A stretch of 64,000 nt of DNA from Yoonia sp. GPGPB17 (GTDB lineage: Bacteria; Pseudomonadota; Alphaproteobacteria; Rhodobacterales; Rhodobacteraceae), in the NCBI RefSeq assembly GCF_037892195.1, contig NZ_JATACI010000005.1, positions 56,859 to 120,858 on the forward strand. The letters are read 5' to 3'. Below the pieces are notes generated by a model. It saw only the letters and a list, made by a program, of their open reading frames with translations. It was not told the origin of the DNA and did no database searches. Position numbers and translations under genes: made by a program. The number at the start of each line of letters is the position of its first letter. Within the stretch, counting starts at the first letter, position 1. Positions 1 to 64,000 of this stretch are shown piece by piece.

Positions 1-141
1 GCGCAAACGGTCGTTATCGCCGGTGACAAAAAGGCTTAGTTTGGCGCATCCTGTGCTCCGGACAAGGTCACGCACGAGCCCAAACCCACCGAATGCTGCA
101 AACACATCCAACGTCAGCTTTGACGCCTTTTTGTGTTGCAT
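1..141 (-). CDS. Unrecognised protein, 3' end beyond the window
   Basis: An open frame reads from an ATG at 141 to the window edge (47 codons, beginning MQHKKASK) with no stop. It starts 12 bases after the stop of the membrane-protein gene at 154-687, so the two probably share a transcript. The visible part shows no motif I can name. The ribosome-binding site is weak. It could be a short unknown protein or the start of a longer enzyme that cannot be judged from this fragment. Confidence 0.35.
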   Translation of the reverse strand, partial: MQHKKASKLTLDVFAAFGGFGLVRDLVRSTGCAKLSLFVTGDNDRLR

Positions 142-153
142 TCTATCAAGTGC

Positions 154-687
154 TTAGGAGACGGCATAGCTGAACCCCAATCCATTCAGTGTGGCTGCAG
201 TGGCCCAGAAAGGCGCAAACACAAAGCCAACATGCTTTCCGTTGGTTGAGATCTTGGGATTGTGACCGAATATCGGAAGCCCTGCCTGATTAGCATTCAC
301 CAGCATCATGAGGGCCGCAATCACACCAAAGACAAGGTGCAGAACATCGCGATCTGCAATGCCTGAGGTCAGGCCGTAGAGGGCCCCTAGGGCGGCAGCG
401 GCAAAACAGATTGCCCCCTGACGTTGTTCAAACATCAGCAGAAAGACATAATCCTGACCGGCGCGCTTCTTGTCCGCCGGTGCAGCCTCGATCGCCGCAT
501 CCATCATCATCATTTGTTCGTCAAGTTGCAGCGATGATGATCGGTTGGGCAGCATCGGCGCAAAGAAGGGCAAGACCCAATTGACAACCCAGCGCGCCTG
601 GGTTGGGTAGAGCAACTCGATACCATGTACGAGAACCGGTACAATCAACAGGATGAGGCCAAGGCTAGAGATCGTCAGTTCGGGCAT
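154..687 (-). CDS. Small integral membrane protein, function unknown
   Basis: The 177-residue product has about four hydrophobic segments (roughly residues 6-25, 85-110, 112-130 and 155-175) separated by a charged stretch with a run of four methionines near residue 58. It is probably an inner-membrane protein. I do not recognise the family. It is transcribed away from the TetR regulator at 774, and the intergenic region carries two near-identical palindromes, one just upstream of this gene, so it is the likely target of that repressor. An effector or substrate cannot be named. Confidence 0.6.
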   Translation of the reverse strand: MPELTISSLGLILLIVPVLVHGIELLYPTQARWVVNWVLPFFAPMLPNRSSSLQLDEQMMMMDAAIEAAPADKKRAGQDYVFLLMFEQRQGAICFAAAALGALYGLTSGIADRDVLHLVFGVIAALMMLVNANQAGLPIFGHNPKISTNGKHVGFVFAPFWATAATLNGLGFSYAVS

Positions 688-705
688 TTTGGTTCTCGCT
701 TGATT

Positions 706-774
706 TTAATTACCGGGTGGTATTAAATTTATGTTGAGGTCGAGTCAACAATTAAATACCGGTCGGTAATTAAA
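706..774. promoter_or_regulatory. Paired TetR-type operators between divergent genes
   Basis: Two copies of nearly the same palindrome lie between the divergent genes: TTAATTACC-GGGTGG-TATTAA at 706-726, and a second copy in the opposite orientation at 752-774 (TTAAATACC, then GGTAATTAA). The second overlaps the start codon of the TetR gene. The spacing and AT-rich arms fit operators bound by that regulator, giving autorepression and control of the membrane-protein gene. This is inferred from position and symmetry. Confidence 0.7.
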
Positions 775-1382
775 TGAACGAAACGGATCGGAAAGCACCA
801 AGAGGACGTCCGAAGACCTTTGATCGTGACGCCGTTATAGCGATAGCAATGCAAGCCTACTGGGAAGAAGGGCAGTCAGAGGTGTCGCTGAACGAGGTGT
901 GCCGTCGTGCCAATGTGTCCAAGCCAACACTTTACAAAGAGTTTGGCAGCGAGGACGGGCTGAAACAAGCTGTACTTTCCGAATACCACAAGATGACGCT
1001 GGACCCGCTGTACGAGATGCTTCAGCAAGATCAGCCCTTTGATCAAGCTCTGGATGCTTTGACTGACTACATTCTCCGTGACCACCAAGAGCATGGGATG
1101 CCAAATGGCTGCCTTTTCGTGGATATGTGCCAATGCCGCGACCAGCTTGGGGAACTGGCAGGTGGGCAGGTCGATGCGTTCAAGGAGCTTTCCTTAAGCA
1201 CCTATGAGGCATGGATCGACGAAGCGAGAGCCAAAGGGCAGTTCACAACTGAGATCGCGTCACGCACAGCAGCAACCTATATCGATGCCCAGATCGCAAG
1301 CGCGATGAACCTGCAAAGGCAGGGTGCAACGGCGGATGACGTAAGTGCGGTGTTTCGACTTGCCCTTTCGGTACTCGACTAG
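774..1382 (+). CDS. TetR/AcrR-family transcriptional regulator
   Basis: This 202-residue protein has an N-terminal TetR DNA-binding domain: a basic GRPKTFDRDAVI segment is followed by a helix-turn-helix around residues 35-55 ending VSKPTLYKEFGSEDGL, the family signature. The C-terminal part is a helical ligand and dimerisation domain with cysteines near 113-120 (CLFVDMCQC). It is divergent from the membrane-protein gene, with two matching palindromes between them, one covering its own ATG, so autoregulation is likely. The ligand is unknown. Confidence 0.85.
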   Translation: MNETDRKAPRGRPKTFDRDAVIAIAMQAYWEEGQSEVSLNEVCRRANVSKPTLYKEFGSEDGLKQAVLSEYHKMTLDPLYEMLQQDQPFDQALDALTDYILRDHQEHGMPNGCLFVDMCQCRDQLGELAGGQVDAFKELSLSTYEAWIDEARAKGQFTTEIASRTAATYIDAQIASAMNLQRQGATADDVSAVFRLALSVLD

Positions 1383-1706
1383 AAACGGCCTTTCTCAAAA
1401 CAATCGCCGAGGTCAGTCCGTGCGTCCTGAGTATATGCGCCTGCAAAGAAAGTCCTGTGTGGAAAGCTCCTGCATAGCAAGACGTTTTTTGTCGCTGATT
1501 GGCACTTGACAGAAGCAGACTTGTGTCCAGCCTGTTTGCGCGGCGCACGCGGCCGCTGGCCCTGATGGTTTCCGCAAGCTAAGTCCCACAAGGGTTTTTC
1601 GGACAACCTGGTGTCCCTGACATTCGACGGGGTGTCTTGGCGGCGGGCTCACTGTGCTCCATCATCTCGCGGGTCTTACTTTCTCTGTAGGTCTACTCCT
1701 TTTTGT
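1383..1706. other. Intergenic stretch without a recognisable gene
   Basis: These roughly 320 bases separate the TetR gene from the IS110 remnant. Overlapping short open frames occur on both strands but none has a recognisable domain or a convincing ribosome-binding site. It may be older degraded sequence brought in with the neighbouring insertion element. Confidence 0.4.
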
Positions 1707-2725
1707 TCAAGCGTAGTGCGGGCGGTAGGGTTCATTCCTGGTCAACACAGCCCAAATGATCTTTGTCGTCTTATTGGCCATTGCGATAGTGGCCAACCGG
1801 GTTGGTTTGCGCTCGAGCAATCCAATTACCCACGGATCGAACCGGTCTGGATTGACCTTCATCTGCCTCAATCGAGCGGTCATGCCTGTGACGAGTAGGC
1901 GCCTTAGGTTGCGATCGCCCATTTTTGGATACAGTCCAGCGCGCCTTGCCACCGCCAGATTGATTGAGTGGCGTCGCCCCGAGCTACGCCACCAGTTCGC
2001 GACCATTTCTGATTTGCCGTGCATCTCCAATAGTCGCTGCGATCGCTGACGCTGTGACTGCGCCGACACCCGGTATTGTTCGAAGTAGTGTCACGCGCGA
2101 GATCCTGCTTTGCCTGAAGTCACATGCGCGTCCCGTACCAGCGGACGTGCAGACGGAGTGAAACGAGCTGACTACTGAGGTTGGCCAATACGTCGGCCGC
2201 AGTCTCGGGAATTGCAGGGCATTCGCCGTCCAACACGCCCTTAGCAAACCTCACTGCGCTTCCAATACCTTGAGAAATCACGATGCCAAACTCGGCCAAC
2301 AGACCGCGCAACATGTTGCCAAGTTGAGTGCGCTGGCGATCAATCAGATCATGCGCATGGTGTAAGAAGAGGACTGCCTGCTGCTGTTCCGATTTGATCG
2401 CAACGAAACGCCTCGTGGGGCGGGTCACTGCCTCGCAGGTTGCCTCGGCATCGGCAGCATCGGATTTGCCGCGCTTTACGTATGGCTTCACATAGTTGGC
2501 GGGTATCAATTGAACATCGTGGCCCAGGGCAAATATTCAGCCTGACCAATGATGTCTGGAGCCGCACGCCTCCATGCAAACGAGGCATGGTGGAAGACCC
2601 TCGAAGAAAGCCAAGAGTTGCGCGCGCCGGATCGTATGATTGAAAACGACCGCTCCGCTCTCTGCGATCCCATGAACCTGAAACACGTTCTTAGCCAAAT
2701 CGATGCCACCTGTTGTAACCTGTAA
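1707..2725 (-). mobile_element. IS110-family transposase remnant
   Basis: Fragments in three frames on the minus strand together cover a whole IS110 transposase. The N-terminal DEDD segment reads GIDLAKNVF near 2700, followed by YVKPYVKRGKSDAADAEA near 2490, the TIPGVGAVTASAIAATIGDA helix-hairpin-helix near 2060, and the C-terminal block MANKTTKIIWAVLTRNEPY near 1740. The start codon position holds TTA, and there are several frameshifts, so it cannot encode an active enzyme. It is related to, but clearly diverged from, the copy at 8314-9319. Confidence 0.85.
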
Positions 2726-2930
2726 TGGGTAGCTCCTTTCCTAGCAGTGACAGACAACTGCATTATGGCGCATTGCGTTACGAGGGGAGCAGGAGCTATC
2801 CACCCCATCGGGATTGACGGGCTGCAATGCAGCGATGACATATCTTGGCGAACGGCGGCAGTGGGCCGTCCGTTACTTTCAGAGATGCGAAGTTGGTGCT
2901 TGGATTTGTATCCCGCCAAAACGACTGCCG

Positions 2931-3563
2931 TCACGTTCGAGCAATGCGCCTTCTGATCCGAGAAAGGCTTTCTGGTGTTAGGCCTAGGTAGCTGGCGACG
3001 AGGTACTGTGGCACGCGCCGCGCGATTTCCGGTCGCGTTTCGATGAAGCGGCGATATCTATCTTCCGGTTGGAGCGTGAGCAAGCGGCTGGCACGGCGCT
3101 GCGAGCCGATCAGCGCTTCTTGCAGCATTAGGCGCCCAAACCGCTCAATCGCGTGGTCTTCCTCATATCCAGTTTCAAGCACAGTGCGCGGGAGAACAAC
3201 GATTGAACTTGCCTCAAGTGCTTCAAAGTTCTGCGTAGCGGGGACCTGCGCAAGAAAACTCTCGGCGTCGGTTACGACGATGCCATCGTCGAAGAACTGC
3301 CCCGTCCGCTCCTGACCCTCGTCGTTTGGGTCGTTGAAGTAGTAGCGCAACAGACCTGTGTGGACGAAGAACACCTCATCCGCGATTGTGCCTGCTCGCA
3401 GAATGTGATCGCCTTTTGAAAGCACCCGGTGGCGTGCGCCTTGATGAAGCCGGTTCAAGGCGGCCTCACCCGGGACCAAGGGGTGGACAGCGGTTTTCAG
3501 GCGATGTGAGAAGGCCGCAAGTGCGGCCTCTCGTGTCATCACGTCATTGTCTGCTTTTGCCAC
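2931..3563 (-). CDS. Crp/Fnr-family transcriptional regulator
   Basis: A 210-residue protein with an N-terminal cyclic-nucleotide-type beta-barrel (about residues 40-125, with RHRVLSKGDHILRAG and the following VFFVHTGLLRYYF) and a C-terminal winged helix ending YLGLTPESLSRIRRRIART, the Crp recognition helix. No Fnr-type cysteine cluster is visible. Its start overlaps the 3' end of the epimerase gene by about 25 bases, which places it last in the minus-strand operon that begins near 6085. It may sense a small molecule or a redox signal linked to those genes; the ligand is unknown. Confidence 0.8.
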   Translation of the reverse strand: MAKADNDVMTREAALAAFSHRLKTAVHPLVPGEAALNRLHQGARHRVLSKGDHILRAGTIADEVFFVHTGLLRYYFNDPNDEGQERTGQFFDDGIVVTDAESFLAQVPATQNFEALEASSIVVLPRTVLETGYEEDHAIERFGRLMLQEALIGSQRRASRLLTLQPEDRYRRFIETRPEIARRVPQYLVASYLGLTPESLSRIRRRIART

Positions 3564-4477
3564 CAGTTCACCGTCTCCGCCACTGCCTTGTCCCAGCCGC
3601 TCACCTGTATGCCAACCGCTTGGTCAAACTTCGTGTGGTCGGTGACGAACGTCTCGTCAAACATGTATCGCATTTCGACCAGTTCGCCAGCAGCCAGCTG
3701 GTACAGCCCAACAAGTCGCAACAGCCATGACGGTGTTTGCCGAAGCTTGACCGGTACCGCGTCTGGCGCCTGCGCTATCTCACAGATCTCGCGAGCGCTC
3801 ACCGGTGGTAGAGCAGGGAGGTGCTAGGCCTCTCCCCATGTCGCAGACGTTTCAGCGAGCGCGACGTAAGCCGCAGCCAAATCGGGGAGGTAGGCAAAGC
3901 TGTGTGGTGCGTCCGGGTCGCCGACCCAGTCCACAGTTTTGCCGGACAAGACAGCGGGCCAGAAGCGGTCGCCCAACGCCGACATGCGCACGTCAGGGCT
4001 GAAGAAATCCGCTGCCCGTCCGAGCACGCATCTCACCCGACCTGCGGTATGTGCCGCCAAGATCTCCTCGGAAAGTCGCGCCCTGACCGACCCTTTGCGG
4101 GTCGTCGCAGCAAGCGGCATGTCCTCACTCAAAATGCCAGCGCAGCCGTAGCCATAAAGGTTTTCCACGACGACGAGCAGCGCCCCCGTGGCCTCCGCCG
4201 CAGCGATTGCCGCATCTTGAAGCGCGGGAAACTCCGTGTCCCATTGATGATAAGGAGGCGCAGCGCAATGATAGATAACATCGGCATCGGCGCAGGCGGC
4301 AATGGTCTCTTCCTTTTGGGACAGGTCTGCCCGTCGAGAAGCGACCGCAGGGCCGACGCTGCGGCCATCACGGGTGACCATCGTGACGGTTCCTTCTTTT
4401 GAAACCAGCTGGTCGGCGATGGCGCGGCCCATCGGGCCTGCACCGAGAATGACAGAGTATGTCCGCTTGGTCATCAT
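3539..4477 (-). pseudogene. NAD(P)-dependent epimerase/dehydratase-like SDR, split by an amber codon
   Basis: The N-terminal part begins at a double ATG (4477/4474) with a Rossmann motif, YSVILGAGPMGRAIADQL, and resembles atypical or extended SDR epimerases. It runs to a TAG at 3824-3826; translation would resume in the same frame as HLPALPPVSAREICEIA and end at 3539. The interrupted codon sits where a tryptophan fits (TWGEA-W-HLP), so one change from TGG to TAG explains it. The intact length would be about 312 residues. It lies between the DUF4386 gene (9-base gap) and the Crp/Fnr gene in a single operon. Confidence 0.75.
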
Positions 4478-4485
4478 CGCCACCT

Positions 4486-5192
4486 TCACGCCTTGCGCCA
4501 GATCGTGATGGCGAGCGCCAAGGTCCAAAACTGCCAGAGGATGCCCGAGAGGGTCAGCATGAGAGGCGACTCAATTCCGACGACCGACAGGAGCGTCGAC
4601 AGCAACAGAGCAGCGGCACCAAACCCGGCGTAACCGATCCATGTCCAGCCCCTGCGAAGCGCGGCGACCGAGATCACAATCGTCCAAACGCCTGCAAAGA
4701 AGCCGACGCCCAACAATTCGCCAACACCACCCGCGTAGGCGTTGAACGCGCCATAGACGACTTCGATGGCAGCTTGTGTTTCCGGCGTGGCAGATGGGTC
4801 CGTGTAGGCCGCGGCTAGACCGGGCATCAGGAACAACCAGCGCACAATTCCGAAGGCCTTTGCAAAACCCGCCAGAACGCCGAGTGCGACGACCATGCGC
4901 CCCATAGCGCCGTAAAGGCCGAGCGCGTCGCGAAGCAAGATTGCCAGCGGGATCAGGGCTAAAGCGTGGATCAGGTAGCTGAGATAGCCCGCAAAGACAG
5001 CGACGGATTGGTCGAGGATGAGAGGCAGGATGACCGCCGGAGGCTCATCCAGCGACGCTTAAGCCAGTTGATGGAAGGGGCGAGGATGAAGAAAGCTGCC
5101 CACATCGTTGCAAACTGCAGCAGCAAAAGTCCTGCAGGGCCAGAAGCACCCGAGTGCGGCATCCGCGTTTTGGAAGTCATTACATCCGACAT
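4486..5192 (-). pseudogene. DUF4386-type membrane protein, frameshifted
   Basis: The protein starts at the ATG at 5192 (MSDVMTSKTRMPHSG) and has several transmembrane segments typical of DUF4386. The frame is lost at the octamer GCTTAAGC (5057-5064). Upstream reads ...SINWL and downstream, two bases out of register, SLDEPPAVILPLILDQS. Reading the octamer as GCTGGC gives SINWLASLDEPP and an uninterrupted 234-residue protein. The gene follows the membrane protein at 5279-6085 and precedes the epimerase. Function is unknown. Confidence 0.75.
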
Positions 5193-5278
5193 AACAAGTG
5201 TCCTTTGAGAGGTTTGATTTGGTGTCATGGGTGTTGGATAGGACCCGCCAGATGGCGGGTTATTGATCTGGGGTAAGA

Positions 5279-6085
5279 TCAGAAGGGCGGCAGACCCTCG
5301 GACGCGCGCGCCAGCGTGAAGAGCGTGAGCCCTGCCCAGCCGCCCGCGAGCGGGAGCGTGAGCAGTGCGACAAGCGACGATGGCAAAATGGCGAGCAGGA
5401 TCAGCGCCGCAATGGGTAGGGCCTGCATCGCGTGCACGCCTAAAAAGTGAGAGATGCGATAGTCGCCCCCGCTTAGGGACCATCCGGTCAGAGGCATAAA
5501 GGGACCAGAGGCCGGATCGACGCCCACGAATGGCCCACCGTTGGCCCCAATGGCTCCCCCGGTTTGCCCGCCAAGCCAGCCCGCGAGAATGAAGCCGAGC
5601 GCAAGCGCAAACGGCAGCGGGTTTTCCGCAATGCCCGAGAGCCCGGCGCGCAGCGCGGCAACGGCGAGCGCAACGCCCAAGAGCAGCGGAACCGCGACCA
5701 GGACCCCTGCGCCCGCGGCCATAATCGTGCCGCCAATGGCGTCAAAGGCCGTGGCATCGTTGAAATGCGAGCGAACGCCGCGTCCGGCCTGCAGCGAGAG
5801 AAACAGCGCTTCGTAGATGATCACGGCTCCAAAGGTGACTAGGCCGATTTTGGTGACGATGTGCGTTTGCCAGGCCTCGGGAAGAAACCGCGCGGCGATC
5901 AAAACGGTGATCCCGTGAACCGCCAGCGAGAGGTGAAACTTGAGCGGCTTCAGCCAAAGTGTTTCCTCGTCCAGCACACGACGGTCAAAGCCAAGAAGGA
6001 GCAAGGTTATTGGTATGGCAATGAGGCAGAGTAGGATTGCGCTTCGCAACAAAGGCGGGTCGGACGGATAAGTCAGTGTCAGCAT
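5279..6085 (-). CDS. Polytopic membrane protein, function unknown
   Basis: The product is about 268 residues, with about seven hydrophobic helices spread over its length and a glycine-rich stretch near residues 170-190 (GWLGGQTGGAIGANGG). The start at 6085 is preferred because GGAG lies six bases upstream of that ATG; the longer frame to 6106 lacks such a site. It is the first gene of a minus-strand operon with DUF4386, an epimerase and a Crp/Fnr regulator. I do not recognise the family. Confidence 0.6.
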   Translation of the reverse strand: MLTLTYPSDPPLLRSAILLCLIAIPITLLLLGFDRRVLDEETLWLKPLKFHLSLAVHGITVLIAARFLPEAWQTHIVTKIGLVTFGAVIIYEALFLSLQAGRGVRSHFNDATAFDAIGGTIMAAGAGVLVAVPLLLGVALAVAALRAGLSGIAENPLPFALALGFILAGWLGGQTGGAIGANGGPFVGVDPASGPFMPLTGWSLSGGDYRISHFLGVHAMQALPIAALILLAILPSSLVALLTLPLAGGWAGLTLFTLARASEGLPPF

Positions 6086-6329
6086 AAGGTGTCTCCGGTG
6101 CAGCAAACCGACGAAAGGGCCGGATGTGATGCACCAGAGCTATCGCCCTGAAGGACACTGCTCATTGACTTGGGGTAAGAACTTCAAAGACGTGAGCTAA
6201 CAAGTTCGCTGTTGCTGAGAGTGATCATTTGATCTCAGTCGGCTGTCTGACGTCAGCGCTTATGGGTCCAAATAGGGTCATTTGCTAAGAGAGTGTTTGT
6301 TGCTCATCGTAGCCACCGAGGATTGGACG

Positions 6330-7300
6330 ATGAGAAAGACAACGAAGAGCCCTGGCGAGAAGACTGTCAAAGACATCAAGCGCGAAACACGCAAGCAATA
6401 TTCCAGCGAAGAGAAAATCCGGATCGTGCTGGATGGGCTGCGCGGCGAGGACAGTATTGCGGAACTGTGCCGTTCCCACTGCCCGGCAGTCGAAACGGAG
6501 TTTCGATAAGAGGGGCGAAGGCATATCCCAGAGCCTATATTACAAATGGTCCAAGGACTTCATGGAGGCGGGAAAGAAGCGTCTGGCCGGGGACACAGTG
6601 CGGGCTGCGAACAGTGATGAGGTCAGAGAGCTGCGCCGTGAGGCAAAGGACCTCAAGGAAGTTGTCGCGGAACAGACGCTTGAACTGCGGCTTCTCAAAA
6701 AAAGCATGCTCGGGAATGGGGACGACCGCGCATGAGGTATCCTGCATCGGAGAAGCTGGAGATCATCCGGTTGGTCGAAGACAGTCATCTGTCCGCGCGT
6801 CGGACATTGGCCAAGCTGGGCATTCCCCGCGCCACATTCTACCGCTGGTATGATCGATATTTGCGGCCCGGTGAAGCTGGGTTGCAGGATCAATCTCCCA
6901 AGCCAAAGTACGTCTGGAACTGTGTTCCAGAAGATGTGAAGCGCAAGGTCGTCAAGCTGGCGTTGCATGAGACGGAACTGTCACCACATGAGTTGGCTGT
7001 CACATTTACGGACCGGGAGCGCTATTTTGTCTCGGAATCCACAGTCTATCGCACGCCCAAAGCCCATGATCTGATCACCAGTCCGGCGTTCATCGTCCTG
7101 AAAGCGGTCGATGAGTTCCAACATAAGACGACGGCCATCAACCAGCTGTGGCAGAAAGAATTCACCTATATCAAGGTCATTGGCTGGGGTTGGTTCTATC
7201 GCAGCACGGTTCTCGACGATTACAGCCGCTACATCATCTCTTGGAAGCTCTGCACGATCATGCGGGCTGAAGACGTGACGGACACGTTGGACCGACCGTG
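6330..7300 (+). mobile_element. IS3-family element, internally disrupted and 3' truncated
   Basis: OrfA starts at ATG 6330 (MRKTTKSPGEKTVKDIKRE) and is broken near 6470 by an insertion of about 40 bases. The rest continues as ISQSLYYKWSKDFMEAGKK up to 6735. OrfB starts at 6732 (MRYPASEKLEIIRLVE) and contains an integrase-like core (VIGWGWFYRSTVLDDYSRY), but the first catalytic aspartate appears as glutamate (WQKEFTY). The frame stops matching around 7290-7310, where it runs into the hydrolase remnant on the other strand. The element is therefore dead and missing its right end. Confidence 0.75.
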
Positions 7301-7955
7301 CCTGCGCCATGGACGCGCCTGCATGGAGCGCGAAACGGGGCTAGTGCAGCGCGGAGTACAGCACCAACCCGGTGATCGAGACATAAACGCGGCCCACTCG
7401 GCCACCAGTCGCGCCGGATCCTGTCGCTCCAGATCGGCCAAAACGTCAGGCCGTTCAAGCAGCACCCAGTGCCCGCATCCGTCCAGCCTGATCACACGCC
7501 CGCCGATCTGGTCCGCCTCGGTAGGGTCAATGAGGATATCATTCTGCCCCCACACCGTCGTCAGCTCACGGCGTCCGGCCAACCGCGCGAGATCATCGCT
7601 GACGCCCTCAAAGAACTTCGGCTTGGTGAGTCTGCGATTAAACGCCAACAAGGAGCGGCGGGCGCTACCGGTCAGGCCTGCGTACATCGACCTGATTTGA
7701 TCATCGCGCACGCTGGGGAAGTCTTTGCCAAATGCGAAGCGGAACGCCGGACCGATGGGCGCCGCCATGAAAAGCGGACCCGGTACGGGCGAGGCCCAGA
7801 CCTTGGTGATCCCGACCCATTCATGATCCGCTGACAGGACCGTGTTGGACACGATCAAACGCCGCGCCGGGTTCGGGTAGGCCCGGACCGTGTGGTGCCC
7901 GAGGCTGCGCTCGTCGCGGCGCGAATTGCCAACGGCGGTATGATCGAAACGGGAT
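7300..7955 (-). pseudogene. Alpha/beta-hydrolase remnant
   Basis: The minus strand reads a C-terminal hydrolase half. RRLIVSNTVLSADHEW is followed by the lid region, then a strand ending in an acid (TVWGQNDILIDP) and a catalytic-type histidine (LDGCGHWVLLERPD). The part with the nucleophile elbow is not present, no good start codon is seen near 7955 (an ATA follows an AGGAG), and the C-terminus runs into the truncated IS3 element near 7300. It looks like a gene broken by an IS-associated deletion. Confidence 0.6.
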
Positions 7956-8035
7956 ATGCTGAACTCCTTTGCTTAAGTTCAGCCAGTTCAACACGGACGG
8001 GTCAGCGCTCCTAAATCGCCCGGCTACGCGGTAAC

Positions 8036-8054
8036 GATAATGGGACGCATTATC
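8036..8054. promoter_or_regulatory. Perfect inverted repeat upstream of hydrolase remnant
   Basis: GATAATG-GGACG-CATTATC is a perfect 7-base inverted repeat with a 5-base spacer. It lies about 80 bases upstream of the broken hydrolase frame. Its size and symmetry suggest an operator for a dimeric repressor; no cognate regulator is adjacent, which suggests that the original regulator gene was lost during the IS rearrangements. Confidence 0.4.
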
Positions 8055-8313
8055 ACTGAAGCCGTCGTTTAGGTCTCGCGCATGTGGGACCGCATTGCGG
8101 ACAAACCGGACTTTGGCCTTTTCAAAACGAAAGGCTGCTTTGCACGCTTTGCGACATCAGCGAAAAACAGCAACGACGAAAAGTGGAAGCTCGCTGCACT
8201 CGCTTTTAATTAAACAGTACTTTTCCAAAGCAGATGGGGTGGATAGCTCCCGCTCCCGGCGTCGCAATGCGCCATAGTGCAGGTGTCATATCTGCGATTA
8301 GAGGAGCCACCCC

Positions 8314-9319
8314 ATGCAAGTTACCACTGTCGGCCTGGATTTGGCCAAGAATGTCTTCCATGTTGACGGCGTTACCGAGGACGGCGAAATCGCGTTCAAT
8401 AGACCTTTATGTCGTGCTCAGGTGTTGGCGTTCTTTGAGCGGCTGAACCCATGTCTGGTTGGCGTTGAGGCCTGCGCGTCGAGCCACCACTGGGCACGCG
8501 AACTCTTGAAGCCGGGTCATACCGTCCGGTTGATGCCGCCGATGTATGTCAAACCTTACGTGAAGCGTGGCAAGTCTGATGCGATTGACGCAGAAGCCAT
8601 CTGCGAGGCGGTGACGCGGCCAACGATGCGATTCGTCGAGATAAAGTCTGAAGACCAGCAGGCGCTCTTGTCGCTGCACCGGGCAAGAGACTTCGTGGTC
8701 CGCCAGCGCACCCAGCTGATCAACATGCTGCGCAGCCTAGCGGCGGAGTTCGGTGTCACCATTGCACGCGGCGTCGCCAGGGTCATAGATTTTGCGAAAG
8801 GGATCATTGAGGGCGGTCACCCAGAGCTCCCCGAGCTTGCCAAAGACGTCCTTCGAGTTCTCAGCCGACAACTTGTCGACCTACACAACCGGCTCGGCTG
8901 GTATGAGATCACGATGCGCATTCAGGCACGACTCAGCAGGCAGGCGCAGCTCCTTGCAGACCATTCCAGGCGATGGACCGGTCACAGCATCTGCTGTTGC
9001 AGCAACGATTGGATCAGGCCACCAGTTCCGGAGTGGCCGTGAGTTTGTTGCCTGGTTAGGGCTTACGCCACGAAACCATTCTAGCGGCGGCAAGGAACGA
9101 TTGGGCAAGATCACGAAGATGGGCGACAGATACCTGCGTCAACTGATTGTGGTCGGCATGACGCCACGCGTCCGGCAGGTTGCAAATCATCCAGAGCGCG
9201 CCGATTCATGGCTTGCGGACTTGTTGCAACGAAAACCCGCCCGCCTTGCGACTGTGGCCATGGCGAACAAAACGGCTCGGATCATGTGGGCCGTGCTAAC
9301 CAAAAACGAACCCTACTGA
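8314..9319 (+). mobile_element. IS110-family transposase, one frameshift
   Basis: The frame opens at 8314 with VGLDLAKNVFHVDG (first DEDD aspartate) and continues through VGVEAC and KRGKSDAIDAEAI to about 8940. The same protein then continues in the +1 frame with LQTIPGDGPVTASAVAATIG and ends MANKTARIMWAVLTKNEPY at 9319. The total span matches a normal IS110 transposase of about 335 residues. The leader before 8314 shares conserved sequence with the region upstream of the 1707-2725 remnant (around 2765-2815), marking the element's left side; the right side extends into 9320-9540. Confidence 0.85.
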
Positions 9320-9689
9320 CCGCATGCCGCATGAACCGGAACGGAACAACGAGATAGCAAGACCAACGATGTGATGGTGTACCCTTCAACCGCAACGATC
9401 AGGACACTCCGCCGAATGTCCCGGGCGATGCTGCCCGCAAAGCAGTTAGGAACCTGATCTGCGGATCCCATCAGGGCCAGCGGTAATCACCGCGCAAATA
9501 GGCCGGACACAAGACCGCTTCTGAATTGGTGCACACAGTCTCATTTAACCCTTGCTATGCGGGCGCCATCCACACAAGACATTTCGATGGAGCCGAACCG
9601 GAGAAATCGCGTGTACCACTCGTGCCAATGTCCTGTTCGTCTTAGACAGAAACTAGCACGAGAAGGGCAACCAAAGCTGCTATGAGCGG
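9320..9689. other. IS110 right flank and intergenic sequence
   Basis: About 370 bases follow the transposase stop. The first part is probably the non-coding right end of the IS110 element, and the rest is unassigned sequence before the HXXEE gene. No gene or RNA could be recognised. Confidence 0.35.
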
Positions 9690-10442
9690 TTAATCACTCC
9701 GTCTGCGCCAGGGTGCAAAAGCTGGCACCAAAGACCACGCAATCAGCACTGCAAAGTACGCGCTCTCCGGCAATTGGTCGAAGCGATTCAGAGCAAGGAC
9801 ACCGCTGATCATCAGCACATGAGCGATTAGTCCCCAGGCGAAACTTGCCGCAATGATCATGAGGGGCGGCTTTGAGATACGCCCTAGCCAAACGTAAGCC
9901 CCAATGCCCACTGGAAGAAATAGCACTACGCCGGTCAGCAAGCCTGGATTGTAACTTCCCGCGATAAGGGCTGCTCCGATGTGGCTTATCGCGTTCAAGA
10001 CCACGATTGAGGCCATGCAGAGCGCGGCAAACACGTGCTGCGAGCCGCGCCAGATCGCCAGGGCGCCCACAAGCCATACCAAGGATGTGTTGATCACAAA
10101 GACCGATGTATCGGACATGAATTCTTGCACATCTGAATGTCCCAAAAGACCCGACAGGAATTCGTTGAGGTTCGGTTTGAAGGCATAGGTCCGCCCGTAG
10201 ATGTCGACCCAATGCTCTTCGAATTGATGGATGATGTAGGCCACCAGCAAGGCGAGCGAGACGCCCCGGGCGTCCAATCGTCTTGATCTGTCTGAAAAGC
10301 TGGCGGCTACCAAGACCAGGAACGGGGCCATGAACGTTCCGACTTTCATCCAGTTTTGTGTGAGAAAGTCGTGCTGTCCCAGTGGGATCCACAGCAAGGC
10401 GAACGCCAGGACCAGCGCCATAAGTGATCTACTGTCGTTCAT
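9690..10442 (-). CDS. HXXEE-domain membrane protein
   Basis: A 250-residue protein with about seven predicted membrane helices. The motif HQFEEH near residue 79 is the defining HXXEE signature, and a second block (NAISHIG...SYNPGL, residues 155-175) matches the conserved histidine region of that family. Biochemical function of the family is not established. The gene overlaps the end of the next upstream gene by four bases, so it is the last member of an operon with the 161-residue membrane protein and the SDR. Confidence 0.75.
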   Translation of the reverse strand: MNDSRSLMALVLAFALLWIPLGQHDFLTQNWMKVGTFMAPFLVLVAASFSDRSRRLDARGVSLALLVAYIIHQFEEHWVDIYGRTYAFKPNLNEFLSGLLGHSDVQEFMSDTSVFVINTSLVWLVGALAIWRGSQHVFAALCMASIVVLNAISHIGAALIAGSYNPGLLTGVVLFLPVGIGAYVWLGRISKPPLMIIAASFAWGLIAHVLMISGVLALNRFDQLPESAYFAVLIAWSLVPAFAPWRRRSD

Positions 10443-10924
10443 TTACCTGTCCGGGAAATACGCCTGGCCAGGGCAAGGAGGATCAGCAGAAATACCCCAA
10501 CGAGCGAAAACAAGAACATGTTAGAATCCAAGCCGAGCACAGTTTGCGCATAGCCATTTTCATCGACCAACGCCCCGCCGTATGTCGGACCGAAAACCAT
10601 CGCGACCCAGAAGCCCGCCAAAAAGATCAGGCCAAAGGCGATGGGTAGAAACACGTCGTCGCGCACCCAAATCAGAAACAGTGCAATCAAAGCGATGCCT
10701 GCGGCGAAAGCGAGGAACCAAGCGCCGTGAAAACGGGCGTGTTCGCTCCACAATGGGTTGAACAGGTGGGTCTCGTTCAGGTCGGCGATCGCAGGAACTA
10801 ACCCATAGAAGACGGTGATGACGGTGACGGCTATCTTTAGGAAGATTTTCAAAACGGGTTGGCTCTTTTGTTCTGTTGAAACTGCCTTCGGGTTCCTAAG
10901 CCTGCTGACGTCAAAAACCCGCAT
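10439..10924 (-). CDS. Four-helix membrane protein, function unknown
   Basis: The 161-residue product has about four hydrophobic segments after a polar N-terminus and a conserved-looking block FNPLWSEHARFHGAW near residue 56. I do not recognise a named function. The annotated start overlaps the SDR gene by 14 bases; an internal TTG at about 10849 is an alternative start. Its stop overlaps the HXXEE gene start in an ATGA arrangement, indicating translational coupling. Confidence 0.6.
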   Translation of the reverse strand: MRVFDVSRLRNPKAVSTEQKSQPVLKIFLKIAVTVITVFYGLVPAIADLNETHLFNPLWSEHARFHGAWFLAFAAGIALIALFLIWVRDDVFLPIAFGLIFLAGFWVAMVFGPTYGGALVDENGYAQTVLGLDSNMFLFSLVGVFLLILLALARRISRTGK

Positions 10925-11765
10925 CTTCTGTCAGCTTCGCTATCAGCTTGGCTTGAACACTGACGTCCTGAGCGAGGCTTGGGAGAGGCTTCACCTTGCC
11001 ATTAGTGATGTAGATGCCGGTTTGGCTGCGATAGCTGTCCGTTTGAGCCGCATAGATCATTTTCGCCGCTTGTTTATCCGGAGACTTGAAGAGCAGCGGC
11101 ACAAGCAATTTCAAAATGCCTGGCATCGCATCGCTGGTTTTAGTCATCGGGGTCACGACCGGACCTGGGCAAACAGATCTGATCATGATCCCCTCGACCT
11201 CCAATTCGGATGCCATCGCGGTTCCCATGGTCGTCAGCGCCAATTTAGTTGTCGCATAGGCTCCCGTAAGACCGCCGATGTCCATGGGATCCGACAGGGT
11301 GGCGGTGTCGAGAGACTTCGCCGCGTTGTGGGCTGAAGAGGTTGTGTTAACTATCATGGATTTCGCACCAGCGTCTTGGTTCCGCAGGGCCGGGCGCAAC
11401 CCTTGTGTAATGACGTACGGGGCCAAGGTGTTGACGGCATAGTTGGACTCATGACCTTGCACGCTCATCACCCGCTCCGAGGTCAGAACGCCTGAGTTGT
11501 TGAAGAGCAGGTCGAGCTTGGGATGCATGCTAACAATGGTCTGGGCCGCAGCTTTGATCTGCTCGACATCCATCAAATCTGCGGTAACGGTATCCACTTC
11601 GATACTCGGATGGTCCGCTTGTAGGTCCGCCTTTTGCGCCTGCGCTTTGGTGTCATTCCGGTTGACTAGAACAAGGTGCCAACCGGATGCAGCGAGCTGG
11701 TCAGCGATTGCCCCACCAATGCCGCCCGTTGATCCTGTGATGACTGCAATCCATTTCTCATCCAT
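10911..11765 (-). CDS. Short-chain dehydrogenase/reductase
   Basis: A classical SDR of 284 residues. The N-terminus has the cofactor motif TGSTGGIGGAIA, followed by NNSG (in place of the usual NNAG) near residue 90, a serine-rich strand (VNTTSSAHN) and the catalytic YATTK pair near residue 170. A substrate cannot be inferred. It is the first gene of a three-gene minus-strand operon with two membrane proteins and lies downstream of the interrupted FMN reductase gene. Confidence 0.8.
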   Translation of the reverse strand: MDEKWIAVITGSTGGIGGAIADQLAASGWHLVLVNRNDTKAQAQKADLQADHPSIEVDTVTADLMDVEQIKAAAQTIVSMHPKLDLLFNNSGVLTSERVMSVQGHESNYAVNTLAPYVITQGLRPALRNQDAGAKSMIVNTTSSAHNAAKSLDTATLSDPMDIGGLTGAYATTKLALTTMGTAMASELEVEGIMIRSVCPGPVVTPMTKTSDAMPGILKLLVPLLFKSPDKQAAKMIYAAQTDSYRSQTGIYITNGKVKPLPSLAQDVSVQAKLIAKLTEDAGF

Positions 11766-11795
11766 GGCGTTTTTCCTTTTTATTAGCGTCGAAGA

Positions 11796-12330
11796 TCAAG
11801 CCAGCAGGCCAGCGACAGCTTGTTCGATGCCGTCGCGGTCTTCGTCACGGATGAGCGTGCTGCCGTCCCAAGCATCGGCCCAGTTTCCAACCCCGTATTT
11901 GCCTTTGATATCCATGCCAAAGAACGGCGCGGTATACTCTTGCGTCTGCAGGACATTTGCGCCAAGCCCGGCGTCCGGGGCTTGCTGCCAAAAGAACGAA
12001 CGGCTTGTCCTGCCAGACCTTCTGGTCGATCCGGCTCATCCAGTCGTAGATGTTCTTCCAGGCCGCAGTGACAAAGCCGTTGTATTCGGCGAATGAAACG
12101 ATAAGCGCGTCGGCAGTTCCAATCTCATTAAAGAGCCTTTGCGCCAGCGGATGTATCCCATCGGCGTTTTGCCGTTCCGGGGAATAAATTGGCATTTCAT
12201 AGTCGTTGATATCGACGAACGTCACTTCCGCGGGCGGATGCAGTGCTTGGAGCCGCTGTGCTGCATAGCCGACCAATGCTCGGTTTATGGATGTGGTGCT
12301 GTTTGATGCAGCGAACGCGAGAACTTTCAT
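11796..12330 (-). pseudogene. NADPH-dependent FMN reductase, frameshifted
   Basis: The protein begins MKVLAFAASNSTTSINRALV, the flavodoxin-like start of the NADPH-dependent FMN reductase family, and continues through AEYNGFVTAAWKNIYDWMSR. At about 11968 the frame is lost after LLAASPGR. The neighbouring frame carries the rest (GANVLQTQEYTAPFFGMD) and stops at 11796. A single extra C in the sequence CGCCGGGC explains it. The intact protein would be about 177 residues. It is transcribed divergently from the LysR gene at 12476, its probable regulator. Confidence 0.75.
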
Positions 12331-12475
12331 TGTGGATCCTTTACCTAATGGCGCGCAGCTTATCTTTCAGCTGCGTCGCCTCAATGTCCTAATAAGCGCA
12401 TTGGCTGCGCATTTTTGCGAAATTGAGAGACTTAACTTGCAGAGTTGGATGCATAAATGCGACCCTGAGAGGCGC

Positions 12476-13342
12476 ATGATGGATCTTTGGACCGAAATAT
12501 ATACAGCCTATCGCTTGGCGACGGCGGGTACAGTCAGCAAGGCTGCGTTGGAGCTGGGTGTGCACCGCGCCACGGTCAATCGCCACATCGACGCGCTTGA
12601 AGCCGCACTTGGGACGCGTCTGTTTTTGCGTCATCGCCGGGGGTACGAGTTGACCGATGCGGGACAAGAGTTTCTGGCCGTGGCGGAGCGTTCCCACGAA
12701 ATGCTCGAGGACTTTTTTGCACGTATGCACGTCCAAAAGGCCGATGTGGCCGGAGAGGTCATTGTCACCACGCTCTTTCCGCTCACAGATTTTATCCTGC
12801 CAGCCATTTTGGACTTTCGGCGTCGTCACCCAAGGACCCGGGTCACGGTCACGACCGGAAACAAACTTCTGAGTTTGGAGCGCGCCGAGGCGCATGTGGC
12901 GTTGCGGGTGGGCGCCAAGCCGACGCATGACGATTATGTGGTTCAACCCTTTTGCACGCTGGATTTCGCGCTCTTCGCGAATCCCGATTACATCGAGCAG
13001 TATGGGAGGCCGGATTTGCTGGATCTTTCGGGTCATTGGTTCGTTGGCAATCCGGTGCAAGACAGTGCCGCCCCTTTTGAGGCGTGGCTGGCTAAGAACA
13101 TAAACCCCGAACAAATCGTCCTGAAATCAAGCAACGCAAAGGTCCTCGAAACCGCTGTGCGCGATGGGGCCGGAATTGGCTTTATTCCAGTATCGGTTGC
13201 TGAACGTGCGGGTGGATTGGAGCAAGTTTCACCCGCGCTTCCTGAATGGACGGTCAAGAGCTGGCTGGTGACCCATGTTGATGTGCACCGCTCGGACAAA
13301 GTCCAAGCGATGCTCACCCATCTGAAGTCGATCCTCACTTAA
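12476..13342 (+). CDS. LysR-family transcriptional regulator
   Basis: From the ATG at 12476, which has GAGAGG four bases upstream, the protein is 288 residues. The N-terminal winged helix contains AGTVSKAALELGVHRATVNRHIDALE (quoted in part: VHRATVNRHID), and the rest is a periplasmic-binding-protein-like effector domain. The longer open frame to 12287 would overlap the divergent FMN reductase gene and is not preferred. The 145-base intergenic region probably holds operators for both genes. Its stop codon TAA is shared, in reverse, with the end of the convergent gene at 13339. Confidence 0.8.
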   Translation: MMDLWTEIYTAYRLATAGTVSKAALELGVHRATVNRHIDALEAALGTRLFLRHRRGYELTDAGQEFLAVAERSHEMLEDFFARMHVQKADVAGEVIVTTLFPLTDFILPAILDFRRRHPRTRVTVTTGNKLLSLERAEAHVALRVGAKPTHDDYVVQPFCTLDFALFANPDYIEQYGRPDLLDLSGHWFVGNPVQDSAAPFEAWLAKNINPEQIVLKSSNAKVLETAVRDGAGIGFIPVSVAERAGGLEQVSPALPEWTVKSWLVTHVDVHRSDKVQAMLTHLKSILT

Positions 13343-14142
13343 GCCCCCGGCCGGAACGGCAGGCGAGCCAGCCAAGGTTCTGGTGCCTGACCAGAAGGAC
13401 GGTCGAAGAGAACACCAGGTCGGTTACCGGCCAAGTCTTCCAAGCTGTCTTCGATTGTCAGGCTGTACGTTTCCGCCTTCCAAGCCGCGCGCGGTATGAA
13501 TTCCCAGCCTGCTTCGTTGGGACTCAATCCGATTTGCCCAGGGACAATCGATCCTGCGGCATCAAGTACGCGTAGCCGAAACGCGAGAGACAGGTGGTCG
13601 TGTGGACTGCCAAGATTGACCCTTAAAGTGTCGCGCGACCCAAGCGTTGGTGTATTCAGCACCCACTCGCCGGGATCTGGTGGATCCAAGTCTGGCGGTC
13701 CCACCTGAAACGCAACGGTCGTGTTTTGGCCCAACACACAGCCCTCGACGTCCATCGACCCACCTGAAACTTCAAGCGTGTAAGAGTGACCAGACCTAAG
13801 AGCACGACCCATGGCCTCGTTCGCTTCCAATCCTGTTTTCACACGGCCTGGGTCCATCAACACCGTCAGGCGGCGGCGGTCTTGGGACCAAAGGTCTTCT
13901 CTCGTGGGAAGGAACACCCCATCCATTGGCGTGCCATCGGCGTCGAACAAACGAATGTCTGATAACCCAGCGGACGCCGCCATGGTGCGGGGATAGTAGA
14001 CGTACACGCGCAACAAGTTTTCTGGCAAAACCTGTGCCGTGGGGTAGATGTCCACGCGTCCAGCCTCCGGCGCGGGGCATGACGCAACTGCAGTCGTCGC
14101 CCCGCCAAACAGGGCGACGACGAGGCCAAATCGAAACGTCAC
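13339..14142 (-). CDS. Secreted protein of unknown function
   Basis: A 267-residue protein with a Sec signal peptide (MTFRFGLVVALFGGATTAVAS, cleavage near residue 20). The mature part is beta-rich and reads like one or two Ig-like domains; two cysteines (near 22 and 132) could form a disulfide. The start overlaps the stop of the upstream secreted protein at 14139 in an ATGA arrangement, so the two are co-translated and probably work together outside the inner membrane. No family recognised. Confidence 0.6.
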   Translation of the reverse strand: MTFRFGLVVALFGGATTAVASCPAPEAGRVDIYPTAQVLPENLLRVYVYYPRTMAASAGLSDIRLFDADGTPMDGVFLPTREDLWSQDRRRLTVLMDPGRVKTGLEANEAMGRALRSGHSYTLEVSGGSMDVEGCVLGQNTTVAFQVGPPDLDPPDPGEWVLNTPTLGSRDTLRVNLGSPHDHLSLAFRLRVLDAAGSIVPGQIGLSPNEAGWEFIPRAAWKAETYSLTIEDSLEDLAGNRPGVLFDRPSGQAPEPWLARLPFRPGA

Positions 14143-15383
14143 TGGCGAACTTGCCCTGGAAAGCCTTCGTCCACTTTCAGCATGTTCTGGAACATGCGGA
14201 CGCCGGACGACATTTCATCGTCGGCATAGGCGTAGTCCGGGAAGTTATACTCGCTGATAAAGTCGCTCAGACGGAAGAACGACCCCTTGCGGAACGACAC
14301 AAGCTCCATGGCGCCAGTGTCCAGATCGCGGCGCAATGCGAGCAGAAATTGACCATCTTGGTCCGCCATATGCACGACACCTGACAGCGGCAGTGGCACG
14401 GTTTGCACACCCGATGTAGCCCCCAGATAAGGGACTGGTTCCGCAATGCCGGGACCCGACGCTGCACCCGTCAGGTTTTCTAATGTGATCAGATCCGCGT
14501 CCATTTCGCGGTTCACCACCAACACATAGTTAGAAACCTCGCCCTGAAAGTTGGCGGCCGAGAACGAAATCACATCAAGAGGCGTGTTGCCGTAGCCAAG
14601 TTCCGCGATCGTTTTGCCGGTTACATGGGCGCCATCGGCCAAATCACCTACTGGGATCGTTACCAGCGGCGTACAGGTATAGGCTGCAACGGCGGTTGAT
14701 GTGCCGTCAATGTCCACAACGGCCATAGCCCGGATTGGGGCTCGCGTTTCGTTTTGGTTATGTGCGGCATGATAGATTTCGATGCTGGTGGACGTGGCGC
14801 TGCCGTCAAAGGGAAACGGCACCCGGCGCAGGGTCGATGCAAACTCCCCCGTTGAAACACCCGACACGAAAAGCTCGCCGTTGGCGTAGTCCAGGTCTGT
14901 GAACGTCAAAGACGGCGCGGGAATATCGCGCCAGAAGGTAACACCCGCATCCGCGGTGTTCTGAAGTGTGAACTTGGAAGACGGGTATGCGTCTAGGTCC
15001 AGCACGCGCACGCTGCCATCGCGAGTAATGGCAAAAATTGCACCCGTTTCGACGCCATTGACGGTGGTAGTCGCAGATACGAACGCCTCTCGCGTTGCTG
15101 GGTGTACGGCCAAATCGCTGTAAATAACGCGACCGATGGCACCCATCGCATCGGCCACCAGTTTATCGACGTCGAGAAGGTTGAATGCAGTATCTTGTTC
15201 AGGGGCCTCCCCACGAGACGGCAGGGTATAGGCGTGGATTGCGCCACTGGCGGAATCTGCAACAAAAAGAGTATTGTCAGGTCCGAATTCAAGAATGCCG
15301 AAGGATTGAGGCATGTCAGCTACCGCGGCACCTGCGGTCAACGCCAAGGCAGCAACGGCTAAAAGGGATTTACGTAAGTACAT
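14139..15383 (-). CDS. Secreted beta-propeller-like protein
   Basis: A 414-residue exported protein with a signal peptide ending AGAAVA-DMPQ. The mature part has repeated blade-like segments (FGILEFGPDNTLFVADSASG, DLAVHPATREAFVSAT, FTDLDYANGELFVSG) typical of beta-propellers. No catalytic motif was recognised. It is coupled to the smaller secreted protein downstream. The pair could form a periplasmic complex, but this is inference from the gene order only. Confidence 0.65.
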   Translation of the reverse strand: MYLRKSLLAVAALALTAGAAVADMPQSFGILEFGPDNTLFVADSASGAIHAYTLPSRGEAPEQDTAFNLLDVDKLVADAMGAIGRVIYSDLAVHPATREAFVSATTTVNGVETGAIFAITRDGSVRVLDLDAYPSSKFTLQNTADAGVTFWRDIPAPSLTFTDLDYANGELFVSGVSTGEFASTLRRVPFPFDGSATSTSIEIYHAAHNQNETRAPIRAMAVVDIDGTSTAVAAYTCTPLVTIPVGDLADGAHVTGKTIAELGYGNTPLDVISFSAANFQGEVSNYVLVVNREMDADLITLENLTGAASGPGIAEPVPYLGATSGVQTVPLPLSGVVHMADQDGQFLLALRRDLDTGAMELVSFRKGSFFRLSDFISEYNFPDYAYADDEMSSGVRMFQNMLKVDEGFPGQVRQ

Positions 15384-15473
15384 ATTGGGCTCCTCGTGTG
15401 ATGGGGTGGAGATCGCAGATTGCGGATCGCGGTGCAGAGATGAGAAACGCTGCGCGTGTGCGAGACAACAGGC

Positions 15474-15500
15474 CCAAACGCGCAGCGGATGCGCGTTTGG
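15474..15500. terminator. Stem-loop downstream of DoxX gene
   Basis: CCAAACGCGCA and TGCGCGTTTGG form a perfect 11-base stem around a 5-base loop (GCGGA). It lies 27-53 bases after the DoxX stop on the minus strand and before the start of the secreted-protein pair. No uridine run follows, so it may be a factor-assisted terminator or a transcript-stabilising hairpin. Confidence 0.5.
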
Positions 15501-15526
15501 AGACGTAAGCCTTCAGGCTCGATGCA

Positions 15527-15894
15527 TCAGACAAAGCCCAGCCGGGCCATAAAGAGAGCGAGCCTCGCGCGGTCGATCCAAAACATAACGCCGCAAAGGA
15601 CAGCCAGGACGAGTGCCGGAACCGCAGATGGGCCGATAACAAAGACGTGGAAAAGCGCCCCGCAGACCATCGTTGCAAAGAGCATGCTACTCCCCAGAAC
15701 ACTTAGAGCAGGGACCCAGAGCATTGTTGCGGCCCCCAGTTCCACAAATGCCGTGAGGTAGCGGAACCATTGTCCCCAGCCAATCGCGTCGAAGGTCTCG
15801 ACCATCATGCCGAAGCCGATCAATTTCGCGCCGCCGCATGGGCTACAAAAATCACGGTGACAAGCACCCGAAGTGCCATGAAAACGTAGGGCAT
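15527..15894 (-). pseudogene. DoxX-family membrane protein, frameshifted
   Basis: The gene starts at ATG 15894 (MPYVFMALRVLVTVIFVAHA) and continues, after loss of one base in an A-run near 15825, as LIGFGMMVETFDAIGWGQWFRYL to the stop at 15527. Joined, this is a 122-residue four-helix DoxX-like protein. The ATG lies nine bases after the stop of the hydrolase gene, so the two are in one operon. The lesion is a homopolymer change and may be a consensus error. Confidence 0.7.
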
Positions 15895-15902
15895 CGGCGA
15901 CC

Positions 15903-17029
15903 TCAATTCTTCGCGGGAAACTGGAAGTTCACCGGGTGCGAGAAGACCATGTCTGGTCGGTTGGCATTGCCGCTGGTGAAAAGCTCTCGGGCAAGGTCCG
16001 CCACCATGTGGGGATCTTCTGCGTGCAGGAAGTGGTTCGCCGCGACCAAGGCAACACGGGCATCTGGCAGCAGATTCTGCCGATGTCATGTACTCTTCCG
16101 CCTTTTGTCCGGGGTCGTCTGTGCCCTGGACCAAAAGGACCGGCATCGTCATCTTTGGAATGACGTTTTCCATCCTGAACGCGAGCTCGATGTCAAAGCT
16201 GGTGCCCTGAAAGGTCCGCGCGGCCGCCTCTGGGGTACCAGGAAAGCCGAACTCCCAATTCAGGCGCTGAAGAAACCGCTCTGGAAAGTGAACGGAACCA
16301 TAATTGCTCGAATAGGCTGTGCCAGCGAGGTTTTCTTGGCTTTGAAACTCAACCGAAGCCATCGCGGCGTGAGGGGGGCGCGGCAAACCGTGCGGCTTGT
16401 CGAAAGACTGCTGCATGCGGACATAGGCCGAAACACGGTTGCTCATGTCGTCTATCGCGAGGAGGTTTTCGCTGACAATCGTGCCTCGATCGTGGCTGAT
16501 TAAATTGAATGCCTTGACCCCAATTTTGTCGAGCAAAGCCACCAGACTCCCTGCTGCGCCTGCATAACTCACGTCGATCTCAGGGCCTTTGTCGGACTGA
16601 CCATAGCCCAGCACATCAACCGCAATCACGTAGTACTCATCTGATAGGAGAGCCATGACCTCGGCGTTGGCCCACCATGTGTCGGGGTAGCCATGGACCA
16701 TCAGCACGACCTCATCCGCCGGGTCACCCGCAGTCACGAAGTGCCAGACCGGCCCATCCGCTTCCACAAACCAATGCGTACCAAACGTGCCAAACCCGAG
16801 GTACTCGATTTCGCCATGTTGGCTTACCTTCAGAGTTTGCGGAGTGGCTTCAGGATAGCGGCTGTTCTCATCGGCAATCCGCGCCAGGGGATAAGGTTTG
16901 TACGAGAACTCCTCCCAGGTTAGCTCGTCCCCCTCGGCGATGGCTGAGCTAAGCCACAGAGAGACTCATGAGCAGGGCAACTGCAGTTCCAGTGAACGTT
17001 TGTCTGAAAAATCGGCGGTTCGCGGACAT
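15903..17029 (-). pseudogene. Secreted alpha/beta-hydrolase, two frameshifts
   Basis: From ATG 17029, preceded by AAGGAG, the frame encodes a signal peptide (MSANRRFFRQTFTGTAVALL). It breaks at GCTTAGC (16948-16954), resumes as SSAIAEGDELTWEEF, and reads through the hydrolase core VVLMVHGYPDTWW. The nucleophile elbow reads ISHDRGT, so aspartate is the nucleophile, as in epoxide hydrolases and dehalogenases. A second break near 16075 shifts to LLPDARVALVAANHFLHAEDP, which supplies the catalytic histidine and ends at 15903. It forms an operon with DoxX and is divergent from a LysR regulator. Confidence 0.75.
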
Positions 17030-17120
17030 CGATCATCTCCTTGCTTTTGGGTGGACACAATCAAGTTAGCGACAACTTCAATAATTGATCCAATTGATAT
17101 TTCCTATAGACCCCATTGCT

Positions 17121-18047
17121 ATGAGGAATGTTCGGAATACCGATTTAAACCTGCTTGTGGTGTTTGACGCCGTCATGGCTGAGCGCAGCGTGACCAAAGC
17201 CGGAGAACGGATTGGCCTTGCGCAACCCTCGATGAGCAATGCACTTTCTCGGCTCCGCGCCCTCTTTGACGATGATCTCTTTGTGCGAACACCCAGAGGT
17301 ATGATGCCGACACAGGTCGCGCTAGATGCCGCAGATCACGTGCGGGCCGCAATCATCGCAGCGGAAGATGCGATCAGCGTTGCGACGGCTTTCGATCCTC
17401 GGACACACGAAGGCAAGATTACGCTTCTCACGAGCGATTTGATGGAGTTAACGGTGGTGCCGGATATTGTCCGCGCGCTACGCAATCTGGCGGCAGGCAT
17501 CCGTCTTAAAACACTTGGACTGGTCCGAGGTCAGATTGCCGACGAGTTGGATGCTGGGCACGCAGACGTGGCGCTTTCCCCGATTTCCAACACTCCGACG
17601 CGGTTTCATCATCAGGTCCTGTGTGAGGAGCCCTTTGCAGGCATCGCAAGGTTCGATCATCCCATCTTGGATGGACCTGTCACACTCGACAGCTTCTTAG
17701 CGCATAAACACGCTCTTCTTTCCCACCGATCAGATGGAAAAGGCATTATTGATGAGGTGTTGGCGTCCAAGGGCCTGACCCGCGATGTGGCGGTAAGCGT
17801 GTCCAACTTTGCGACGCTCCCACCACTTGTTGTGGAGACAAATGTAATTGCGGTCTTGCCGCGGCGTTTAGCAGCGAAGGCGGACAAGGAGCTTCCGGTC
17901 ACAATGCTCGAACTGCCGTTTGAGGTGCCAACAGTCCAGTCGAAGCTGATTTGGGGGCGCTCTGCAGACCGATCGGCTATTCAGACTTGGTTCAGAAGAC
18001 TTGTCGCCGATATTGTTGTCGGCGATGGCAGCGAACGGCGGCTCTAG
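17121..18047 (+). CDS. LysR-family transcriptional regulator (NodD-like)
   Basis: The protein starts at MRNVRNTDLNLLVVFDAVM; the open frame extends to 17085 but the internal ATG at 17121 matches the usual start of this subfamily. The helix-turn-helix (AERIGLAQPSMSNALSRLR-like, residues 25-45) and a 220-residue effector domain are present, total 308 residues. It is divergent from the hydrolase-DoxX operon, which is its probable target, with a 90-base AT-rich intergenic region between them. Confidence 0.8.
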   Translation: MRNVRNTDLNLLVVFDAVMAERSVTKAGERIGLAQPSMSNALSRLRALFDDDLFVRTPRGMMPTQVALDAADHVRAAIIAAEDAISVATAFDPRTHEGKITLLTSDLMELTVVPDIVRALRNLAAGIRLKTLGLVRGQIADELDAGHADVALSPISNTPTRFHHQVLCEEPFAGIARFDHPILDGPVTLDSFLAHKHALLSHRSDGKGIIDEVLASKGLTRDVAVSVSNFATLPPLVVETNVIAVLPRRLAAKADKELPVTMLELPFEVPTVQSKLIWGRSADRSAIQTWFRRLVADIVVGDGSERRL

Positions 18048-18180
18048 CGGGGCTGCGCCGCAGCATTGAGAGAGACGGGCGAACGTCCGGTCAGGGCCGC
18101 TCGTGCAAAGGCCAATGGCGGCTTTACGCGTTTCACTGCCTTTTGAACACGGCGCAGCATTTTGAGGTGCCCCTAGTTTC

Positions 18181-19059
18181 CTAGACATCTGCCTTCTTCA
18201 GTTTGCGCTGTCTGTTCTCATAGTCATCGGGCGACAGCATGCCGTTGTTCGTGTGCTTGCGCTTCGGGTTGTAGAACAGCTCGATGTACTCAAAGACGTT
18301 TTGCAGCGCGTCCTCACGTGTCCGGTTTTTCCGGCGCCTGACCTTTTCCCGCTTCAGAAGTTGAAAGAAGCTCTCAGCGAGAGCGTTGTCGTGGCAGTTG
18401 GCTCGACGGCTCATCGAATGTTCGAGATTGTGCTCGCGCAGGAATGCGGCCCATTCACGGCTGGCGAACTGGGCTCCTTGATCAGAATGGATCAGTAGGC
18501 CAGGCCCGGGCTTTCTTCGCCAGATTGCCATCAACAACGCCTGCACGGCGAGTTCTGATGTCTGGCGAGATTGGACAGCCCAACCGACAACACGCCTTGA
18601 GAACAGGTCGATGACCGCGCAGAGATACGCGAACCCTTCGTGTGTTCGCAAATACGTAATGTCCGTCACCCAAACGCGATCCGGTGCATCGACACCAAAT
18701 TGTCGATCCAGCGAATTGTCCACAACGACCGAGGGCTTGCCGCCATAGACGCCAGGCTTTTTCTTGTATCCGATCTGCGTTTGAATGCCTGCAATCCGAG
18801 CCAGACGTGCGACACGGTTCTCTGAGACGGCCTCGCCCATATCGATTAGGTCGTCATAGATTTTGCGATAGCCATAGACCTTGCCGCTGTCTTTCCAGGC
18901 CTTCTTCACCAGCTTGATCTAACGCCGATCTTCCTGTGCACGCAGGCTTAACGGTTCTTTAACCCATGCATAGAAACCACTGGGATGAACCCTCAGCACT
19001 CTGCAGAGAACACGGAAAGGATGCAACTCGCGATGCGCGTCGATGAACGCGTACCTCAC
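18181..19059 (-). pseudogene. IS3 orfB transposase, interrupted by an amber codon
   Basis: OrfB reads from GTG 19059 as VRYAFIDAHRELHPFRVLCR, meets an in-frame TAG at 18919-18921 (AQEDRR-stop-IKLVKKAW), and continues as a full integrase core. The DDE residues are visible: D in VWVTDITYLRT, D in IHSDQGAQFAS and E in NALAESFFQLL. The TAG sits where glutamine fits, so CAG to TAG is likely. The element is probably inactive unless the stop is suppressed. Confidence 0.8.
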
Positions 19060-19331
19060 TTTGCATCCCTGGCGAAGTACGCGGTGGCCTTTTTTAAGAT
19101 GTCGCGCTCCTCGGTCACGCGCGCCAGTTCTTTCTTGAGCCGCCTGACCTCTTCTGCCTGATCAGTCACGCGCTGTGGCTTCGAAAACTGCGCCATCCAA
19201 GTGTACAAAGACTTGGTGCTGATTCCGAGCCGTTCAGCCATGTCTTTGACCGAATAGCCGCGCTGCGTGACCTGCGCCACCGCGTCGATCTTGAACGCAT
19301 TTGAATAGCGAATTTGCCCTGACACTTGCAT
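19056..19331 (-). CDS. IS3 orfA
   Basis: A 91-residue protein with an N-terminal helix-turn-helix (GYSVKDMAERLGISTKSLYTW) and a C-terminal leucine-zipper-like coiled coil (EEVRRLKKELARVTEERDILKKA). It is the DNA-binding OrfA of IS3 elements. It overlaps orfB by a few bases, consistent with production of a fusion transposase by -1 frameshifting. Confidence 0.85.
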   Translation of the reverse strand: MQVSGQIRYSNAFKIDAVAQVTQRGYSVKDMAERLGISTKSLYTWMAQFSKPQRVTDQAEEVRRLKKELARVTEERDILKKATAYFARDAK

Positions 19332-19392
19332 CGTCCTTTGCTTCCAAAATTACCAAGCAAAGCGTCTACAAATCTAGAGGCACCTCATTTTG

Positions 19393-20962
19393 CACTTAGG
19401 GCTGATTTTGTTGAAAAAGCCGCTGTTTTCGGCAGGCTTGTTTGAGGCATCGATTTGATTTCGTTCAATTGTCTAAGGCGTAACCGCCGCTTCAACCTGC
19501 GGCTGGCACCATCGGTTTGAGCTTTGCGAGTTTACGGAGGTTTTGAGCGGTGGCTGCGAGGGTAAATTCGTCTTGAACGCCGCATGGGCCCCGTAATCGG
19601 AGCCGTCCCAAGCCGAGGATACGTTTGAGGTGGGCAAAAAGCATCTCGACCTTTTTTCGTCGCGCCTGAGCCTTGGGATTGAAGTCGGAGGTGGTGCATT
19701 GGCGTGCAAAGTCTCTGACGATCTCATATTTATCGCGATGGACCGAACGCGTGTCAGCGTTGGGGCAGCACTTTGCCTTCAGCTCGCATCCTGTGCAGTC
19801 TGATTTCAATGCTCGATAGTTTCTGGATTTCCAAACTGGCGCATTCCGTTTTGGATCGGAATAGGTTCGCCAGGTGTGCCGCATCTCTTTGCCGCCAGGG
19901 CAGATGTATCGGTCGTTCTCATCATCCCATGTGAAGTCGGATCGTGAGAAGGTTCCGTCGGTCAGTTCACCCTTGTCAAAGACAGGGATGAAGGGGAGGA
20001 TCTGGCGCTTGAGTGCCAGCCAGACCAGGTTGTCGGACGACCCGTAGGCAGTGTCAGCAGCGATCCAATCCGGCTTCACGCCAAACCGGTCTTCGGTGCG
20101 ATCGAGCATCTTGCGCATGGCGCCCACTTCGGCGGTTTTGTTTGATCGGCTGGCATCGACATCGACGATGATCCCGTGGTCCGTATCGATCAGGTAGTTG
20201 TCGGAATAGGCAAAGAATGCTGGCCCTTTGCGCGCAGTTGTCCATTGGCTGGCGGGGTCGGCATGGGCGGTGAACTTGGGCTTTGCTGTGGTCGCCGCAC
20301 CGAAGGCTTCATCGTCCAGCGTATCGAGATACTCGCGCACGGCACGGGGCGCATCTGCGGGATCAATCTCGCGGGCTGCCCAGTCTTCCGGGTTACTGGA
20401 GTTCTGTTTCTGAACATCGGCGCTGATCAAGCTGGCGTCGACCGCGAACCCCTGGCCACCAACCAGACCTTCTTCCATGCAACGTGCCACGGTTGTCTCG
20501 AAGACAAGGCGCAGCAGATCGCTTTCGCGGAACCGGCCATGACGGTTCTTGGAAAAGGTCGAGTGATCCGGGATACGATCCGTCAAATCGAGGCGGCAAA
20601 ACCAGCGATAAGCGAGGTTCAGATGCACTTCTTCGCAAAGCCGACGCTCGGATCGGATGCCGAAGCAATAGCCGACCATCAGCATGCGGATCAGCAATTC
20701 AGGATCAATCGACGGGCGACCAGTGTGGCTGTAGAAATCCGCTAGGTGAGTGTGGACGCTGGTCAGGTCAACAAACCGATCAATCGATCGAACCAAGTGA
20801 TCATGGGGAACGTGATCTTCAAGCGAGAACTCGTAGAACAAGGCCGCTTGCGCCTCTTGCCTCGGTCCCATCATCGCCAATCCTCCCGCTCGCCGGGACA
20901 ATTGAATCAGTGACATACGGCGCGATCAAGGAAGAGTTTTTCAACGGAATCAGCCCAAAGTG
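19393..20962 (-). mobile_element. IS1182-family insertion sequence, copy 1
   Basis: Inverted repeats of about 26 bases bound the element. The left one (19393-19418) begins CACTTAGGGCTGATT and ends GTTGAAAAA; the right one (20937-20962) is its near-exact reverse complement, differing at three positions. The transposase fills most of the interior. A diverged second copy sits at 57710-59259 in the opposite orientation. Confidence 0.85.
19492..20874 (-). CDS. IS1182-family transposase
   Basis: The frame is intact from MMGPRQEAQAALFYEFSLED (ATG at 20874; the open frame extends to 20916) to the stop at 19492, about 460 residues. It has the N-terminal block IDPELLIRMLMVGYCFGIRS, the DDE core with FAVDASLISADV and WIAADTAYGS, a CTGCELKAKCCP cysteine cluster and the C-terminal KVEMLFAHLKRILGLGRLR signature with the catalytic glutamate. 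This copy could be active. Confidence 0.9.
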   Translation of the reverse strand: MMGPRQEAQAALFYEFSLEDHVPHDHLVRSIDRFVDLTSVHTHLADFYSHTGRPSIDPELLIRMLMVGYCFGIRSERRLCEEVHLNLAYRWFCRLDLTDRIPDHSTFSKNRHGRFRESDLLRLVFETTVARCMEEGLVGGQGFAVDASLISADVQKQNSSNPEDWAAREIDPADAPRAVREYLDTLDDEAFGAATTAKPKFTAHADPASQWTTARKGPAFFAYSDNYLIDTDHGIIVDVDASRSNKTAEVGAMRKMLDRTEDRFGVKPDWIAADTAYGSSDNLVWLALKRQILPFIPVFDKGELTDGTFSRSDFTWDDENDRYICPGGKEMRHTWRTYSDPKRNAPVWKSRNYRALKSDCTGCELKAKCCPNADTRSVHRDKYEIVRDFARQCTTSDFNPKAQARRKKVEMLFAHLKRILGLGRLRLRGPCGVQDEFTLAATAQNLRKLAKLKPMVPAAG

Positions 20963-21093
20963 TCGAATGCTGCACCTCGCACAAATGGCGGCTGTAAATT
21001 CAAATAGTTCTAGAATAGGATCGAGGGTGTGCAGATTTTCAACACCTTAACTGACGATCTGGCGTGAGAATTTCACAAGAAACGATCAAGAAG

Positions 21094-21915
21094 ATGAACA
21101 TGAAGAAAATTGTGACTGTAGCAATAAGCGTTACTGTGCTGGCGGCTTGTGTGGCCTTGGGCCTTGGAGTTATGGGGGCCAAACAGGCTGGCCGTGATTT
21201 GCCAAACTGCCCGGGTGGTGTGTTTGCGAACGAAGCTATGGTTTTTGACGCGATTGCAATTTGCGCAACTAGCGATGTCAGCCAAGAGAAACTGGCACAT
21301 GCGGCCAATGTTGCGGCTGAATGGCTAGACAACGATGGTGATGGTGAGGTCGATGAGCCGCGTATCGTCACAGCAATGCAGACTTCTCGACCTTTTGTCA
21401 TCATGACACCCAGCGGCCCCTCCGCCGCCGTTATGGCAGCACTTAGTCCAACGTTCGCTTCCCGCGTAGGTCAGGACCTACACGCCAGCGAAACAAATCC
21501 TGGCAACGGGCAACGGGACGCCAGTCAGGAGGAAGTTCTGCATGCCATCCAAAACGGCGGTTGGGCCATCGCTTTCCCAGATGTCTGGGGAGATCAACCA
21601 GGCGCGACGTTGTATCAGGAGTGGCAAGCTGCTGAAGCAGCGGGCCACTATGCTTATGATGACCCAACCTGCAACGCGGCATGCAAAGTTACCGAATACA
21701 CCTATGTAGCGGCGGCGTCCTACTTGGGCTCTACGAAGGATTTGGAATCAAACGAAATCCGCCTGCACACACGCGACGCATTGCGAGAAGGCGTCCCTGG
21801 AACGGTCGCAGTTTTTGAGTCCACTGACTACCGCTTTGCAACAGACCACTGGCCAACCGGTCAATACCGGCACCAATCCAACATCGTCTTCGCCCCTCAA
21901 GAGGCTGCGCAGTAG
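21094..21915 (+). CDS. Exported protein with an EF-hand-like loop
   Basis: The product (about 273 residues from the ATG at 21094; the frame opens at 21064) begins with a hydrophobic segment IVTVAISVTVLAACVALGLG that may be a signal anchor or lipoprotein signal. Residues near 90 read DNDGDGEVDE, a calcium-binding-type loop. The rest has conserved-looking tryptophans and two cysteine pairs (PTCNAACK). No family was recognised. It stands alone between IS1182 copy 1 and a convergent secreted-protein gene. Confidence 0.6.
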   Translation: MNMKKIVTVAISVTVLAACVALGLGVMGAKQAGRDLPNCPGGVFANEAMVFDAIAICATSDVSQEKLAHAANVAAEWLDNDGDGEVDEPRIVTAMQTSRPFVIMTPSGPSAAVMAALSPTFASRVGQDLHASETNPGNGQRDASQEEVLHAIQNGGWAIAFPDVWGDQPGATLYQEWQAAEAAGHYAYDDPTCNAACKVTEYTYVAAASYLGSTKDLESNEIRLHTRDALREGVPGTVAVFESTDYRFATDHWPTGQYRHQSNIVFAPQEAAQ

Positions 21916-22164
21916 ATCTATTCTCGGCTGGAGCAAATGAGAAGTGGACGTTCGAAAGTCAACTTCAAGTGACTGCTTTGTCCGCGATCCGTTAGTTCGA
22001 CCATCTTTGAGTTATGCGCGTGCAGCGAATGTCCGATAACCGGGCTGCGACTGCAGCATCTTGAAGGTAGGTTTAAGGTCGGCTTTGGGCCGAAAGCTGC
22101 AGGGCAGGGGCCGGATCGAATGAAATATGAGTGTTCTAATCCGCATAAGCGCGCATACGAAACG

Positions 22165-22917
22165 TCAGTAATTGATACGCTCGTATCCGTAGTTTCCCGA
22201 ATAGTCTCGCCATTCAACGAACACTGCTCTTGCAAAAAGGGAGCAACCGCTGCGAGTGGGGCCGAAAGCGGTGGGAATGGCGCTTCGGTTGGACCGCTGC
22301 CAGCTAAAATCTCCCTGTGTACCATAGCTTCCAAGGCGAACGCGGGCGTACCGATCACAATCTCCGTCGTCTCGATCGTCATTAATCAAGACATCGAAAA
22401 CGCGGATGGAGCGAACGATGTTAAATTCGGGGCCGCTGATGTCGATGTCGGCGCGATCTTGGATCAACTGGTGCGCAAATCCTTCCGGAAGTCGGTTGGG
22501 CTTTGGTGCTCCAAGATTCAAAACTGCATTTTCCGAGAGCAGGGGTCTTGTGGCAAGCGACAACTGTAGCCTCAGACGGTCTCGGTCGGTGAACAGGACG
22601 TCGTAGAGACGGCCTCGATTATCCAAGGGGGTAACAGGATGGTAGGATGCGCCCATTGGGCAGCGCCAAATCTGAATTGGAGGTTCAATTGGCCACGGAG
22701 TGATCCTGCGGACGAACTCTGCACGAGCGCGGACGCACGGAACTGATGCTGGCCAGCCTCCAGACAGGCACAGCAGTATTGCGCAGTCGATCTGGTAGGT
22801 TTGAGCATGCGCACGATTGGCAGTGCCAACGAACGAGGTAACCAGTGTAAGCGTAACCAAAAAAGTGTACGTTCGTATCGAATGAAGCAAGCGGAGCATC
22901 CTAACAGCAGGGTGCAT
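22165..22917 (-). CDS. Secreted cysteine-rich protein, paralogue 1
   Basis: A 250-residue protein with a signal peptide ending RAHA-QTYQ. The mature N-terminus QTYQIDCAILLCLSGGWPAS is almost identical to that of the protein at 39935-40762, and the block LIQDRADIDISG and the C-terminus VFVEWRDYSGNYGYERINY are also shared, while the middle differs. The CAILLCLSGG cysteine pattern loosely recalls TrbM/KikA-type conjugation proteins, but this is uncertain. It lies between orphan genes and an IS30. Confidence 0.6.
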   Translation of the reverse strand: MHPAVRMLRLLHSIRTYTFLVTLTLVTSFVGTANRAHAQTYQIDCAILLCLSGGWPASVPCVRARAEFVRRITPWPIEPPIQIWRCPMGASYHPVTPLDNRGRLYDVLFTDRDRLRLQLSLATRPLLSENAVLNLGAPKPNRLPEGFAHQLIQDRADIDISGPEFNIVRSIRVFDVLINDDRDDGDCDRYARVRLGSYGTQGDFSWQRSNRSAIPTAFGPTRSGCSLFARAVFVEWRDYSGNYGYERINY

Positions 22918-22971
22918 GCAGCATGACTCCGTTAATATACTATTGCAACACTTGATATTGTGAGCGATACT

Positions 22972-24068
22972 TGAACTGCGACTCCTATTGCCTTTGAGGG
23001 TAGGGGCGTTGACCCATCTCTTCCATCATCTTTTCGCGGAAGACCTCGGTAAGCGTCTTCCATCCGAGGCATTTTCGGGGTGTCGCGTTGAGGCGGTCAC
23101 AGATCGTTTTCAATTCATGATCTGAGACCGCCGTGATGTCGCGCTTTCTCGGCAGCCATCTTCGCGCACGTCGGTTGGTGTTTTCCACGGTGCCTTTCTG
23201 CCAGGGTGAAGACGGATCGCAGAACCAGGTTTGCGTTCCGATCTCAGCCTGCAGGTGCGGCCAGCTAACGAACTCAGTGCCGCGGTCAAAGGTGATTGAA
23301 CGACGCGCGATGTGGGGTAGGTCGCGCACTGCCTTCATGATCTTGCCCATCACCGGCTTGGTACGCTTGTTCGGGTTCTTTAGAAGCACGGTGAACCGGC
23401 TGACACGTTCGACCAGTGATGTGACGTTCGACTGCCCAAAGCGTTGTTTGAACAAGACAAGATCAGCTTCCCAGTGGCCGAACTGGCGTCGGTGGGCCAC
23501 ATCGTCCGGACGGAACAGGATACTGACATCGCGGTCAAACTTCGGCGGCAGGCGCTTTCTGGCACGACGCGGCCTGCGGGCTTTGCGATGCTCGGGCAGG
23601 TACCACCAGAGCTCCTGCGCCATGCCTTCCTTGGAGTAGATGTAGCGGTAGATCGTCTCTTGGCAGACCCGCAGCTTTGCACCTTCATAGATCATCCGGT
23701 TGCCGATCTGTTCGGGAGTCCAACCTTGCTTGATCCGCGCGATCACGGTCTTGCACAGCTCTGGATGCCGGATCAGCTTGCGCTGCACAGATCGGCGTTT
23801 GTCCGTCCGCAATTGAGCCGCGTGACCGAAATAACCTGCGTACTTCTTTGGGAACGCATCATCGGCCCAGAAATTGCGTTTGATCTCGCGAAAGATCGTC
23901 GATTTGTGGCGTTTGAGAACGCGGGCCATCTCTCTGACAGGCACCTTTGCATGCCACCAGCTCTCAATCTTACGGCGTTCTTGTAGCGATAGTTGCGAAT
24001 AAACGGCTCCCATGCCATGATCTCCCATTAGATAACTCATTGTTTTCTAATAGGAGTCGCACTTCAGG
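22972..24068 (-). mobile_element. IS30-family insertion sequence
   Basis: Inverted repeats sharing the core TGCGACTCCTATT are visible at about 22972-22990 and, reversed, at 24049-24068. They flank one intact transposase gene. The element interrupts no recognisable gene. Confidence 0.8.
22985..24040 (-). CDS. IS30-family transposase
   Basis: An intact 351-residue transposase. The N-terminus has the IS30 helix-turn-helix (YSQLSLQERRKIESWW and VLKRHKSTIFREIKRN). The DDE residues are D in HWEADLVLFK, D in ITFDRGTEFVSW and E in QKGTVENTNRRARRW. All family blocks are present, so the element could be active. Confidence 0.9.
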   Translation of the reverse strand: MSYLMGDHGMGAVYSQLSLQERRKIESWWHAKVPVREMARVLKRHKSTIFREIKRNFWADDAFPKKYAGYFGHAAQLRTDKRRSVQRKLIRHPELCKTVIARIKQGWTPEQIGNRMIYEGAKLRVCQETIYRYIYSKEGMAQELWWYLPEHRKARRPRRARKRLPPKFDRDVSILFRPDDVAHRRQFGHWEADLVLFKQRFGQSNVTSLVERVSRFTVLLKNPNKRTKPVMGKIMKAVRDLPHIARRSITFDRGTEFVSWPHLQAEIGTQTWFCDPSSPWQKGTVENTNRRARRWLPRKRDITAVSDHELKTICDRLNATPRKCLGWKTLTEVFREKMMEEMGQRPYPQRQ

Positions 24069-24161
24069 GTAGCGCGCTCCATAAGATTGATCTTCGTCGC
24101 GTAAGGTTTATTATGTTAAATAAGTCAGTAAACTTAAAAATCGGCTGAATTTCACAGAAAG

Positions 24162-24404
24162 TCAATCGTAGACGATATCCGTCTGCGCCTTGGCTTTCCA
24201 ACGCGGCACCAGCTCGCCGGTGTTCCATTCATACAGCCATCCAACCAGTTCGCCCGTCTGGCGATCGAGAATGCGCTTTACGGCACAAGCATGAAGTCTC
24301 TTTTGTTGTTTGCCCGTCAACCGCGATTTCCGAACGCGGCTAGGAACACTGAGAACAACGGTCGATCCGACGTATCTTGTGATTCCCTGAAAGTCCTTAG
24401 CCAT
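24162..24404 (-). CDS. Small conserved-looking protein, function unknown
   Basis: From the ATG at 24404 (MAKDFQGITRYVG) the product has 80 residues, basic in the middle and with an ILDRQTGELVGWLYEWNTG segment reminiscent of small plasmid or phage proteins. No domain recognised. It is divergent from the truncated gene at 24571. Confidence 0.45.
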   Translation of the reverse strand: MAKDFQGITRYVGSTVVLSVPSRVRKSRLTGKQQKRLHACAVKRILDRQTGELVGWLYEWNTGELVPRWKAKAQTDIVYD

Positions 24405-24570
24405 AAATTTAGCCCCCAAATTGTAGGCCTCGCCAACAACATCGCCCGTAGTAAATAAGCGCGTATCGGCAGTGAACCGCTTCGCGCCTCAGTTGTGCTT
24501 ACAAAGCGTTGCAATGCACGATAAAGTACGCGAAGGGGCGCAAAAGAACGCGAAAAAGGCGCGCAAGTGA

Positions 24571-25138
24571 TTGATTAGAAACGGTAGATTTTTTTCTGCG
24601 CCGCAGAAGGCGGACGAGAACTTTAAGCAACTTTTTGCTCGTTTAGCGGCAGCAGGCGTTGGTCGCCCAGTGGACAGCGAGGGTTACGCTGATGGGCCGT
24701 GGACGCCTGAGACTTTGGCTGAAGCGATTTCCGCTATTGAAGGCAATCGCGAAGGCGTCGAATTGCGCTCTGTCCAGGTTTGGTTTCAGGACAACGACAA
24801 TGGAATAAGTGATGCAAATATCCGCTGGCTTGCTCGGGTATTTGGTTGCGGTGATCCTGAAGCTGCGAGCGCATGGCAGGCTGAGCTTAAAGCTGCGAAA
24901 GAGAGACTAGCGAAAGAAAGGCGCGAGAAGAAGCGCACGAAAGAAGCGCAGCCGAGTAACACCAATGGCGTGAAAGTTAGTTTAGAACCGGTATTTCCGC
25001 CGGTCGAACCGACCACCCCCGATGACATCGGCGGTTTCGATGAGCTGACGAAGCAGCCAGCCAAAACGCTCGCAGAAAAATGCGAACGAATGTTGAGCGG
25101 CGCGACATCTCTCAAATTGCAATTCGGATATCTGCTGG
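24571..25138 (+). pseudogene. Plasmid-type protein, 3' end cut off by IS3 copy A
   Basis: The frame begins MIRNGRFFSAPQKADENFKQ and contains a helix-turn-helix-like region (VQVWFQDNDNGISDANIRW, residues 70-90), followed by a charged coiled coil (AKERLAKERREKKRTKE). The IS3 element begins at 25139, and the last codons before the stop at 25167 come from the element. The N-terminal signature resembles a Rhodobacteraceae accessory family that I half recognise as RcgA-like, with low confidence. The missing C-terminus was not found elsewhere in the window. Confidence 0.55.
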
Positions 25139-25141
25139 TGT

Positions 25142-25984
25142 CTAGCCCCCAATTTCAGAGCCACTAATTTGGGATTTCTCTAATAAGGTTTCTGGTACTG
25201 GAGGTCGCATTCCGAGCGCGTGATGGGGTCTGATGTGATTGTATTCTTTGAGCCAAGTATTGATCGCGACTTGTGCTTGTTTGACACTGTGGAACCATTC
25301 TGAGTTTAGGACTTCATGGCGAAGGATGCCGTTGAAGCGCTCGTTGTACCCGTTTTCCCAAGGGCTGCCTGGATAGATTTGGATCGGTTTGATGCCAACC
25401 TTTCTAAGCCACGCCTGAAGATGTTCGGCTACGAACTCGCCGCCATTGTCGGAACGAATAAATTCAGGTTTCCCATGCTTCATTACCAAGCGATGCATGA
25501 CCGCCAAAACATCATCAGAATTCATCTTTTCCTGGACTTCAACGCACAGTGCTTGGCGGGTAAACTCATCTAAGACAGTCAGCATCTTGTAGCCACGCCC
25601 GTTACTCAGCTTGTCGTGAACGAAGTCTATCGCCCAAACGTGGTTGGCATGCGTCGGGCGAAGGCGAATGACTGAGGTGTCTTTGTGGTAAAGGCGCCGC
25701 CGCTTTTTGTGCCGCTCTGGCAGCTTGAGCCCTTCTTCGCGCCATAAACGTTCGATTTTCTTGTGATTAACATGCCAGCCTTCGATCCGCAGCAGCTCGG
25801 TGATTTTACGATACCCGTATCGCCCATATTGTTTGGCTAAACGGACCACCGCCAAGCGCAACGCGTTATCATCTTGGGCCTTGGCTTTGTAATGCAAGCT
25901 GGAACGCGACACATTTAAAACTGAACAGGTTCGGCGCTCCGATGTATTCAGCTTTTGACGGGTGTGGATCACGGCCTGACGCAA
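25142..25984 (-). CDS. IS3 orfB transposase (copy A)
   Basis: A 280-residue integrase-type protein. The catalytic residues are D in VWAIDFVHDKLS, D in FIRSDNGGEFVAE and E in NGYNERFNGILRHE. An N-terminal HTH-like segment (SVLNVSRSSLHYKAKAQDD) precedes the core. It is read with orfA by -1 frameshifting, and both frames are intact, so the element is probably active. Confidence 0.9.
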   Translation of the reverse strand: MRQAVIHTRQKLNTSERRTCSVLNVSRSSLHYKAKAQDDNALRLAVVRLAKQYGRYGYRKITELLRIEGWHVNHKKIERLWREEGLKLPERHKKRRRLYHKDTSVIRLRPTHANHVWAIDFVHDKLSNGRGYKMLTVLDEFTRQALCVEVQEKMNSDDVLAVMHRLVMKHGKPEFIRSDNGGEFVAEHLQAWLRKVGIKPIQIYPGSPWENGYNERFNGILRHEVLNSEWFHSVKQAQVAINTWLKEYNHIRPHHALGMRPPVPETLLEKSQISGSEIGG

Positions 25985-25995
25985 CCCATCAATCG

Positions 25996-26283
25996 TCAGA
26001 CCTTCGGCTTTAAATAATCGAGGCTCTCCTTCAGGATCAATTTGTCCAATTGAAGATCCGCGACAATCTTCTTCAGTCGCTCATTTTCTTTCTTCAGTGC
26101 CTTCATCTCAGACAGCTGCGGGCGACCAAGACCACCAAACTTCTTGCGCCAATAGTAATAGGTTTTGTCCGAGATACCTGCTTTGCGACACGCGCTCACA
26201 ACATCCAGACCATCGTGCAAATGAACATCGATCTCGCGCAGTATTTTCAGCGCATCCTCATCCGAATACCGTTTCCGTGCCAT
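25996..26283 (-). CDS. IS3 orfA (copy A)
   Basis: A 95-residue OrfA with the helix-turn-helix block VVSACRKAGISDKTYYYWRK and a coiled coil (ALKKENERLKKIVADLQLDK). It ends 12 bases before the orfB frame opens. The start MARKRYSDEDALKILR is at 26283. Confidence 0.9.
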   Translation of the reverse strand: MARKRYSDEDALKILREIDVHLHDGLDVVSACRKAGISDKTYYYWRKKFGGLGRPQLSEMKALKKENERLKKIVADLQLDKLILKESLDYLKPKV

Positions 26284-26429
26284 TCTTCGTAACTCCCTTG
26301 GTCTACAAATAGTGGCACAGTCTTAGGGGGCCAAGACACGAGCCAGCATTTTCTGCCTCGCCTTTGGAGTTCTCAGAACAAAAGCGAGGCGCGGCCTACA
26401 AAAACTTGGAACGCTATAGCTCTGCAGTT

Positions 26430-27574
26430 CTATAGAATCTCAGCAAGCAACTTATTCACATTGTCGCTGGTCAACTCAACAGGATTGCCACCACAACTCG
26501 GATCTTTTAAAGCACCTTCAATAATTCTGGCGATATCGGCGTTTTCAACCCCCAAACCAGATAGGCGTTTTGGCACACCTAGTGAGTCGTTGAACTGGTC
26601 GACAAAGTTGCAGAAGCCGTCGAAACCGCCTTCGATGCCAAGATAGCCAGCAGCGAGATCAAAGCGCTCGCGGATCACGGGCTCGTTCAGTTTCAGAACC
26701 GCAGGCATACAGACCGCGTTGGTAGTCCCGTGATGTGTGTGGTGCATAGCGCCAATTGGATGGCTCAATGCGTGAATAGCGCCGAGGCCTTTTGGAATGC
26801 CGTGGCACCCATCATGGCCGCGCTCATCATGTGCGAACGGGCTTCGATGTTGGATGGCGCTTTGAACGCGATGGGCAAGTTCTCGATTACCAGACGCATG
26901 CCTTCCAGCGCGATGCCCTGGGACATCGGATGGTAATGCGGGCTGGAGAAGGCCTCGACGCAATGGGCAAAGGCGTCCAGTCCGGTGCCTGCAGTTATGA
27001 AGCTGGGCATACCAACGGTTAGTTCCGGGTCGCAGATCACGACCGAGGGCAGCACCTTAGGGTGGAAGATGATTTTCTTCTCTTCCGTCTCCGAGTTGGT
27101 GATGACGCTGGCGCGGCCCACTTCGGACCCGGTGCCAGCGGTGGTGGGCACGGCGATATTGGGCACGATTGCATCTGCATTGGCGCGGGTCCACCAATCG
27201 CCAATGTCTTCGAAATCCCAGATCGATCGCGTCTGGCCAGCCATAAAGGCGACCATCTTGCCGAGGTCGAGACCTGAACCGCCACCAAACGCGATCACCC
27301 CATCATGACCACCCTCGTTGAACGCTTTGACGCCACTAGTGAGGTTCTTCTCATTCGGGTTTGGGTCCACTTCAGCAAAAAGCCCGCGTCCCAGGCCCGC
27401 GGCTTCCAGCAGGTCAAGTGTCTTGGTCGTAATCTCCATTTCGGCCAAGCCCCGGTCGGTGACCAACAGCGGCTTGGAGACACCCGCTGCCGCACAGGCG
27501 TCAGCGATTTCAGAAATGCGGCCCGCTCCGAAGCGGATCGAGGTAGGGTAAGAAAAGTTTGCCTCAAGGTTCAT
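26430..27574 (-). pseudogene. Iron-containing alcohol dehydrogenase, frameshifted
   Basis: The start MNLEANFSYPTSIRFG (27574) leads through the NAD-binding GGGSGLDLGK and PTTAGTGSEVGRA blocks. The frame is lost near 26790 at CAAAAGGCC and resumes as KGLGAIHALSHPIGAMHHTHHG, which carries the metal-binding histidines. One missing G would restore GATAFQKGLGAIHALSHP and a protein of about 381 residues. Its ATG overlaps the stop of the aldehyde dehydrogenase gene, so the two are coupled as the last genes of the TRAP operon. Likely role: oxidation of an alcohol such as a gamma-glutamylated amino alcohol. Confidence 0.75.
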
Positions 27575-28951
27575 GAAGTCACCTTTTTCATATGGTAGGA
27601 TTTGGGGCGGGTTAGGTTGTGATAGCCAATGGCCGACAATCCGCCGCCGCGCCCGGTGTTTTTGCAGCCAGTCCAACACAGGCCCGGGTCAAGGTAGTCG
27701 GCGCGATTCATAAATACCGTGCCGGTCTCGATTTGGTCGCCAATGCGCATCGCGCGATCAAGATCTTTAGTCCAGAGGCTGGCGGTCAGGCCAAACTCGC
27801 TGTCATTCATTAGTGCGATGGCTTCTTCGTCGGATGAGACTTTCATAATCCCCACTACAGGCCCAAAGCTCTCGTCTCGCATCACGCGCATCTCGTGGGT
27901 CACATCAGTAAGGATCTGCGGCGTCAGATAGGCACCGCCGTCATCCTCGGCGAAGGTCTCGATATGTGCGGTTGCACCATCGGCCACGGCCTCGGCGATC
28001 TGGGCGCGGACCTCTTCGGCAAAGCGCTTATGCGCCATAGGTCCCATTGTCGTGTCTTGGTCCAGCGGATTGCCGAGCTTGTAACCTTTGACGATGGCTA
28101 TGGCCTTTTCCAGGAACGCATCAAACAGGCTTTCATGCACGTAGATCCGCTCGATTCCACAGCAGCACTGGCCCGCGTTGAACATCGCGCCGTCGATCAG
28201 TGTATCGACGGCAGCGTCAAGGTCGGCGTCTTCCATGACATAACCCGGGTCCTTGCCGCCTAACTCTGTGCCCACGCCGGTAAAAGTCGCGGCAGCAGCC
28301 TTTTCCATAGCGACGCCACCGCCGACCGATCCGGTGAAATTGACAAAGTCAAAAGCTTTCTCCGAGATCAAATCGGAGGTGGTAGCGTGATCCAGGAAGA
28401 GGTTTTGGAACACATCTTCAGGCACTCCCGCAGAGTGGAAGGCCTGCGCCATTCGCTCTCCGACAAGGAGAGTTTGTGAGGCGTGTTTCAACACGACGGA
28501 GTTGTTAAGCGATTAGTGCCGGTGCAACCGTGTTGATCGCCGTCATGTAAGGATAGTTCCAAGGTGCGACCACCAGAACGACCCCGTGGGGCACGCGTTT
28601 GATCAAGCGTTTAAACGTGGCGTCCTCGCCTACCTGGATATCCGCGAGGCTTGTCGCCGCAATGTCCGCCATGTGACTGGCGCGCTCGCTAAATCCGCCA
28701 AATTCGCCACCATAGCGCACCGGGCGACCCATCATATGGGCCAACTCGCGCACGATTTCGTCGTTTGATGCGCCAACAGCTGCGACGCCTGCCATGACCA
28801 GATCAACGCGTTCTTTCAATGAGCGCGATGCCCAAGATAACTGCGCCTTGCGGGCTTTGGATACTGCACTTTCAGCTTCCTCTTTGCCGAGGATTGGGCG
28901 GCGGGCGAAAACTGACCCGTCAATAGGCGAGACACATTCTAACATTGTCAT
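27571..28951 (-). pseudogene. Aldehyde dehydrogenase, frameshifted
   Basis: From ATG 28951, overlapping the stop of the glutamine-synthetase-like gene (ATGA), the N-terminal half contains the VVAPWNYPYMTAINT block. The frame stops at GCTTAAC (28504-28510) right after PALIA and resumes one base out of register as NSVVLKHASQTLLVG. Reading GGC in place of TAAC gives PALIAGNSVVLKHA. The C-terminal half has FTGSVGGG, the catalytic glutamate in GTELGGKDP and the cysteine in GQCCCGIERI. Intact length would be about 459 residues. It would oxidise the aldehyde made by the neighbouring alcohol dehydrogenase. Confidence 0.75.
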
Positions 28952-30321
28952 GCTTTTTCTAGACCTCTTGAGATTTCGTAGTCGGTGACCACGCGATTGA
29001 ACTCTTCGATTTCCCATTCGGCGGCGCGGGCGTAATGCATCACGACTTCGTCCCCGAACGCCTCGCGCAGCATCTCAGAAGCCAAGAGCGCCTCTCGTGC
29101 GTCGCGCAACGTGTGTGGAATGTGCTTTTTGTCGTCGTCCGCATAGGCGTCGCCAGCAAAAACCTCGGGCAGCCGCAGCTTCTCTTCGATGCCTTTCAGT
29201 CCGGCTGCCAGCATCGCAGCCTGGGCCAAGTAGGGGTTCATATCCGCGCCCGGAACTCTGCACTCGATGCGCACGGCTTTGCTGCCTTCGCCACATAGGC
29301 GGAAGGCGGCTGTGCGGTTGTCGATTGACCAGACCACTTGAGTCGGTGCGAAGGTCCCCTTGGCAAAGCGTTTGTAGCTGTTCACATAGGGTGCCATGAA
29401 ACTAGTGTAATCGGCCGCATAAGTCATCAGGCCAGCCACGTAGTGGTCCATTAGCTCGGACTTGCCATGAGGCCGGTCTGGGTCAAAAAAGGCGTTCGCG
29501 CCGCCCGACCAAAGCGATTGATGCACGTGGCTGGCGCTGCCGACCCGGTCCTTGTGCCATTTGGGCAAGAAGCTCGCCGCGACACCGTGTTGATGGGCGA
29601 TTTCCTTGACGCCATGCTTAGCCAGTGTGTGGTTGTCCGCACAGGCTAGGGCCTCCGCATACTTGAGGTTCAATTCTTCCTGGCCCGCCTCTGCCTCGCC
29701 CTTGGAGCCTTCGACCGGCAAGCCCATCTTGCGCAGATGGTTGCGGATCGGGCGCATCACATACTCTTCCTTGGTGGTCTGGAAGATGTGATAATCCTCG
29801 TTGTAATTCGAGATCGGTTTGAGAGAATAGCCATTCTGAGCGATCTCGTCGTGGGTGCCTTGGAACAGAAAGAACTCCAGTTCGGTGGCCATAACCGGCG
29901 TCAGTCCTAGGGCCTCGGCGCGGGCGATCTGCTTTTTCAGCATCTCGCGCGGGGAGTGCGGTACAGGTTCGTGCGTGTGGTGGTCCATTACGTCACATAG
30001 GCACATCGCGGTGCCTTCCAACCACGGTACGGGTCGAAGGGTCGACAAGTCGGGCTGCATCACATAGTCACCATAGCCGCCCTGCCAAGAGGTCGACGCA
30101 TAGCCATTGGGAGTCGCCATTTCGAGATCGGTTGCGAGCAAGTAGTTGCAGCAATGGGTCTCGCCATCTGCAATTTCTAGAAAAGCCTCTGCATGGAAGC
30201 GCTTGCCCATCAGGCGGCCCTGCATATCCACGATGCAAGTAAGCACCGTATCAATTTCACCAGAGCCGATCTTGGTTTTTAGGTCTTCGAATTCCACTAG
30301 GCTTACCCCCCAATTTTTCAA
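28948..30321 (-). CDS. Glutamine-synthetase-like gamma-glutamyl ligase
   Basis: A 457-residue member of the GS superfamily, intact. The ATP/metal region is present (MATELEFFLF with two glutamates, AEAGQEELNLKYAEAL, and the HQSLW and RIECRVPGADMNPYLA blocks). It belongs with the ligases that join glutamate to amines (GlnA-like, PuuA or gamma-glutamylethanolamide synthetase types) rather than with ammonia-assimilating GS. A GTG at 30297 with GGGGGG eight bases upstream is an alternative start. It sits between the TRAP genes and ALDH/ADH, suggesting that it activates the imported amine or amino alcohol in the cytoplasm. Confidence 0.8.
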   Translation of the reverse strand: MKNWGVSLVEFEDLKTKIGSGEIDTVLTCIVDMQGRLMGKRFHAEAFLEIADGETHCCNYLLATDLEMATPNGYASTSWQGGYGDYVMQPDLSTLRPVPWLEGTAMCLCDVMDHHTHEPVPHSPREMLKKQIARAEALGLTPVMATELEFFLFQGTHDEIAQNGYSLKPISNYNEDYHIFQTTKEEYVMRPIRNHLRKMGLPVEGSKGEAEAGQEELNLKYAEALACADNHTLAKHGVKEIAHQHGVAASFLPKWHKDRVGSASHVHQSLWSGGANAFFDPDRPHGKSELMDHYVAGLMTYAADYTSFMAPYVNSYKRFAKGTFAPTQVVWSIDNRTAAFRLCGEGSKAVRIECRVPGADMNPYLAQAAMLAAGLKGIEEKLRLPEVFAGDAYADDDKKHIPHTLRDAREALLASEMLREAFGDEVVMHYARAAEWEIEEFNRVVTDYEISRGLEKA

Positions 30322-30369
30322 AAGACGCGCGCTCCGATGATGATCGGAGCGCGCGCCAAGTATTTAGCT

Positions 30370-31404
30370 TTAGCCGTAGCGGTAAGGCCGTCCGGCCTTT
30401 GCCATGTCGGCGTTGTATTTGCGGAAGATATCTACGACCTTGGCCTGTGTTGGGCCCTCGGCTGCGATTTCGTCCCAGAAGGCCACTGCTGCATTCTCGA
30501 CCTGCGCCCATTCCTCATCCGGGATCGAGGTCAGTTCCATCTTGGTGCCGTTGACACGAAGGTTGGCTTCGCCGCCCCAGTACCACCACTGACGGTAGTA
30601 GTGCGACTGGTCGCAACACACGCGGAACAGAGTTTGCAGATCTTCCGGCAGCTCGTTCCAGCGATCCATATTGGCGAAGAAGGAGCCAGCCCATGCACCG
30701 GAGATATTGTTGGTTAGGAAGTAGTTTGTAACGTCTGCCCAGCCAACTGTGTAATCTTCAGTGATACCGGACCATGCGATGCCGTCCAGCTCGCCAGTTT
30801 GCATAGCAACTTCGATATCTTCCCAAGGCAGGGATACAGGAACCACGCCAAACTGGCTCAGAAAACGACCAGCGGTTGGGAAGGTAAAGACACGCTTGCC
30901 ATTCAGGTCCGCCAAGGAGCGGATCGGGTCCTTTGTCGCGAAGTGGCAGGGGTCCCAGGAACCCGCAGAGATGTGCTTGACACCAACAGCGCTATACTGT
31001 TCGTCCCAGATTTCATTCAAACCATATTGGTTGAAGAGCACGGGTACGTCGAGCGAATAGCGCGAGGCGAAGGGGAAATAGCCACCGAACACGGTCACAT
31101 CTGTAGGCGATGCCATCGAGTCATCGTCCGATTGCACCGCGTCAATGGTGCCACGCTGCATAGCTCGGAACAGTTCCCCTGTGGGAACTAGCTGATCGGC
31201 GTAAAACAGCTCGATCTGCATGCGGTCACCTGCAATCTTGTTGAACATCTCGATAGCAGGGTCGATCACATGGGCGGCGAGTGCCGGGCCCGCATAGGTT
31301 TGCATCCGCCATTGGATAGTGCTTTGTGCGATGGCTGGTGTTGCCAGCGGCGCAGCCGCCGCACCCATCGCGGCGGTGGTTAGAAACTTACGTCTTGATG
31401 TCAT
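30370..31404 (-). CDS. dctP: TRAP transporter substrate-binding protein (DctP type)
   Basis: The start at 31404 has GGAGG six bases upstream. The N-terminus MTSRRKFLTTAAMGAAAAPL carries a twin-arginine signal, cleaved near AIAQ, so the protein is exported folded. The mature 320 residues have the DctP fold blocks (YADQLVPTGELFRAMQRGTI, LNGKRVFTFPTAGRFLSQFG). It would capture a small organic solute in the periplasm for DctQM, encoded directly upstream. The substrate is not specified by sequence; the neighbours suggest an amine or amino-alcohol-related compound, although TRAP ligands are most often acids. Confidence 0.85.
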   Translation of the reverse strand: MTSRRKFLTTAAMGAAAAPLATPAIAQSTIQWRMQTYAGPALAAHVIDPAIEMFNKIAGDRMQIELFYADQLVPTGELFRAMQRGTIDAVQSDDDSMASPTDVTVFGGYFPFASRYSLDVPVLFNQYGLNEIWDEQYSAVGVKHISAGSWDPCHFATKDPIRSLADLNGKRVFTFPTAGRFLSQFGVVPVSLPWEDIEVAMQTGELDGIAWSGITEDYTVGWADVTNYFLTNNISGAWAGSFFANMDRWNELPEDLQTLFRVCCDQSHYYRQWWYWGGEANLRVNGTKMELTSIPDEEWAQVENAAVAFWDEIAAEGPTQAKVVDIFRKYNADMAKAGRPYRYG

Positions 31405-31467
31405 ATTGACCTCCAATTGTTGTGTGCCCTTTGGGGCGGGTGATTTGGTACCGTTTTGGTATTCTCG

Positions 31468-32787
31468 TTATTTTCCGTAGACATAGTTGGGCAGCCACAG
31501 CGCTAGTTCTGGGAAGACCATGATTATCGTAAGCGCCAAGACCATTACGCCGACGAAAGGTATGATTGAGCGGTAGATATCGCGCAGCGTGACCTCAGGC
31601 GGGGCCATAGCGCGCATCAGGAAGAGGTTATAACCGAAGGGCGGCGTCATATATGCGATCTGGGTAGTGATCGTATATAGCACCCCGTACCAGATGAGAT
31701 CGAACCCAAGTGCTCCGACCAGTGGCACATAAAGCGGCGCTACAATGACAAGCATCGCCGTGTCATCCAAGAATGTCCCCATCAAGATGAAGCTGAGCTG
31801 CATCAAGATGAGGATCATCCAGGGAGAAAGCCCAAGCTGATCGGTGAAGAGATTGTCGATTGCCGACACAGCACCCAGGCCGTCAAACACAGCCCCGAAG
31901 CCCAAAGCGGCCAGAATGATCCACATGAACATGCAAGAGATACCCAGTGTTTGCTTGGTGCAGGTGTGAAACACCGCCCAGGTCATGCGCCGCTTGAGGA
32001 TGGACGCTGCCAGCGCGGTCAGAGCGCCGATGGCCGAGCTTTCGACAAGCGAGGTCCAACCGTTGACAAAGGGTACCATCATCGCGGCAAAAATCGCCAG
32101 CGGCAACACGCCCGACCAGAGCAAGCGGCGCTTCTCCTGCGGCGTTACCTCCTCAAGATCGGTTGCGACAGGCCCTAGTGCCGGGTTCAGTCGGCACCGG
32201 ATCCAAATGTATGCAATGAACATCGCTGCCATCATCAGACCCGGGACGATCCCGGCGAGCCAAAGCTGCCCCACCGGTTGGCGTGCGATCATCGCATAAA
32301 GCACCAGCACCACCGATGGTGGCACAAGAATACCAAGGCTCGACCCCGCCTGGATCACACCTGTGACCATCAGCTTGTCATAGCCACGCCGTAATAGCTC
32401 GGGAAGCGCAATCGTCGCACCGATGGCCATGCCCGCTACGCTTAGCCCATTCATAGCGGAAACCAGTACCATGAGACCGATGGTTCCCATTGCCAGCCCA
32501 CCCGAGACGTTGCCGAACCACACATGAAACATTCGGTAGAGGTCGTCGGCCAGGCGGCTCTCGGACAATACGTAGCCCATGAAGATGAACATGGGCAGGG
32601 TCAGAAGCGGGTACCACTTCATCAGCTTCATTGCCGCGGAAAACGGGATATCCTGACCGCCGGTCCCCCACAGCGCCAGCGCTGCAATTGCGGCTATCGC
32701 ACCAATAGCTCCAAAGACCCGCTGTCCGGTGAACAGCATGAGCATCATGGACGCAAACATAAAAAGAGCGATGTATTCCTGGCTCAT
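31468..32787 (-). CDS. dctM: TRAP transporter large permease (DctM)
   Basis: A 439-residue protein with about 12 hydrophobic helices and conserved DctM segments (GMAIGATIALPELLRRGYDK, PPFGYNLFLMRAMAPPEVTL). It forms the ion-coupled translocation channel together with DctQ. Its ATG overlaps the DctQ stop by four bases, and DctP follows 64 bases downstream. Confidence 0.9.
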   Translation of the reverse strand: MSQEYIALFMFASMMLMLFTGQRVFGAIGAIAAIAALALWGTGGQDIPFSAAMKLMKWYPLLTLPMFIFMGYVLSESRLADDLYRMFHVWFGNVSGGLAMGTIGLMVLVSAMNGLSVAGMAIGATIALPELLRRGYDKLMVTGVIQAGSSLGILVPPSVVLVLYAMIARQPVGQLWLAGIVPGLMMAAMFIAYIWIRCRLNPALGPVATDLEEVTPQEKRRLLWSGVLPLAIFAAMMVPFVNGWTSLVESSAIGALTALAASILKRRMTWAVFHTCTKQTLGISCMFMWIILAALGFGAVFDGLGAVSAIDNLFTDQLGLSPWMILILMQLSFILMGTFLDDTAMLVIVAPLYVPLVGALGFDLIWYGVLYTITTQIAYMTPPFGYNLFLMRAMAPPEVTLRDIYRSIIPFVGVMVLALTIIMVFPELALWLPNYVYGK

Positions 32788-33365
32788 ATTTTTGGCTCCG
32801 GGAGGTCGTGACCCAAAGCGCGCGCCAGGTCTTTGATAAGTTCAGATACAGCCTGAAGTAGCATCAGGAAGAGGCCAGCGATCATGATCGCCTTGATTGG
32901 CCAAATATATGGGCGCCAGGCGGTTGAGGAGCGCTCCATGCGACCAATGTCTTCCGTGCCTGTCATCAGGCCAAGGAAATATTCGACCGGCGCGGTGCCC
33001 CAATAGCCGAGTGAATATGCGGTCGACCCCAATGCGCCGTAGAGCAGCACACCTATGTAGAAGATCAGAAAGAGTACCGTGATCACGTCGATGGCTGACT
33101 TGCGGCGCAGCGACCAAGCGCCATAGAAAAGGTCCATTCGCACATTGGACCCTACTAGGATCGAATAGGGACCGCCCAACATATAGTAGGCAACCATAGC
33201 AAATTGCGCCATCTCCAGCGTCCAGAGCGAGGGAACAAAAAAGGTCTTGGAGATTGAAGACCAAAGCAAAATCGCCATGAGCACAAAGACCCCGTACATC
33301 ACCACCAAACCAATGGCGTGATTCATGCGATCCACTGCGCGCGAATAACCGAGCAAAAATCTCAT
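32784..33365 (-). CDS. dctQ: TRAP transporter small permease (DctQ)
   Basis: A 193-residue protein with four membrane helices and the DctQ pattern LFYGAWSLRRKSAIDVITVL between helices 2 and 3. Its start overlaps the end of the amidohydrolase gene and its stop overlaps the DctM start. It completes the transporter with DctM and DctP. Confidence 0.85.
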   Translation of the reverse strand: MRFLLGYSRAVDRMNHAIGLVVMYGVFVLMAILLWSSISKTFFVPSLWTLEMAQFAMVAYYMLGGPYSILVGSNVRMDLFYGAWSLRRKSAIDVITVLFLIFYIGVLLYGALGSTAYSLGYWGTAPVEYFLGLMTGTEDIGRMERSSTAWRPYIWPIKAIMIAGLFLMLLQAVSELIKDLARALGHDLPEPKI

Positions 33366-34129
33366 GCTGCCCTCGTCTTATCCAAATGCGCAATAGCTTC
33401 ACGCAGCGTCGACGCTAAATGGCACCCCATATTCGCCGCCTGATCATCAGTTCTGATCAGGTCGTTGCGCACCTCGATCATGGTCGAATGAAGACGGTTG
33501 GAATCGGCATGTCGACATATGCTGTAGGTAACGCCATCTTCCTTGCCGTAAGGCGCATTCAAGGCGACGTTGTAACGGTCATTGATCCGCTCAACGCGAC
33601 ATGCCGCTTCGCTCAAAGTAGGATTTCCGTGATACAAAAATCCGATCTCAACCTCCCGGGGGCGGCCGTAGTAGACAGGTGTAAAAGAATGCAGCGTTAT
33701 TACAGCAACAGGGCTGTCGACACGCTCAACCTGATTTTCGATGAGCCCTTCAACTGCCGAATGAAACAAATCATGAATGAGGCGGCGACGGGTTTTACGC
33801 TCATGTTCCGTCAGTTGCTCATTGCCCGGAAAAGCAATTTCTTCGCTCTTTGCGGGAATACAGTCTTTTGCCGAAAAGGGGCGATTGCAGTCATAGAGAG
33901 AACGCGACGTGCCGCAGGAAACAAGTGGCGCGTCCAATTCTGTTGACAGACTCTGAGCCATTCTAAGTGCACCAATATCCCAGACAGCGTGGGATGATGG
34001 ATCAATCTTTCCAATGCCTGGAAAGTCGAAATCATCCGGGATGTAAGGTGAAGCATGCTCACAAATCAGAACGATCGGGGCTTGCCCGTTCGTACGTTGA
34101 AGCTGGATGGGTGTCCAAGGCCGTGACAT
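33362..34129 (-). CDS. N-formylglutamate amidohydrolase-family protein
   Basis: A 255-residue metal-dependent amidohydrolase. It has ICEHASPYIPDDF (metal and substrate residues) near residue 22, HAVWDIGALRMAQ, and TLHSFTPVYYGRPR. The family removes N-formyl groups from glutamate or cleaves related glutamyl compounds. As first gene of an operon that also encodes a gamma-glutamyl ligase, it could cleave the gamma-glutamyl amide at the end of the pathway and recycle glutamate; this role is inference. Two palindromes for the divergent RpiR regulator lie just upstream. Confidence 0.8.
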   Translation of the reverse strand: MSRPWTPIQLQRTNGQAPIVLICEHASPYIPDDFDFPGIGKIDPSSHAVWDIGALRMAQSLSTELDAPLVSCGTSRSLYDCNRPFSAKDCIPAKSEEIAFPGNEQLTEHERKTRRRLIHDLFHSAVEGLIENQVERVDSPVAVITLHSFTPVYYGRPREVEIGFLYHGNPTLSEAACRVERINDRYNVALNAPYGKEDGVTYSICRHADSNRLHSTMIEVRNDLIRTDDQAANMGCHLASTLREAIAHLDKTRAA

Positions 34130-34153
34130 GTTTGCCTTCAGAGTGATTCATGT

Positions 34154-34213
34154 TGTAGAACAATTTACATGAAGGCAAAATTCGGTCAACCGCATTCTGT
34201 ACTACTGGCTACA
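34154..34213. promoter_or_regulatory. Two TGTA-N8-TACA palindromes, probable RpiR operators
   Basis: TGTAGAACAATTTACA (34154-34169) and TGTACTACTGGCTACA (34198-34213) share the pattern TGTA, eight bases, TACA, with centres 44 bases (about four helical turns) apart. They lie between the amidohydrolase-TRAP operon and the divergent RpiR gene, the right place for a dimeric regulator to control both directions. Confidence 0.65.
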
Positions 34214-34256
34214 ATATGTGATAGTCTCGTAGCGATGATTACAAAGTGGGCAGGAT

Positions 34257-35102
34257 ATGCTGGTAAGAGACCTTCTCGAACAACATAAAGGCGACTTCAC
34301 AGCCGCCGAGCGCCGGGTCATTCCATTTTTGCGCGACCCAGCTCTATTGATTGAACTTCAATCAATTACGAAGTTGGCAAACGCGGCGGAAGTCTCTACC
34401 CCAACAATCATCCGCCTAGCGCGCAAGCTTGGATATGATGGGTACCCAGACCTGCACGGAGCTGTGCGGCTCGAACTAGCTGAACGCATTAAGCAGCCGC
34501 TTGCAAAGCTCAAGGCGCAGCCTGAGCACCCGAAGGACGATCATATTGTGAACCAATTCGCGCATGTTGTCGTCGAAAATGTTAATAACACAATCAATCA
34601 GATTGATTTCCCATTGTTCGATCAGGCGGCTGAACTGCTGGCGGAACCGTCTCGACGCGTTCAACTGATCGGTGGACGGATCACTTGGCCTATAGCGCAT
34701 TACTTCGCTAATCACCTGCATATTATCCGGCCAAACGTTACTCTTCTGAATCCGTCACAGAATGCTTGGCCGCAATCCGTTCTGGATATGGATGAAAGTT
34801 CGGTGCTCATCATTTTCGATATCCGCAGATATGAGAAAAAGATCGCACGATTGACCCGACTGGCCCAGAAACGGAAAGCCAAGATCATGTTGTTTACCGA
34901 TCAGTGGGGATCACCCATCGAGAATGACGCAGACATCTGTTTCCGCGCGCCCGTCCAAGCGCCTTCAAGCTGGGACTCCATGGTAGCGCTGAATTTTTTG
35001 GTTGAATCTATGGTCGCCCAAATACAGAGATCCGCTCCGGATCAAACCGGAAAGCGCATCGCTGAGATGGAGAGCTTGATTGGCGACTCAGGGATTTTTT
35101 GA
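34257..35102 (+). CDS. MurR/RpiR-family transcriptional regulator
   Basis: A 281-residue protein with the N-terminal RpiR helix-turn-helix (ITKLANAAEVSTPTIIRLARKLGYDGYPDL) and a C-terminal SIS domain (about residues 125-260). The SIS domain normally binds phosphosugars, but relatives regulate amine and amino-acid catabolism. It is divergent from the amidohydrolase/TRAP/gamma-glutamyl operon and is its likely controller. It ends 20 bases before the convergent bhcD-like gene. Confidence 0.85.
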   Translation: MLVRDLLEQHKGDFTAAERRVIPFLRDPALLIELQSITKLANAAEVSTPTIIRLARKLGYDGYPDLHGAVRLELAERIKQPLAKLKAQPEHPKDDHIVNQFAHVVVENVNNTINQIDFPLFDQAAELLAEPSRRVQLIGGRITWPIAHYFANHLHIIRPNVTLLNPSQNAWPQSVLDMDESSVLIIFDIRRYEKKIARLTRLAQKRKAKIMLFTDQWGSPIENDADICFRAPVQAPSSWDSMVALNFLVESMVAQIQRSAPDQTGKRIAEMESLIGDSGIF

Positions 35103-35122
35103 ATCGCCAAGATTGCTCTGGT

Positions 35123-36054
35123 TCAAAACGCTACCTCGGTTGCTAAGCCCTGCGCAACGGCCAGCTCGACGACACGCGAAGCTACGGCCAAATCCTGCAA
35201 CCCAACGCCGGTGCCGTCAAAGAGGGTAATCTCACTATCCGACCTGCGACCTGGGTGTTTACCGTTTATGACCTGCCCTATCTCGGTGATGTCCGTGGCT
35301 TCAACTATGCCTTGCGTGATGGCATGCTGCGCTTCGCCAATTGTCACGGACTGCGTGATTTCATCGGCAAATACACTAGAATTTCCGAACACTGCCGCAG
35401 CAACTTCTTGCTTTCCCTTGGTATCGGTGCCCATACACGCGATATGCGTTCCGGCTGAGACATGATTTGCCATGAGTGATGGTGCGAAGGAGGATGTGAT
35501 GGTGATAATCGCATCTGCCTTTTGCATGTCTTCAATTGCAACCGCTTCAAACTCGAGCCCCGCGTCGCTCGCGACCTTGGACAAGCGTTCCAGCTTTTCA
35601 GGGCTGCGGTTCCAACCGATCACTTTCTCGAAGTCGCGCTGCTCTAAGGCCGCCCGAAGCTGAAACACCGATTGATGCCCCGCGCCTACCATGCCTAGAA
35701 TTTTGGCGTCCTGACGCGCGAGATACTTGATCGAAACAGCAGATGCCGCGGCTGTTCGCAGCGCGGTCAGCAGATTGCCGCCCACAATGCCATGGAGTTT
35801 CCCAGTGTTTGGATCAAAAAGGCAAATGGAGGATTGGTGGTTGATTTCCTGCCGCCGTTCCATGTTGTGCGGCCAGTATCCTCCTGCCTTAACCCCTAGA
35901 ACATTGCTTAGGCACGATCAAATCCTCCCTTAAAACCATAAAGAGCATCTTCATGCCCGATGGCTTCGCGGATGACCGGAAAGTTATAGGCGACCCGCAT
36001 AGACATGCTGGCAAACACAGCTTCCACCGCGTCAAAGGCTAAAGCTCTGGTCAT
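35123..36054 (-). pseudogene. bhcD: Iminosuccinate reductase (BhcD-like, ornithine cyclodeaminase family), frameshifted
   Basis: From ATG 36054 the protein reads MTRALAFDAVEAVFASMSMR and then AYNFPVIREAIGHEDALYGF. The frame breaks at GCTTAGGC on the plus strand (35906-35913). Reading GCCGGC instead gives FDRAGNVLGVKAGGYWPHN and a 309-residue protein. The Rossmann motif GMVGAGHQSVFQLRAAL and the GTHIACMGTDTKGKQEV block fit iminosuccinate reductases of the beta-hydroxyaspartate cycle, which reduce iminosuccinate to aspartate with NADH. It follows bhcC after a terminator-like hairpin. Other OCD-family activities cannot be excluded. Confidence 0.75.
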
Positions 36055-36112
36055 GAGGCTAAGCAATCAGATTTTCGGGAACGATGAACATTTAGCAGAT
36101 CCTTGTAATAAA

Positions 36113-36135
36113 GCGGGGCGGCACTGCCACCCCGC
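36113..36135 (-). terminator. Terminator-like hairpin between bhcC and bhcD
   Basis: On the minus strand GCGGGGTGGCAGTGCCGCCCCGC folds into a strong stem (one mismatched pair in the arm) and is followed by TTTATTA. It starts 39 bases after the bhcC stop. It should reduce or stop transcription into the bhcD-like gene, which may therefore be expressed at a lower level or from its own promoter. Confidence 0.65.
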
Positions 36136-36173
36136 AAGTTAGTCCGGTTACGATCTGGGAGGAGGATCCGGAC

Positions 36174-37344
36174 TTAGTACGCTTTGCCGCGCGCGGAGAC
36201 CGGCCAAACGCATTCGACCTTGCCGCCGCGCACGCCGACATACCAGTCATGTACGTTGGCGGTCGGGTCGCAGTGTCCCGGCACCAGCTTAAGCCTTTCG
36301 TTGACTTTCAGAACACCATCTGGATCAGCGATCACCCCATGCTCGTCGGAGCATTTGATGTATTCGACATCCTTCCGGCCATATATGAACGGCAGACCGC
36401 TATCGACGGATTGCACTTTCAGACCCGCGTCACAGATCGCCTTGTCGGCTTTGGCGTGGCTCATCACCGTAGTCAGCAAGAAGAAGGCGTTCTGCCATTC
36501 GCCCTGGTCGATCCGTTTGCCGTCTTTGTCTTGGATACGACCATAGTCAGCGTCCATGAACGCATATGACCCGCATTGCAGTTCATTGTAGACACCCGAG
36601 TTACTCTCGAAATAGTAAGAGCCGGTGCCGCCACCGGAAACCAATTCAGGGTCGAGGCCAACGGATTTCAGGCCTAAGCAACTGCATCTTCGACCATGCC
36701 AATAGCGATATCCAATTTGGCCTTGCGGTCCTCAAAGCTGTCCATGTGTTGCATTGCGCCCTGATAGGCTTGGATGCCAGCAAACTTTAGGCCGTCCGCC
36801 GCGTCAATGGCACGTGCAATGGCGACAACATCCTGGGTGGTCGTCACGCCGCAGCGGCCTGCCCCACAGTCGATCTCGACAAAACACTCTAAAGCGGTAC
36901 CATGCTTTTGCGCCGCGGCCGATAGATCTGCCACGTTTTCAAGGTCGTCCACGCAGACGATCGTGCGCGCACCGAACTTGGGCAGTTGCGCCAAGCGGTT
37001 TAGCTTTCCAGGGTCGCGTACCTGGTTGGAAACCAGAACGTCTTTGATCCCCGCGCGGGCGAAAACCTCTGCCTCAGAGACTTTCTGGCAGCACACACCA
37101 ATCGCACCGCCAAGTTCTTGCTGCAGCTTAAGCACATCCACCGATTTGTGCATCTTGCCGTGTGCGCGGTGGCGCATGCCATGGGCCTTGGCATAGTCGC
37201 CCATCTTCTTGACATTTGCTTCCAGCGCGTCCAAATCCAGCACAAGGGCTGGCGTCTGAATATCTGCCTCGTCCATTCCGGGTAGGGCTTAGGCACATCA
37301 TAGCCGACTTCGAGGCCTTCGAGGTGTGAGTGATCAAGCATCAT
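36174..37344 (-). pseudogene. bhcC: beta-Hydroxyaspartate aldolase (BhcC, D-threonine-aldolase family), two frameshifts
   Basis: The start is ATG 37344, overlapping the bhcB stop (TAATG). Two breaks occur: at 37287-37294 (restored reading YDVPALPGMDEADIQTP) and at 36672-36679 (restored AVAGLKSVGLDPELVSGGG). Both are GCYTARGC octamers and both disappear if read as GCCGGC. The repaired protein has 388 residues, about the length I recall for Paracoccus BhcC. It shows the alanine-racemase-like PLP barrel with HGKMHKSVDV (PLP lysine region), the GSYAFMDADY block and the C-terminal metal-binding PGHCDPTANVHDW. It would condense glycine with glyoxylate to beta-hydroxyaspartate. Confidence 0.8.
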
Positions 37345-38300
37345 TAAACTCCTTTGGTCCAAGGCAGCTTGTCTAGATCGACATTGCCACCAGTTATGAT
37401 TATCCCGACGCGCTTGCCCGCGAACCGTTCCTTGTTTTTCAGAAGTGTTGCCAAAGGCACGGCACTAGACGGCTCCATCACCACGCGCAAATGCTTCCAT
37501 GTCAGCTTCATAGCTTCGATGATTTCCTCTTCCGAGGCGGTCAGAATGTCGCTCACATATTTGGAAACGAAATGCCAAGTGCGTTCCTTCAAAGGCACCA
37601 GCAGTCCGTCGGCGATGGTCTTTGGAGCATCGTCAGCAATGATGTGCCCCTCTTTGAAACTGCGATACGCGTCATCAGCTTGTTCAGGCTCTGCTGCGAT
37701 GATCTGCGTTTCCGGCGCAAGCGTCGAGAGCGTCAGGCAGGTACCAGAGACCATCCCGCCGCCGCCAATCGGTGCCATCACGACATCCAGACCGTCCGTC
37801 TGCTCCATGAACTCCTTGGAACAGGTGCCCTGACCAGCAATCACGCGCGGATCGTTGTAAGGATGCACGAAATCACCGCCTGTCGCGGCTTGGATCTCTG
37901 CGAACGTTGCCTCGCGAGACGTTGTCGATGGCTCACATTCCGTGATCACCCCGCCATAACGCCGGACAGTATCCTTTTTCGCCTGTGGCGCCGTCTTTGG
38001 CATAACCACATTGCAGGGAATGCCTCGCTTCATCGCTGCATATGACAGGCACGACGCGTGGTTTCCGGATGAATGGGTCGCGACACCTTTGACCGCTTGT
38101 GCTTCATCCAGGCCAAAGACCGCATTGCAGGCACCGCGAACCTTGAACGCGCCGGGCTCCTGCATGTTTTCGCATTTGAATAGCAGGTTGCAACCGGTCA
38201 AATCGTTCAGATAATCCGATGTGCGCACAGGCGTGCGACGAATAATCGGTTTGATCCGTTCATGCGCGGCAAGCATATCTTCATAGGTTGGGATATTCAT
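37344..38300 (-). CDS. bhcB: beta-Hydroxyaspartate dehydratase (BhcB, threonine/serine dehydratase family)
   Basis: From the ATG at 38300 (MNIPTYEDMLAAHERI), with AAGGAA upstream, the protein has 318 residues and is intact. The PLP lysine lies in EPGAFKVRGACNA, the substrate loop is HSSGNHASCL and the phosphate-binding glycines are GGGGM (residues 178-182). Several stretches match BhcB of the beta-hydroxyaspartate cycle as I remember it, which removes water from beta-hydroxyaspartate to give iminosuccinate. The gene starts 10 bases after the DadA-like gene and overlaps bhcC. The frame open to 38429 is not needed. A serine racemase/dehydratase role is the main alternative. Confidence 0.8.
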   Translation of the reverse strand: MNIPTYEDMLAAHERIKPIIRRTPVRTSDYLNDLTGCNLLFKCENMQEPGAFKVRGACNAVFGLDEAQAVKGVATHSSGNHASCLSYAAMKRGIPCNVVMPKTAPQAKKDTVRRYGGVITECEPSTTSREATFAEIQAATGGDFVHPYNDPRVIAGQGTCSKEFMEQTDGLDVVMAPIGGGGMVSGTCLTLSTLAPETQIIAAEPEQADDAYRSFKEGHIIADDAPKTIADGLLVPLKERTWHFVSKYVSDILTASEEEIIEAMKLTWKHLRVVMEPSSAVPLATLLKNKERFAGKRVGIIITGGNVDLDKLPWTKGV

Positions 38301-38310
38301 TGGCAATTCC

Positions 38311-39545
38311 TTATGCAGCTTGCTTTTGGGCCATGTCGGCGACCATGCAGGCCGTAGCCGCCGACAGCGTCCAACCCAGATGGCCGTGTCCCGTGTTGAA
38401 AAGAACGCGCGGGTCTTTGCCTGGACCAACGCGCGGCAGCATATTCGGCATCATTGGACGCAGACCTGACCATGGCACAACGCTGCGCGTGCTCATCTCG
38501 GGGAAGTGGCGGTTGCACCACTTAACCAGGGGTTCAATCCGCGCTTGTCGAATGTCGCGGTTGTAACCAGACAATTCAGCGGTGCCTGCCACCCGGAAAC
38601 GGTCTTTACCCAAGCGGCTCGTCACGATTTTTGCCTTGTCGTCCAGTAGGCTGACCCAAGGCGCGGCGTTCTGGGCCTTTTCATCGTTCAGGTTGACCGT
38701 GATCGAGTAGCCCTTAACCGGATAGATGTTCACGTTTTCGCCTAAACGACGAGCCAGCTTTTTAGACATCACGCCTGCGCAGATCACGACCCGGTCAAAG
38801 ATCGCGCTATCTTTCGCGCCCTCGACCCCAAAATCCACCCGCATACCTGCATCAGTCGATGCAACATCAAGAATATCCGTTTCGAACTGCAGCGTCGCGC
38901 CTTGTGCTTCTGCAGCGTCCGCCAACCCAGTGGTGAACTTGTGAATGTCACCCGTGAAATCGGACTCAGTATAGAAGCTTAAGCATAGCCCACACCTTTC
39001 AGTGTCGGTTCGATTGCGGAGATCTCTTCCGTCGTCACCGGAAGGCGCGTCAATCCACCCTTGGCCAGCAGTTCCGAGACCCGCGCCGCTGCCTCAAATT
39101 CTGCCTTTGTTTCGTAGAAATGCAGAATTCCGCGCTTTTCAAGATTAAAGTCTATGCCTTCATCCGCCGCCATGCCGAGCAACGCGTCGCGTGCGGCCAA
39201 GGCAAGTTCGACGGTGCGAATAGTGTTCTTCTCGTAGCTCGGGATGGCCCGCAGGAAAGACGTCATCCAACTGATCTTGTGAAAGCTGGGGTACGGGCCA
39301 ACCAGCAATGGCGCGTCTTTGGTCAACATCCACCGGATGCCCTTGCTTACATTGGCCCAAGAATTCCACACCTCCGCATTGGACGCCGAAATCTGGCCGC
39401 CATTGCCTAGACTGGTTTCCATCGCGGCATGCCTGTTACGCTCGAACAGGGTCACATCAAACCCACGTTTAAGTAACTGATAGGCCGTGGTAACGCCGGT
39501 CACTCCGGCCCCAATCACAGCGACAGTTCCTGGTCTTGCAATCAT
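38311..39545 (-). pseudogene. dadA: DadA-like FAD-dependent D-amino acid/glycine oxidoreductase, frameshifted
   Basis: The start MIARPGTVAVIGAGVTGVTT carries the FAD-binding GAGVTG motif and LFERNRHAAMETSLGNGGQI. The frame breaks at GCTTAAGC (38977-38984); reading GCTGGC restores VGYAGFYTESD followed by FTGDIHKFTTGLADAAE, total 410 residues, usual for DadA. The C-terminus has GLRPMMPNMLPRVGPGKDP and the FAD-contact NTGHGHLGWTLS. It is the first gene behind a glycine riboswitch and is followed by bhcB and bhcC. Glycine, oxidised to glyoxylate plus ammonia, is therefore the likely substrate rather than D-alanine. This is inferred from context. Confidence 0.75.
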
Positions 39546-39581
39546 GGCAACTCCTAAACCGCTGAATGCGGCAGTTAAGTT

Positions 39582-39745
39582 GCCCCCTCTGTCATTGGCC
39601 TGAGAGATTCACGAGCTTGCCCGTTTACACCATCGGCAGAAGGCAGAGCCCTCTTTTTCAGAGAATTGTACTTTGCGCGGTCCGTTTGCCTGAGAGTTTC
39701 CGGGGCGGTTGCTCCTTCGGCGACGAATCAAATCGTCTCTCCCGC
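39582..39745 (-). promoter_or_regulatory. Tandem glycine riboswitch
   Basis: The minus strand carries both glycine aptamer signatures in order. Aptamer 1 starts GCGGGAGAG, then GCCGAAGGAGCAA, and closes with CTCTCAGGCAAA. Aptamer 2 has CTGCCGATGGTGTAA, then TCTCTCAGGCCAATGACAGA. The linker is short, as in cooperative tandem riboswitches. Downstream, CAACT (39577-39581) can pair with AGTTG just before the dadA start, enclosing the AGGAG ribosome-binding site, so translational control is plausible. It responds to glycine and should raise expression of the glycine-consuming operon. Confidence 0.9.
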
Positions 39746-39751
39746 AAGCCC

Positions 39752-39780
39752 TTTATACCGCTGTGTAGGAAAATTTACAA
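39752..39780 (-). promoter_or_regulatory. Near-consensus sigma-70 promoter of the glycine operon
   Basis: On the minus strand TTGTAA (39780-39775) and TATAAA (39757-39752) are separated by exactly 17 bases. Transcription would start near 39745, at the first base of the riboswitch. The match suggests strong constitutive initiation, with regulation left to the RNA. Confidence 0.75.
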
Positions 39781-39934
39781 TGCACTCCTTTCCGTAGAAG
39801 ATTGATATTTTCAAGCGCTGCCCAGTGCGACCTACAAACCTAGGCGCTGTTTAACGAGACTTATCAAAACCGTATTATTTTGCGAAAACCGTATTATTGA
39901 AAGAAGTCTCTCACGCGCGCATCAAGGAGGCCCC

Positions 39935-40762
39935 ATGCTGAATATGCTCAAATCCTCAGCCTTGGCCGTTGCAGCGCTCGCAGCAGCCAGCATCACCGCT
40001 GCACCGCAACGTGCCGAGGCCCAGACCTATCAAATCGACTGCGCCATTCTCTTGTGCCTATCCGGTGGATGGCCCGCATCCGTTCCCTGCGCAAGAGCCC
40101 GCGTCGAATTCATTCGCCGCATCACACCATGGCCTGTCGAACCACCCTTGCAGATATGGCGCTGCCCTACGGGCGCGGCCTACACCGTCGATCCCGACAC
40201 TTTGACCAGCGAACGGATTTACGAAATCTTCTTCGAGCTGGAGCAAACCGCGCCGCTGCAATCCTTCCCCGTGGATGAGGCAGGCACCCCAGTCACAGGC
40301 ATTGATGGCCGAATGGCCGGGGCACCTGCCCCGACATTTCAAGCGCCCCCACTCACGGACGGCATGGAGCCGCAACCCGCCGTTGTTCGCTTGACCGGTG
40401 GTAACGCGGCTCCATTGCCGGAGGGGTTCGCACTTCAGCTTGTCCAAGATCGAGCGGACATCGACATCAGCGGAGCAGAGTTCAATTTCGTTCGCTCCAT
40501 TCGCGTTTTCGATGCGCGCTATGTGCGCCAGTGGGAGTCTGGTAGCGACGGTGATTGCAATCGGTCAGATAACGTCCGCATGGGCACCTATGGTACACAA
40601 GGCGATTTCCGTTGGACACGAAGCTCTGTCGCCGCTCTGCCAGAGGCGCATGTTGGAACGGCAGGTTTTGGCTCGAACTGCCCCGGCATCTTCCATCGCT
40701 CTGTTTTCGTGGAATGGCGTGATTATGAAGGAAATTACGGCTTCGAGCAGGTTAACTACTAA
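39935..40762 (+). CDS. Secreted cysteine-rich protein, paralogue 2
   Basis: A 275-residue protein with AAGGAGG five bases before the ATG and a signal peptide cleaved after QRAEA. The mature protein starts QTYQIDCAILLCLSGGWPAS and ends FVEWRDYEGNYGFEQVNY, both shared with the protein at 22165-22917; a middle segment of about 40 residues is present only here. It lies immediately upstream of the repC region. No enzymatic motif is visible. A weak likeness to TrbM-type conjugation proteins exists in the CAILLCLSGG segment. Confidence 0.6.
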   Translation: MLNMLKSSALAVAALAAASITAAPQRAEAQTYQIDCAILLCLSGGWPASVPCARARVEFIRRITPWPVEPPLQIWRCPTGAAYTVDPDTLTSERIYEIFFELEQTAPLQSFPVDEAGTPVTGIDGRMAGAPAPTFQAPPLTDGMEPQPAVVRLTGGNAAPLPEGFALQLVQDRADIDISGAEFNFVRSIRVFDARYVRQWESGSDGDCNRSDNVRMGTYGTQGDFRWTRSSVAALPEAHVGTAGFGSNCPGIFHRSVFVEWRDYEGNYGFEQVNY

Positions 40763-40779
40763 ATATGGTGGCGCTGATC

Positions 40780-41321
40780 CAAGACAAAACCGTATTTACG
40801 ACAGGCAGCTAGAGATAGTATGCCTGTTGTACAAAACAAGAACCGAAAGGGGGCAGAAGGCGAGCAGCCAAAAACGCAAACCCCCGCAAGGCGGCGGCCT
40901 TAACGAGGGGCTCAAAAACCAAGAAGCGCCAACTTCTCGATCAGCGGTGCTGTTGATCTGGTTTTACCACCCCCTGCCCCTTCGATCAAGAAAAAACGCA
41001 TCCGTGCGAACAGGTGAAGTTCGTCTTGGTCTGGCTCATCAAAACCCCATTAGGCCAGACCTGGGTCCATACCCAACCAAACCGGCAGCGACTGTCTGCC
41101 CAAAGATGAAAGGAGAACCAGAGCCCTAGAAAAGCAAAACCCCGCAAGGCGGTGAACCTTCCGGAGGCGCTATGATCACAGAGCGCCAACTCTGCATCGT
41201 GTTAAATCGAGATGAACATAACACCCCCAGAATCATACAGGCAAGCAAAAACGCATTTGTGCGAACAATGAGGATTTGCCTGTCGCCGTCTTGTCCAACG
41301 AGCAGATGAGAGGACAAGAAT
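40780..41321 (+). repeat. Duplicated leader upstream of repC
   Basis: Two diverged direct units are present. Each begins with CCCGCAAGGCGG (about 40885 and 41142), continues to GCGCCAACT (40927 and 41191) and ends with AACGCATNNGTGCGAACA (about 40996 and 41249). The units are about 140 bases long with 120 bases between them. The hairpin CCGC-AAGG-CGG recurs in both. No convincing gene is present. It may hold control elements for repC expression or plasmid copy number. Confidence 0.5.
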
Positions 41322-42356
41322 ATGAGGACAGACCCCTTTCCGTCCCTTCCACCGGGATTTTCCAGACGCGATGTGATCGCGCTGATGGCAGATATTGGCC
41401 GCGACATCGGGCTTGGCCCGCGGCTCACCGACATTCTCACACGATTGATCGGATGCACCGAGGCTGACGCCTGGATCGACCCTGGCAAGGAGCCGATTTT
41501 CTACGGGCGCCAGGAGAGCTTTGCCCAGAAGCTCGGGATCTCGACCCGCCATCTCCGCACACTTGAGAAGACCCTCAGAGCGACACGCAGTGTCCAGTGG
41601 GCCACCTTCCGCGATGAACTGGCGCGTCTGTCACCCGACGATCTTCTGTCCGACGACGTTCAGGAGATGATCGCCGAGCGTGAAACATGGCCCCGTACCG
41701 ATACGCTTCTGAGTATGAGCGAAGCCCGGCTTTCTCAGCATGTCGACGCGGCAACAGACCTGTGCACAAGGCTGACAGTTTGGATCGAAAACCATGCTGA
41801 TTCTTCTTGTGAACCGGAAGATACCTTCCGGTCCTTTATACAAGAGGACATTCAGATGAATATCTCTGAAAAATGTAACGCCAATGTCGATAAACGGAGC
41901 GCGGGCAAGCCCGCGCACTCAAATTATTCTGCTCCGGGTCCTACCGGACCCGTCGATTGCAAAGAAAAAGAGCTTGAGACGGAAACCTTGGCGCTTCAAG
42001 AGCTTTTCTCAGGACAATACGGACTGGATCATGCGGTCACCTTAGCGAGCGAGGACTTCAAATTCGAGATGCAGGTCCGAAGTGGCGACCGACCGGAATA
42101 CGCCTTTGTCGAAGCGGCGAATGCTAGGGTCGCGCCACTCGGGATTAATATTACAGCCTGGGCCGCTGCTTGCGACCGTATGGGGCGCGTCCCGGCCGCT
42201 CTTTGTGTCATGCTTCTTGATGCGAACCGGGATCACCCGACAGCTCCCGTCATGAACCCCGGCGGGGCCTTGCGCGGGATGATCAAGGCGCATAATCGCG
42301 GCAAACTTAATCTGATCGGCAGCCTGATCGGCCTGCACCGGAGACGCGGACTGTGA
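41322..42356 (+). CDS. repC: Plasmid replication protein RepC
   Basis: A 344-residue RepC-like initiator with GAGAGGAC upstream of the ATG. The N-terminal domain has SRRDVIALMADIGRDIGLG and a winged-helix segment SFAQKLGISTRHLRTLEKTL. The C-terminal domain ends NPGGALRGMIKAHNRGKLNL, a RepC hallmark. At 344 residues it is shorter than the roughly 400 usual for the family; a stretch after the HTH (near residue 95) may be missing. No repA/repB partition genes accompany it, so it resembles a solo repC module. RepC proteins of this order act in cis at an origin inside their own gene. Confidence 0.75.
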   Translation: MRTDPFPSLPPGFSRRDVIALMADIGRDIGLGPRLTDILTRLIGCTEADAWIDPGKEPIFYGRQESFAQKLGISTRHLRTLEKTLRATRSVQWATFRDELARLSPDDLLSDDVQEMIAERETWPRTDTLLSMSEARLSQHVDAATDLCTRLTVWIENHADSSCEPEDTFRSFIQEDIQMNISEKCNANVDKRSAGKPAHSNYSAPGPTGPVDCKEKELETETLALQELFSGQYGLDHAVTLASEDFKFEMQVRSGDRPEYAFVEAANARVAPLGINITAWAAACDRMGRVPAALCVMLLDANRDHPTAPVMNPGGALRGMIKAHNRGKLNLIGSLIGLHRRRGL

Positions 42357-42646
42357 GGCAAAGTTCTCTGATTGCCGGTGATTTTCTGCGGTTCTTGGGT
42401 CTCTTTCGGGGCGCTCGTGACCATCCATGCGCGTCAACGTCCGCGAGATCGACCACAGAGCCTCCTTATTTGGCGGTTTTTGGGAGAAAACCTAGCACGG
42501 ACTTGCCAGATCTTCTACTTCGGTGTCGAGCCATGTCGAATACGCCGTGGCGTTTCCAACTCGTTACGCGTAGCGGTTCCATTGGCGTTTGGACGCGCCT
42601 GTTGGATAGGTTCTATGGGCCTGCGTGGGCCAGTCTCACGGGAGGC

Positions 42647-43704
42647 TTAAGGTTTACCGCGCTTTTCAAACCAGCTTTGGCAGAACTTGATGAAATGCGG
42701 CTCGGGTGCTTGGGCTCAATCTCTTCCTTGCCGCACCACGCTCGCCATTCCTGCTCAATCATGCGCACATCCCAGCCCGGCGCTGCCGTCCGCGCGTCAT
42801 GATAGGCTTCTGGGTCAAGTTTGCCCTCATAAACCTCAATCACCGGAACCGGCACTGTGCCTTTGCTGCGAAACACCACGATGTTGCCGTCCAATGACGG
42901 GTCATAGTCTGGGAAATAGTCATGCTGTTCGGCATCTGCGATAATGTTGCTGACTAAACGCTTGAACTCTTTTGGCGACGATTGAGATCCGCATTTCAGG
43001 CGCAGCTTCTCCAAGCCAATGCGCCATTCGGCCGACTTCCCGCAATGCTTGCGCGCAATCTCATACATCCGACGTTCAAGCGGCTTTTTCAGTCGGAAAT
43101 AGTCCCGGCTGATCGTCAGAACCTCTTTCGCCTGAATCGCATTGAAGACCCAATCCGACAGCGTGACCTGCACCTCCTGCAGCACCCCGTCGACATCTCT
43201 GCGCACCTTTTTCGCGCTTTCAACCAAGCCAAAGACATTCCATTGACGCTCGGCACCCGTATGGATGTTGGTTTTGATCGTGGTCCCGCGCAAACGCTCA
43301 AGAGCTTCTTCAGCGCGGTTATAGGCGCTGCCCCCGGCTTACTTCCCCGTCGCGACAATGTAGTCACTCACTTTGAAGCTCACCGTCTTGGACACGTCCC
43401 GCCCCTCATTCAGGGCAGCGATCAGTTGCGAGATGCAGAAGATCAGGATGCCAGGATCAAAGACCGTCGCCATTCCCTTCGCAGAGGGCGAAATCTCGAT
43501 GTAGTTCTCGCCATTATCATAGCGGCGCGTCTGATGATCCGGCTTCTTTGAGATCGAGAAGACCGGATGCTTCATACCGGCCATATCGCTCTTGGGCGCG
43601 GCATCGAAGATGTCTCAAATGAAGAGATGCGGTTGCTGAAACCGATCCGGCAGCAACGGATTGGCCAGCCGCTTCACTGGCTTATCACCCACCTCTGTCA
43701 CCAT
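42647..43704 (-). pseudogene. RPA-family plasmid replication initiator, broken
   Basis: From ATG 43704 (MVTEVGDKPVKRLANPLLPD) one frame carries the whole RPA-type initiator, but with TGA at 43615-43617 (HLFI-stop-DIFDAAPK, where cysteine fits) and TAA at 43339-43341 (VATGK-stop-AGGSAYN). A further single-base loss near 42705 shifts the last 15 residues (HFIKFCQSWFEKRGKP). Conserved blocks PVFSISKKPD, RLRGTTIKTNIHTGAERQW and RRMYEIARKHCG are clear. Eight iterons lie directly upstream. With three lesions it is most likely dead, unless these are sequencing errors. Confidence 0.85.
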
Positions 43705-43901
43705 AATGGCCTATCACCCACCGATTCTCTGCCGCACTAGCTTATCACACACTAGTGGCTTATTACCCACCGTGTCAAATTGTTGGCTTATCGCCCACCC
43801 ATGATCACTCTGATTCGGTTTTCTCAATGAAATCAGCGCATTGGCTTGCGACACACCAATCAGTGGCCGATCACACACCCTTTGGTGGCTTATCGCCCAC
43901 C
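43678..43901. repeat. Eight-iteron origin of the RPA-type replicon
   Basis: Eight 16-base copies of TGGCTTATCRCCCACC (up to five mismatches) start at 43678, 43707, 43738, 43756, 43784, 43842, 43864 and 43886. The first lies inside the 5' end of the initiator gene. Steps of 28-31 bases alternate with 18 and 22, and one of 58. This is the expected binding array for the adjacent initiator and probably the plasmid origin. AT-rich sequence follows at 43910-43985. Confidence 0.85.
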
Positions 43902-44148
43902 TCGCCCGTCGTAAGTTATTGATATCATGGGTTGAATCGATACTTTTCAATCCGTAACCCTTTATAATAACACAGATTTAACACCCGAGGTTCGATGGCG
44001 GCGCCCCAGATGAGCCGTTGGCGCGTGTGTTTGCGCTCTGAATTTGCTTAGAAAGATTGGTGCACTTAGATCAGCGCAGCGCCCTGCCATTGGCCGAGTC
44101 GGTCGGCCAACTTGAAATTAACCCCCTGTTTCGTATATTTACCCGGTT

Positions 44149-44406
44149 ATGACCAAAGCGATGCACACAGCGATACTGACCACAGTGAACGCTCCGTACC
44201 AGACAATGCTGGATGCGGATCAGTTGGCTATGGCCATCGCGACGGCTGACATCAAGCTCGCTCATGTTGGGTCTTTTCTGACAGAAACCCCTGCCGCGGA
44301 TCAAAAAGCGTTCGCTGGTGCCTTCGGGATTTCCGAAGAACAGCTCCACAACACGGCCACCGCATTTGCGAACTGGTCGGGCCAATCCGTGGCCCTGGCC
44401 CCCTAA
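44149..44406 (+). CDS. Small protein upstream of AbiEii-like gene, possible antitoxin
   Basis: An 85-residue protein (MTKAMHTAILTTVNAPYQTM) with no named motif. It ends in TAA and the next gene lies in the same reading frame. The residues right after the stop (RWSFGGGTAMM) belong to the conserved start of the nucleotidyltransferase, so either the stop is a nonsense mutation that splits one protein, or the two genes were brought unusually close together. An antitoxin role is a guess from position. Confidence 0.45.
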   Translation: MTKAMHTAILTTVNAPYQTMLDADQLAMAIATADIKLAHVGSFLTETPAADQKAFAGAFGISEEQLHNTATAFANWSGQSVALAP

Positions 44407-44433
44407 AGGTGGTCCTTTGGTGGTGGCACAGCG

Positions 44434-44976
44434 ATGATGATCCAGATCGATCACCGCGAGAGCCATGACATCGACCTGTTCCTGGATGATCGCCAACTCC
44501 TTCCGTATGTTGAGGCCACCGTTTCAGAGCGGCAGTTCATGCTTGGTGAGGCAACTTACAATGGTGACGGCACTGGCCATTTGAAAATCGCCTTTGAAGG
44601 GATCGGTGAGATCGACTTCATCGTGACGGGACACGTGACTGAGGCGCCAACATCGATCCGGACCATCGAAGGGCGCACAGTCGCCCTTGAAACCGTGCCT
44701 GAGATCATTGCCAAAAAGGTCCGTTATCGAGGGTCTCGGATCCAGCCTCGCGACATCTTTGATATTGCCGCAGCTGCGGCCACCAATGACACCACAGATG
44801 TGATCGCGGCGCTGGCCCTCATCCCTGACTATGTGCGTGAGACCATCAGCAGGATCGACGTTCTGTCGCGAGATTATGTGTCGTCGAGCATCGCTCAGCT
44901 GGCCTTACGAGAGCAAAACCAGCACTTGGTCGATAGCGCATACGACGATGCCTTGGGTCTTTTGCGCCAGGTTTGA
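44434..44976 (+). CDS. AbiEii/AbiGii-type nucleotidyltransferase (toxin family)
   Basis: From the double ATG at 44434 the product is 180 residues with HRESHDIDLFLDD, the nucleotidyltransferase metal motif of AbiEii-like proteins, and ETVPEIIAKKVRYRGSRIQPRDIFD, the second family block. The FGGGTA motif needed for nucleotide binding lies upstream of this ATG in the same frame, directly after the TAA of the preceding gene, so the annotated start would give a truncated enzyme. Family members are toxins or abortive-infection effectors. Confidence 0.65.
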   Translation: MMIQIDHRESHDIDLFLDDRQLLPYVEATVSERQFMLGEATYNGDGTGHLKIAFEGIGEIDFIVTGHVTEAPTSIRTIEGRTVALETVPEIIAKKVRYRGSRIQPRDIFDIAAAAATNDTTDVIAALALIPDYVRETISRIDVLSRDYVSSSIAQLALREQNQHLVDSAYDDALGLLRQV

Positions 44977-45571
44977 AGGCTGAATTCAAGCCGCCACGTA
45001 AATCAAAGAGGTGTTTGGGGCGCCGTCTGCGACGGACAGCTCTCGTCGGTGGGCCGACCGGAGCCACAAGGTCTCCGCCCATTCGGGGGACGATCCTCGC
45101 CCGAGCGGCCACGACGGAGCCGCTTATGGCTGGGGATGAAATAGTCTGTATAGACTCGCACGGCCCACCCGCAATGCGATCTCTCGCTGATGCAACGAAG
45201 AAACGTTTTCGCTCCCAAACGCATGTCATTTGACTGATACGTCAGCTTTCTCAGTGCAGGTGCCATTTTCCGTACACCTGCCATTCGTCCCGGCTCAGGT
45301 GAGCGGGCGATTTGCGGACAAAGCGGACTTGTGCAGATGCGGCTATTGCTATCGCAGCATTCATTTGCTCTCGCAGCACGGGCATCGCAGCGATGCAGTG
45401 CGTCTCCTCAGAGCGGACATTGAAATCCTGCCTAAACAGCCAACTACGAAATGCTCTTTGGTTGTCAAGCTGAACAACCATCGATACGCGGAAAATGCGA
45501 CCGTCGCATTCTGACTGCGGAAGGGTTAATTTCAGCTTCTCAGGGCGCTTTTCACACCCAACCCACTAGCC
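44977..45571. other. Region without a recognised gene
   Basis: About 600 bases between the nucleotidyltransferase and the DUF1289 gene. Several overlapping frames of 60-95 codons exist on both strands (for example 44973-45233), but they lack recognisable domains and look like chance frames. Nothing else was identified. Confidence 0.35.
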
Positions 45572-45763
45572 TTACTGCTCCTCAGGCAGTTGGGTCATTT
45601 TTGACAGGCGAAGGACGAGTTCCTTCTCAATGATGTTCGCTTCATAGGGTTTCATTTTTTTCCACCGGGCACATTCGTCCCGCGTGCGGCCGCAGCCAAG
45701 GCACCAGCCACTAGGGCCAGTAAATTCACAAACATCGATGCAGGGGCTCTTACGCTTTTTCAT
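45572..45763 (-). CDS. DUF1289-domain protein
   Basis: A 63-residue protein with the DUF1289 signature SPCIDVCEFTGPSGWCLGCG followed by TRDECARWKKM; four cysteines in CxxxC and CxxC spacing suggest metal or Fe-S binding. Function of the family is not established. It stands alone, 50 bases downstream of the metal-uptake genes' last small gene on the same strand. Confidence 0.8.
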   Translation of the reverse strand: MKKRKSPCIDVCEFTGPSGWCLGCGRTRDECARWKKMKPYEANIIEKELVLRLSKMTQLPEEQ

Positions 45764-45812
45764 GAATGGCTACTATCGAGTATTTCCAGACGCACTGATT
45801 GTCATCTCAGTA

Positions 45813-46085
45813 TCAAAACTGGGCTTTTGCGTTGGGTAGCGAAGCGCTTACGTCCGACTGGCTGACTTCCGACATGGGCTTGTGGATCTTCCAGGTCTCT
45901 CGCTCGCCGTCATTCCGATGCACTGTCACAACGGTTTCAACCGGTGGGCAATCCGGCTCGTGACACGTGAGTTCCGCTACAGACACCAGATCGTTTTCGC
46001 CCAGGCCTAGTTGCTTACTTACCCAGGCTTTGATTTCGGCAGCACGCCCTGACGACCGTTCGCGCGGTGCAAACATGTTCTTCAT
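45813..46085 (-). CDS. Small protein in the Zur/CobW locus
   Basis: From the ATG at 46085, which overlaps the stop of the WD40 gene (ATGA), the product is 90 residues. The segment LTCHEPDCPPVETVV contains two cysteines that could bind metal. No named family recognised. It is translationally coupled to the WD40 gene and so likely belongs to the same Zur-controlled transcript. Confidence 0.6.
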   Translation of the reverse strand: MKNMFAPRERSSGRAAEIKAWVSKQLGLGENDLVSVAELTCHEPDCPPVETVVTVHRNDGERETWKIHKPMSEVSQSDVSASLPNAKAQF

Positions 46086-47137
46086 TTTTCGCTCCCGCCC
46101 AATCGTACCCAAAGAATGCGGCCAGACTCCTCGCCGATGAACAGCCACGCGTCCGACGTAATGGCAAGCGCCGCTATAGGAGAGCCGCTGGATCCCTTCA
46201 CCACAAAGTCCTCTGCGTCTTCAGATGCCCGACCGGCCAAAACTGCCCCGTCGGCAAAGCCTGCGAGGAGCGCATCATGGCCAAGCATACCTGTCACAGC
46301 AGTGCAGACTTGCTTTCCACCATAACAACAGGTTGCGGGCGAGCGGCCCATCGGACCATCCTTGCCATCAAACGGCCAACAGATGGCTTCGTCGGCCCCA
46401 GACGTCGCCAGAAAAGGTGCGCTGCCCATCCATATGAAGTTTTTCACCTTTGCTGGATAACCAGACATTCGCATGTCTGCCTTATCGCGCAAACGCCAAC
46501 CGTGCAGTGCGTTTTCGTTCATTGACGTCACGACGCATTTTCCATCGGGACTAAAAGTTACCGCCCCATGGGATCCCTTCCATTTGAGATTGGTCGATTC
46601 CCAGCGACGACTGCCGCGTTCCCAAATCGTAGCACCGCCGTAGTGACCAACGGCCAAGCGACGCCCATTTGCGTCGAAGGCCAGTCCCCCGACGGTACTT
46701 GGATGTTCGAATTTAAGCGGTTGCGTCTCGCCTTCGCTCCACACCGTAGCGGTCTTTCCGGAAGAGCAGGCGAACAGTTTTGGTCCTGCCGCCACGCAGT
46801 CTACCCAGCGGCTCCCAAAACTCGCGATCTCTTCGACTGTGCCGTCCAAAGAGGTTCTTAGAAATCGTCCATCGTCGCCGCCAGTATAGATGGAGTTCGT
46901 TTCTGGATCGGCCGTGATGCAAAGAACTGCACCGTGATGGGCTTCAAGCATCTTGGGCGGGCTGTCTGGTTCGAAGATGAGGATTGTGCCGTCACCCAGT
47001 CCAGCCGCGATGGACGAGCCCACGACAACCGAGCTTGTTACAGGCGCGCCAGTGTCCAGGCTCAGGCCTTCTCGCTCCAATTGCGTGGAAGCGAAGCAAG
47101 CCCGCCGAGGGTTGGTTCGAACGGCTTCGGCTGTCAT
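46082..47137 (-). CDS. WD40-repeat protein
   Basis: About 351 residues of WD40-type blades (VLCITADPETNSIYTGGDDG, GGLAFDANGRRLAVGHYGG, AVTFSPDGKCVVTSMNENAL and others), forming a single seven-bladed propeller. No signal peptide, so cytoplasmic. The ATG at 47137 overlaps the cobW stop (ATGA); an ATG four codons upstream is also possible. WD40 proteins are unusual in bacteria. Its place between a CobW GTPase and a small cysteine protein under Zur suggests a scaffold for metal delivery, which is inference. Confidence 0.75.
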   Translation of the reverse strand: MTAEAVRTNPRRACFASTQLEREGLSLDTGAPVTSSVVVGSSIAAGLGDGTILIFEPDSPPKMLEAHHGAVLCITADPETNSIYTGGDDGRFLRTSLDGTVEEIASFGSRWVDCVAAGPKLFACSSGKTATVWSEGETQPLKFEHPSTVGGLAFDANGRRLAVGHYGGATIWERGSRRWESTNLKWKGSHGAVTFSPDGKCVVTSMNENALHGWRLRDKADMRMSGYPAKVKNFIWMGSAPFLATSGADEAICWPFDGKDGPMGRSPATCCYGGKQVCTAVTGMLGHDALLAGFADGAVLAGRASEDAEDFVVKGSSGSPIAALAITSDAWLFIGEESGRILWVRLGGSEK

Positions 47138-48101
47138 GCCGCTCGACATGCGTTGAAGCCGTCCTCAAGACCCATGGTGTCGAGGTCACGACCGATAAAG
47201 ACGATACGCGATTGGCGCGCCCCTGCAGGCCAGGACCCCATGGGTGAGCCATCCATCAGCATATGGACGCCTTGGAAGACGAAACGATCATCCTCGCCCT
47301 TGAAGTCGAGGATACCCTTCGACCGCAGAATGTCTTGCCCGCGGGTCTGCAAGAGTTGCCCGAACCACGTCTGGAACTTTTCGAGATCGAGGGGAACATC
47401 GGATGTCAGTGATACGCTTTTCACGTCATCATCGTGCTCATGGTCATGGTCCGATGTAAGGAAGTCAGGCTCGACCTCCAATACGCGATCAAGGCTGAAG
47501 GCGTTCAGTCCAATCACCTCTTCTAGATCCGCGCCGCAATGTTCGGTGCGGATAATCTTGGCGTATGGGTTGATTTTGCGGATGCGGTCTTCAACGCGGC
47601 CCAGACCATCTGCTTCAACAAGATCGGTTTTGTTCAAAAGCACGATATCCGCAAAGGCGATCTGTTCCTCAGCTTCGTGGTGCTCCCCCAACTGATCGTT
47701 GAGGTGGACGGCGTCTGCAACGGTGACGATAGCATCGAGCTTTGTCCGGTCCGCTACGTCCTGATCCACAAAAAGGTTTGCGCAACGGGCGCAGGATCAG
47801 CCAGTCCAGTCGTCTCCACGATGATCGCATCGAGTTTGTCAGCGCGTTTCATCAGCCCGCCCAGAATACGGATGAGATCGCCACGCACGGTGCAGCAGAT
47901 GCACCCATTGTTCATCTCAAATACTTCTTCGTCGGCATCCACGACGAGATCATTATCGATGCCCTCTTCGCCGAACTCATTCACAATGACAGCGTATTTC
48001 TTGCCGTGACGCTCGGTCAGAATGCGGTTCAGAAGCGTGGTTTTCCCGGCCCCAAGAAAGCCAGTGAGGACGGTGACGGGAACCTGAGCAGTTTGTTCCA
48101 T
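47134..48101 (-). pseudogene. CobW/COG0523-family metallochaperone GTPase, frameshifted
   Basis: From ATG 48101 ([20 protein letters not shown]) the Walker [10 protein letters not shown] and the metal-binding GCICC motif are present. The frame breaks near 47765 at a T-run (CCTTTTTGTG), where one missing T gives [19 protein letters not shown]. The rest has NKTDL and a histidine/aspartate-rich stretch SDHDHEHDDD typical of zinc-linked COG0523 proteins. Intact length would be about 322 residues. It follows zur by a short gap, and would use GTP to deliver zinc to client proteins under shortage. Confidence 0.8.
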
Positions 48102-48112
48102 TGGGTATCCTT

Positions 48113-48514
48113 TCAATGAGAGGGCGATGTGCTGCAGTCACTGCAGCGACCGTGAAGTTCGAGAACTGAATGAATGGCGGCGAAGCCTGTTCGCTTGGAC
48201 AAGCCTGCTATACTGTCTGCAAATTCGTCATCGACATGCTCGGTCACAGTTCCGCAGTCGTCGCATATGGCAAAAACCGGCGTCTTCCCGTCATGCCCGC
48301 CGCAGCAAACAGTCCAGGCATTGAGCGACTCGATTCTATGGACTTTCCCTGCATCCAGAAGCTTTTCCAGCGCACGATAAATTGTTGTCGACGCTGTCAC
48401 GCCGTCATCTCGCAGCCCTTCCAAAATGTCGTAGGCTGATACCGGACGATTCTGTGCCTGCAGGTAATTGAGCACCCGGTCGGCATGGGTGACGCGCTTT
48501 GAGCGTTTCTTCAC
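48113..48514 (-). CDS. zur: Zinc uptake regulator Zur (Fur family)
   Basis: A 133-residue Fur-family repressor with an N-terminal winged helix ([21 protein letters not shown]), HRIESLNAW, and two zinc-site CxxC pairs (CDDCG near residue 85 and CSDC near 127). HRIESLNAW followed by cysteines is typical of Zur rather than Fur. It is divergent from the DUF1636-ABC operon and lies ahead of cobW on the same strand; a probable Zur box lies in the intergenic region. Confidence 0.85.
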
Positions 48515-48573
48515 AGCATAGCCTCCTGAAACTACGGCTCTTGACGATACGTAACAAGCGCGGTTACTAAACG

Positions 48574-48594
48574 CAATGTTACAACGTTACATTG
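48574..48594. promoter_or_regulatory. Probable Zur box
   Basis: Between zur and the DUF1636 gene a 21-base imperfect palindrome has arms CAATGTTAC and GTTACATTG around AAC, close in form to bacterial Zur sites (ATGTTAT...ATAACAT). A further GTAAC...GTTAC inverted pair is at 48551-48567. Position between divergent operons suits zinc-dependent repression of both. Confidence 0.65.
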
Positions 48595-48610
48595 TGGGGG
48601 CGTTCTGGCT

Positions 48611-49032
48611 ATGAATGCGGACAAACCGATCCTATCGATTTGCATGACATGCCGCGACGGTCGCGAAGGTGCCTGCGACTCACGTGGTGGATCTAGTTTG
48701 GCCCGTCGCGTCGCCGAAAAGCTAGCGCGAGAAAACGATCCACAGATGCGGTTACGCGGCGTGCAATGCATGAGCCAATGCAAGCGATCCTGCATCGTAT
48801 CATTGGCCGCTGAGGGGCGTTTTACCTATGTGTTCGGGGAGCTTGACCCTGACGATGACACCCATGTCGACGCACTTTTCGAACTGGCATCTCGGTATTC
48901 GAAAGCGCCCGAGGGCTTTCTTGAGCGAAAGGATAGGCTTAAGCACCACTGCAAGCGAGCATACTGGGTCGACTGCCGCCGCCAAATAGCCAATCCCCAC
49001 TAGTTTCAGACCTAATGCTGGCTGAGACGTGA
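48611..49032 (+). pseudogene. DUF1636 (2Fe-2S/thioredoxin-like) protein, frameshifted near the end
   Basis: The N-terminal part reads ICMTCRDGREGACDSRGG and CMSQCKRSC, cysteine clusters of DUF1636. At GCTTAAGC (48937-48944) the frame changes. Reading GCTGGC restores ERKDRLAPLQASILGRLPPP and moves the stop to 49030-49032, where TGA overlaps the GTG start of the ABC ATPase (GTGA). That natural overlap strongly supports the restored frame (139 residues). Likely a small metal or Fe-S protein working with the transporter. Confidence 0.8.
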
Positions 49033-49862
49033 AAGATATCGCTGAAGATATGTCTGTTTCCGGCAGTTCCGACGCGGAACTCACTTGTGGCGCGTGTCTT
49101 TCCGTCAAAGGCGCGAGTTGGTGTGCGCCTAGAAGCCGCAAACCGGTCCTGCATCCAATCAGTTTTGATCTCTCGCCCGGTCAGGTCCTCGGTATCGTTG
49201 GTCCCAACGGCGCAGGGAAGTCCACGCTACTTCGACTGCTCTACCGGTATCATCGCCCCACAAGCGGGTCGCTAAAAATTGATGACAACGATATCTGGAA
49301 GGTTTCCGCGCGAGACGCAGCGCGCAAGGTCGCAGCAGTTCTGCAAGAGCAGCCCACAGATTTTGCGCTGACTGTTCGTGAGATCGTTGCCCTCGGGCGC
49401 ACGCCCCACCGGACTGGGTTTGGGGGTGCATCAGGTCAAAGGGATGCTGGCATTATCGCCGGCGCGTTCGAAAGGCTGGACCTTGGTGGTTTCGCGGAAC
49501 GACATCTTGGTACGCTGTCCGGTGGAGAGCGTCAGCGTGTGATGGTAGCCCGCGCGCTTGCGCAAGAACCGCAGCTTTTAATCCTGGATGAACCCACCAA
49601 CCACCTCGACATTCGGCACCAACTTGAGGTTCTGAAACTGATCCGAGACCTTCCCGTGACAATTGTCACCTCGCTGCACGATCTGAACATGGCCGCAGAT
49701 GTTTGCGATCAGGTACTGCTGCTGGATGACGGAAAAGCCGTCGGTTTTGGCGCACCACAAGACGTGTTCTCCGAGATCGCGATTTCGAAGGCCTTTCACG
49801 TGACAGCTCGGCGCGAACACCTCGCGCCGAGCAATACGAAACACATGACATTCCATCTTTAA
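49029..49862 (+). CDS. FecE/BtuD-type ABC transporter ATPase
   Basis: A 277-residue ATPase starting at GTG 49029. The Walker A is VGPNGAGKST, the signature LGTLSGGERQRVMVARAL, Walker B LLILDEPTNHLD and the switch histidine TSLHDLN. A short cysteine-containing N-terminal extension (ELTCGACLSVKG) is unusual for the family. It energises uptake through the FecCD permease encoded downstream. Import of a metal-chelate such as a zinc complex, siderophore or cobalamin fits; Zur control suggests zinc. Confidence 0.85.
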   Translation: MKDIAEDMSVSGSSDAELTCGACLSVKGASWCAPRSRKPVLHPISFDLSPGQVLGIVGPNGAGKSTLLRLLYRYHRPTSGSLKIDDNDIWKVSARDAARKVAAVLQEQPTDFALTVREIVALGRTPHRTGFGGASGQRDAGIIAGAFERLDLGGFAERHLGTLSGGERQRVMVARALAQEPQLLILDEPTNHLDIRHQLEVLKLIRDLPVTIVTSLHDLNMAADVCDQVLLLDDGKAVGFGAPQDVFSEIAISKAFHVTARREHLAPSNTKHMTFHL

Positions 49863-49877
49863 AACAGGACCAACCAG

Positions 49878-50813
49878 ATGAAATATTTCGCATTTGGCGC
49901 AGTAGCGCTTAACCTCAGCGTGAGTATGGCCGTCGCAGACACGACCGTTCAAAGCTGTAACCGCACCGTGACCTTCGACGCGCCGCCAGAACGTGCAGTC
50001 TCCAACGATGTGAACCTGACGGAAATGATGCTCGTGCTTGGGCTAGCCGACCGTATGGTGGGCTACACGGGCATTTCCGGCTGGAAGACGCTGGATGAAG
50101 AGATGCGGGCGGGTGTAGAAGAGCTGCCTGAACTCTCTGCGAAATATCCATCGAAGGAAGTGATAATCGGCTCTGACGCCGACTTCTTCTTCGCAGGCTG
50201 GAACTACGGCATGAAGGTCGGCGGCGAGGTTACGCCTGAAACGCTCGAACCCTTCGGCGTGCAGGTCTACGAACTGACCGAGTCCTGCACCCACATCATG
50301 GATAAGGAAAAGGCCAGCATTGATGACATGTACATTGACCTTACCAACCTTGGTGCCATTTTTGGGGTCGAAGAGAAGGCTGCAGAACTGGTCGACGGCT
50401 ACCGAGCAGAGCTAGCAGCCTTTACCAGTGAACTGGAAACCGGCGACCCCCTGCGCGTCTTTGTCTACGACAGCGGCGAGGATACACCCTTTACCGCGGG
50501 GCGTTACGCCATGCCAACCGCGCTGATTGAAGCTGCGGGCGGCGTAAATATCATGGACGACTTCGAAAAGAGCTGGGCGACGGTAACCTGGGAAGAAGTT
50601 GTCGAGCGGAACCCAGAGGTGATCATGATCGTCAACTACGGCGAAGTCACCGCCGAACAGAAGCGCGACTTCATGATGTCAAACCCAGCTTTCGCCAAGC
50701 TCGACGCCGTCAAGAACGACCGTTTCGTGACGCTGGAATATGTCGAGGCCACACCGGGCCCGCGCAACATTCAGGCGATCAAGACGCTCGCCGAAGCCTT
50801 CTGGGCTGAATAA
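49878..50813 (+). CDS. ABC transporter periplasmic binding protein (FepB/BtuF type)
   Basis: A 311-residue exported protein with a signal peptide ending SMAVA-DTTV. The mature part has the two-lobe metal-chelate binder pattern (RAVSNDVNLTEMMLVLGLAD, DADFFFAGWNYGMKVGG, ERNPEVIMIVNYGE). It delivers the ligand to the FecCD permease. It starts 15 bases after the ATPase stop and ends three bases before the permease start. Confidence 0.85.
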   Translation: MKYFAFGAVALNLSVSMAVADTTVQSCNRTVTFDAPPERAVSNDVNLTEMMLVLGLADRMVGYTGISGWKTLDEEMRAGVEELPELSAKYPSKEVIIGSDADFFFAGWNYGMKVGGEVTPETLEPFGVQVYELTESCTHIMDKEKASIDDMYIDLTNLGAIFGVEEKAAELVDGYRAELAAFTSELETGDPLRVFVYDSGEDTPFTAGRYAMPTALIEAAGGVNIMDDFEKSWATVTWEEVVERNPEVIMIVNYGEVTAEQKRDFMMSNPAFAKLDAVKNDRFVTLEYVEATPGPRNIQAIKTLAEAFWAE

Positions 50814-50816
50814 CCC

Positions 50817-51869
50817 ATGAGCGAGGCCACCAGCGCTCACCCTCAGGTTCGCCCTCGCGTCGGTGTGTCATCGGTTCTGTTGGGTGCGGTTGCCCTACTG
50901 TTGGTCTCGCTGTCCTTTGCCGTATCGGTCGGGGCGGTCCCTGTCCCACTCGGAACGGTCTGGGGCATCCTTCTGAAAAAGATCAGCCCGGGACTGATCG
51001 AGCAAACCTGGAGCCAGGGGCACGAGGCCATCGTCTGGGAGATCCGCTTTCCACGGGCGATCCTTGCGATGATGGTCGGGGCGGGTCTGGCAATGGTGGG
51101 CGCAAGCCTGCAGGCCGTCACGCGCAACCCGCTCGCAGATCCGCATCTGTTGGGTATTTCCTCGGGTGGGGCTTTCGGGTCCATCCTGGCACTCCTGCAC
51201 ACCGGTCTGTTCATTGGCCTCCTCACCGTTCCGCTCCTGGCCTTCGTCGGGGCGCTGGGAGCAACAGCCATCGTTCTGGGCGTCTCACGTTTTGCCGACG
51301 CAATGAGCGCGGATCGCCTTGTGCTGGCCGGTGTCGCGGTATCCTTCATCATCATGGCCTGCGCCAACGTTCTGATCTTCCTCGGCGACCCCAAAGCGAC
51401 CCATGTGGTTGTCTTCTGGATGCTGGGCGGGCTGGGCCTGGCACAGTGGAGCCAGCTGATTTATCCACTAGTCGTCCTTGTCGCCAGCGGCGCCTGGCTG
51501 TTGTCACGCTCCACCGAACTTAACGCCATGACCGTCGGGGATGAGACCGCCTCAACCCTCGGCATCCCCGTCGCCCGCTTCCGGCTATCCGTCTTCATTG
51601 CGGGCGCTCTGATCACCGGCGTCATGGTCGCCTTCTCGGGCATTATCGGATTTGTCGGCTTGATGGTCCCCCATGTGGCCCGAATGTTGGTCGGCGGTGA
51701 TTACCGACGGGTACTCCCCGCTTCAGCATTTCTCGGTGCGATCTTCCTCCTCTGGGCGGATATCACAGCCCGTACCATTATGGCCCCGGAAGACATGCCA
51801 ATCGGCATCGTTACCGGCCTCGTCGGTGGAATCTTCTTTGTTTGGCTTCTAAGCCGACGTCAGGCGTAG
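50817..51869 (+). CDS. FecCD-family ABC permease
   Basis: A 350-residue permease with about ten membrane helices and the conserved VTRNPLADPHLLGISSGGAF and GIIGFVGLMVPHVARML blocks of iron/B12-type transporters. It is the third component of the locus; no outer-membrane TonB receptor is in the window. It is followed by a truncated GNAT gene and IS3 copy B. Confidence 0.9.
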   Translation: MSEATSAHPQVRPRVGVSSVLLGAVALLLVSLSFAVSVGAVPVPLGTVWGILLKKISPGLIEQTWSQGHEAIVWEIRFPRAILAMMVGAGLAMVGASLQAVTRNPLADPHLLGISSGGAFGSILALLHTGLFIGLLTVPLLAFVGALGATAIVLGVSRFADAMSADRLVLAGVAVSFIIMACANVLIFLGDPKATHVVVFWMLGGLGLAQWSQLIYPLVVLVASGAWLLSRSTELNAMTVGDETASTLGIPVARFRLSVFIAGALITGVMVAFSGIIGFVGLMVPHVARMLVGGDYRRVLPASAFLGAIFLLWADITARTIMAPEDMPIGIVTGLVGGIFFVWLLSRRQA

Positions 51870-51889
51870 CGTGTTGCAAAATTAGGCTG

Positions 51890-52314
51890 ATGCAGACACC
51901 AAACACGCAATCACTTGAGACTGAACGTCTGCGCCTTCGACATTGGGACATCAGTGATATTAGTCAAATTCACCTGTTGCTGGCTGACCCAGACGTCATG
52001 CAGTTCAGTGAAAACGGCGCGCTGAACGAGCACGATCAGATGACGTGGTTGCAACGTGCCACAACGCGACAGCCCAAAAGTGCTTTGCCCGGCTGTCTTG
52101 CAATTGAACAAAGGAATGACAACCAAGTGATCGGCTACGTCAGCTTAACCCAGGATCTTGCGAGAGTTCAAACGGGCGACGCCGAAATCGGTTTTCGATT
52201 GTTAAAGAGTGTTTGGGGTCGAGGATATGCAACTGAAGCCGCACATCGATTGATTTGCGCAACACAACTGAGCGGTAGCTTTGAGCGTATCGTTGGCATT
52301 GTCGATCCGGCAAC
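51890..52314 (+). pseudogene. GNAT acetyltransferase, 3' end cut off by IS3 copy B
   Basis: From the ATG at 51890 (MQTPNTQSLETERLRLRHWD) the protein shows the GNAT fold, with the acetyl-CoA-binding segment RLLKSVWGRGYATEAAHRLI near residue 115. It is cut at FERIVGIVDPAT, just before the usual NxxSxxxxxKxGF end, by the element beginning at 52315. The missing piece was not recognised on the far side of the element. Confidence 0.75.
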
Positions 52315-52317
52315 TGT

Positions 52318-53160
52318 CTAGCCCCCAATTTCAGAGCCACTAATTTGGGATTTCTCTAATAAGGTTTCTGGTACTGGAGGTCGCATTCCGAGCGCGTGAT
52401 GGGGTCTGATGTGATTGTATTCTTTGAGCCAAGTATTGATCGCGACTTGTGCTTGTTTGACACTGTGGAACCATTCTGAGTTTAGGACTTCATGGCGAAG
52501 GATGCCGTTGAAGCGCTCGTTGTACCCGTTTTCCCAAGGGCTGCCTGGATAGATTTGGATCGGTTTGATGCCAACCTTTCTAAGCCACGCCTGAAGATGT
52601 TCGGCTACGAACTCGCCGCCATTGTCGGAACGAATAAATTCAGGTTTCCCATGCTTCATTACCAAGCGATGCATGACCGCCAAAACATCATCAGAATTCA
52701 TCTTTTCCTGGACTTCAACGCACAGTGCTTGGCGGGTAAACTCATCTAAGACAGTCAGCATCTTGTAGCCACGCCCGTTACTCAGCTTGTCGTGAACGAA
52801 GTCTATCGCCCAAACGTGGTTGGCATGCGTCGGGCGAAGGCGAATGACTGAGGTGTCTTTGTGGTAAAGGCGCCGCCGCTTTTTGTGCCGCTCTGGCAGC
52901 TTGAGCCCTTCTTCGCGCCATAAACGTTCGATTTTCTTGTGATTAACATGCCAGCCTTCGATCCGCAGCAGCTCGGTGATTTTACGATACCCGTATCGCC
53001 CATATTGTTTGGCTAAACGGACCACCGCCAAGCGCAACGCGTTATCATCTTGGGCCTTGGCTTTGTAATGCAAGCTGGAACGCGACACATTTAAAACTGA
53101 ACAGGTTCGGCGCTCCGATGTATTCAGCTTTTGACGGGTGTGGATCACGGCCTGACGCAA
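52318..53160 (-). CDS. IS3 orfB transposase (copy B)
   Basis: Identical to the orfB of copy A: 280 residues, with the DDE residues in AIDFVHD, RSDNGGEF and YNERFNG. Intact. Confidence 0.9.
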   Translation of the reverse strand: MRQAVIHTRQKLNTSERRTCSVLNVSRSSLHYKAKAQDDNALRLAVVRLAKQYGRYGYRKITELLRIEGWHVNHKKIERLWREEGLKLPERHKKRRRLYHKDTSVIRLRPTHANHVWAIDFVHDKLSNGRGYKMLTVLDEFTRQALCVEVQEKMNSDDVLAVMHRLVMKHGKPEFIRSDNGGEFVAEHLQAWLRKVGIKPIQIYPGSPWENGYNERFNGILRHEVLNSEWFHSVKQAQVAINTWLKEYNHIRPHHALGMRPPVPETLLEKSQISGSEIGG

Positions 53161-53171
53161 CCCATCAATCG

Positions 53172-53459
53172 TCAGACCTTCGGCTTTAAATAATCGAGGC
53201 TCTCCTTCAGGATCAATTTGTCCAATTGAAGATCCGCGACAATCTTCTTCAGTCGCTCATTTTCTTTCTTCAGTGCCTTCATCTCAGACAGCTGCGGGCG
53301 ACCAAGACCACCAAACTTCTTGCGCCAATAGTAATAGGTTTTGTCCGAGATACCTGCTTTGCGACACGCGCTCACAACATCCAGACCATCGTGCAAATGA
53401 ACATCGATCTCGCGCAGTATTTTCAGCGCATCCTCATCCGAATACCGTTTCCGTGCCAT
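53172..53459 (-). CDS. IS3 orfA (copy B)
   Basis: Identical to orfA of copy A: 95 residues, helix-turn-helix followed by a coiled coil. Intact. Confidence 0.9.
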   Translation of the reverse strand: MARKRYSDEDALKILREIDVHLHDGLDVVSACRKAGISDKTYYYWRKKFGGLGRPQLSEMKALKKENERLKKIVADLQLDKLILKESLDYLKPKV

Positions 53460-53514
53460 TCTTCGTAACTCCCTTGGTCTACAAATAGTGGCACAGTCTT
53501 AGGGGGCCAAGACA

Positions 53515-53964
53515 GTTCCACCATCCGCAGGCACCGGTCCAATCGTTGTGGTCAATACTTCGAAACACGCGCTACAGAAGGCCAATGGCGACAGAAAAAT
53601 TACCGACCCACGCTATCGGCACAGACTGATCAGTCGATTGATACTGTTCAGTCGATTGATACTGTTAGGAGGCGTCAACTGCCAGTGTCAGGCCATCGGC
53701 CGACCAAGCTTCGAGCCACTATCCCCATAGCACCAAAACCCTCCCGCGCTTTCCTCCTTGTCAGATTTGTCGCCGCTGCAGCTTACGCCGACAGCAGCCA
53801 CAAACCTTAGACAAAGTCGCCTTTTGTCATTTCTTTACGAATGGCAGGTCTTGGCGCTTTCCGCCCGTTGCTCGACGCCGTCTTATAGCGATGCAATGAT
53901 CTTTTGATAGAGACGACGGCAGCGGCAGAATAGAATTTACCTTTTCATACCGGCGCGGCATCGC
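53515..53964. other. Intergenic region with an 18-base tandem repeat
   Basis: No gene could be recognised. At 53630-53665 the sequence TCAGTCGATTGATACTGT occurs twice in tandem. The stretch just after the IS (53515 onward) is open in two frames but matches nothing known to me; it may be what remains of the gene into which the element or its flanking DNA was joined. Confidence 0.5.
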
Positions 53965-54381
53965 TTAGGTCAAAGCCGCAATTTCTTCTTCTGAAAAGAC
54001 TCTGGACCTTATGAAAAACCTTTGTTCGCGTCCGTTGTCCAGGCTAAACATCCCGCCCCGACCTTCCACCACGTCGAGGATAAGTTGCGTATGCTTCCAA
54101 GCCTCAAACTGCGGACCTGAGATGTACACGGGCGTGTCGTTGATCTCTCCAAGCTTTACGTCACTCGCGCCGATCCTAAAGTCACCTTTCGGGTAGCACA
54201 TTGGCGAAGACCCATCGCAACATCCCCCCGATTGATGGAAAAGTACTTCTCCGTGATCGGCCTTGATTTCGGCAAGAAATGCGCGAGCTGCGTCTGTTGC
54301 AGTGACCCTTTGACCAAAGTTCAATTCATTCGGCAACGCATCATCTGTGACGCAGCGAATAGTGTTTGTTTCCGTACCCAT
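53965..54381 (-). CDS. DUF779-domain protein
   Basis: From ATG 54381 (MGTETNTIRCV), preceded by GGAGGAGAC, the product is 138 residues. The block VLFHQSGGCCDGSSPMCYPK is the DUF779 cysteine motif. Genes of this family usually follow NAD-dependent acetaldehyde-type dehydrogenases, as here (64 bases after the ALDH stop). Role not established; it may support or protect the dehydrogenase. Confidence 0.85.
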   Translation of the reverse strand: MGTETNTIRCVTDDALPNELNFGQRVTATDAARAFLAEIKADHGEVLFHQSGGCCDGSSPMCYPKGDFRIGASDVKLGEINDTPVYISGPQFEAWKHTQLILDVVEGRGGMFSLDNGREQRFFIRSRVFSEEEIAALT

Positions 54382-54445
54382 GCGGGCCGTCTCCTCCCAA
54401 CGTGTAACCCGGCAGCGTGGTACTGCCGGGATCAAAATAGATGCC

Positions 54446-55966
54446 TTAGAAAAAGCCTAGTCTGTTCGGGCTATAGCTCACCAGCATGTTTTTGGTTTGC
54501 TGATAATGGTCCAGCATCATTTTGTGGTTCTCACGACCGATACCGGACTGCTTATAGCCACCAAATGCCGCATGCGCAGGGTAGGCGTGGTAGCAGTTTG
54601 TCCAAACGCGACCGGCCTGAATGCCTCGACCGAAGCGGTAGCAACGGTTGACATCGCGGCTCCAGACACCGGCACCAAGGCCGTAAAGCGTGTCATTGGC
54701 GATGCTGAGCGCTTCGTCTTCGTCCTTGAATGTTGTCACAGACACCACCGGGCCAAAGATTTCTTCCTGGAACACACGCATCTTGTTGTGGCCCTTCAGG
54801 ATCGTTGGCTTGATGTAGTACCCACCGGACAATTCGCCGCCGTAATCCGCCGCAGTCCCTCCTATGAGGACCTCGGCACCTTCTTGGCGGCCGATGTCGA
54901 AGTAGGACATGATCTTTTCTTTTTGCTCAGATGAGGCCTGCGCGCCCATCATCACACCTTGGGCCCGCGGATCGCCAGTGACGATAGCCTCGGTCCGCGC
55001 GATGCAGCGTTCGATGAAGGCGTCATAGATGTCTTCATGGATCAGTGCACGCGATGGGCAGGTGCAAACCTCGCCCTGGTTCAAAGCAAACATCACGAAA
55101 CCTTCGATGGCTTTATCTAGGAAAGCATCGTCTTCGCGCATGATGTCTTTGTGGAACACGTTTGGCGATTTGCCACCCAGCTCCAACGTGCTTGGGATTA
55201 GGTTTTCGGTCGCGTATTGCATTATCAAACGGCCGGTCGTTGTCTCACCCGTAAAGGCGATCTTTGCGATCCGGTTTGATTGTGCCAAAGGCTTGCCCGC
55301 TTCAAGACCAAAGCCGTTGACGATGTTCAAAACGCCGGCTGGCAGGATATCTGCAATCAGCTCTGCCCAAACCATGATGGTTGCCGGTGTCTGTTCGGCG
55401 GGCTTGATGACAACCGTATTGCCTGCCGCTAGAGCCGGGGCCAGTTTCCAAGCTGCCATCAAAAGTGGGAAGTTCCACGGGATGATCTGCCCGACGACGC
55501 CCAAAGGCTCATGGAAGTGATAGGCGACGGTGTCGTCGTCCAGCTCGCTCATAGTGCCTTCCTGGCCACGAATACAGGCCGCGAAATACCGGAAGTGGTC
55601 GATCGCCAAAGGCAAATCTGCTGCCATTGTTTCGCGAATGGCCTTGCCGTTGTCCCATGTTTCACAGGTTGCCAGCCATTCAAGGTTGGCTTCCATGATT
55701 TCGGCAATCTTCAAAAGCGCGTTTGACCGCTCTGTCGGAGAGGTCTTCGCCCATCCGTCTTTCGCAGCATGTGCCGCATCAAGCGCCACTTCGACGTCAG
55801 ATGCATCCGAACGCGCGATTTGGTTGATAACCGCACCAGTGATCGGTGTGACGTTGTCAAAATACACTCCCCTTTGCGGCGCGACAAACTTTCCTCCAAT
55901 AAAGTTGTCATATTTTGATTTGAAAGGTGATGTGAACCCAGCTTGGGCTTGTGTCATCTCGTTCAT
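54446..55966 (-). CDS. NAD-dependent aldehyde dehydrogenase (acetaldehyde type)
   Basis: An intact 506-residue ALDH with GGAGG seven bases before its ATG. It contains [19 protein letters not shown], the catalytic glutamate in [11 protein letters not shown], the catalytic cysteine in [11 protein letters not shown] and the C-terminal [20 protein letters not shown] typical of the ExaC/AldB-type acetaldehyde dehydrogenases. It would oxidise acetaldehyde or similar aldehydes to acids. A TGTCTC-N6-GAGACA palindrome lies upstream, matching one ahead of the AcoR-like regulator gene. Confidence 0.85.
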
Positions 55967-56052
55967 CGTAATCCTCCTCTTTCACGATGCCATGCAACTT
56001 CTACGAAGTGCAAAAACCGCTCCAGTGGGGGCAGTCCAATGTCTTTGGCAAT

Positions 56053-56070
56053 TGTCTCAACTGCGAGACA
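56053..56070. promoter_or_regulatory. TGTCTC-N6-GAGACA operator upstream of ALDH
   Basis: TGTCTCAACTGCGAGACA is a perfect six-base inverted repeat with a six-base spacer, 87 bases before the ALDH start. An identical arrangement occurs at 57123-57140 upstream of the neighbouring regulator gene, and both copies are followed by GT. Probable binding site of the AcoR-like regulator. Confidence 0.75.
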
Positions 56071-56095
56071 GTCCAAAGGTAAGTCAGCTATGGTG

Positions 56096-57050
56096 TTAGC
56101 GCTTGATGCCCAATCGGTTCATCCGACGATAAAGCGTGGCTCGCCCGACCCCCAACGCTTTGGCGGCGACGGACATGTTCCCGTCGGCGCGGATGATCGC
56201 TTTCATCACGGCGGCCTTCTCGGCCCGGCTAAAGCCACGATGCTGCGCGTTATCGACAAAAAGGTCCGTTGCCGCGACGGGCTTGATATCCCCATCGCTC
56301 TACCCAGCCATACAGTTTTCGCGCAGCACGAGTTGCTCCGACAATGCAATCGTTGGAATCCACCGCAACCAAGGCGCTTTGATCTACAGTCGTGTCTGCG
56401 GCAATCACCACACGCTCATTGGGAAACGCAGCCCTGAAAGTCTCAGTTTCGATCTGTTTCGCGGTCTGCACCACGCTCGCGGCGATCAATTTGTTCAGGT
56501 TCTCGGTCTGATCGATGCGCGCAGAAGAGATGTCGAGCGCGCCGATCAATTCCCCTTGGGCGCCATAAATCGGCGATCCGATGCAGCTCATGGCAGTGTT
56601 TTTCGCAAAGAAATGCTGGTCGCGGTGGATGATCACTTGGCGGTCTTCGGCGATGCAGGTTCCGATCCCGTTGGTGCCTTGGCTGCCCTCGCTCCAGTTG
56701 GCGCCCTGCATCAGCCCCCAATTGACGAAGTCATCTGCATCCGCGTCGTTGCTGCGTTGATCCAGAATGAACCCTGCCGCATCGGTCAAAACCACGGTGC
56801 ATCCCGATGAACCGACCAGTCCAAACAGTTGGTCTATGCGGCAGGCGGCAATGTGAAGAAGATCGTCGGCTTTTTCGCGCAGCAATAGTAACTCGTGTTC
56901 GGTGGCAACATTTTGTTCTCGTCTGGTATTGGGGTCGAGGCCATGATGTTCAAACGACCGACGCCACGACGCAGCGATCCGGCTGCGCGCAGCTGACTGT
57001 TTTGACTCAAGAGATGCTATGACTTTCTCCGAGTGTTTCATGCGCGTCAC
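56096..57050 (-). pseudogene. AcoR-like GAF/Fis transcriptional regulator, frameshifted
   Basis: From GTG 57050, with AGGAG six bases upstream, the protein reads an AcoR-type N-terminus (SRIAASWRRSFEHHGLDP) and a GAF domain (WSEGSQGTNGIGTCIAEDRQ). There is no sigma-54 AAA+ domain. Near 56296 one base is missing (GAGCGATGG), after which the other frame gives DGDIKPVAATDLFVDNAQHR and a Fis-type helix-turn-helix MSVAAKALGVGRATLYRRMN, ending at 56096. Intact length would be about 318 residues. It should sense an aldehyde, alcohol or acetoin-like effector and control the downstream dehydrogenase. Confidence 0.75.
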
Positions 57051-57122
57051 CGATTCTCCTCTGGTTTAGGAGACGGCTCATTGGCGCAATTTCAACAGCG
57101 ATTACCAACAGGAAAACTGTTA

Positions 57123-57140
57123 TGTCTCGGAAATGAGACA
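57123..57140. promoter_or_regulatory. TGTCTC-N6-GAGACA operator upstream of AcoR-like gene
   Basis: TGTCTCGGAAATGAGACA, same arms and spacing as the site at 56053-56070. Located 73 bases before the regulator's start, it suggests autoregulation. Confidence 0.75.
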
Positions 57141-57709
57141 GTTGGGTTGTGAATTGTCTGTAATGGTTACGCCTCGACTTTGGTTAGGGGGTTAGTTGAA
57201 ATTGCGCATTCTCCCCAGCAGAAAGAGATAAGGATCACGTTGCGGATCACGCGAGTGGGGTCTGTAGACAAACAATTGAGGAAAGAAGGCAGGTTACCCA
57301 GTCGTACTGACCCACTGCATATGGCCATAGAATTTTTCTTCATTCCACACCCAGACAATCCCTCGCGTCAAGCTGGCGGTTTCCGGGAGTGCCAATAGGT
57401 GCATTTTTGACCTGCCGACAATCAATGGGGAATGTCGGTTTTCTGCCTTTCGCGGCCGTTTGAACGTGGCGCAACATCGGTGACTTTGGGCTCTCTTGTT
57501 GAATCCGCCGCGGCACGGTCGAAGGACCGGACAGGGCAATCACGGCCGTTCGCAAGATCGCAGCGTAACAGGTAAGGTGCGGACAAACCTGACTTTTGAT
57601 TTTGGCCCTTCGTTGACGCAGCATTAATTTGCAAGTGCGGCGAGCTAGTCGCTGCGTTGCTGCCGACGTCGTCAGACCGGTCATTCAAGTGCCTCGTTTT
57701 GATGGGAAC
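57141..57709. other. Region without a recognised gene
   Basis: About 570 bases between the AcoR-like operator and the second IS1182. Short frames occur on both strands (for example 57180-57398 plus, 57167-57358 minus), but none shows a domain. The sequence may be degraded IS-associated DNA. Confidence 0.35.
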
Positions 57710-59259
57710 CGATTGTGTTGAAAAACTCTTGCTTGATCGAAGGGGTAATCGCTGATTCAATTCCTTTATTGATTGGGAGATCTGGCGATGATGGGACCGA
57801 AGCAGGAGGCGCAGGCAGCACTGTTTTATGAGTTTTCGCTGGAAGATCACGTTCCCCAAAACCACCTGTTGCGGTCGATTGGTCGCTTCGTTGACTTGAG
57901 CAGCATCCGGTCACACCTTTCAGATTTCTACAGCCACACCGGGCGCCCATCCATTGATCCTGAATTGATGATCCGGATGTTGCTAGTGGGCTATTGCTCT
58001 GGCATCCGCTCTGAGCGCCAGTTGTGCGAAGAGGTTCATCTGAACCTTGCCTATCGCTGGTTCTGCCGCCTCGACCTGAGTGACCGCATCCCGGATCATT
58101 CGACCTTTTCCAAGAACCGCCACGGACGCTTTCGCGAGAGTGACCTTCTACGTCACGTATTTGAAATGACTGTCGCTCGCTGCATGGAAGAAGGGTTGGT
58201 AGGTGGCCAAGGATTTGCCGTCGATGCCAGTTTGATCAGTGCAGATGTCCAAAAACAAAACTCCAGCAACCCAGGTGATTGGGCAGCCCGCATAGGTGAC
58301 GCCAAAGATGCACCGCGCGCAGTGCGGGAATACCTCGACACGCTGAACGACGAAGCCTTTGGTGCAGCCACTACGACCAAGCCCAAGTTTACGGCTCATG
58401 CCGATCCCGCCAGCCAATGGACTGCCGCACGCAAAGGCCCCGCTTTCTTTGCTTTTTCTACCAATTATCTGATCGATACAGATCACAGTATCATCGTTGA
58501 TGTGGATGCCAGCCGCTCGAACAGAACCGCCGAGGTAGGCGCAATGCGCAAGATGCTCGACCGCACCGAAGAGCGCTTTGGCATAAAGCCTGACTGGATT
58601 GCAGCTGATACCGCGTATGGTGCCGCCGACAATCTGGTTTGGTTGACACTGAAGCGGCAAATCCTGCCGTTCATCCCAGTCTTTGACAAAGGTGAACGCA
58701 AGGACGGCACCTTCTCGCGGTCCGACTTCACTTGGGATGATGAGAACGACCGATACATCTGCCCTGGCGGCAAAGAGATGCGGCACACCTGGCGAACCTA
58801 TTCCGATCCAAAACGGAATGCGCCAGTTTGGAAATCCAGAAACTATCGAGCATTGAAATCAGACTGCACAGGATGCGAGCTGAAGGCAAAGTGCTGCCCT
58901 AACGCTGAAAGGCGTTCGGTTCATCGAGAGAAATATGAAGTTGTCAGAGACTTTGCCCGAGTTTGCACAGCCTCGGAGTTCAATCCGAAGGCTCAGGCCC
59001 GACGCAAGAAGGTCGAAATGCTCTTCGCACATCTCAAACGTATCCTTGGATTGGGCAGGCTCCGATTACGTGGCCCATGTGGCGTCCAGGACGAATTTAC
59101 CCTCGCCGCCACCGCCCAAAACCTCCGGAAATTGGCCAAACTTAAGCCAATGGTGACCGCAACCGGATAAAAGGTGGTCGACCTAGGGACGTTCAAAATA
59201 AATCAACGCGATAGCCGACTTCGACAGGCTGAAACCAAAGAGTTTTTCAACAAAATCAA
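57710..59259 (+). mobile_element. IS1182-family insertion sequence, copy 2
   Basis: Inverted repeats with the core TGTTGAAAAACTCTT at about 57716-57730 and its reverse complement at about 59239-59253 bound the element. It is in the opposite orientation to copy 1 (19393-20962), and its transposase differs at scattered positions, so the two are separate arrivals or an old duplication. Confidence 0.8.
57788..59170 (+). CDS. IS1182-family transposase (copy 2)
   Basis: Intact, about 460 residues from MMGPKQEAQAALFYEFSLED to the stop at 59170 (the frame opens at 57773). It has the same DDE and C-terminal blocks as copy 1 (FAVDASLISADV, WIAADTAYGA, KVEMLFAHLKRILGLGRLR) and the CTGCELKAKCCP cluster, with dispersed substitutions. 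Probably functional. Confidence 0.9.
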   Translation: MMGPKQEAQAALFYEFSLEDHVPQNHLLRSIGRFVDLSSIRSHLSDFYSHTGRPSIDPELMIRMLLVGYCSGIRSERQLCEEVHLNLAYRWFCRLDLSDRIPDHSTFSKNRHGRFRESDLLRHVFEMTVARCMEEGLVGGQGFAVDASLISADVQKQNSSNPGDWAARIGDAKDAPRAVREYLDTLNDEAFGAATTTKPKFTAHADPASQWTAARKGPAFFAFSTNYLIDTDHSIIVDVDASRSNRTAEVGAMRKMLDRTEERFGIKPDWIAADTAYGAADNLVWLTLKRQILPFIPVFDKGERKDGTFSRSDFTWDDENDRYICPGGKEMRHTWRTYSDPKRNAPVWKSRNYRALKSDCTGCELKAKCCPNAERRSVHREKYEVVRDFARVCTASEFNPKAQARRKKVEMLFAHLKRILGLGRLRLRGPCGVQDEFTLAATAQNLRKLAKLKPMVTATG

Positions 59260-59500
59260 CCGAGACCAAGCTTTCGCCGCAGAGCGGTCAGACAAGCATG
59301 TCGCGGGACTATAAATTCATTCACTGCAATCGCACGAAAGGCTGCGTCGTGCGCATTGCACGAGTCGATTGTAGACAAGCAGCCTTGGTCCGGGAATGGC
59401 ATCTGCTGGCTTTGATGATGGATTTGCATCGACGATAACGACTTGTGCCTGGCTTTGTCGCAACAATTCAGACTCCAAACTGATGACACACAAATTGCGT

Positions 59501-60238
59501 TCATCTATTGGGCGGCAGGTCACTTTCCCGGCTGAGGAAGCTCTTCGTCGTCTCAAGCCCTTGCTGCATATGGTCGTCGAGATGGTTCAACATATGCTCA
59601 AGGCTGTCTCCCTTAGCGAGGTTTATATACGTGTCATGAGATTTGCGCTGCGGGCCGCTTCGGCCATGTGCTTTTTGGTGAAGGGCAAAATAAAATTGCA
59701 AGTTCGGCCGCAGTCGCTCCCATGCTTGAAACAGGAGCTTGTGTTGCGACAGCTCATAGCACCAACTATGCAGGTGTAATTCGCTTACGATTGCACCATA
59801 TGCGTCATTATCGGAAATGCACTTCGACAGGTACTGATTTCGCATCTCCAAATCAGCAAGATTGACCAGATTGCGCTTGTTCCAACACAATTGAAACGCC
59901 ATCTTCTCAAGGCCTGTTCGGAACGAAAAGATTTCCTCTAGATCAGAGACGTATAGTCCCCGAACATATGTTCCACGATACGGATGGTAGACCAGTAGTC
60001 CAACTTCGTTGAGCCGCGCCATTGCTTCGCGCAATGTGGCCCGGCTAACGCCCAACCGGGATGCAATTTGGGTCTCAAGTAATTTGGACCCGGGTTCCAA
60101 TTCGCCCGTCACAATCAACTCCTGAAGCTGCTCAAGAGCTTGGTCCTTCAGAGGATCGGCTGAACCTACGATTGCTGTTTCATTTGCAAGCTTTTGGATG
60201 CTGTAGTCTCGCTTCTTTGCGACGCCAGTGAAGCACAC
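59501..60238 (-). CDS. GntR-family regulator (FadR/FCD type)
   Basis: A 245-residue protein, GTG start. The GntR winged helix is at residues 30-95 (LEPGSKLLETQIASRLGVSR followed by ATLREAMARLNEVGLL), and the rest is an all-helical FCD effector domain with histidines near 155 and 215. It is divergent from the TAXI/aminotransferase/proC/TRAP operon, and three GTCGAC palindromes lie between them, so it probably represses that operon until its ligand is present. Confidence 0.85.
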   Translation of the reverse strand: MCFTGVAKKRDYSIQKLANETAIVGSADPLKDQALEQLQELIVTGELEPGSKLLETQIASRLGVSRATLREAMARLNEVGLLVYHPYRGTYVRGLYVSDLEEIFSFRTGLEKMAFQLCWNKRNLVNLADLEMRNQYLSKCISDNDAYGAIVSELHLHSWCYELSQHKLLFQAWERLRPNLQFYFALHQKAHGRSGPQRKSHDTYINLAKGDSLEHMLNHLDDHMQQGLETTKSFLSRESDLPPNR

Positions 60239-60352
60239 ATAAACGCGTCGATTGTTTTGCAGCCCCGCCGGACCCAGGTTGGCTCAGATCCTTCCGAACC
60301 TATTTGAACGTCTTTGCTGTCTACCAAGCTCAGTATGAAGGCAAACCTTAGT

Positions 60353-60422
60353 ATTGTCGACAGTGAAAGATTTTGTGAGGAAATAGTCGTTTTGTCGACG
60401 ATTTTTTAAATTGTCGACAATT
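60353..60422. promoter_or_regulatory. Three GTCGAC palindromes, probable GntR operators
   Basis: ATTGTCGACAG (60353-60363), TTTGTCGACGA (60391-60401) and the perfect 14-base palindrome AATTGTCGACAATT (60409-60422) share the TTGTCGACAA core common to FCD-type GntR operators. They lie 115-225 bases upstream of the TAXI gene start. Confidence 0.7.
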
Positions 60423-60578
60423 CGTGAATCTCTGATATGGTCAACATCATTGGGGACTGGCTGAGCCCGATGCATTGAATCGCGCAAATCCACACGTTTC
60501 CTCATTGAAGTGAAACCAATCTCATCCGGTCATTGACCGGTATGAGGATAGATCAAAACACAGATCAGGGAGATCAAA

Positions 60579-61571
60579 ATGCAAACATATGACTGGCTCC
60601 GCAAACAGCTTCGTCCCGGCGTTGTTGCGCTAAGTGCTGCGGCTTTCATGACAGGCGGAACCGCTGCGAAGGCTGAGGAATTTTTGACAATCGGTACCGG
60701 TGGCGTAACCGGTATTTACTATGCAGTTGGCGGTGGAATTTGTCGATTGGTCAACAAAGACCGCAAAGAGCACGGCATTCGCTGTTCCGTCGAAAGTACC
60801 GGCGGATCGGTCTACAACCTTCGCACGATGCGCAACGGCGAACTGGAAATGGGCATTGTACAATCCGACTGGCAGTTTCACGCGATGAACGGCACCAGCG
60901 TTTTTGAAGATAGTGGTGCTGATGACAAACTGCGCACACTGTTCTCGCTTCACCCTGACACAGTGATCATCGCCGCGCGCGAGGACACTGGCATCCAGTC
61001 TCTAGACGATTTGGCCGGGAAAACAGTCAACCTTGGCAACCCTGGCTCCGGTACACGCGGAACGGCAGAAGTTCTCGTGGGCGCGCTTGGATGGGATATG
61101 GATCATTTTGGTCTTGTGACGGAATTGAAATCCGCCGAGCAGTCCGCTGCACTTTGCGACGGCAACATTGACGCCTTCCTGATGGTCGCCGGAAATCCAG
61201 TTGCGAACGTGCTTGAGGCTGCAACGACCTGTGACATCAACATTATTCCAGTAGCAGGTGACGCAGTTGATGCCTTGGTTGCCAGCCAATCGTACTATGG
61301 TAACGTCACCATTCCCGGCGGTCTGTATCGCGGCGTTGACGAAGATGTACCGTCATTTGGTCTGCCTTCGACATTTGTCACTACGTCGGATGTCCCGGAA
61401 GAGACAGTATACGTGATGGTCAAAGCCGTCTTCGAGAACTTTGACACGTTTACGTCTTTCCACCCAGCTTTCGCAAATCTGAAGCAAGAGGAAATGGTGG
61501 TTAACGGCCTGTCCGCGCCGATGCACCCAGGTGCCGAACGCTATTTCCGTGAAGCAGGTCTGATCGAATAA
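60579..61571 (+). CDS. TAXI-type TRAP substrate-binding protein
   Basis: A 330-residue exported protein with a signal peptide ending AAKA-EEF. The mature part starts LTIGTGGVTGIYYAVGGGIC, the hallmark of TAXI solute receptors, and continues with NLGNPGSGTRGTAEVLVGAL. TAXI receptors work with fused TRAP permeases, and one is encoded at 63546 onward. The intervening aminotransferase and proC suggest an amino-acid-related substrate such as glutamate, proline or an imino acid. Confidence 0.85.
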   Translation: MQTYDWLRKQLRPGVVALSAAAFMTGGTAAKAEEFLTIGTGGVTGIYYAVGGGICRLVNKDRKEHGIRCSVESTGGSVYNLRTMRNGELEMGIVQSDWQFHAMNGTSVFEDSGADDKLRTLFSLHPDTVIIAAREDTGIQSLDDLAGKTVNLGNPGSGTRGTAEVLVGALGWDMDHFGLVTELKSAEQSAALCDGNIDAFLMVAGNPVANVLEAATTCDINIIPVAGDAVDALVASQSYYGNVTIPGGLYRGVDEDVPSFGLPSTFVTTSDVPEETVYVMVKAVFENFDTFTSFHPAFANLKQEEMVVNGLSAPMHPGAERYFREAGLIE

Positions 61572-61581
61572 GAAACCCCGT

Positions 61582-61611
61582 CTCAGGGCGGCAAAATCGT
61601 GCCGCCCTGAG
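61582..61611 (+). terminator. Intercistronic stem-loop after the TAXI gene
   Basis: CTCAGGGCGGCA and TGCCGCCCTGAG form a perfect 12-base stem with a 6-base loop, ten bases after the TAXI stop. No T-run follows. It most likely attenuates transcription or protects the upstream message, so that the binding protein is made in excess over the enzymes and permease. Confidence 0.75.
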
Positions 61612-61651
61612 AACCCAATCCAATAATATCTCTAAATCTGGTGAGAAACTT

Positions 61652-62626
61652 ATGAGTCACAGCACGCATGACGCCCAAGAAGATCAGCGCAATCAGGACA
61701 TCAAGGTTTTCCTTAACGGCAAAATAGTTCCGCGGGATCAGGCATTGGTATCTGTCTACGATTCTGGATTTATGCTGGGGGACGGAATGTGGGAAGGCGT
61801 GCGCTTCTATAATGGCGTCTGGGCCTTTTTTGACGAACATATGCAGCGGCTTTTTAACAGCTGCAAATCGGTCTCCATCGACATTGGGATGACTAAGTCG
61901 CAAATTCTTGAGGCCCTAAATGCGACAGCTGCGGCGAACAATATCACGTCAGATGCCCATTGTCGTTTGATGGTCACGCGCGGCCCGAAAGTGAAGCCGT
62001 TCCAACATCCTAACCTGTCACGCTCCGGACCAACGGTGACGGCGATTGTCGAACATTCGAAACCTGCCGACAGCCTTCTAAACCAGGGCATTCGTTTGGC
62101 GACTGTCCCGCAGGTGCGCGGCCTTCCAATGAGTCAGGACGCCAAATACAACAGCCACTCGAAACTGAACTGCGTAATTGCCAGCCTTCAGGCCGAACAG
62201 GCCGGAGCTGATGAGGCCTTGATGCTTGATCCACATGGGTTTGTGAATACGACCAACGCATGCAATTTCTTTATTGTGCGGCGCGGCGAGGTTTGGACCT
62301 CAACCGGGGACTACTGTATGAATGGTGTAACACGGCAAAAGGTTATTGATCTGTGTCATGCCAACGATATTCCGGTACGTGAAAAGAACTATTCGCTCTA
62401 TGAGGCCTATGGAGCCGACGAAGCCTTTCTAACAGGAACGTTTGGGGCGCAGACACCCGTTGCCTCGATCGACGGTAAGGCTATTGGCGACCATTCAGGG
62501 GCCGGACCAATGACGCGCCGCTTGCGAGAACTCTACAAGGATTTGGTTCAAGCAAACGTTTCAGAATTCAAGCAGAATGCAAGGGCGGCACCTGAAAAGG
62601 TCAAACTCGCCGAGGGCGGCGCATGA
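61652..62626 (+). CDS. Class IV aminotransferase (BCAT/D-amino-acid type)
   Basis: A 324-residue PLP enzyme of fold type IV. It has VYDSGFMLGDGMWEGVRFYN at the N-terminus, the PLP lysine in NSHSKLNCVIASL and the substrate block NTTNACNFFIVRRGEVW. Whether it acts on L-branched-chain or D-amino acids cannot be told by eye. It overlaps proC by four bases and lies in the TAXI operon, so it may transaminate the imported compound. Confidence 0.8.
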   Translation: MSHSTHDAQEDQRNQDIKVFLNGKIVPRDQALVSVYDSGFMLGDGMWEGVRFYNGVWAFFDEHMQRLFNSCKSVSIDIGMTKSQILEALNATAAANNITSDAHCRLMVTRGPKVKPFQHPNLSRSGPTVTAIVEHSKPADSLLNQGIRLATVPQVRGLPMSQDAKYNSHSKLNCVIASLQAEQAGADEALMLDPHGFVNTTNACNFFIVRRGEVWTSTGDYCMNGVTRQKVIDLCHANDIPVREKNYSLYEAYGADEAFLTGTFGAQTPVASIDGKAIGDHSGAGPMTRRLRELYKDLVQANVSEFKQNARAAPEKVKLAEGGA

Positions 62627-63444
62627 AGATCGGAACCAATAGCCTGCTGCTTGTCGGTTGCGGAAAGATGGGCTCCGCCCTGCTTCGTGGTTGGCTATCG
62701 GCTGGTCTTGCGCCAGATCAGGTAACAGTTCTTGATCCAAATCCGTCAGACTGGCTGCGCGAACTTGAAGCTATTGGGTTGCACCTGAACATAGATGTTG
62801 ATCCGGCCCCCTCTGTGGCGGTCATTGCCGTAAAACCGCAAGTTTTGGCCAAAGCTATTCCGGGGTTGCGTGATTTTGGAGGGGGTGGAACCCTTTTCGT
62901 TTCCATTGCCGCAGGTGCGAGCATGTCGGCTTTCGAAAACCTTCTTGGTCCAAACACACCCGTCGTGCGCACAATGCCGAATACGCCTGCCGCAGTTGGC
63001 GCAGGGATGACTGCGCTAGTTCCGAATCTGCATGCTTCGCCGGATCAGGTGAGCCTTGCAGATATGCTGATGCGGGCGGTCGGTGAGACTGTGCTTTTGG
63101 ATGACGAACCGCAAATGCACGCTGTTACTGCAATCTCAGGCTCCGGTCCTGCCTATGTCTTTGCTTTGACCGAGGCTTTGGCTCGGGCGGGAACAGAATT
63201 GGGCCTTCGCGATGACATTGCGCAAAAACTGTCAAGCGCGATGGTTTGTGGAAGTGGCAAGCTAATGGATTCAAGCACTGAGACACCTGCTGAACTCAGG
63301 GTTCAGGTGACCTCTCCCAACGGAACGACCGCCGCAGGGTTAGAAAAATTACAAGCAAAAGACGCGGGCATTGACCAACTCATTCTGGAAACAGCTCAAG
63401 CTGCCTTCAACCGAAGTGTAGAGCTTTCGCAGGAGGCCCGCTGA
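62623..63444 (+). CDS. proC: Pyrroline-5-carboxylate reductase
   Basis: A 273-residue ProC with the N-terminal Rossmann motif LLVGCGKMGSALLRGW, the conserved TMPNTPAAVGAGM and SGSGPAYVFALTEAL segments and the family signature VTSPNGTTAAGLEKL. It reduces a cyclic imine (pyrroline-5-carboxylate or a related ketimine) with NAD(P)H. Its presence next to an aminotransferase and a TRAP system suggests use in catabolism of an imino or amino acid rather than housekeeping proline synthesis. Confidence 0.85.
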   Translation: MKIGTNSLLLVGCGKMGSALLRGWLSAGLAPDQVTVLDPNPSDWLRELEAIGLHLNIDVDPAPSVAVIAVKPQVLAKAIPGLRDFGGGGTLFVSIAAGASMSAFENLLGPNTPVVRTMPNTPAAVGAGMTALVPNLHASPDQVSLADMLMRAVGETVLLDDEPQMHAVTAISGSGPAYVFALTEALARAGTELGLRDDIAQKLSSAMVCGSGKLMDSSTETPAELRVQVTSPNGTTAAGLEKLQAKDAGIDQLILETAQAAFNRSVELSQEAR

Positions 63445-63545
63445 AAAGGGTCCAATTACGACCACGGGGAACGAAAAGCACCCCGATAGAAGGCCGGTGA
63501 CGCCTCTCCCCATCACCGGTCTTCGAACCAACAGGAGAACACGAC

Positions 63546-64000
63546 ATGACGCAATCAGCGGACCAAGAAAATAAACTGAGCGAACAAGAGCTTCAGGAAC
63601 TTGTCGCGGCCAGTGACGCAGGTGCAAGAAATCCGAACAACTGGATTGGAACGCTCATTGCGACAGCAGCACTTGTTTGGTCTGTGTTTCAGGTCCTGTT
63701 GGCGTCGCCAGTTGCAAACCAGATACTTCCGGGTGACTGGATCAATAACTCCCGGCAGATCCACTTAGGCTTTGCCGTGTTTTTGGCGTTCATGGCGTAT
63801 CCGGCCTCTAAATCAAGCCCGCGTCACTATGTGCCCGTAGTCGATTGGACGTTGGCAATCGTTGGGTCGTCAATCGCGCTATACGGTTTTTTCTTTTATG
63901 AAAAAATCGTCCGGTCTGGCGGCGTGGCCGATGATACCGACAAGGTTGCGGCATTGATCGGTCTTATTCTTCTGTTCGAGGCTGCTAGACGCGCGCTTGG
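63546..64000 (+). CDS. TRAP transporter fused permease (TAXI partner), 3' end beyond the window
   Basis: From ATG 63546 (MTQSADQENKLSEQELQELV) the frame is open to the window end. After a cytosolic N-terminus, hydrophobic segments follow (WIGTLIATAALVWSVFQVLL, IHLGFAVFLAFMAY, and VDWTLAIVGSSIALYGFFFY), matching the small-permease-like start of fused TRAP permeases. AGGAG lies seven bases upstream. It is the transport channel for the TAXI receptor at 60579. Confidence 0.8.
   Translation, partial: MTQSADQENKLSEQELQELVAASDAGARNPNNWIGTLIATAALVWSVFQVLLASPVANQILPGDWINNSRQIHLGFAVFLAFMAYPASKSSPRHYVPVVDWTLAIVGSSIALYGFFFYEKIVRSGGVADDTDKVAALIGLILLFEAARRAL

Follow-up and report, generated by a model that had tools for sequence, protein, structure and literature searches.

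An operon on a plasmid of Yoonia sp. GPGPB17 places dadA, bhcB, bhcC and bhcD, in that order, behind a glycine riboswitch, and it is probably a linear, carbon-conserving module for turning glycine into aspartate, built from parts of the beta-hydroxyaspartate cycle. The gene order, the family assignments, the riboswitch and the recurrence of the arrangement elsewhere are observed directly. The DNA analyzed, referred to as the window, is the 64,000-nucleotide stretch at positions 56,859-120,858 of the forward strand of contig NZ_JATACI010000005.1 (assembly GCF_037892195.1); the operon lies on its minus strand, from window position 39754 down to 35123. We consider it likely that dadA-bhcBCD, plasmid-borne, controlled by a tandem glycine riboswitch and probably intact, is a linear glycine-assimilation module.

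Organization of the plasmid operon

The tandem glycine riboswitch proposed in a preliminary description was recovered by an Rfam covariance-model scan (RF00504), with aptamer 1 at 39668-39754 (58.4 bits) and aptamer 2 at 39579-39671 (G000:C5:96437-96529; 44.7 bits), both on the minus strand and above the gathering score of 32; the cmscan output reports just the higher-scoring of the two. A minus-strand hairpin at 39546-39584 (-21.8 kcal/mol, z -2.91 relative to shuffles) contains the presumed dadA ribosome-binding site and is the presumed expression platform. This hairpin is the only switching feature seen in the leader, which we suggest has glycine-ON polarity. A near-consensus promoter had also been claimed. 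In the promoter scan no minus-strand entry lies ahead of the riboswitch; by eye, TTGTAA-17-TATAAA can be seen there, with its -10 touching aptamer 1.

The dadA-like gene (NF009074/PRK12409; 38311-39545), a presumed glycine dehydrogenase, is followed after 10 nt by bhcB (beta-hydroxyaspartate dehydratase; 37344-38300), whose stop is overlapped by the start of bhcC (3-hydroxy-D-aspartate aldolase; 36174-37344), and then by bhcD (iminosuccinate reductase; 35123-36091), all on the minus strand. The four genes of the earlier description are thereby recovered; that description missed that the assembly breaks the reading frames of dadA, bhcC and bhcD. The hairpin reported ahead of bhcD is present at 36135-36113 on the minus strand, with 10 pairs, nine of them GC, and the T-rich tail TTTATTAC; the terminator scan gives five terminator-like sites versus 6.2 in shuffles, a count not above chance. 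A conserved bhcC-bhcD terminator was considered and discarded, with a comparable element in only 7 of 77 other gaps by our own criterion, zero-length gaps counted.

A MurR/RpiR-type regulator gene (34257-35102, plus strand; PF01418 and PF01380) is convergent to the operon, with no link to it seen; the operon has no adjacent IclR-type bhcR. A TRAP transporter, an N-formylglutamate-amidohydrolase-like gene and a glutamine-synthetase-like gene are also neighbors, and transposase genes are present on the plasmid. No connection was found when the neighbors were checked as a source of glycine, and the search matched neither an amidohydrolase nor benzoate genes beside the operon.

BhcB, the sole operon gene product in one whole frame, scores 572.2 bits with NF045641 (equivalog cut-off 550); its PDB matches are racemases and dehydratases only, none of them named as a Bhc dehydratase. 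The two BhcC pieces score 364.9 and 330.9 bits with NF045642 (positions 22-220 and 232-387), for which the equivalog cut-off of 690 applies to one frame and the gene is broken as assembled. The piece at 36674-37276 has as its closest PDB chain 6qkb, a cycle enzyme, at 329.3 bits versus 166 for the best D-threonine aldolase. BhcD scores 404.2 bits with NF045643 from its C-terminal 246 aa only (positions 78-321; the equivalog cut-off of 500 is for one frame), and its closest chain, the cycle enzyme 6rqa, gives 297.7 bits versus 135.6 for alanine dehydrogenase. These profile and PDB scores give no sign of BhcC and BhcB grouping with D-threonine aldolases and serine dehydratases.

The preliminary description had BhcA missing, and bhcA is indeed absent from the operon, which does not unite it with bhcBCD in one cluster. 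However, a search of the rest of the genome for bhcA and bhcR located bhcR, bhcA, bhcB, bhcC and bhcD adjacent to one another on the chromosome (C2), each above its NCBIfam cut-off (bhcR, 396.7 bits; cut-off 350). This whole bhcRABCD cluster removes the notion of an organism without BhcA and leaves that of a separate glycine module standing.

DadA and related loci

The two DadA pieces score 281 and 314.8 bits with NF009074, for which the cut-off of 494 applies to one frame. Among 120 family genomes searched, 14 genes in 14 other genomes exceed this cut-off, and all 14 have a glycine riboswitch upstream at a distance of 15-161 nt; none of the 21 matches below the cut-off does. With the glycine oxidase profile ThiO (TIGR02352) the pieces give 42.3 and 73.3 bits (cut-off 250.8), and although they are partial, their summed score is still far below. 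The window DadA is divergent, with 57-58% identity to that of Ruegeria marina and a tree branch of 1.35. For the R. marina protein the closest solved structures among the PDB matches listed are glycine oxidases, both by sequence and by fold; no E. coli-type DadA is found there, which makes this closeness a weak pointer. Glycine dehydrogenase is the most likely function of the operon DadA; glycine is suggested as its substrate by the riboswitch linkage together with the gene neighborhood.

Searching other genomes for glycine riboswitches beside bhcBC yielded dadA-bhcBCD operons with whole genes: the riboswitch-dadA-bhcB-bhcC-bhcD order is found again at six loci, every gene there forming a single tblastn stretch (L026, L046, L050, L167, L171 and L172; the riboswitch is an Rfam call in the first five and a motif only in L172). 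All six adjoin benzoate genes and an M20 (hippurate-hydrolase-like) amidohydrolase, with only the amidohydrolase end showing at L171, and a TRAP transporter is in view at five of them. Hippurate releases glycine, and judging by their gene content, which is the set expected for hippurate breakdown, these neighborhoods look able to carry it out.

The aptamer motif precedes dadA at 30 of 30 family loci fetched (of 41 matches), at 28 of 29 genus loci fetched (window excluded; 30 of 48 genus matches were fetched), and at all six plasmid loci examined outside Rhodobacterales (of 65 records). In one genus genome (L177/L206) dadA-bhcBCD is present and no riboswitch was found. The hippurate-type loci have one copy of the motif and the window has two. 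Among ten hippurate-type dadA loci, bhcBCD is absent from three and bhcB is truncated in a fourth, and thus dadA does not need the bhc module.

In the DadA tree the ten hippurate-type rows, of which seven have bhcB, are united in a starred group (100/99) with the window outside; the other 44 rows are loci where no bhcB was found. The window branch is very long, and the program warns that it may have been wrongly excluded from the group. Ten loci missed by the ORF filter are absent from this tree, including L140, L177 and L206, which have bhcB. The BhcB tree has little resolution. One of its rows, L174, represents the same gene as L140 and is mislabeled as bhcA-linked, and L170, whose bhcB is truncated, was dropped by length. 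A single origin of all dadA-bhc operons was not adopted, in view of the position of the window outside the hippurate-type group, albeit on a branch that may misplace it.

The proposed route and its alternatives

For BhcB, BhcC and BhcD we take the reactions established in the beta-hydroxyaspartate cycle. In the proposed route DadA, an FAD enzyme, would convert one glycine to glyoxylate and ammonia, its electrons probably passing to the respiratory chain; BhcC would join the glyoxylate to a second glycine to give beta-hydroxyaspartate, BhcB would dehydrate this to iminosuccinate, and BhcD would reduce the iminosuccinate to aspartate. The net outcome would be one aspartate and ammonia from two glycines with no loss of CO2. 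High glycine would free the dadA ribosome-binding site, such that the module is on only at glycine excess. Here we infer the substrate of DadA, the direction of flux, the ON polarity and the electron acceptor. A linear, glycine-controlled route of this kind had been put forward without the chromosomal bhcA; that setting is gone, and the route is still the best reading, with support from relatives in the 14 of 14 riboswitch linkages and the six benzoate/amidohydrolase operons.

As assembled, five frame breaks affect three of the four operon genes. DadA is in two ORFs of different frames (39545-38979 and 38925-38311, matching NF009074 positions 3-181 and 203-406), bhcC has one break close to its N-terminus and another near 36670, and bhcD has two breaks near its N-terminus (near 36057 and 35903) ahead of a long ORF at 35863-35123. 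Such a distribution, a redundant and whole chromosomal cluster, and the transposase genes of the plasmid could all be taken to mean that the breaks are real and that the window copy is a decaying pseudo-operon, with only the chromosomal bhcRABCD functional in this strain. We think this improbable, and systematic sequencing error the likeliest cause, because the same kind of break occurs in chromosomal genes, for the most part at GCTTAAGC-like strings, and because the assembly has almost no GCCGGC. In this assembly five chromosomal genes are split whose counterparts in genus relatives are whole; at the five chromosomal breaks of L018 the GCTTAAGC-like string can be recognized clearly three times, a similar string occurs once (AraC-like), and the remaining case is unclear (DUF4173-like). 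GCCGGC, the most depleted palindromic hexamer, has two sites versus 39.6 expected. Direct alignment at such sites does not discriminate: of 13 aligned sites in relatives none is identical in G000 and none gapped, which we think reflects alignments ending at breaks. The protein sequence between breaks is also well conserved, with BhcB above its cut-off and the BhcC pieces sharing 75% and 85% identity with their chromosomal counterpart. Decay was not retained as the main reading, being weakened by the break pattern throughout the assembly, and the operon is probably intact in the organism.

NCBIfam names NF009074 a D-amino acid dehydrogenase, and on a Burkholderia plasmid one relative has an alanine racemase gene nearby. 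The main substrate of DadA could then be D-alanine or a different D-amino or imino acid, with glycine as a signal only and BhcBCD receiving glyoxylate from other sources such as glycolate. This seems unlikely to us, in that the riboswitch tracks the NF009074 subfamily and is absent from lower-scoring matches, and an amidohydrolase/benzoate neighborhood would give glycine rather than D-alanine. A far more doubtful option is a reversed flux or an external supply of D-3-hydroxyaspartate, which BhcC would cleave to glycine and glyoxylate, the riboswitch sensing the glycine made. Aldolases are reversible and a TRAP transporter is nearby, although BhcB and BhcD of the same operon turn hydroxyaspartate into aspartate without BhcC, and the neighborhoods of the relatives suggest glycine as the input.

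The glycine cleavage system releases CO2. We lean towards a broader proposal, that the NF009074 'D-amino acid dehydrogenases' are widespread, overlooked respiratory glycine dehydrogenases under glycine riboswitches, joined to bhcBCD at least twice in Rhodobacterales (on the window plasmid and in hippurate/benzoate clusters); the resulting natural pathway from two glycines to aspartate would be gated by glycine, release no CO2 and bypass this system. If true, bacteria would have a carbon-conserving, glycine-switched means of glycine assimilation beside glycine cleavage, and the parts of the beta-hydroxyaspartate cycle would have a second role. It would also provide a testable substrate for a family whose current annotation is D-amino acid dehydrogenase, account for possible use of the glycine half of hippurate, and offer a compact module for metabolic engineering.

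Relationship to known systems

The open-licence literature yielded nothing linking a glycine riboswitch with hydroxyaspartate, D-amino acid dehydrogenase or hippurate, and nothing joining glycine, bhcB and dadA. As far as the available portions of two regulon papers go, the named glycine riboswitch targets are gcv, glyA and sdhA, with COG0665 appearing once, as thiO under TPP (PMC12452182), and glycine and serine genes and transporters (PMC3766115). The window resembles these RF00504 regulons in having tandem aptamers before a glycine-handling operon, and differs from those portions in its target, dadA-bhcBCD. ThiO belongs to the same FAD superfamily as DadA, and glycine oxidases are the best solved relatives of the R. 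marina protein, but the window DadA is far below the ThiO cut-off and its riboswitch and context differ.

On the Yoonia vestfoldensis plasmid pSMR4r-2, a RidA-FAD oxidoreductase-RidA-bhcB-bhcC locus (L129) similarly has bhcBC without bhcA, preceded by an FAD oxidoreductase, as well as a TRAP transporter. In contrast to the window, its FAD enzyme is a different one (28% to R. marina DadA), RidA genes are present, there is no bhcD in the stretch, and no riboswitch motif was found. A further parallel is the set of beta-hydroxyaspartate cycle genes bhcRABCD of Paracoccus denitrificans, as given in the available part of its description (PMC11323563). BhcB, BhcC and BhcD and their order are common to both, whereas the window operon lacks bhcA and bhcR and is headed by a glycine riboswitch and the gene of a DadA-like enzyme; the Paracoccus route is a cycle from glyoxylate, and that of the window would be linear from glycine.

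The plasmid operon and a second bhc cluster

Contig C5 of Yoonia sp. GPGPB17 (120,858 bases of a 4.21-Mb genome in five contigs), of which the window covers 56859-120858, carries the plasmid replication genes for an RP-C C-terminal domain (window 41322-42356) and RPA (window 42613-43293), and a WD40-repeat protein gene (window 46082-47149). On the minus strand of the window, a tandem glycine riboswitch (39754-39579) precedes a dadA-like gene, bhcB, bhcC, a terminator-like hairpin (36135-36113) and bhcD. The gene order and families of the preliminary description were thus recovered, and its tandem riboswitch is borne out by covariance-model scores of 58.4 and 44.7 bits, both above the threshold of 32. 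BhcB lies above its equivalog cut-off (572.2 bits against 550), and the BhcC pieces and the BhcD piece match their respective Bhc models best. The nearest solved structures to pieces of BhcC and BhcD are a D-3-hydroxyaspartate aldolase (6qkb) and an iminosuccinate reductase (6rqa); all 21 PDB matches of BhcB bear racemase or dehydratase/deaminase names, and no Bhc enzyme is named among them. The window also contains TRAP transporter, N-formylglutamate-amidohydrolase-like and glutamine-synthetase-like genes (28948-34129), for which a link to the operon is possible.

BhcA had been described as missing, which is true of the plasmid operon but not of the genome, as the chromosomal contig C2 has contiguous bhcR, bhcA, bhcB, bhcC and bhcD at ∼3.2544-3.2598 Mb, all five whole and above NCBIfam cut-offs. 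Between plasmid and chromosome, BhcB is 74% identical, BhcD 66% and the two BhcC pieces 75 and 85%. The genome has two more tandem riboswitches, one before gcvT and the other before a chromosomal dadA of the 'D-amino acid dehydrogenase' family NF009074 (cut-off 494 bits).

Broken reading frames

As assembled, dadA has one frame break and bhcC and bhcD two each (window 38975, 37285, 36665, 36057 and 35903). The chromosomal riboswitch-led dadA is likewise split, as are five genes in an 18-kb chromosomal stretch (L018; breaks at, for example, 16618, 15172 and 2640), each a single protein in genus relatives and named by eye as acyl-CoA synthetase-like, acyl-CoA dehydrogenase, DUF4173-like, AraC-like and DeoC. 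The strings GCTTAAGC, GCTTAGGC, GCTTAGC or GCCTAAGC stand at the five operon breaks; such a string is clear at three of the L018 breaks, similar at one and not evident at one, and the chromosomal dadA break sits at GCTTAAGC. Among palindromic hexamers, GCCGGC shows the strongest depletion in 174 kb of this genome, with 2 sites against 39.6 expected from 79 kb of relatives (next palindrome ratio, 0.31). Because GCCGGC is nearly absent and the breaks, chromosomal genes included, fall mostly at GCTTAAGC-like strings, the likeliest cause is systematic base-calling error at one motif, perhaps methylated or modified. Adjoining iron alcohol dehydrogenase and aldehyde dehydrogenase ORFs (window 26765-28494), each matching part of its family model, are possibly broken by the same error.

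The riboswitch and DadA

One set of 120 family genomes was searched with both RF00504 and NF009074, taking riboswitch matches to about E 3e-8, so that weaker aptamers would escape. At least 98 have an RF00504 match, and the NF009074 cut-off is exceeded by 14 genes, each in a different genome. In every one of the 14 a riboswitch on the same strand lies 15-161 nt upstream, against 0/21 sub-cut-off matches among the riboswitch matches listed for these genomes (Fisher p 4e-10, with no correction for relatedness). The two broken dadA genes of GPGPB17, each preceded by a riboswitch, gave four pieces that were left out of the count. A recount of this comparison and of the GTDB loci below, and a test of the chromosomal bhc cluster, bore out the first figures.

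The dadA ribosome-binding site lies inside a hairpin (39584-39546, -21.8 kcal/mol, z -2.91) sharing 6 nt with the 3' end of the second aptamer match, and the region before the start codon is also in a hairpin in the leaders of the chromosomal dadA (z -2.76) and of the Ruegeria marina dadA (z -2.04); the whole leader is barely more stable than shuffles (z -1.59). These hairpins suggest control of dadA at the level of translation, and we infer ON polarity since the proposed role is degradative. By sequence, and also by profile, the nearest solved chains to R. marina DadA are 7cyx (68 bits) and 4ysh (51.8 bits), and 4ysh ranks first by fold against its AlphaFold2 model (pLDDT 78.8, pTM 0.80). These chains are glycine oxidases ∼20% identical to R. 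marina DadA, neighbours that are compatible with glycine as the substrate and are not proof of it.

Related loci and their origins

A GTDB scan with BhcB gave, among the matches listed, 80 loci of 569 relatives, 75 of which have a BhcA match by tblastn. Three of the listed loci have riboswitch, dadA, bhcB, bhcC and bhcD without bhcA (L026, Nioella ostreopsis; L046, Roseobacter MED193; L050, Ruegeria marina); neither of the remaining listed BhcA-less loci, L069 and L083, has a match to dadA. R. marina DadA matches 41/394 family genomes (E <= 1e-150); the aptamer motif CTCTCAGG[CT] lies upstream of dadA in 30/30 loci examined from these, and bhcB downstream in five of the 30, once truncated. L174 has two motif copies, a dadA broken near its N-terminus and bhcBCD, and no benzoate genes.

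Ten hippurate-type DadA loci were examined with their flanks (L026, L046, L050, L167-L173): bhcBCD is present in six, a truncated bhcB in one and neither in three. Nine have benzoate genes (BenA and BenB of L046 and BenC and BenD of L167 pass NCBIfam cut-offs) and nine an M20 amidohydrolase, a putative hippurate hydrolase, so qualified because it exceeds the cut-off of the broad TIGR01891 model only. Hippurate-type loci have one motif copy, the window and genus loci two; two also lie upstream in 6/6 plasmid records examined (of 65 with a DadA match), all outside Rhodobacterales.

The C-terminal piece of the window DadA matches 46 of 56 genus genomes (E <= 1e-70), and the motif is present in 29 of 30 genus loci examined, the window's own included; the one exception, in genome G055 (L177/L206), has dadA-bhcBCD with no riboswitch found. 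There (L206, 4533-13234) the genes adjoin an L-serine ammonia-lyase gene (TIGR00720, above cut-off) and two ORFs, by eye hydantoinase-like and DUF917-like, with no NCBIfam match at 1e-60. The conjugative Yoonia vestfoldensis plasmid pSMR4r-2 (L129, 6274-14123) has a bhcBC variant without bhcA or bhcD, in the order TRAP transporter, RidA, FAD oxidoreductase, RidA, bhcB, bhcC; BhcB matches also occur on plasmids of Phaeobacter gallaeciensis (32 kb) and Roseovarius mucosus (30 kb).

The same C-terminal piece has no other match among the 394 family genomes at E <= 1e-90, and on sequence the window DadA is without a close relative in that sample. Since it falls outside the hippurate-type group in the DadA tree (support 100/99), dadA probably came together with bhcBCD on two or more occasions, its long branch leaving the tree position unsure. 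In the open-licence literature searched, no paper was found to tie the glycine riboswitch to hydroxyaspartate, D-amino acid dehydrogenase or hippurate, or to combine glycine with bhcB and dadA. The known system, the beta-hydroxyaspartate cycle, is described in PMC11323563 together with its control by BhcR and the two known glyoxylate routes.
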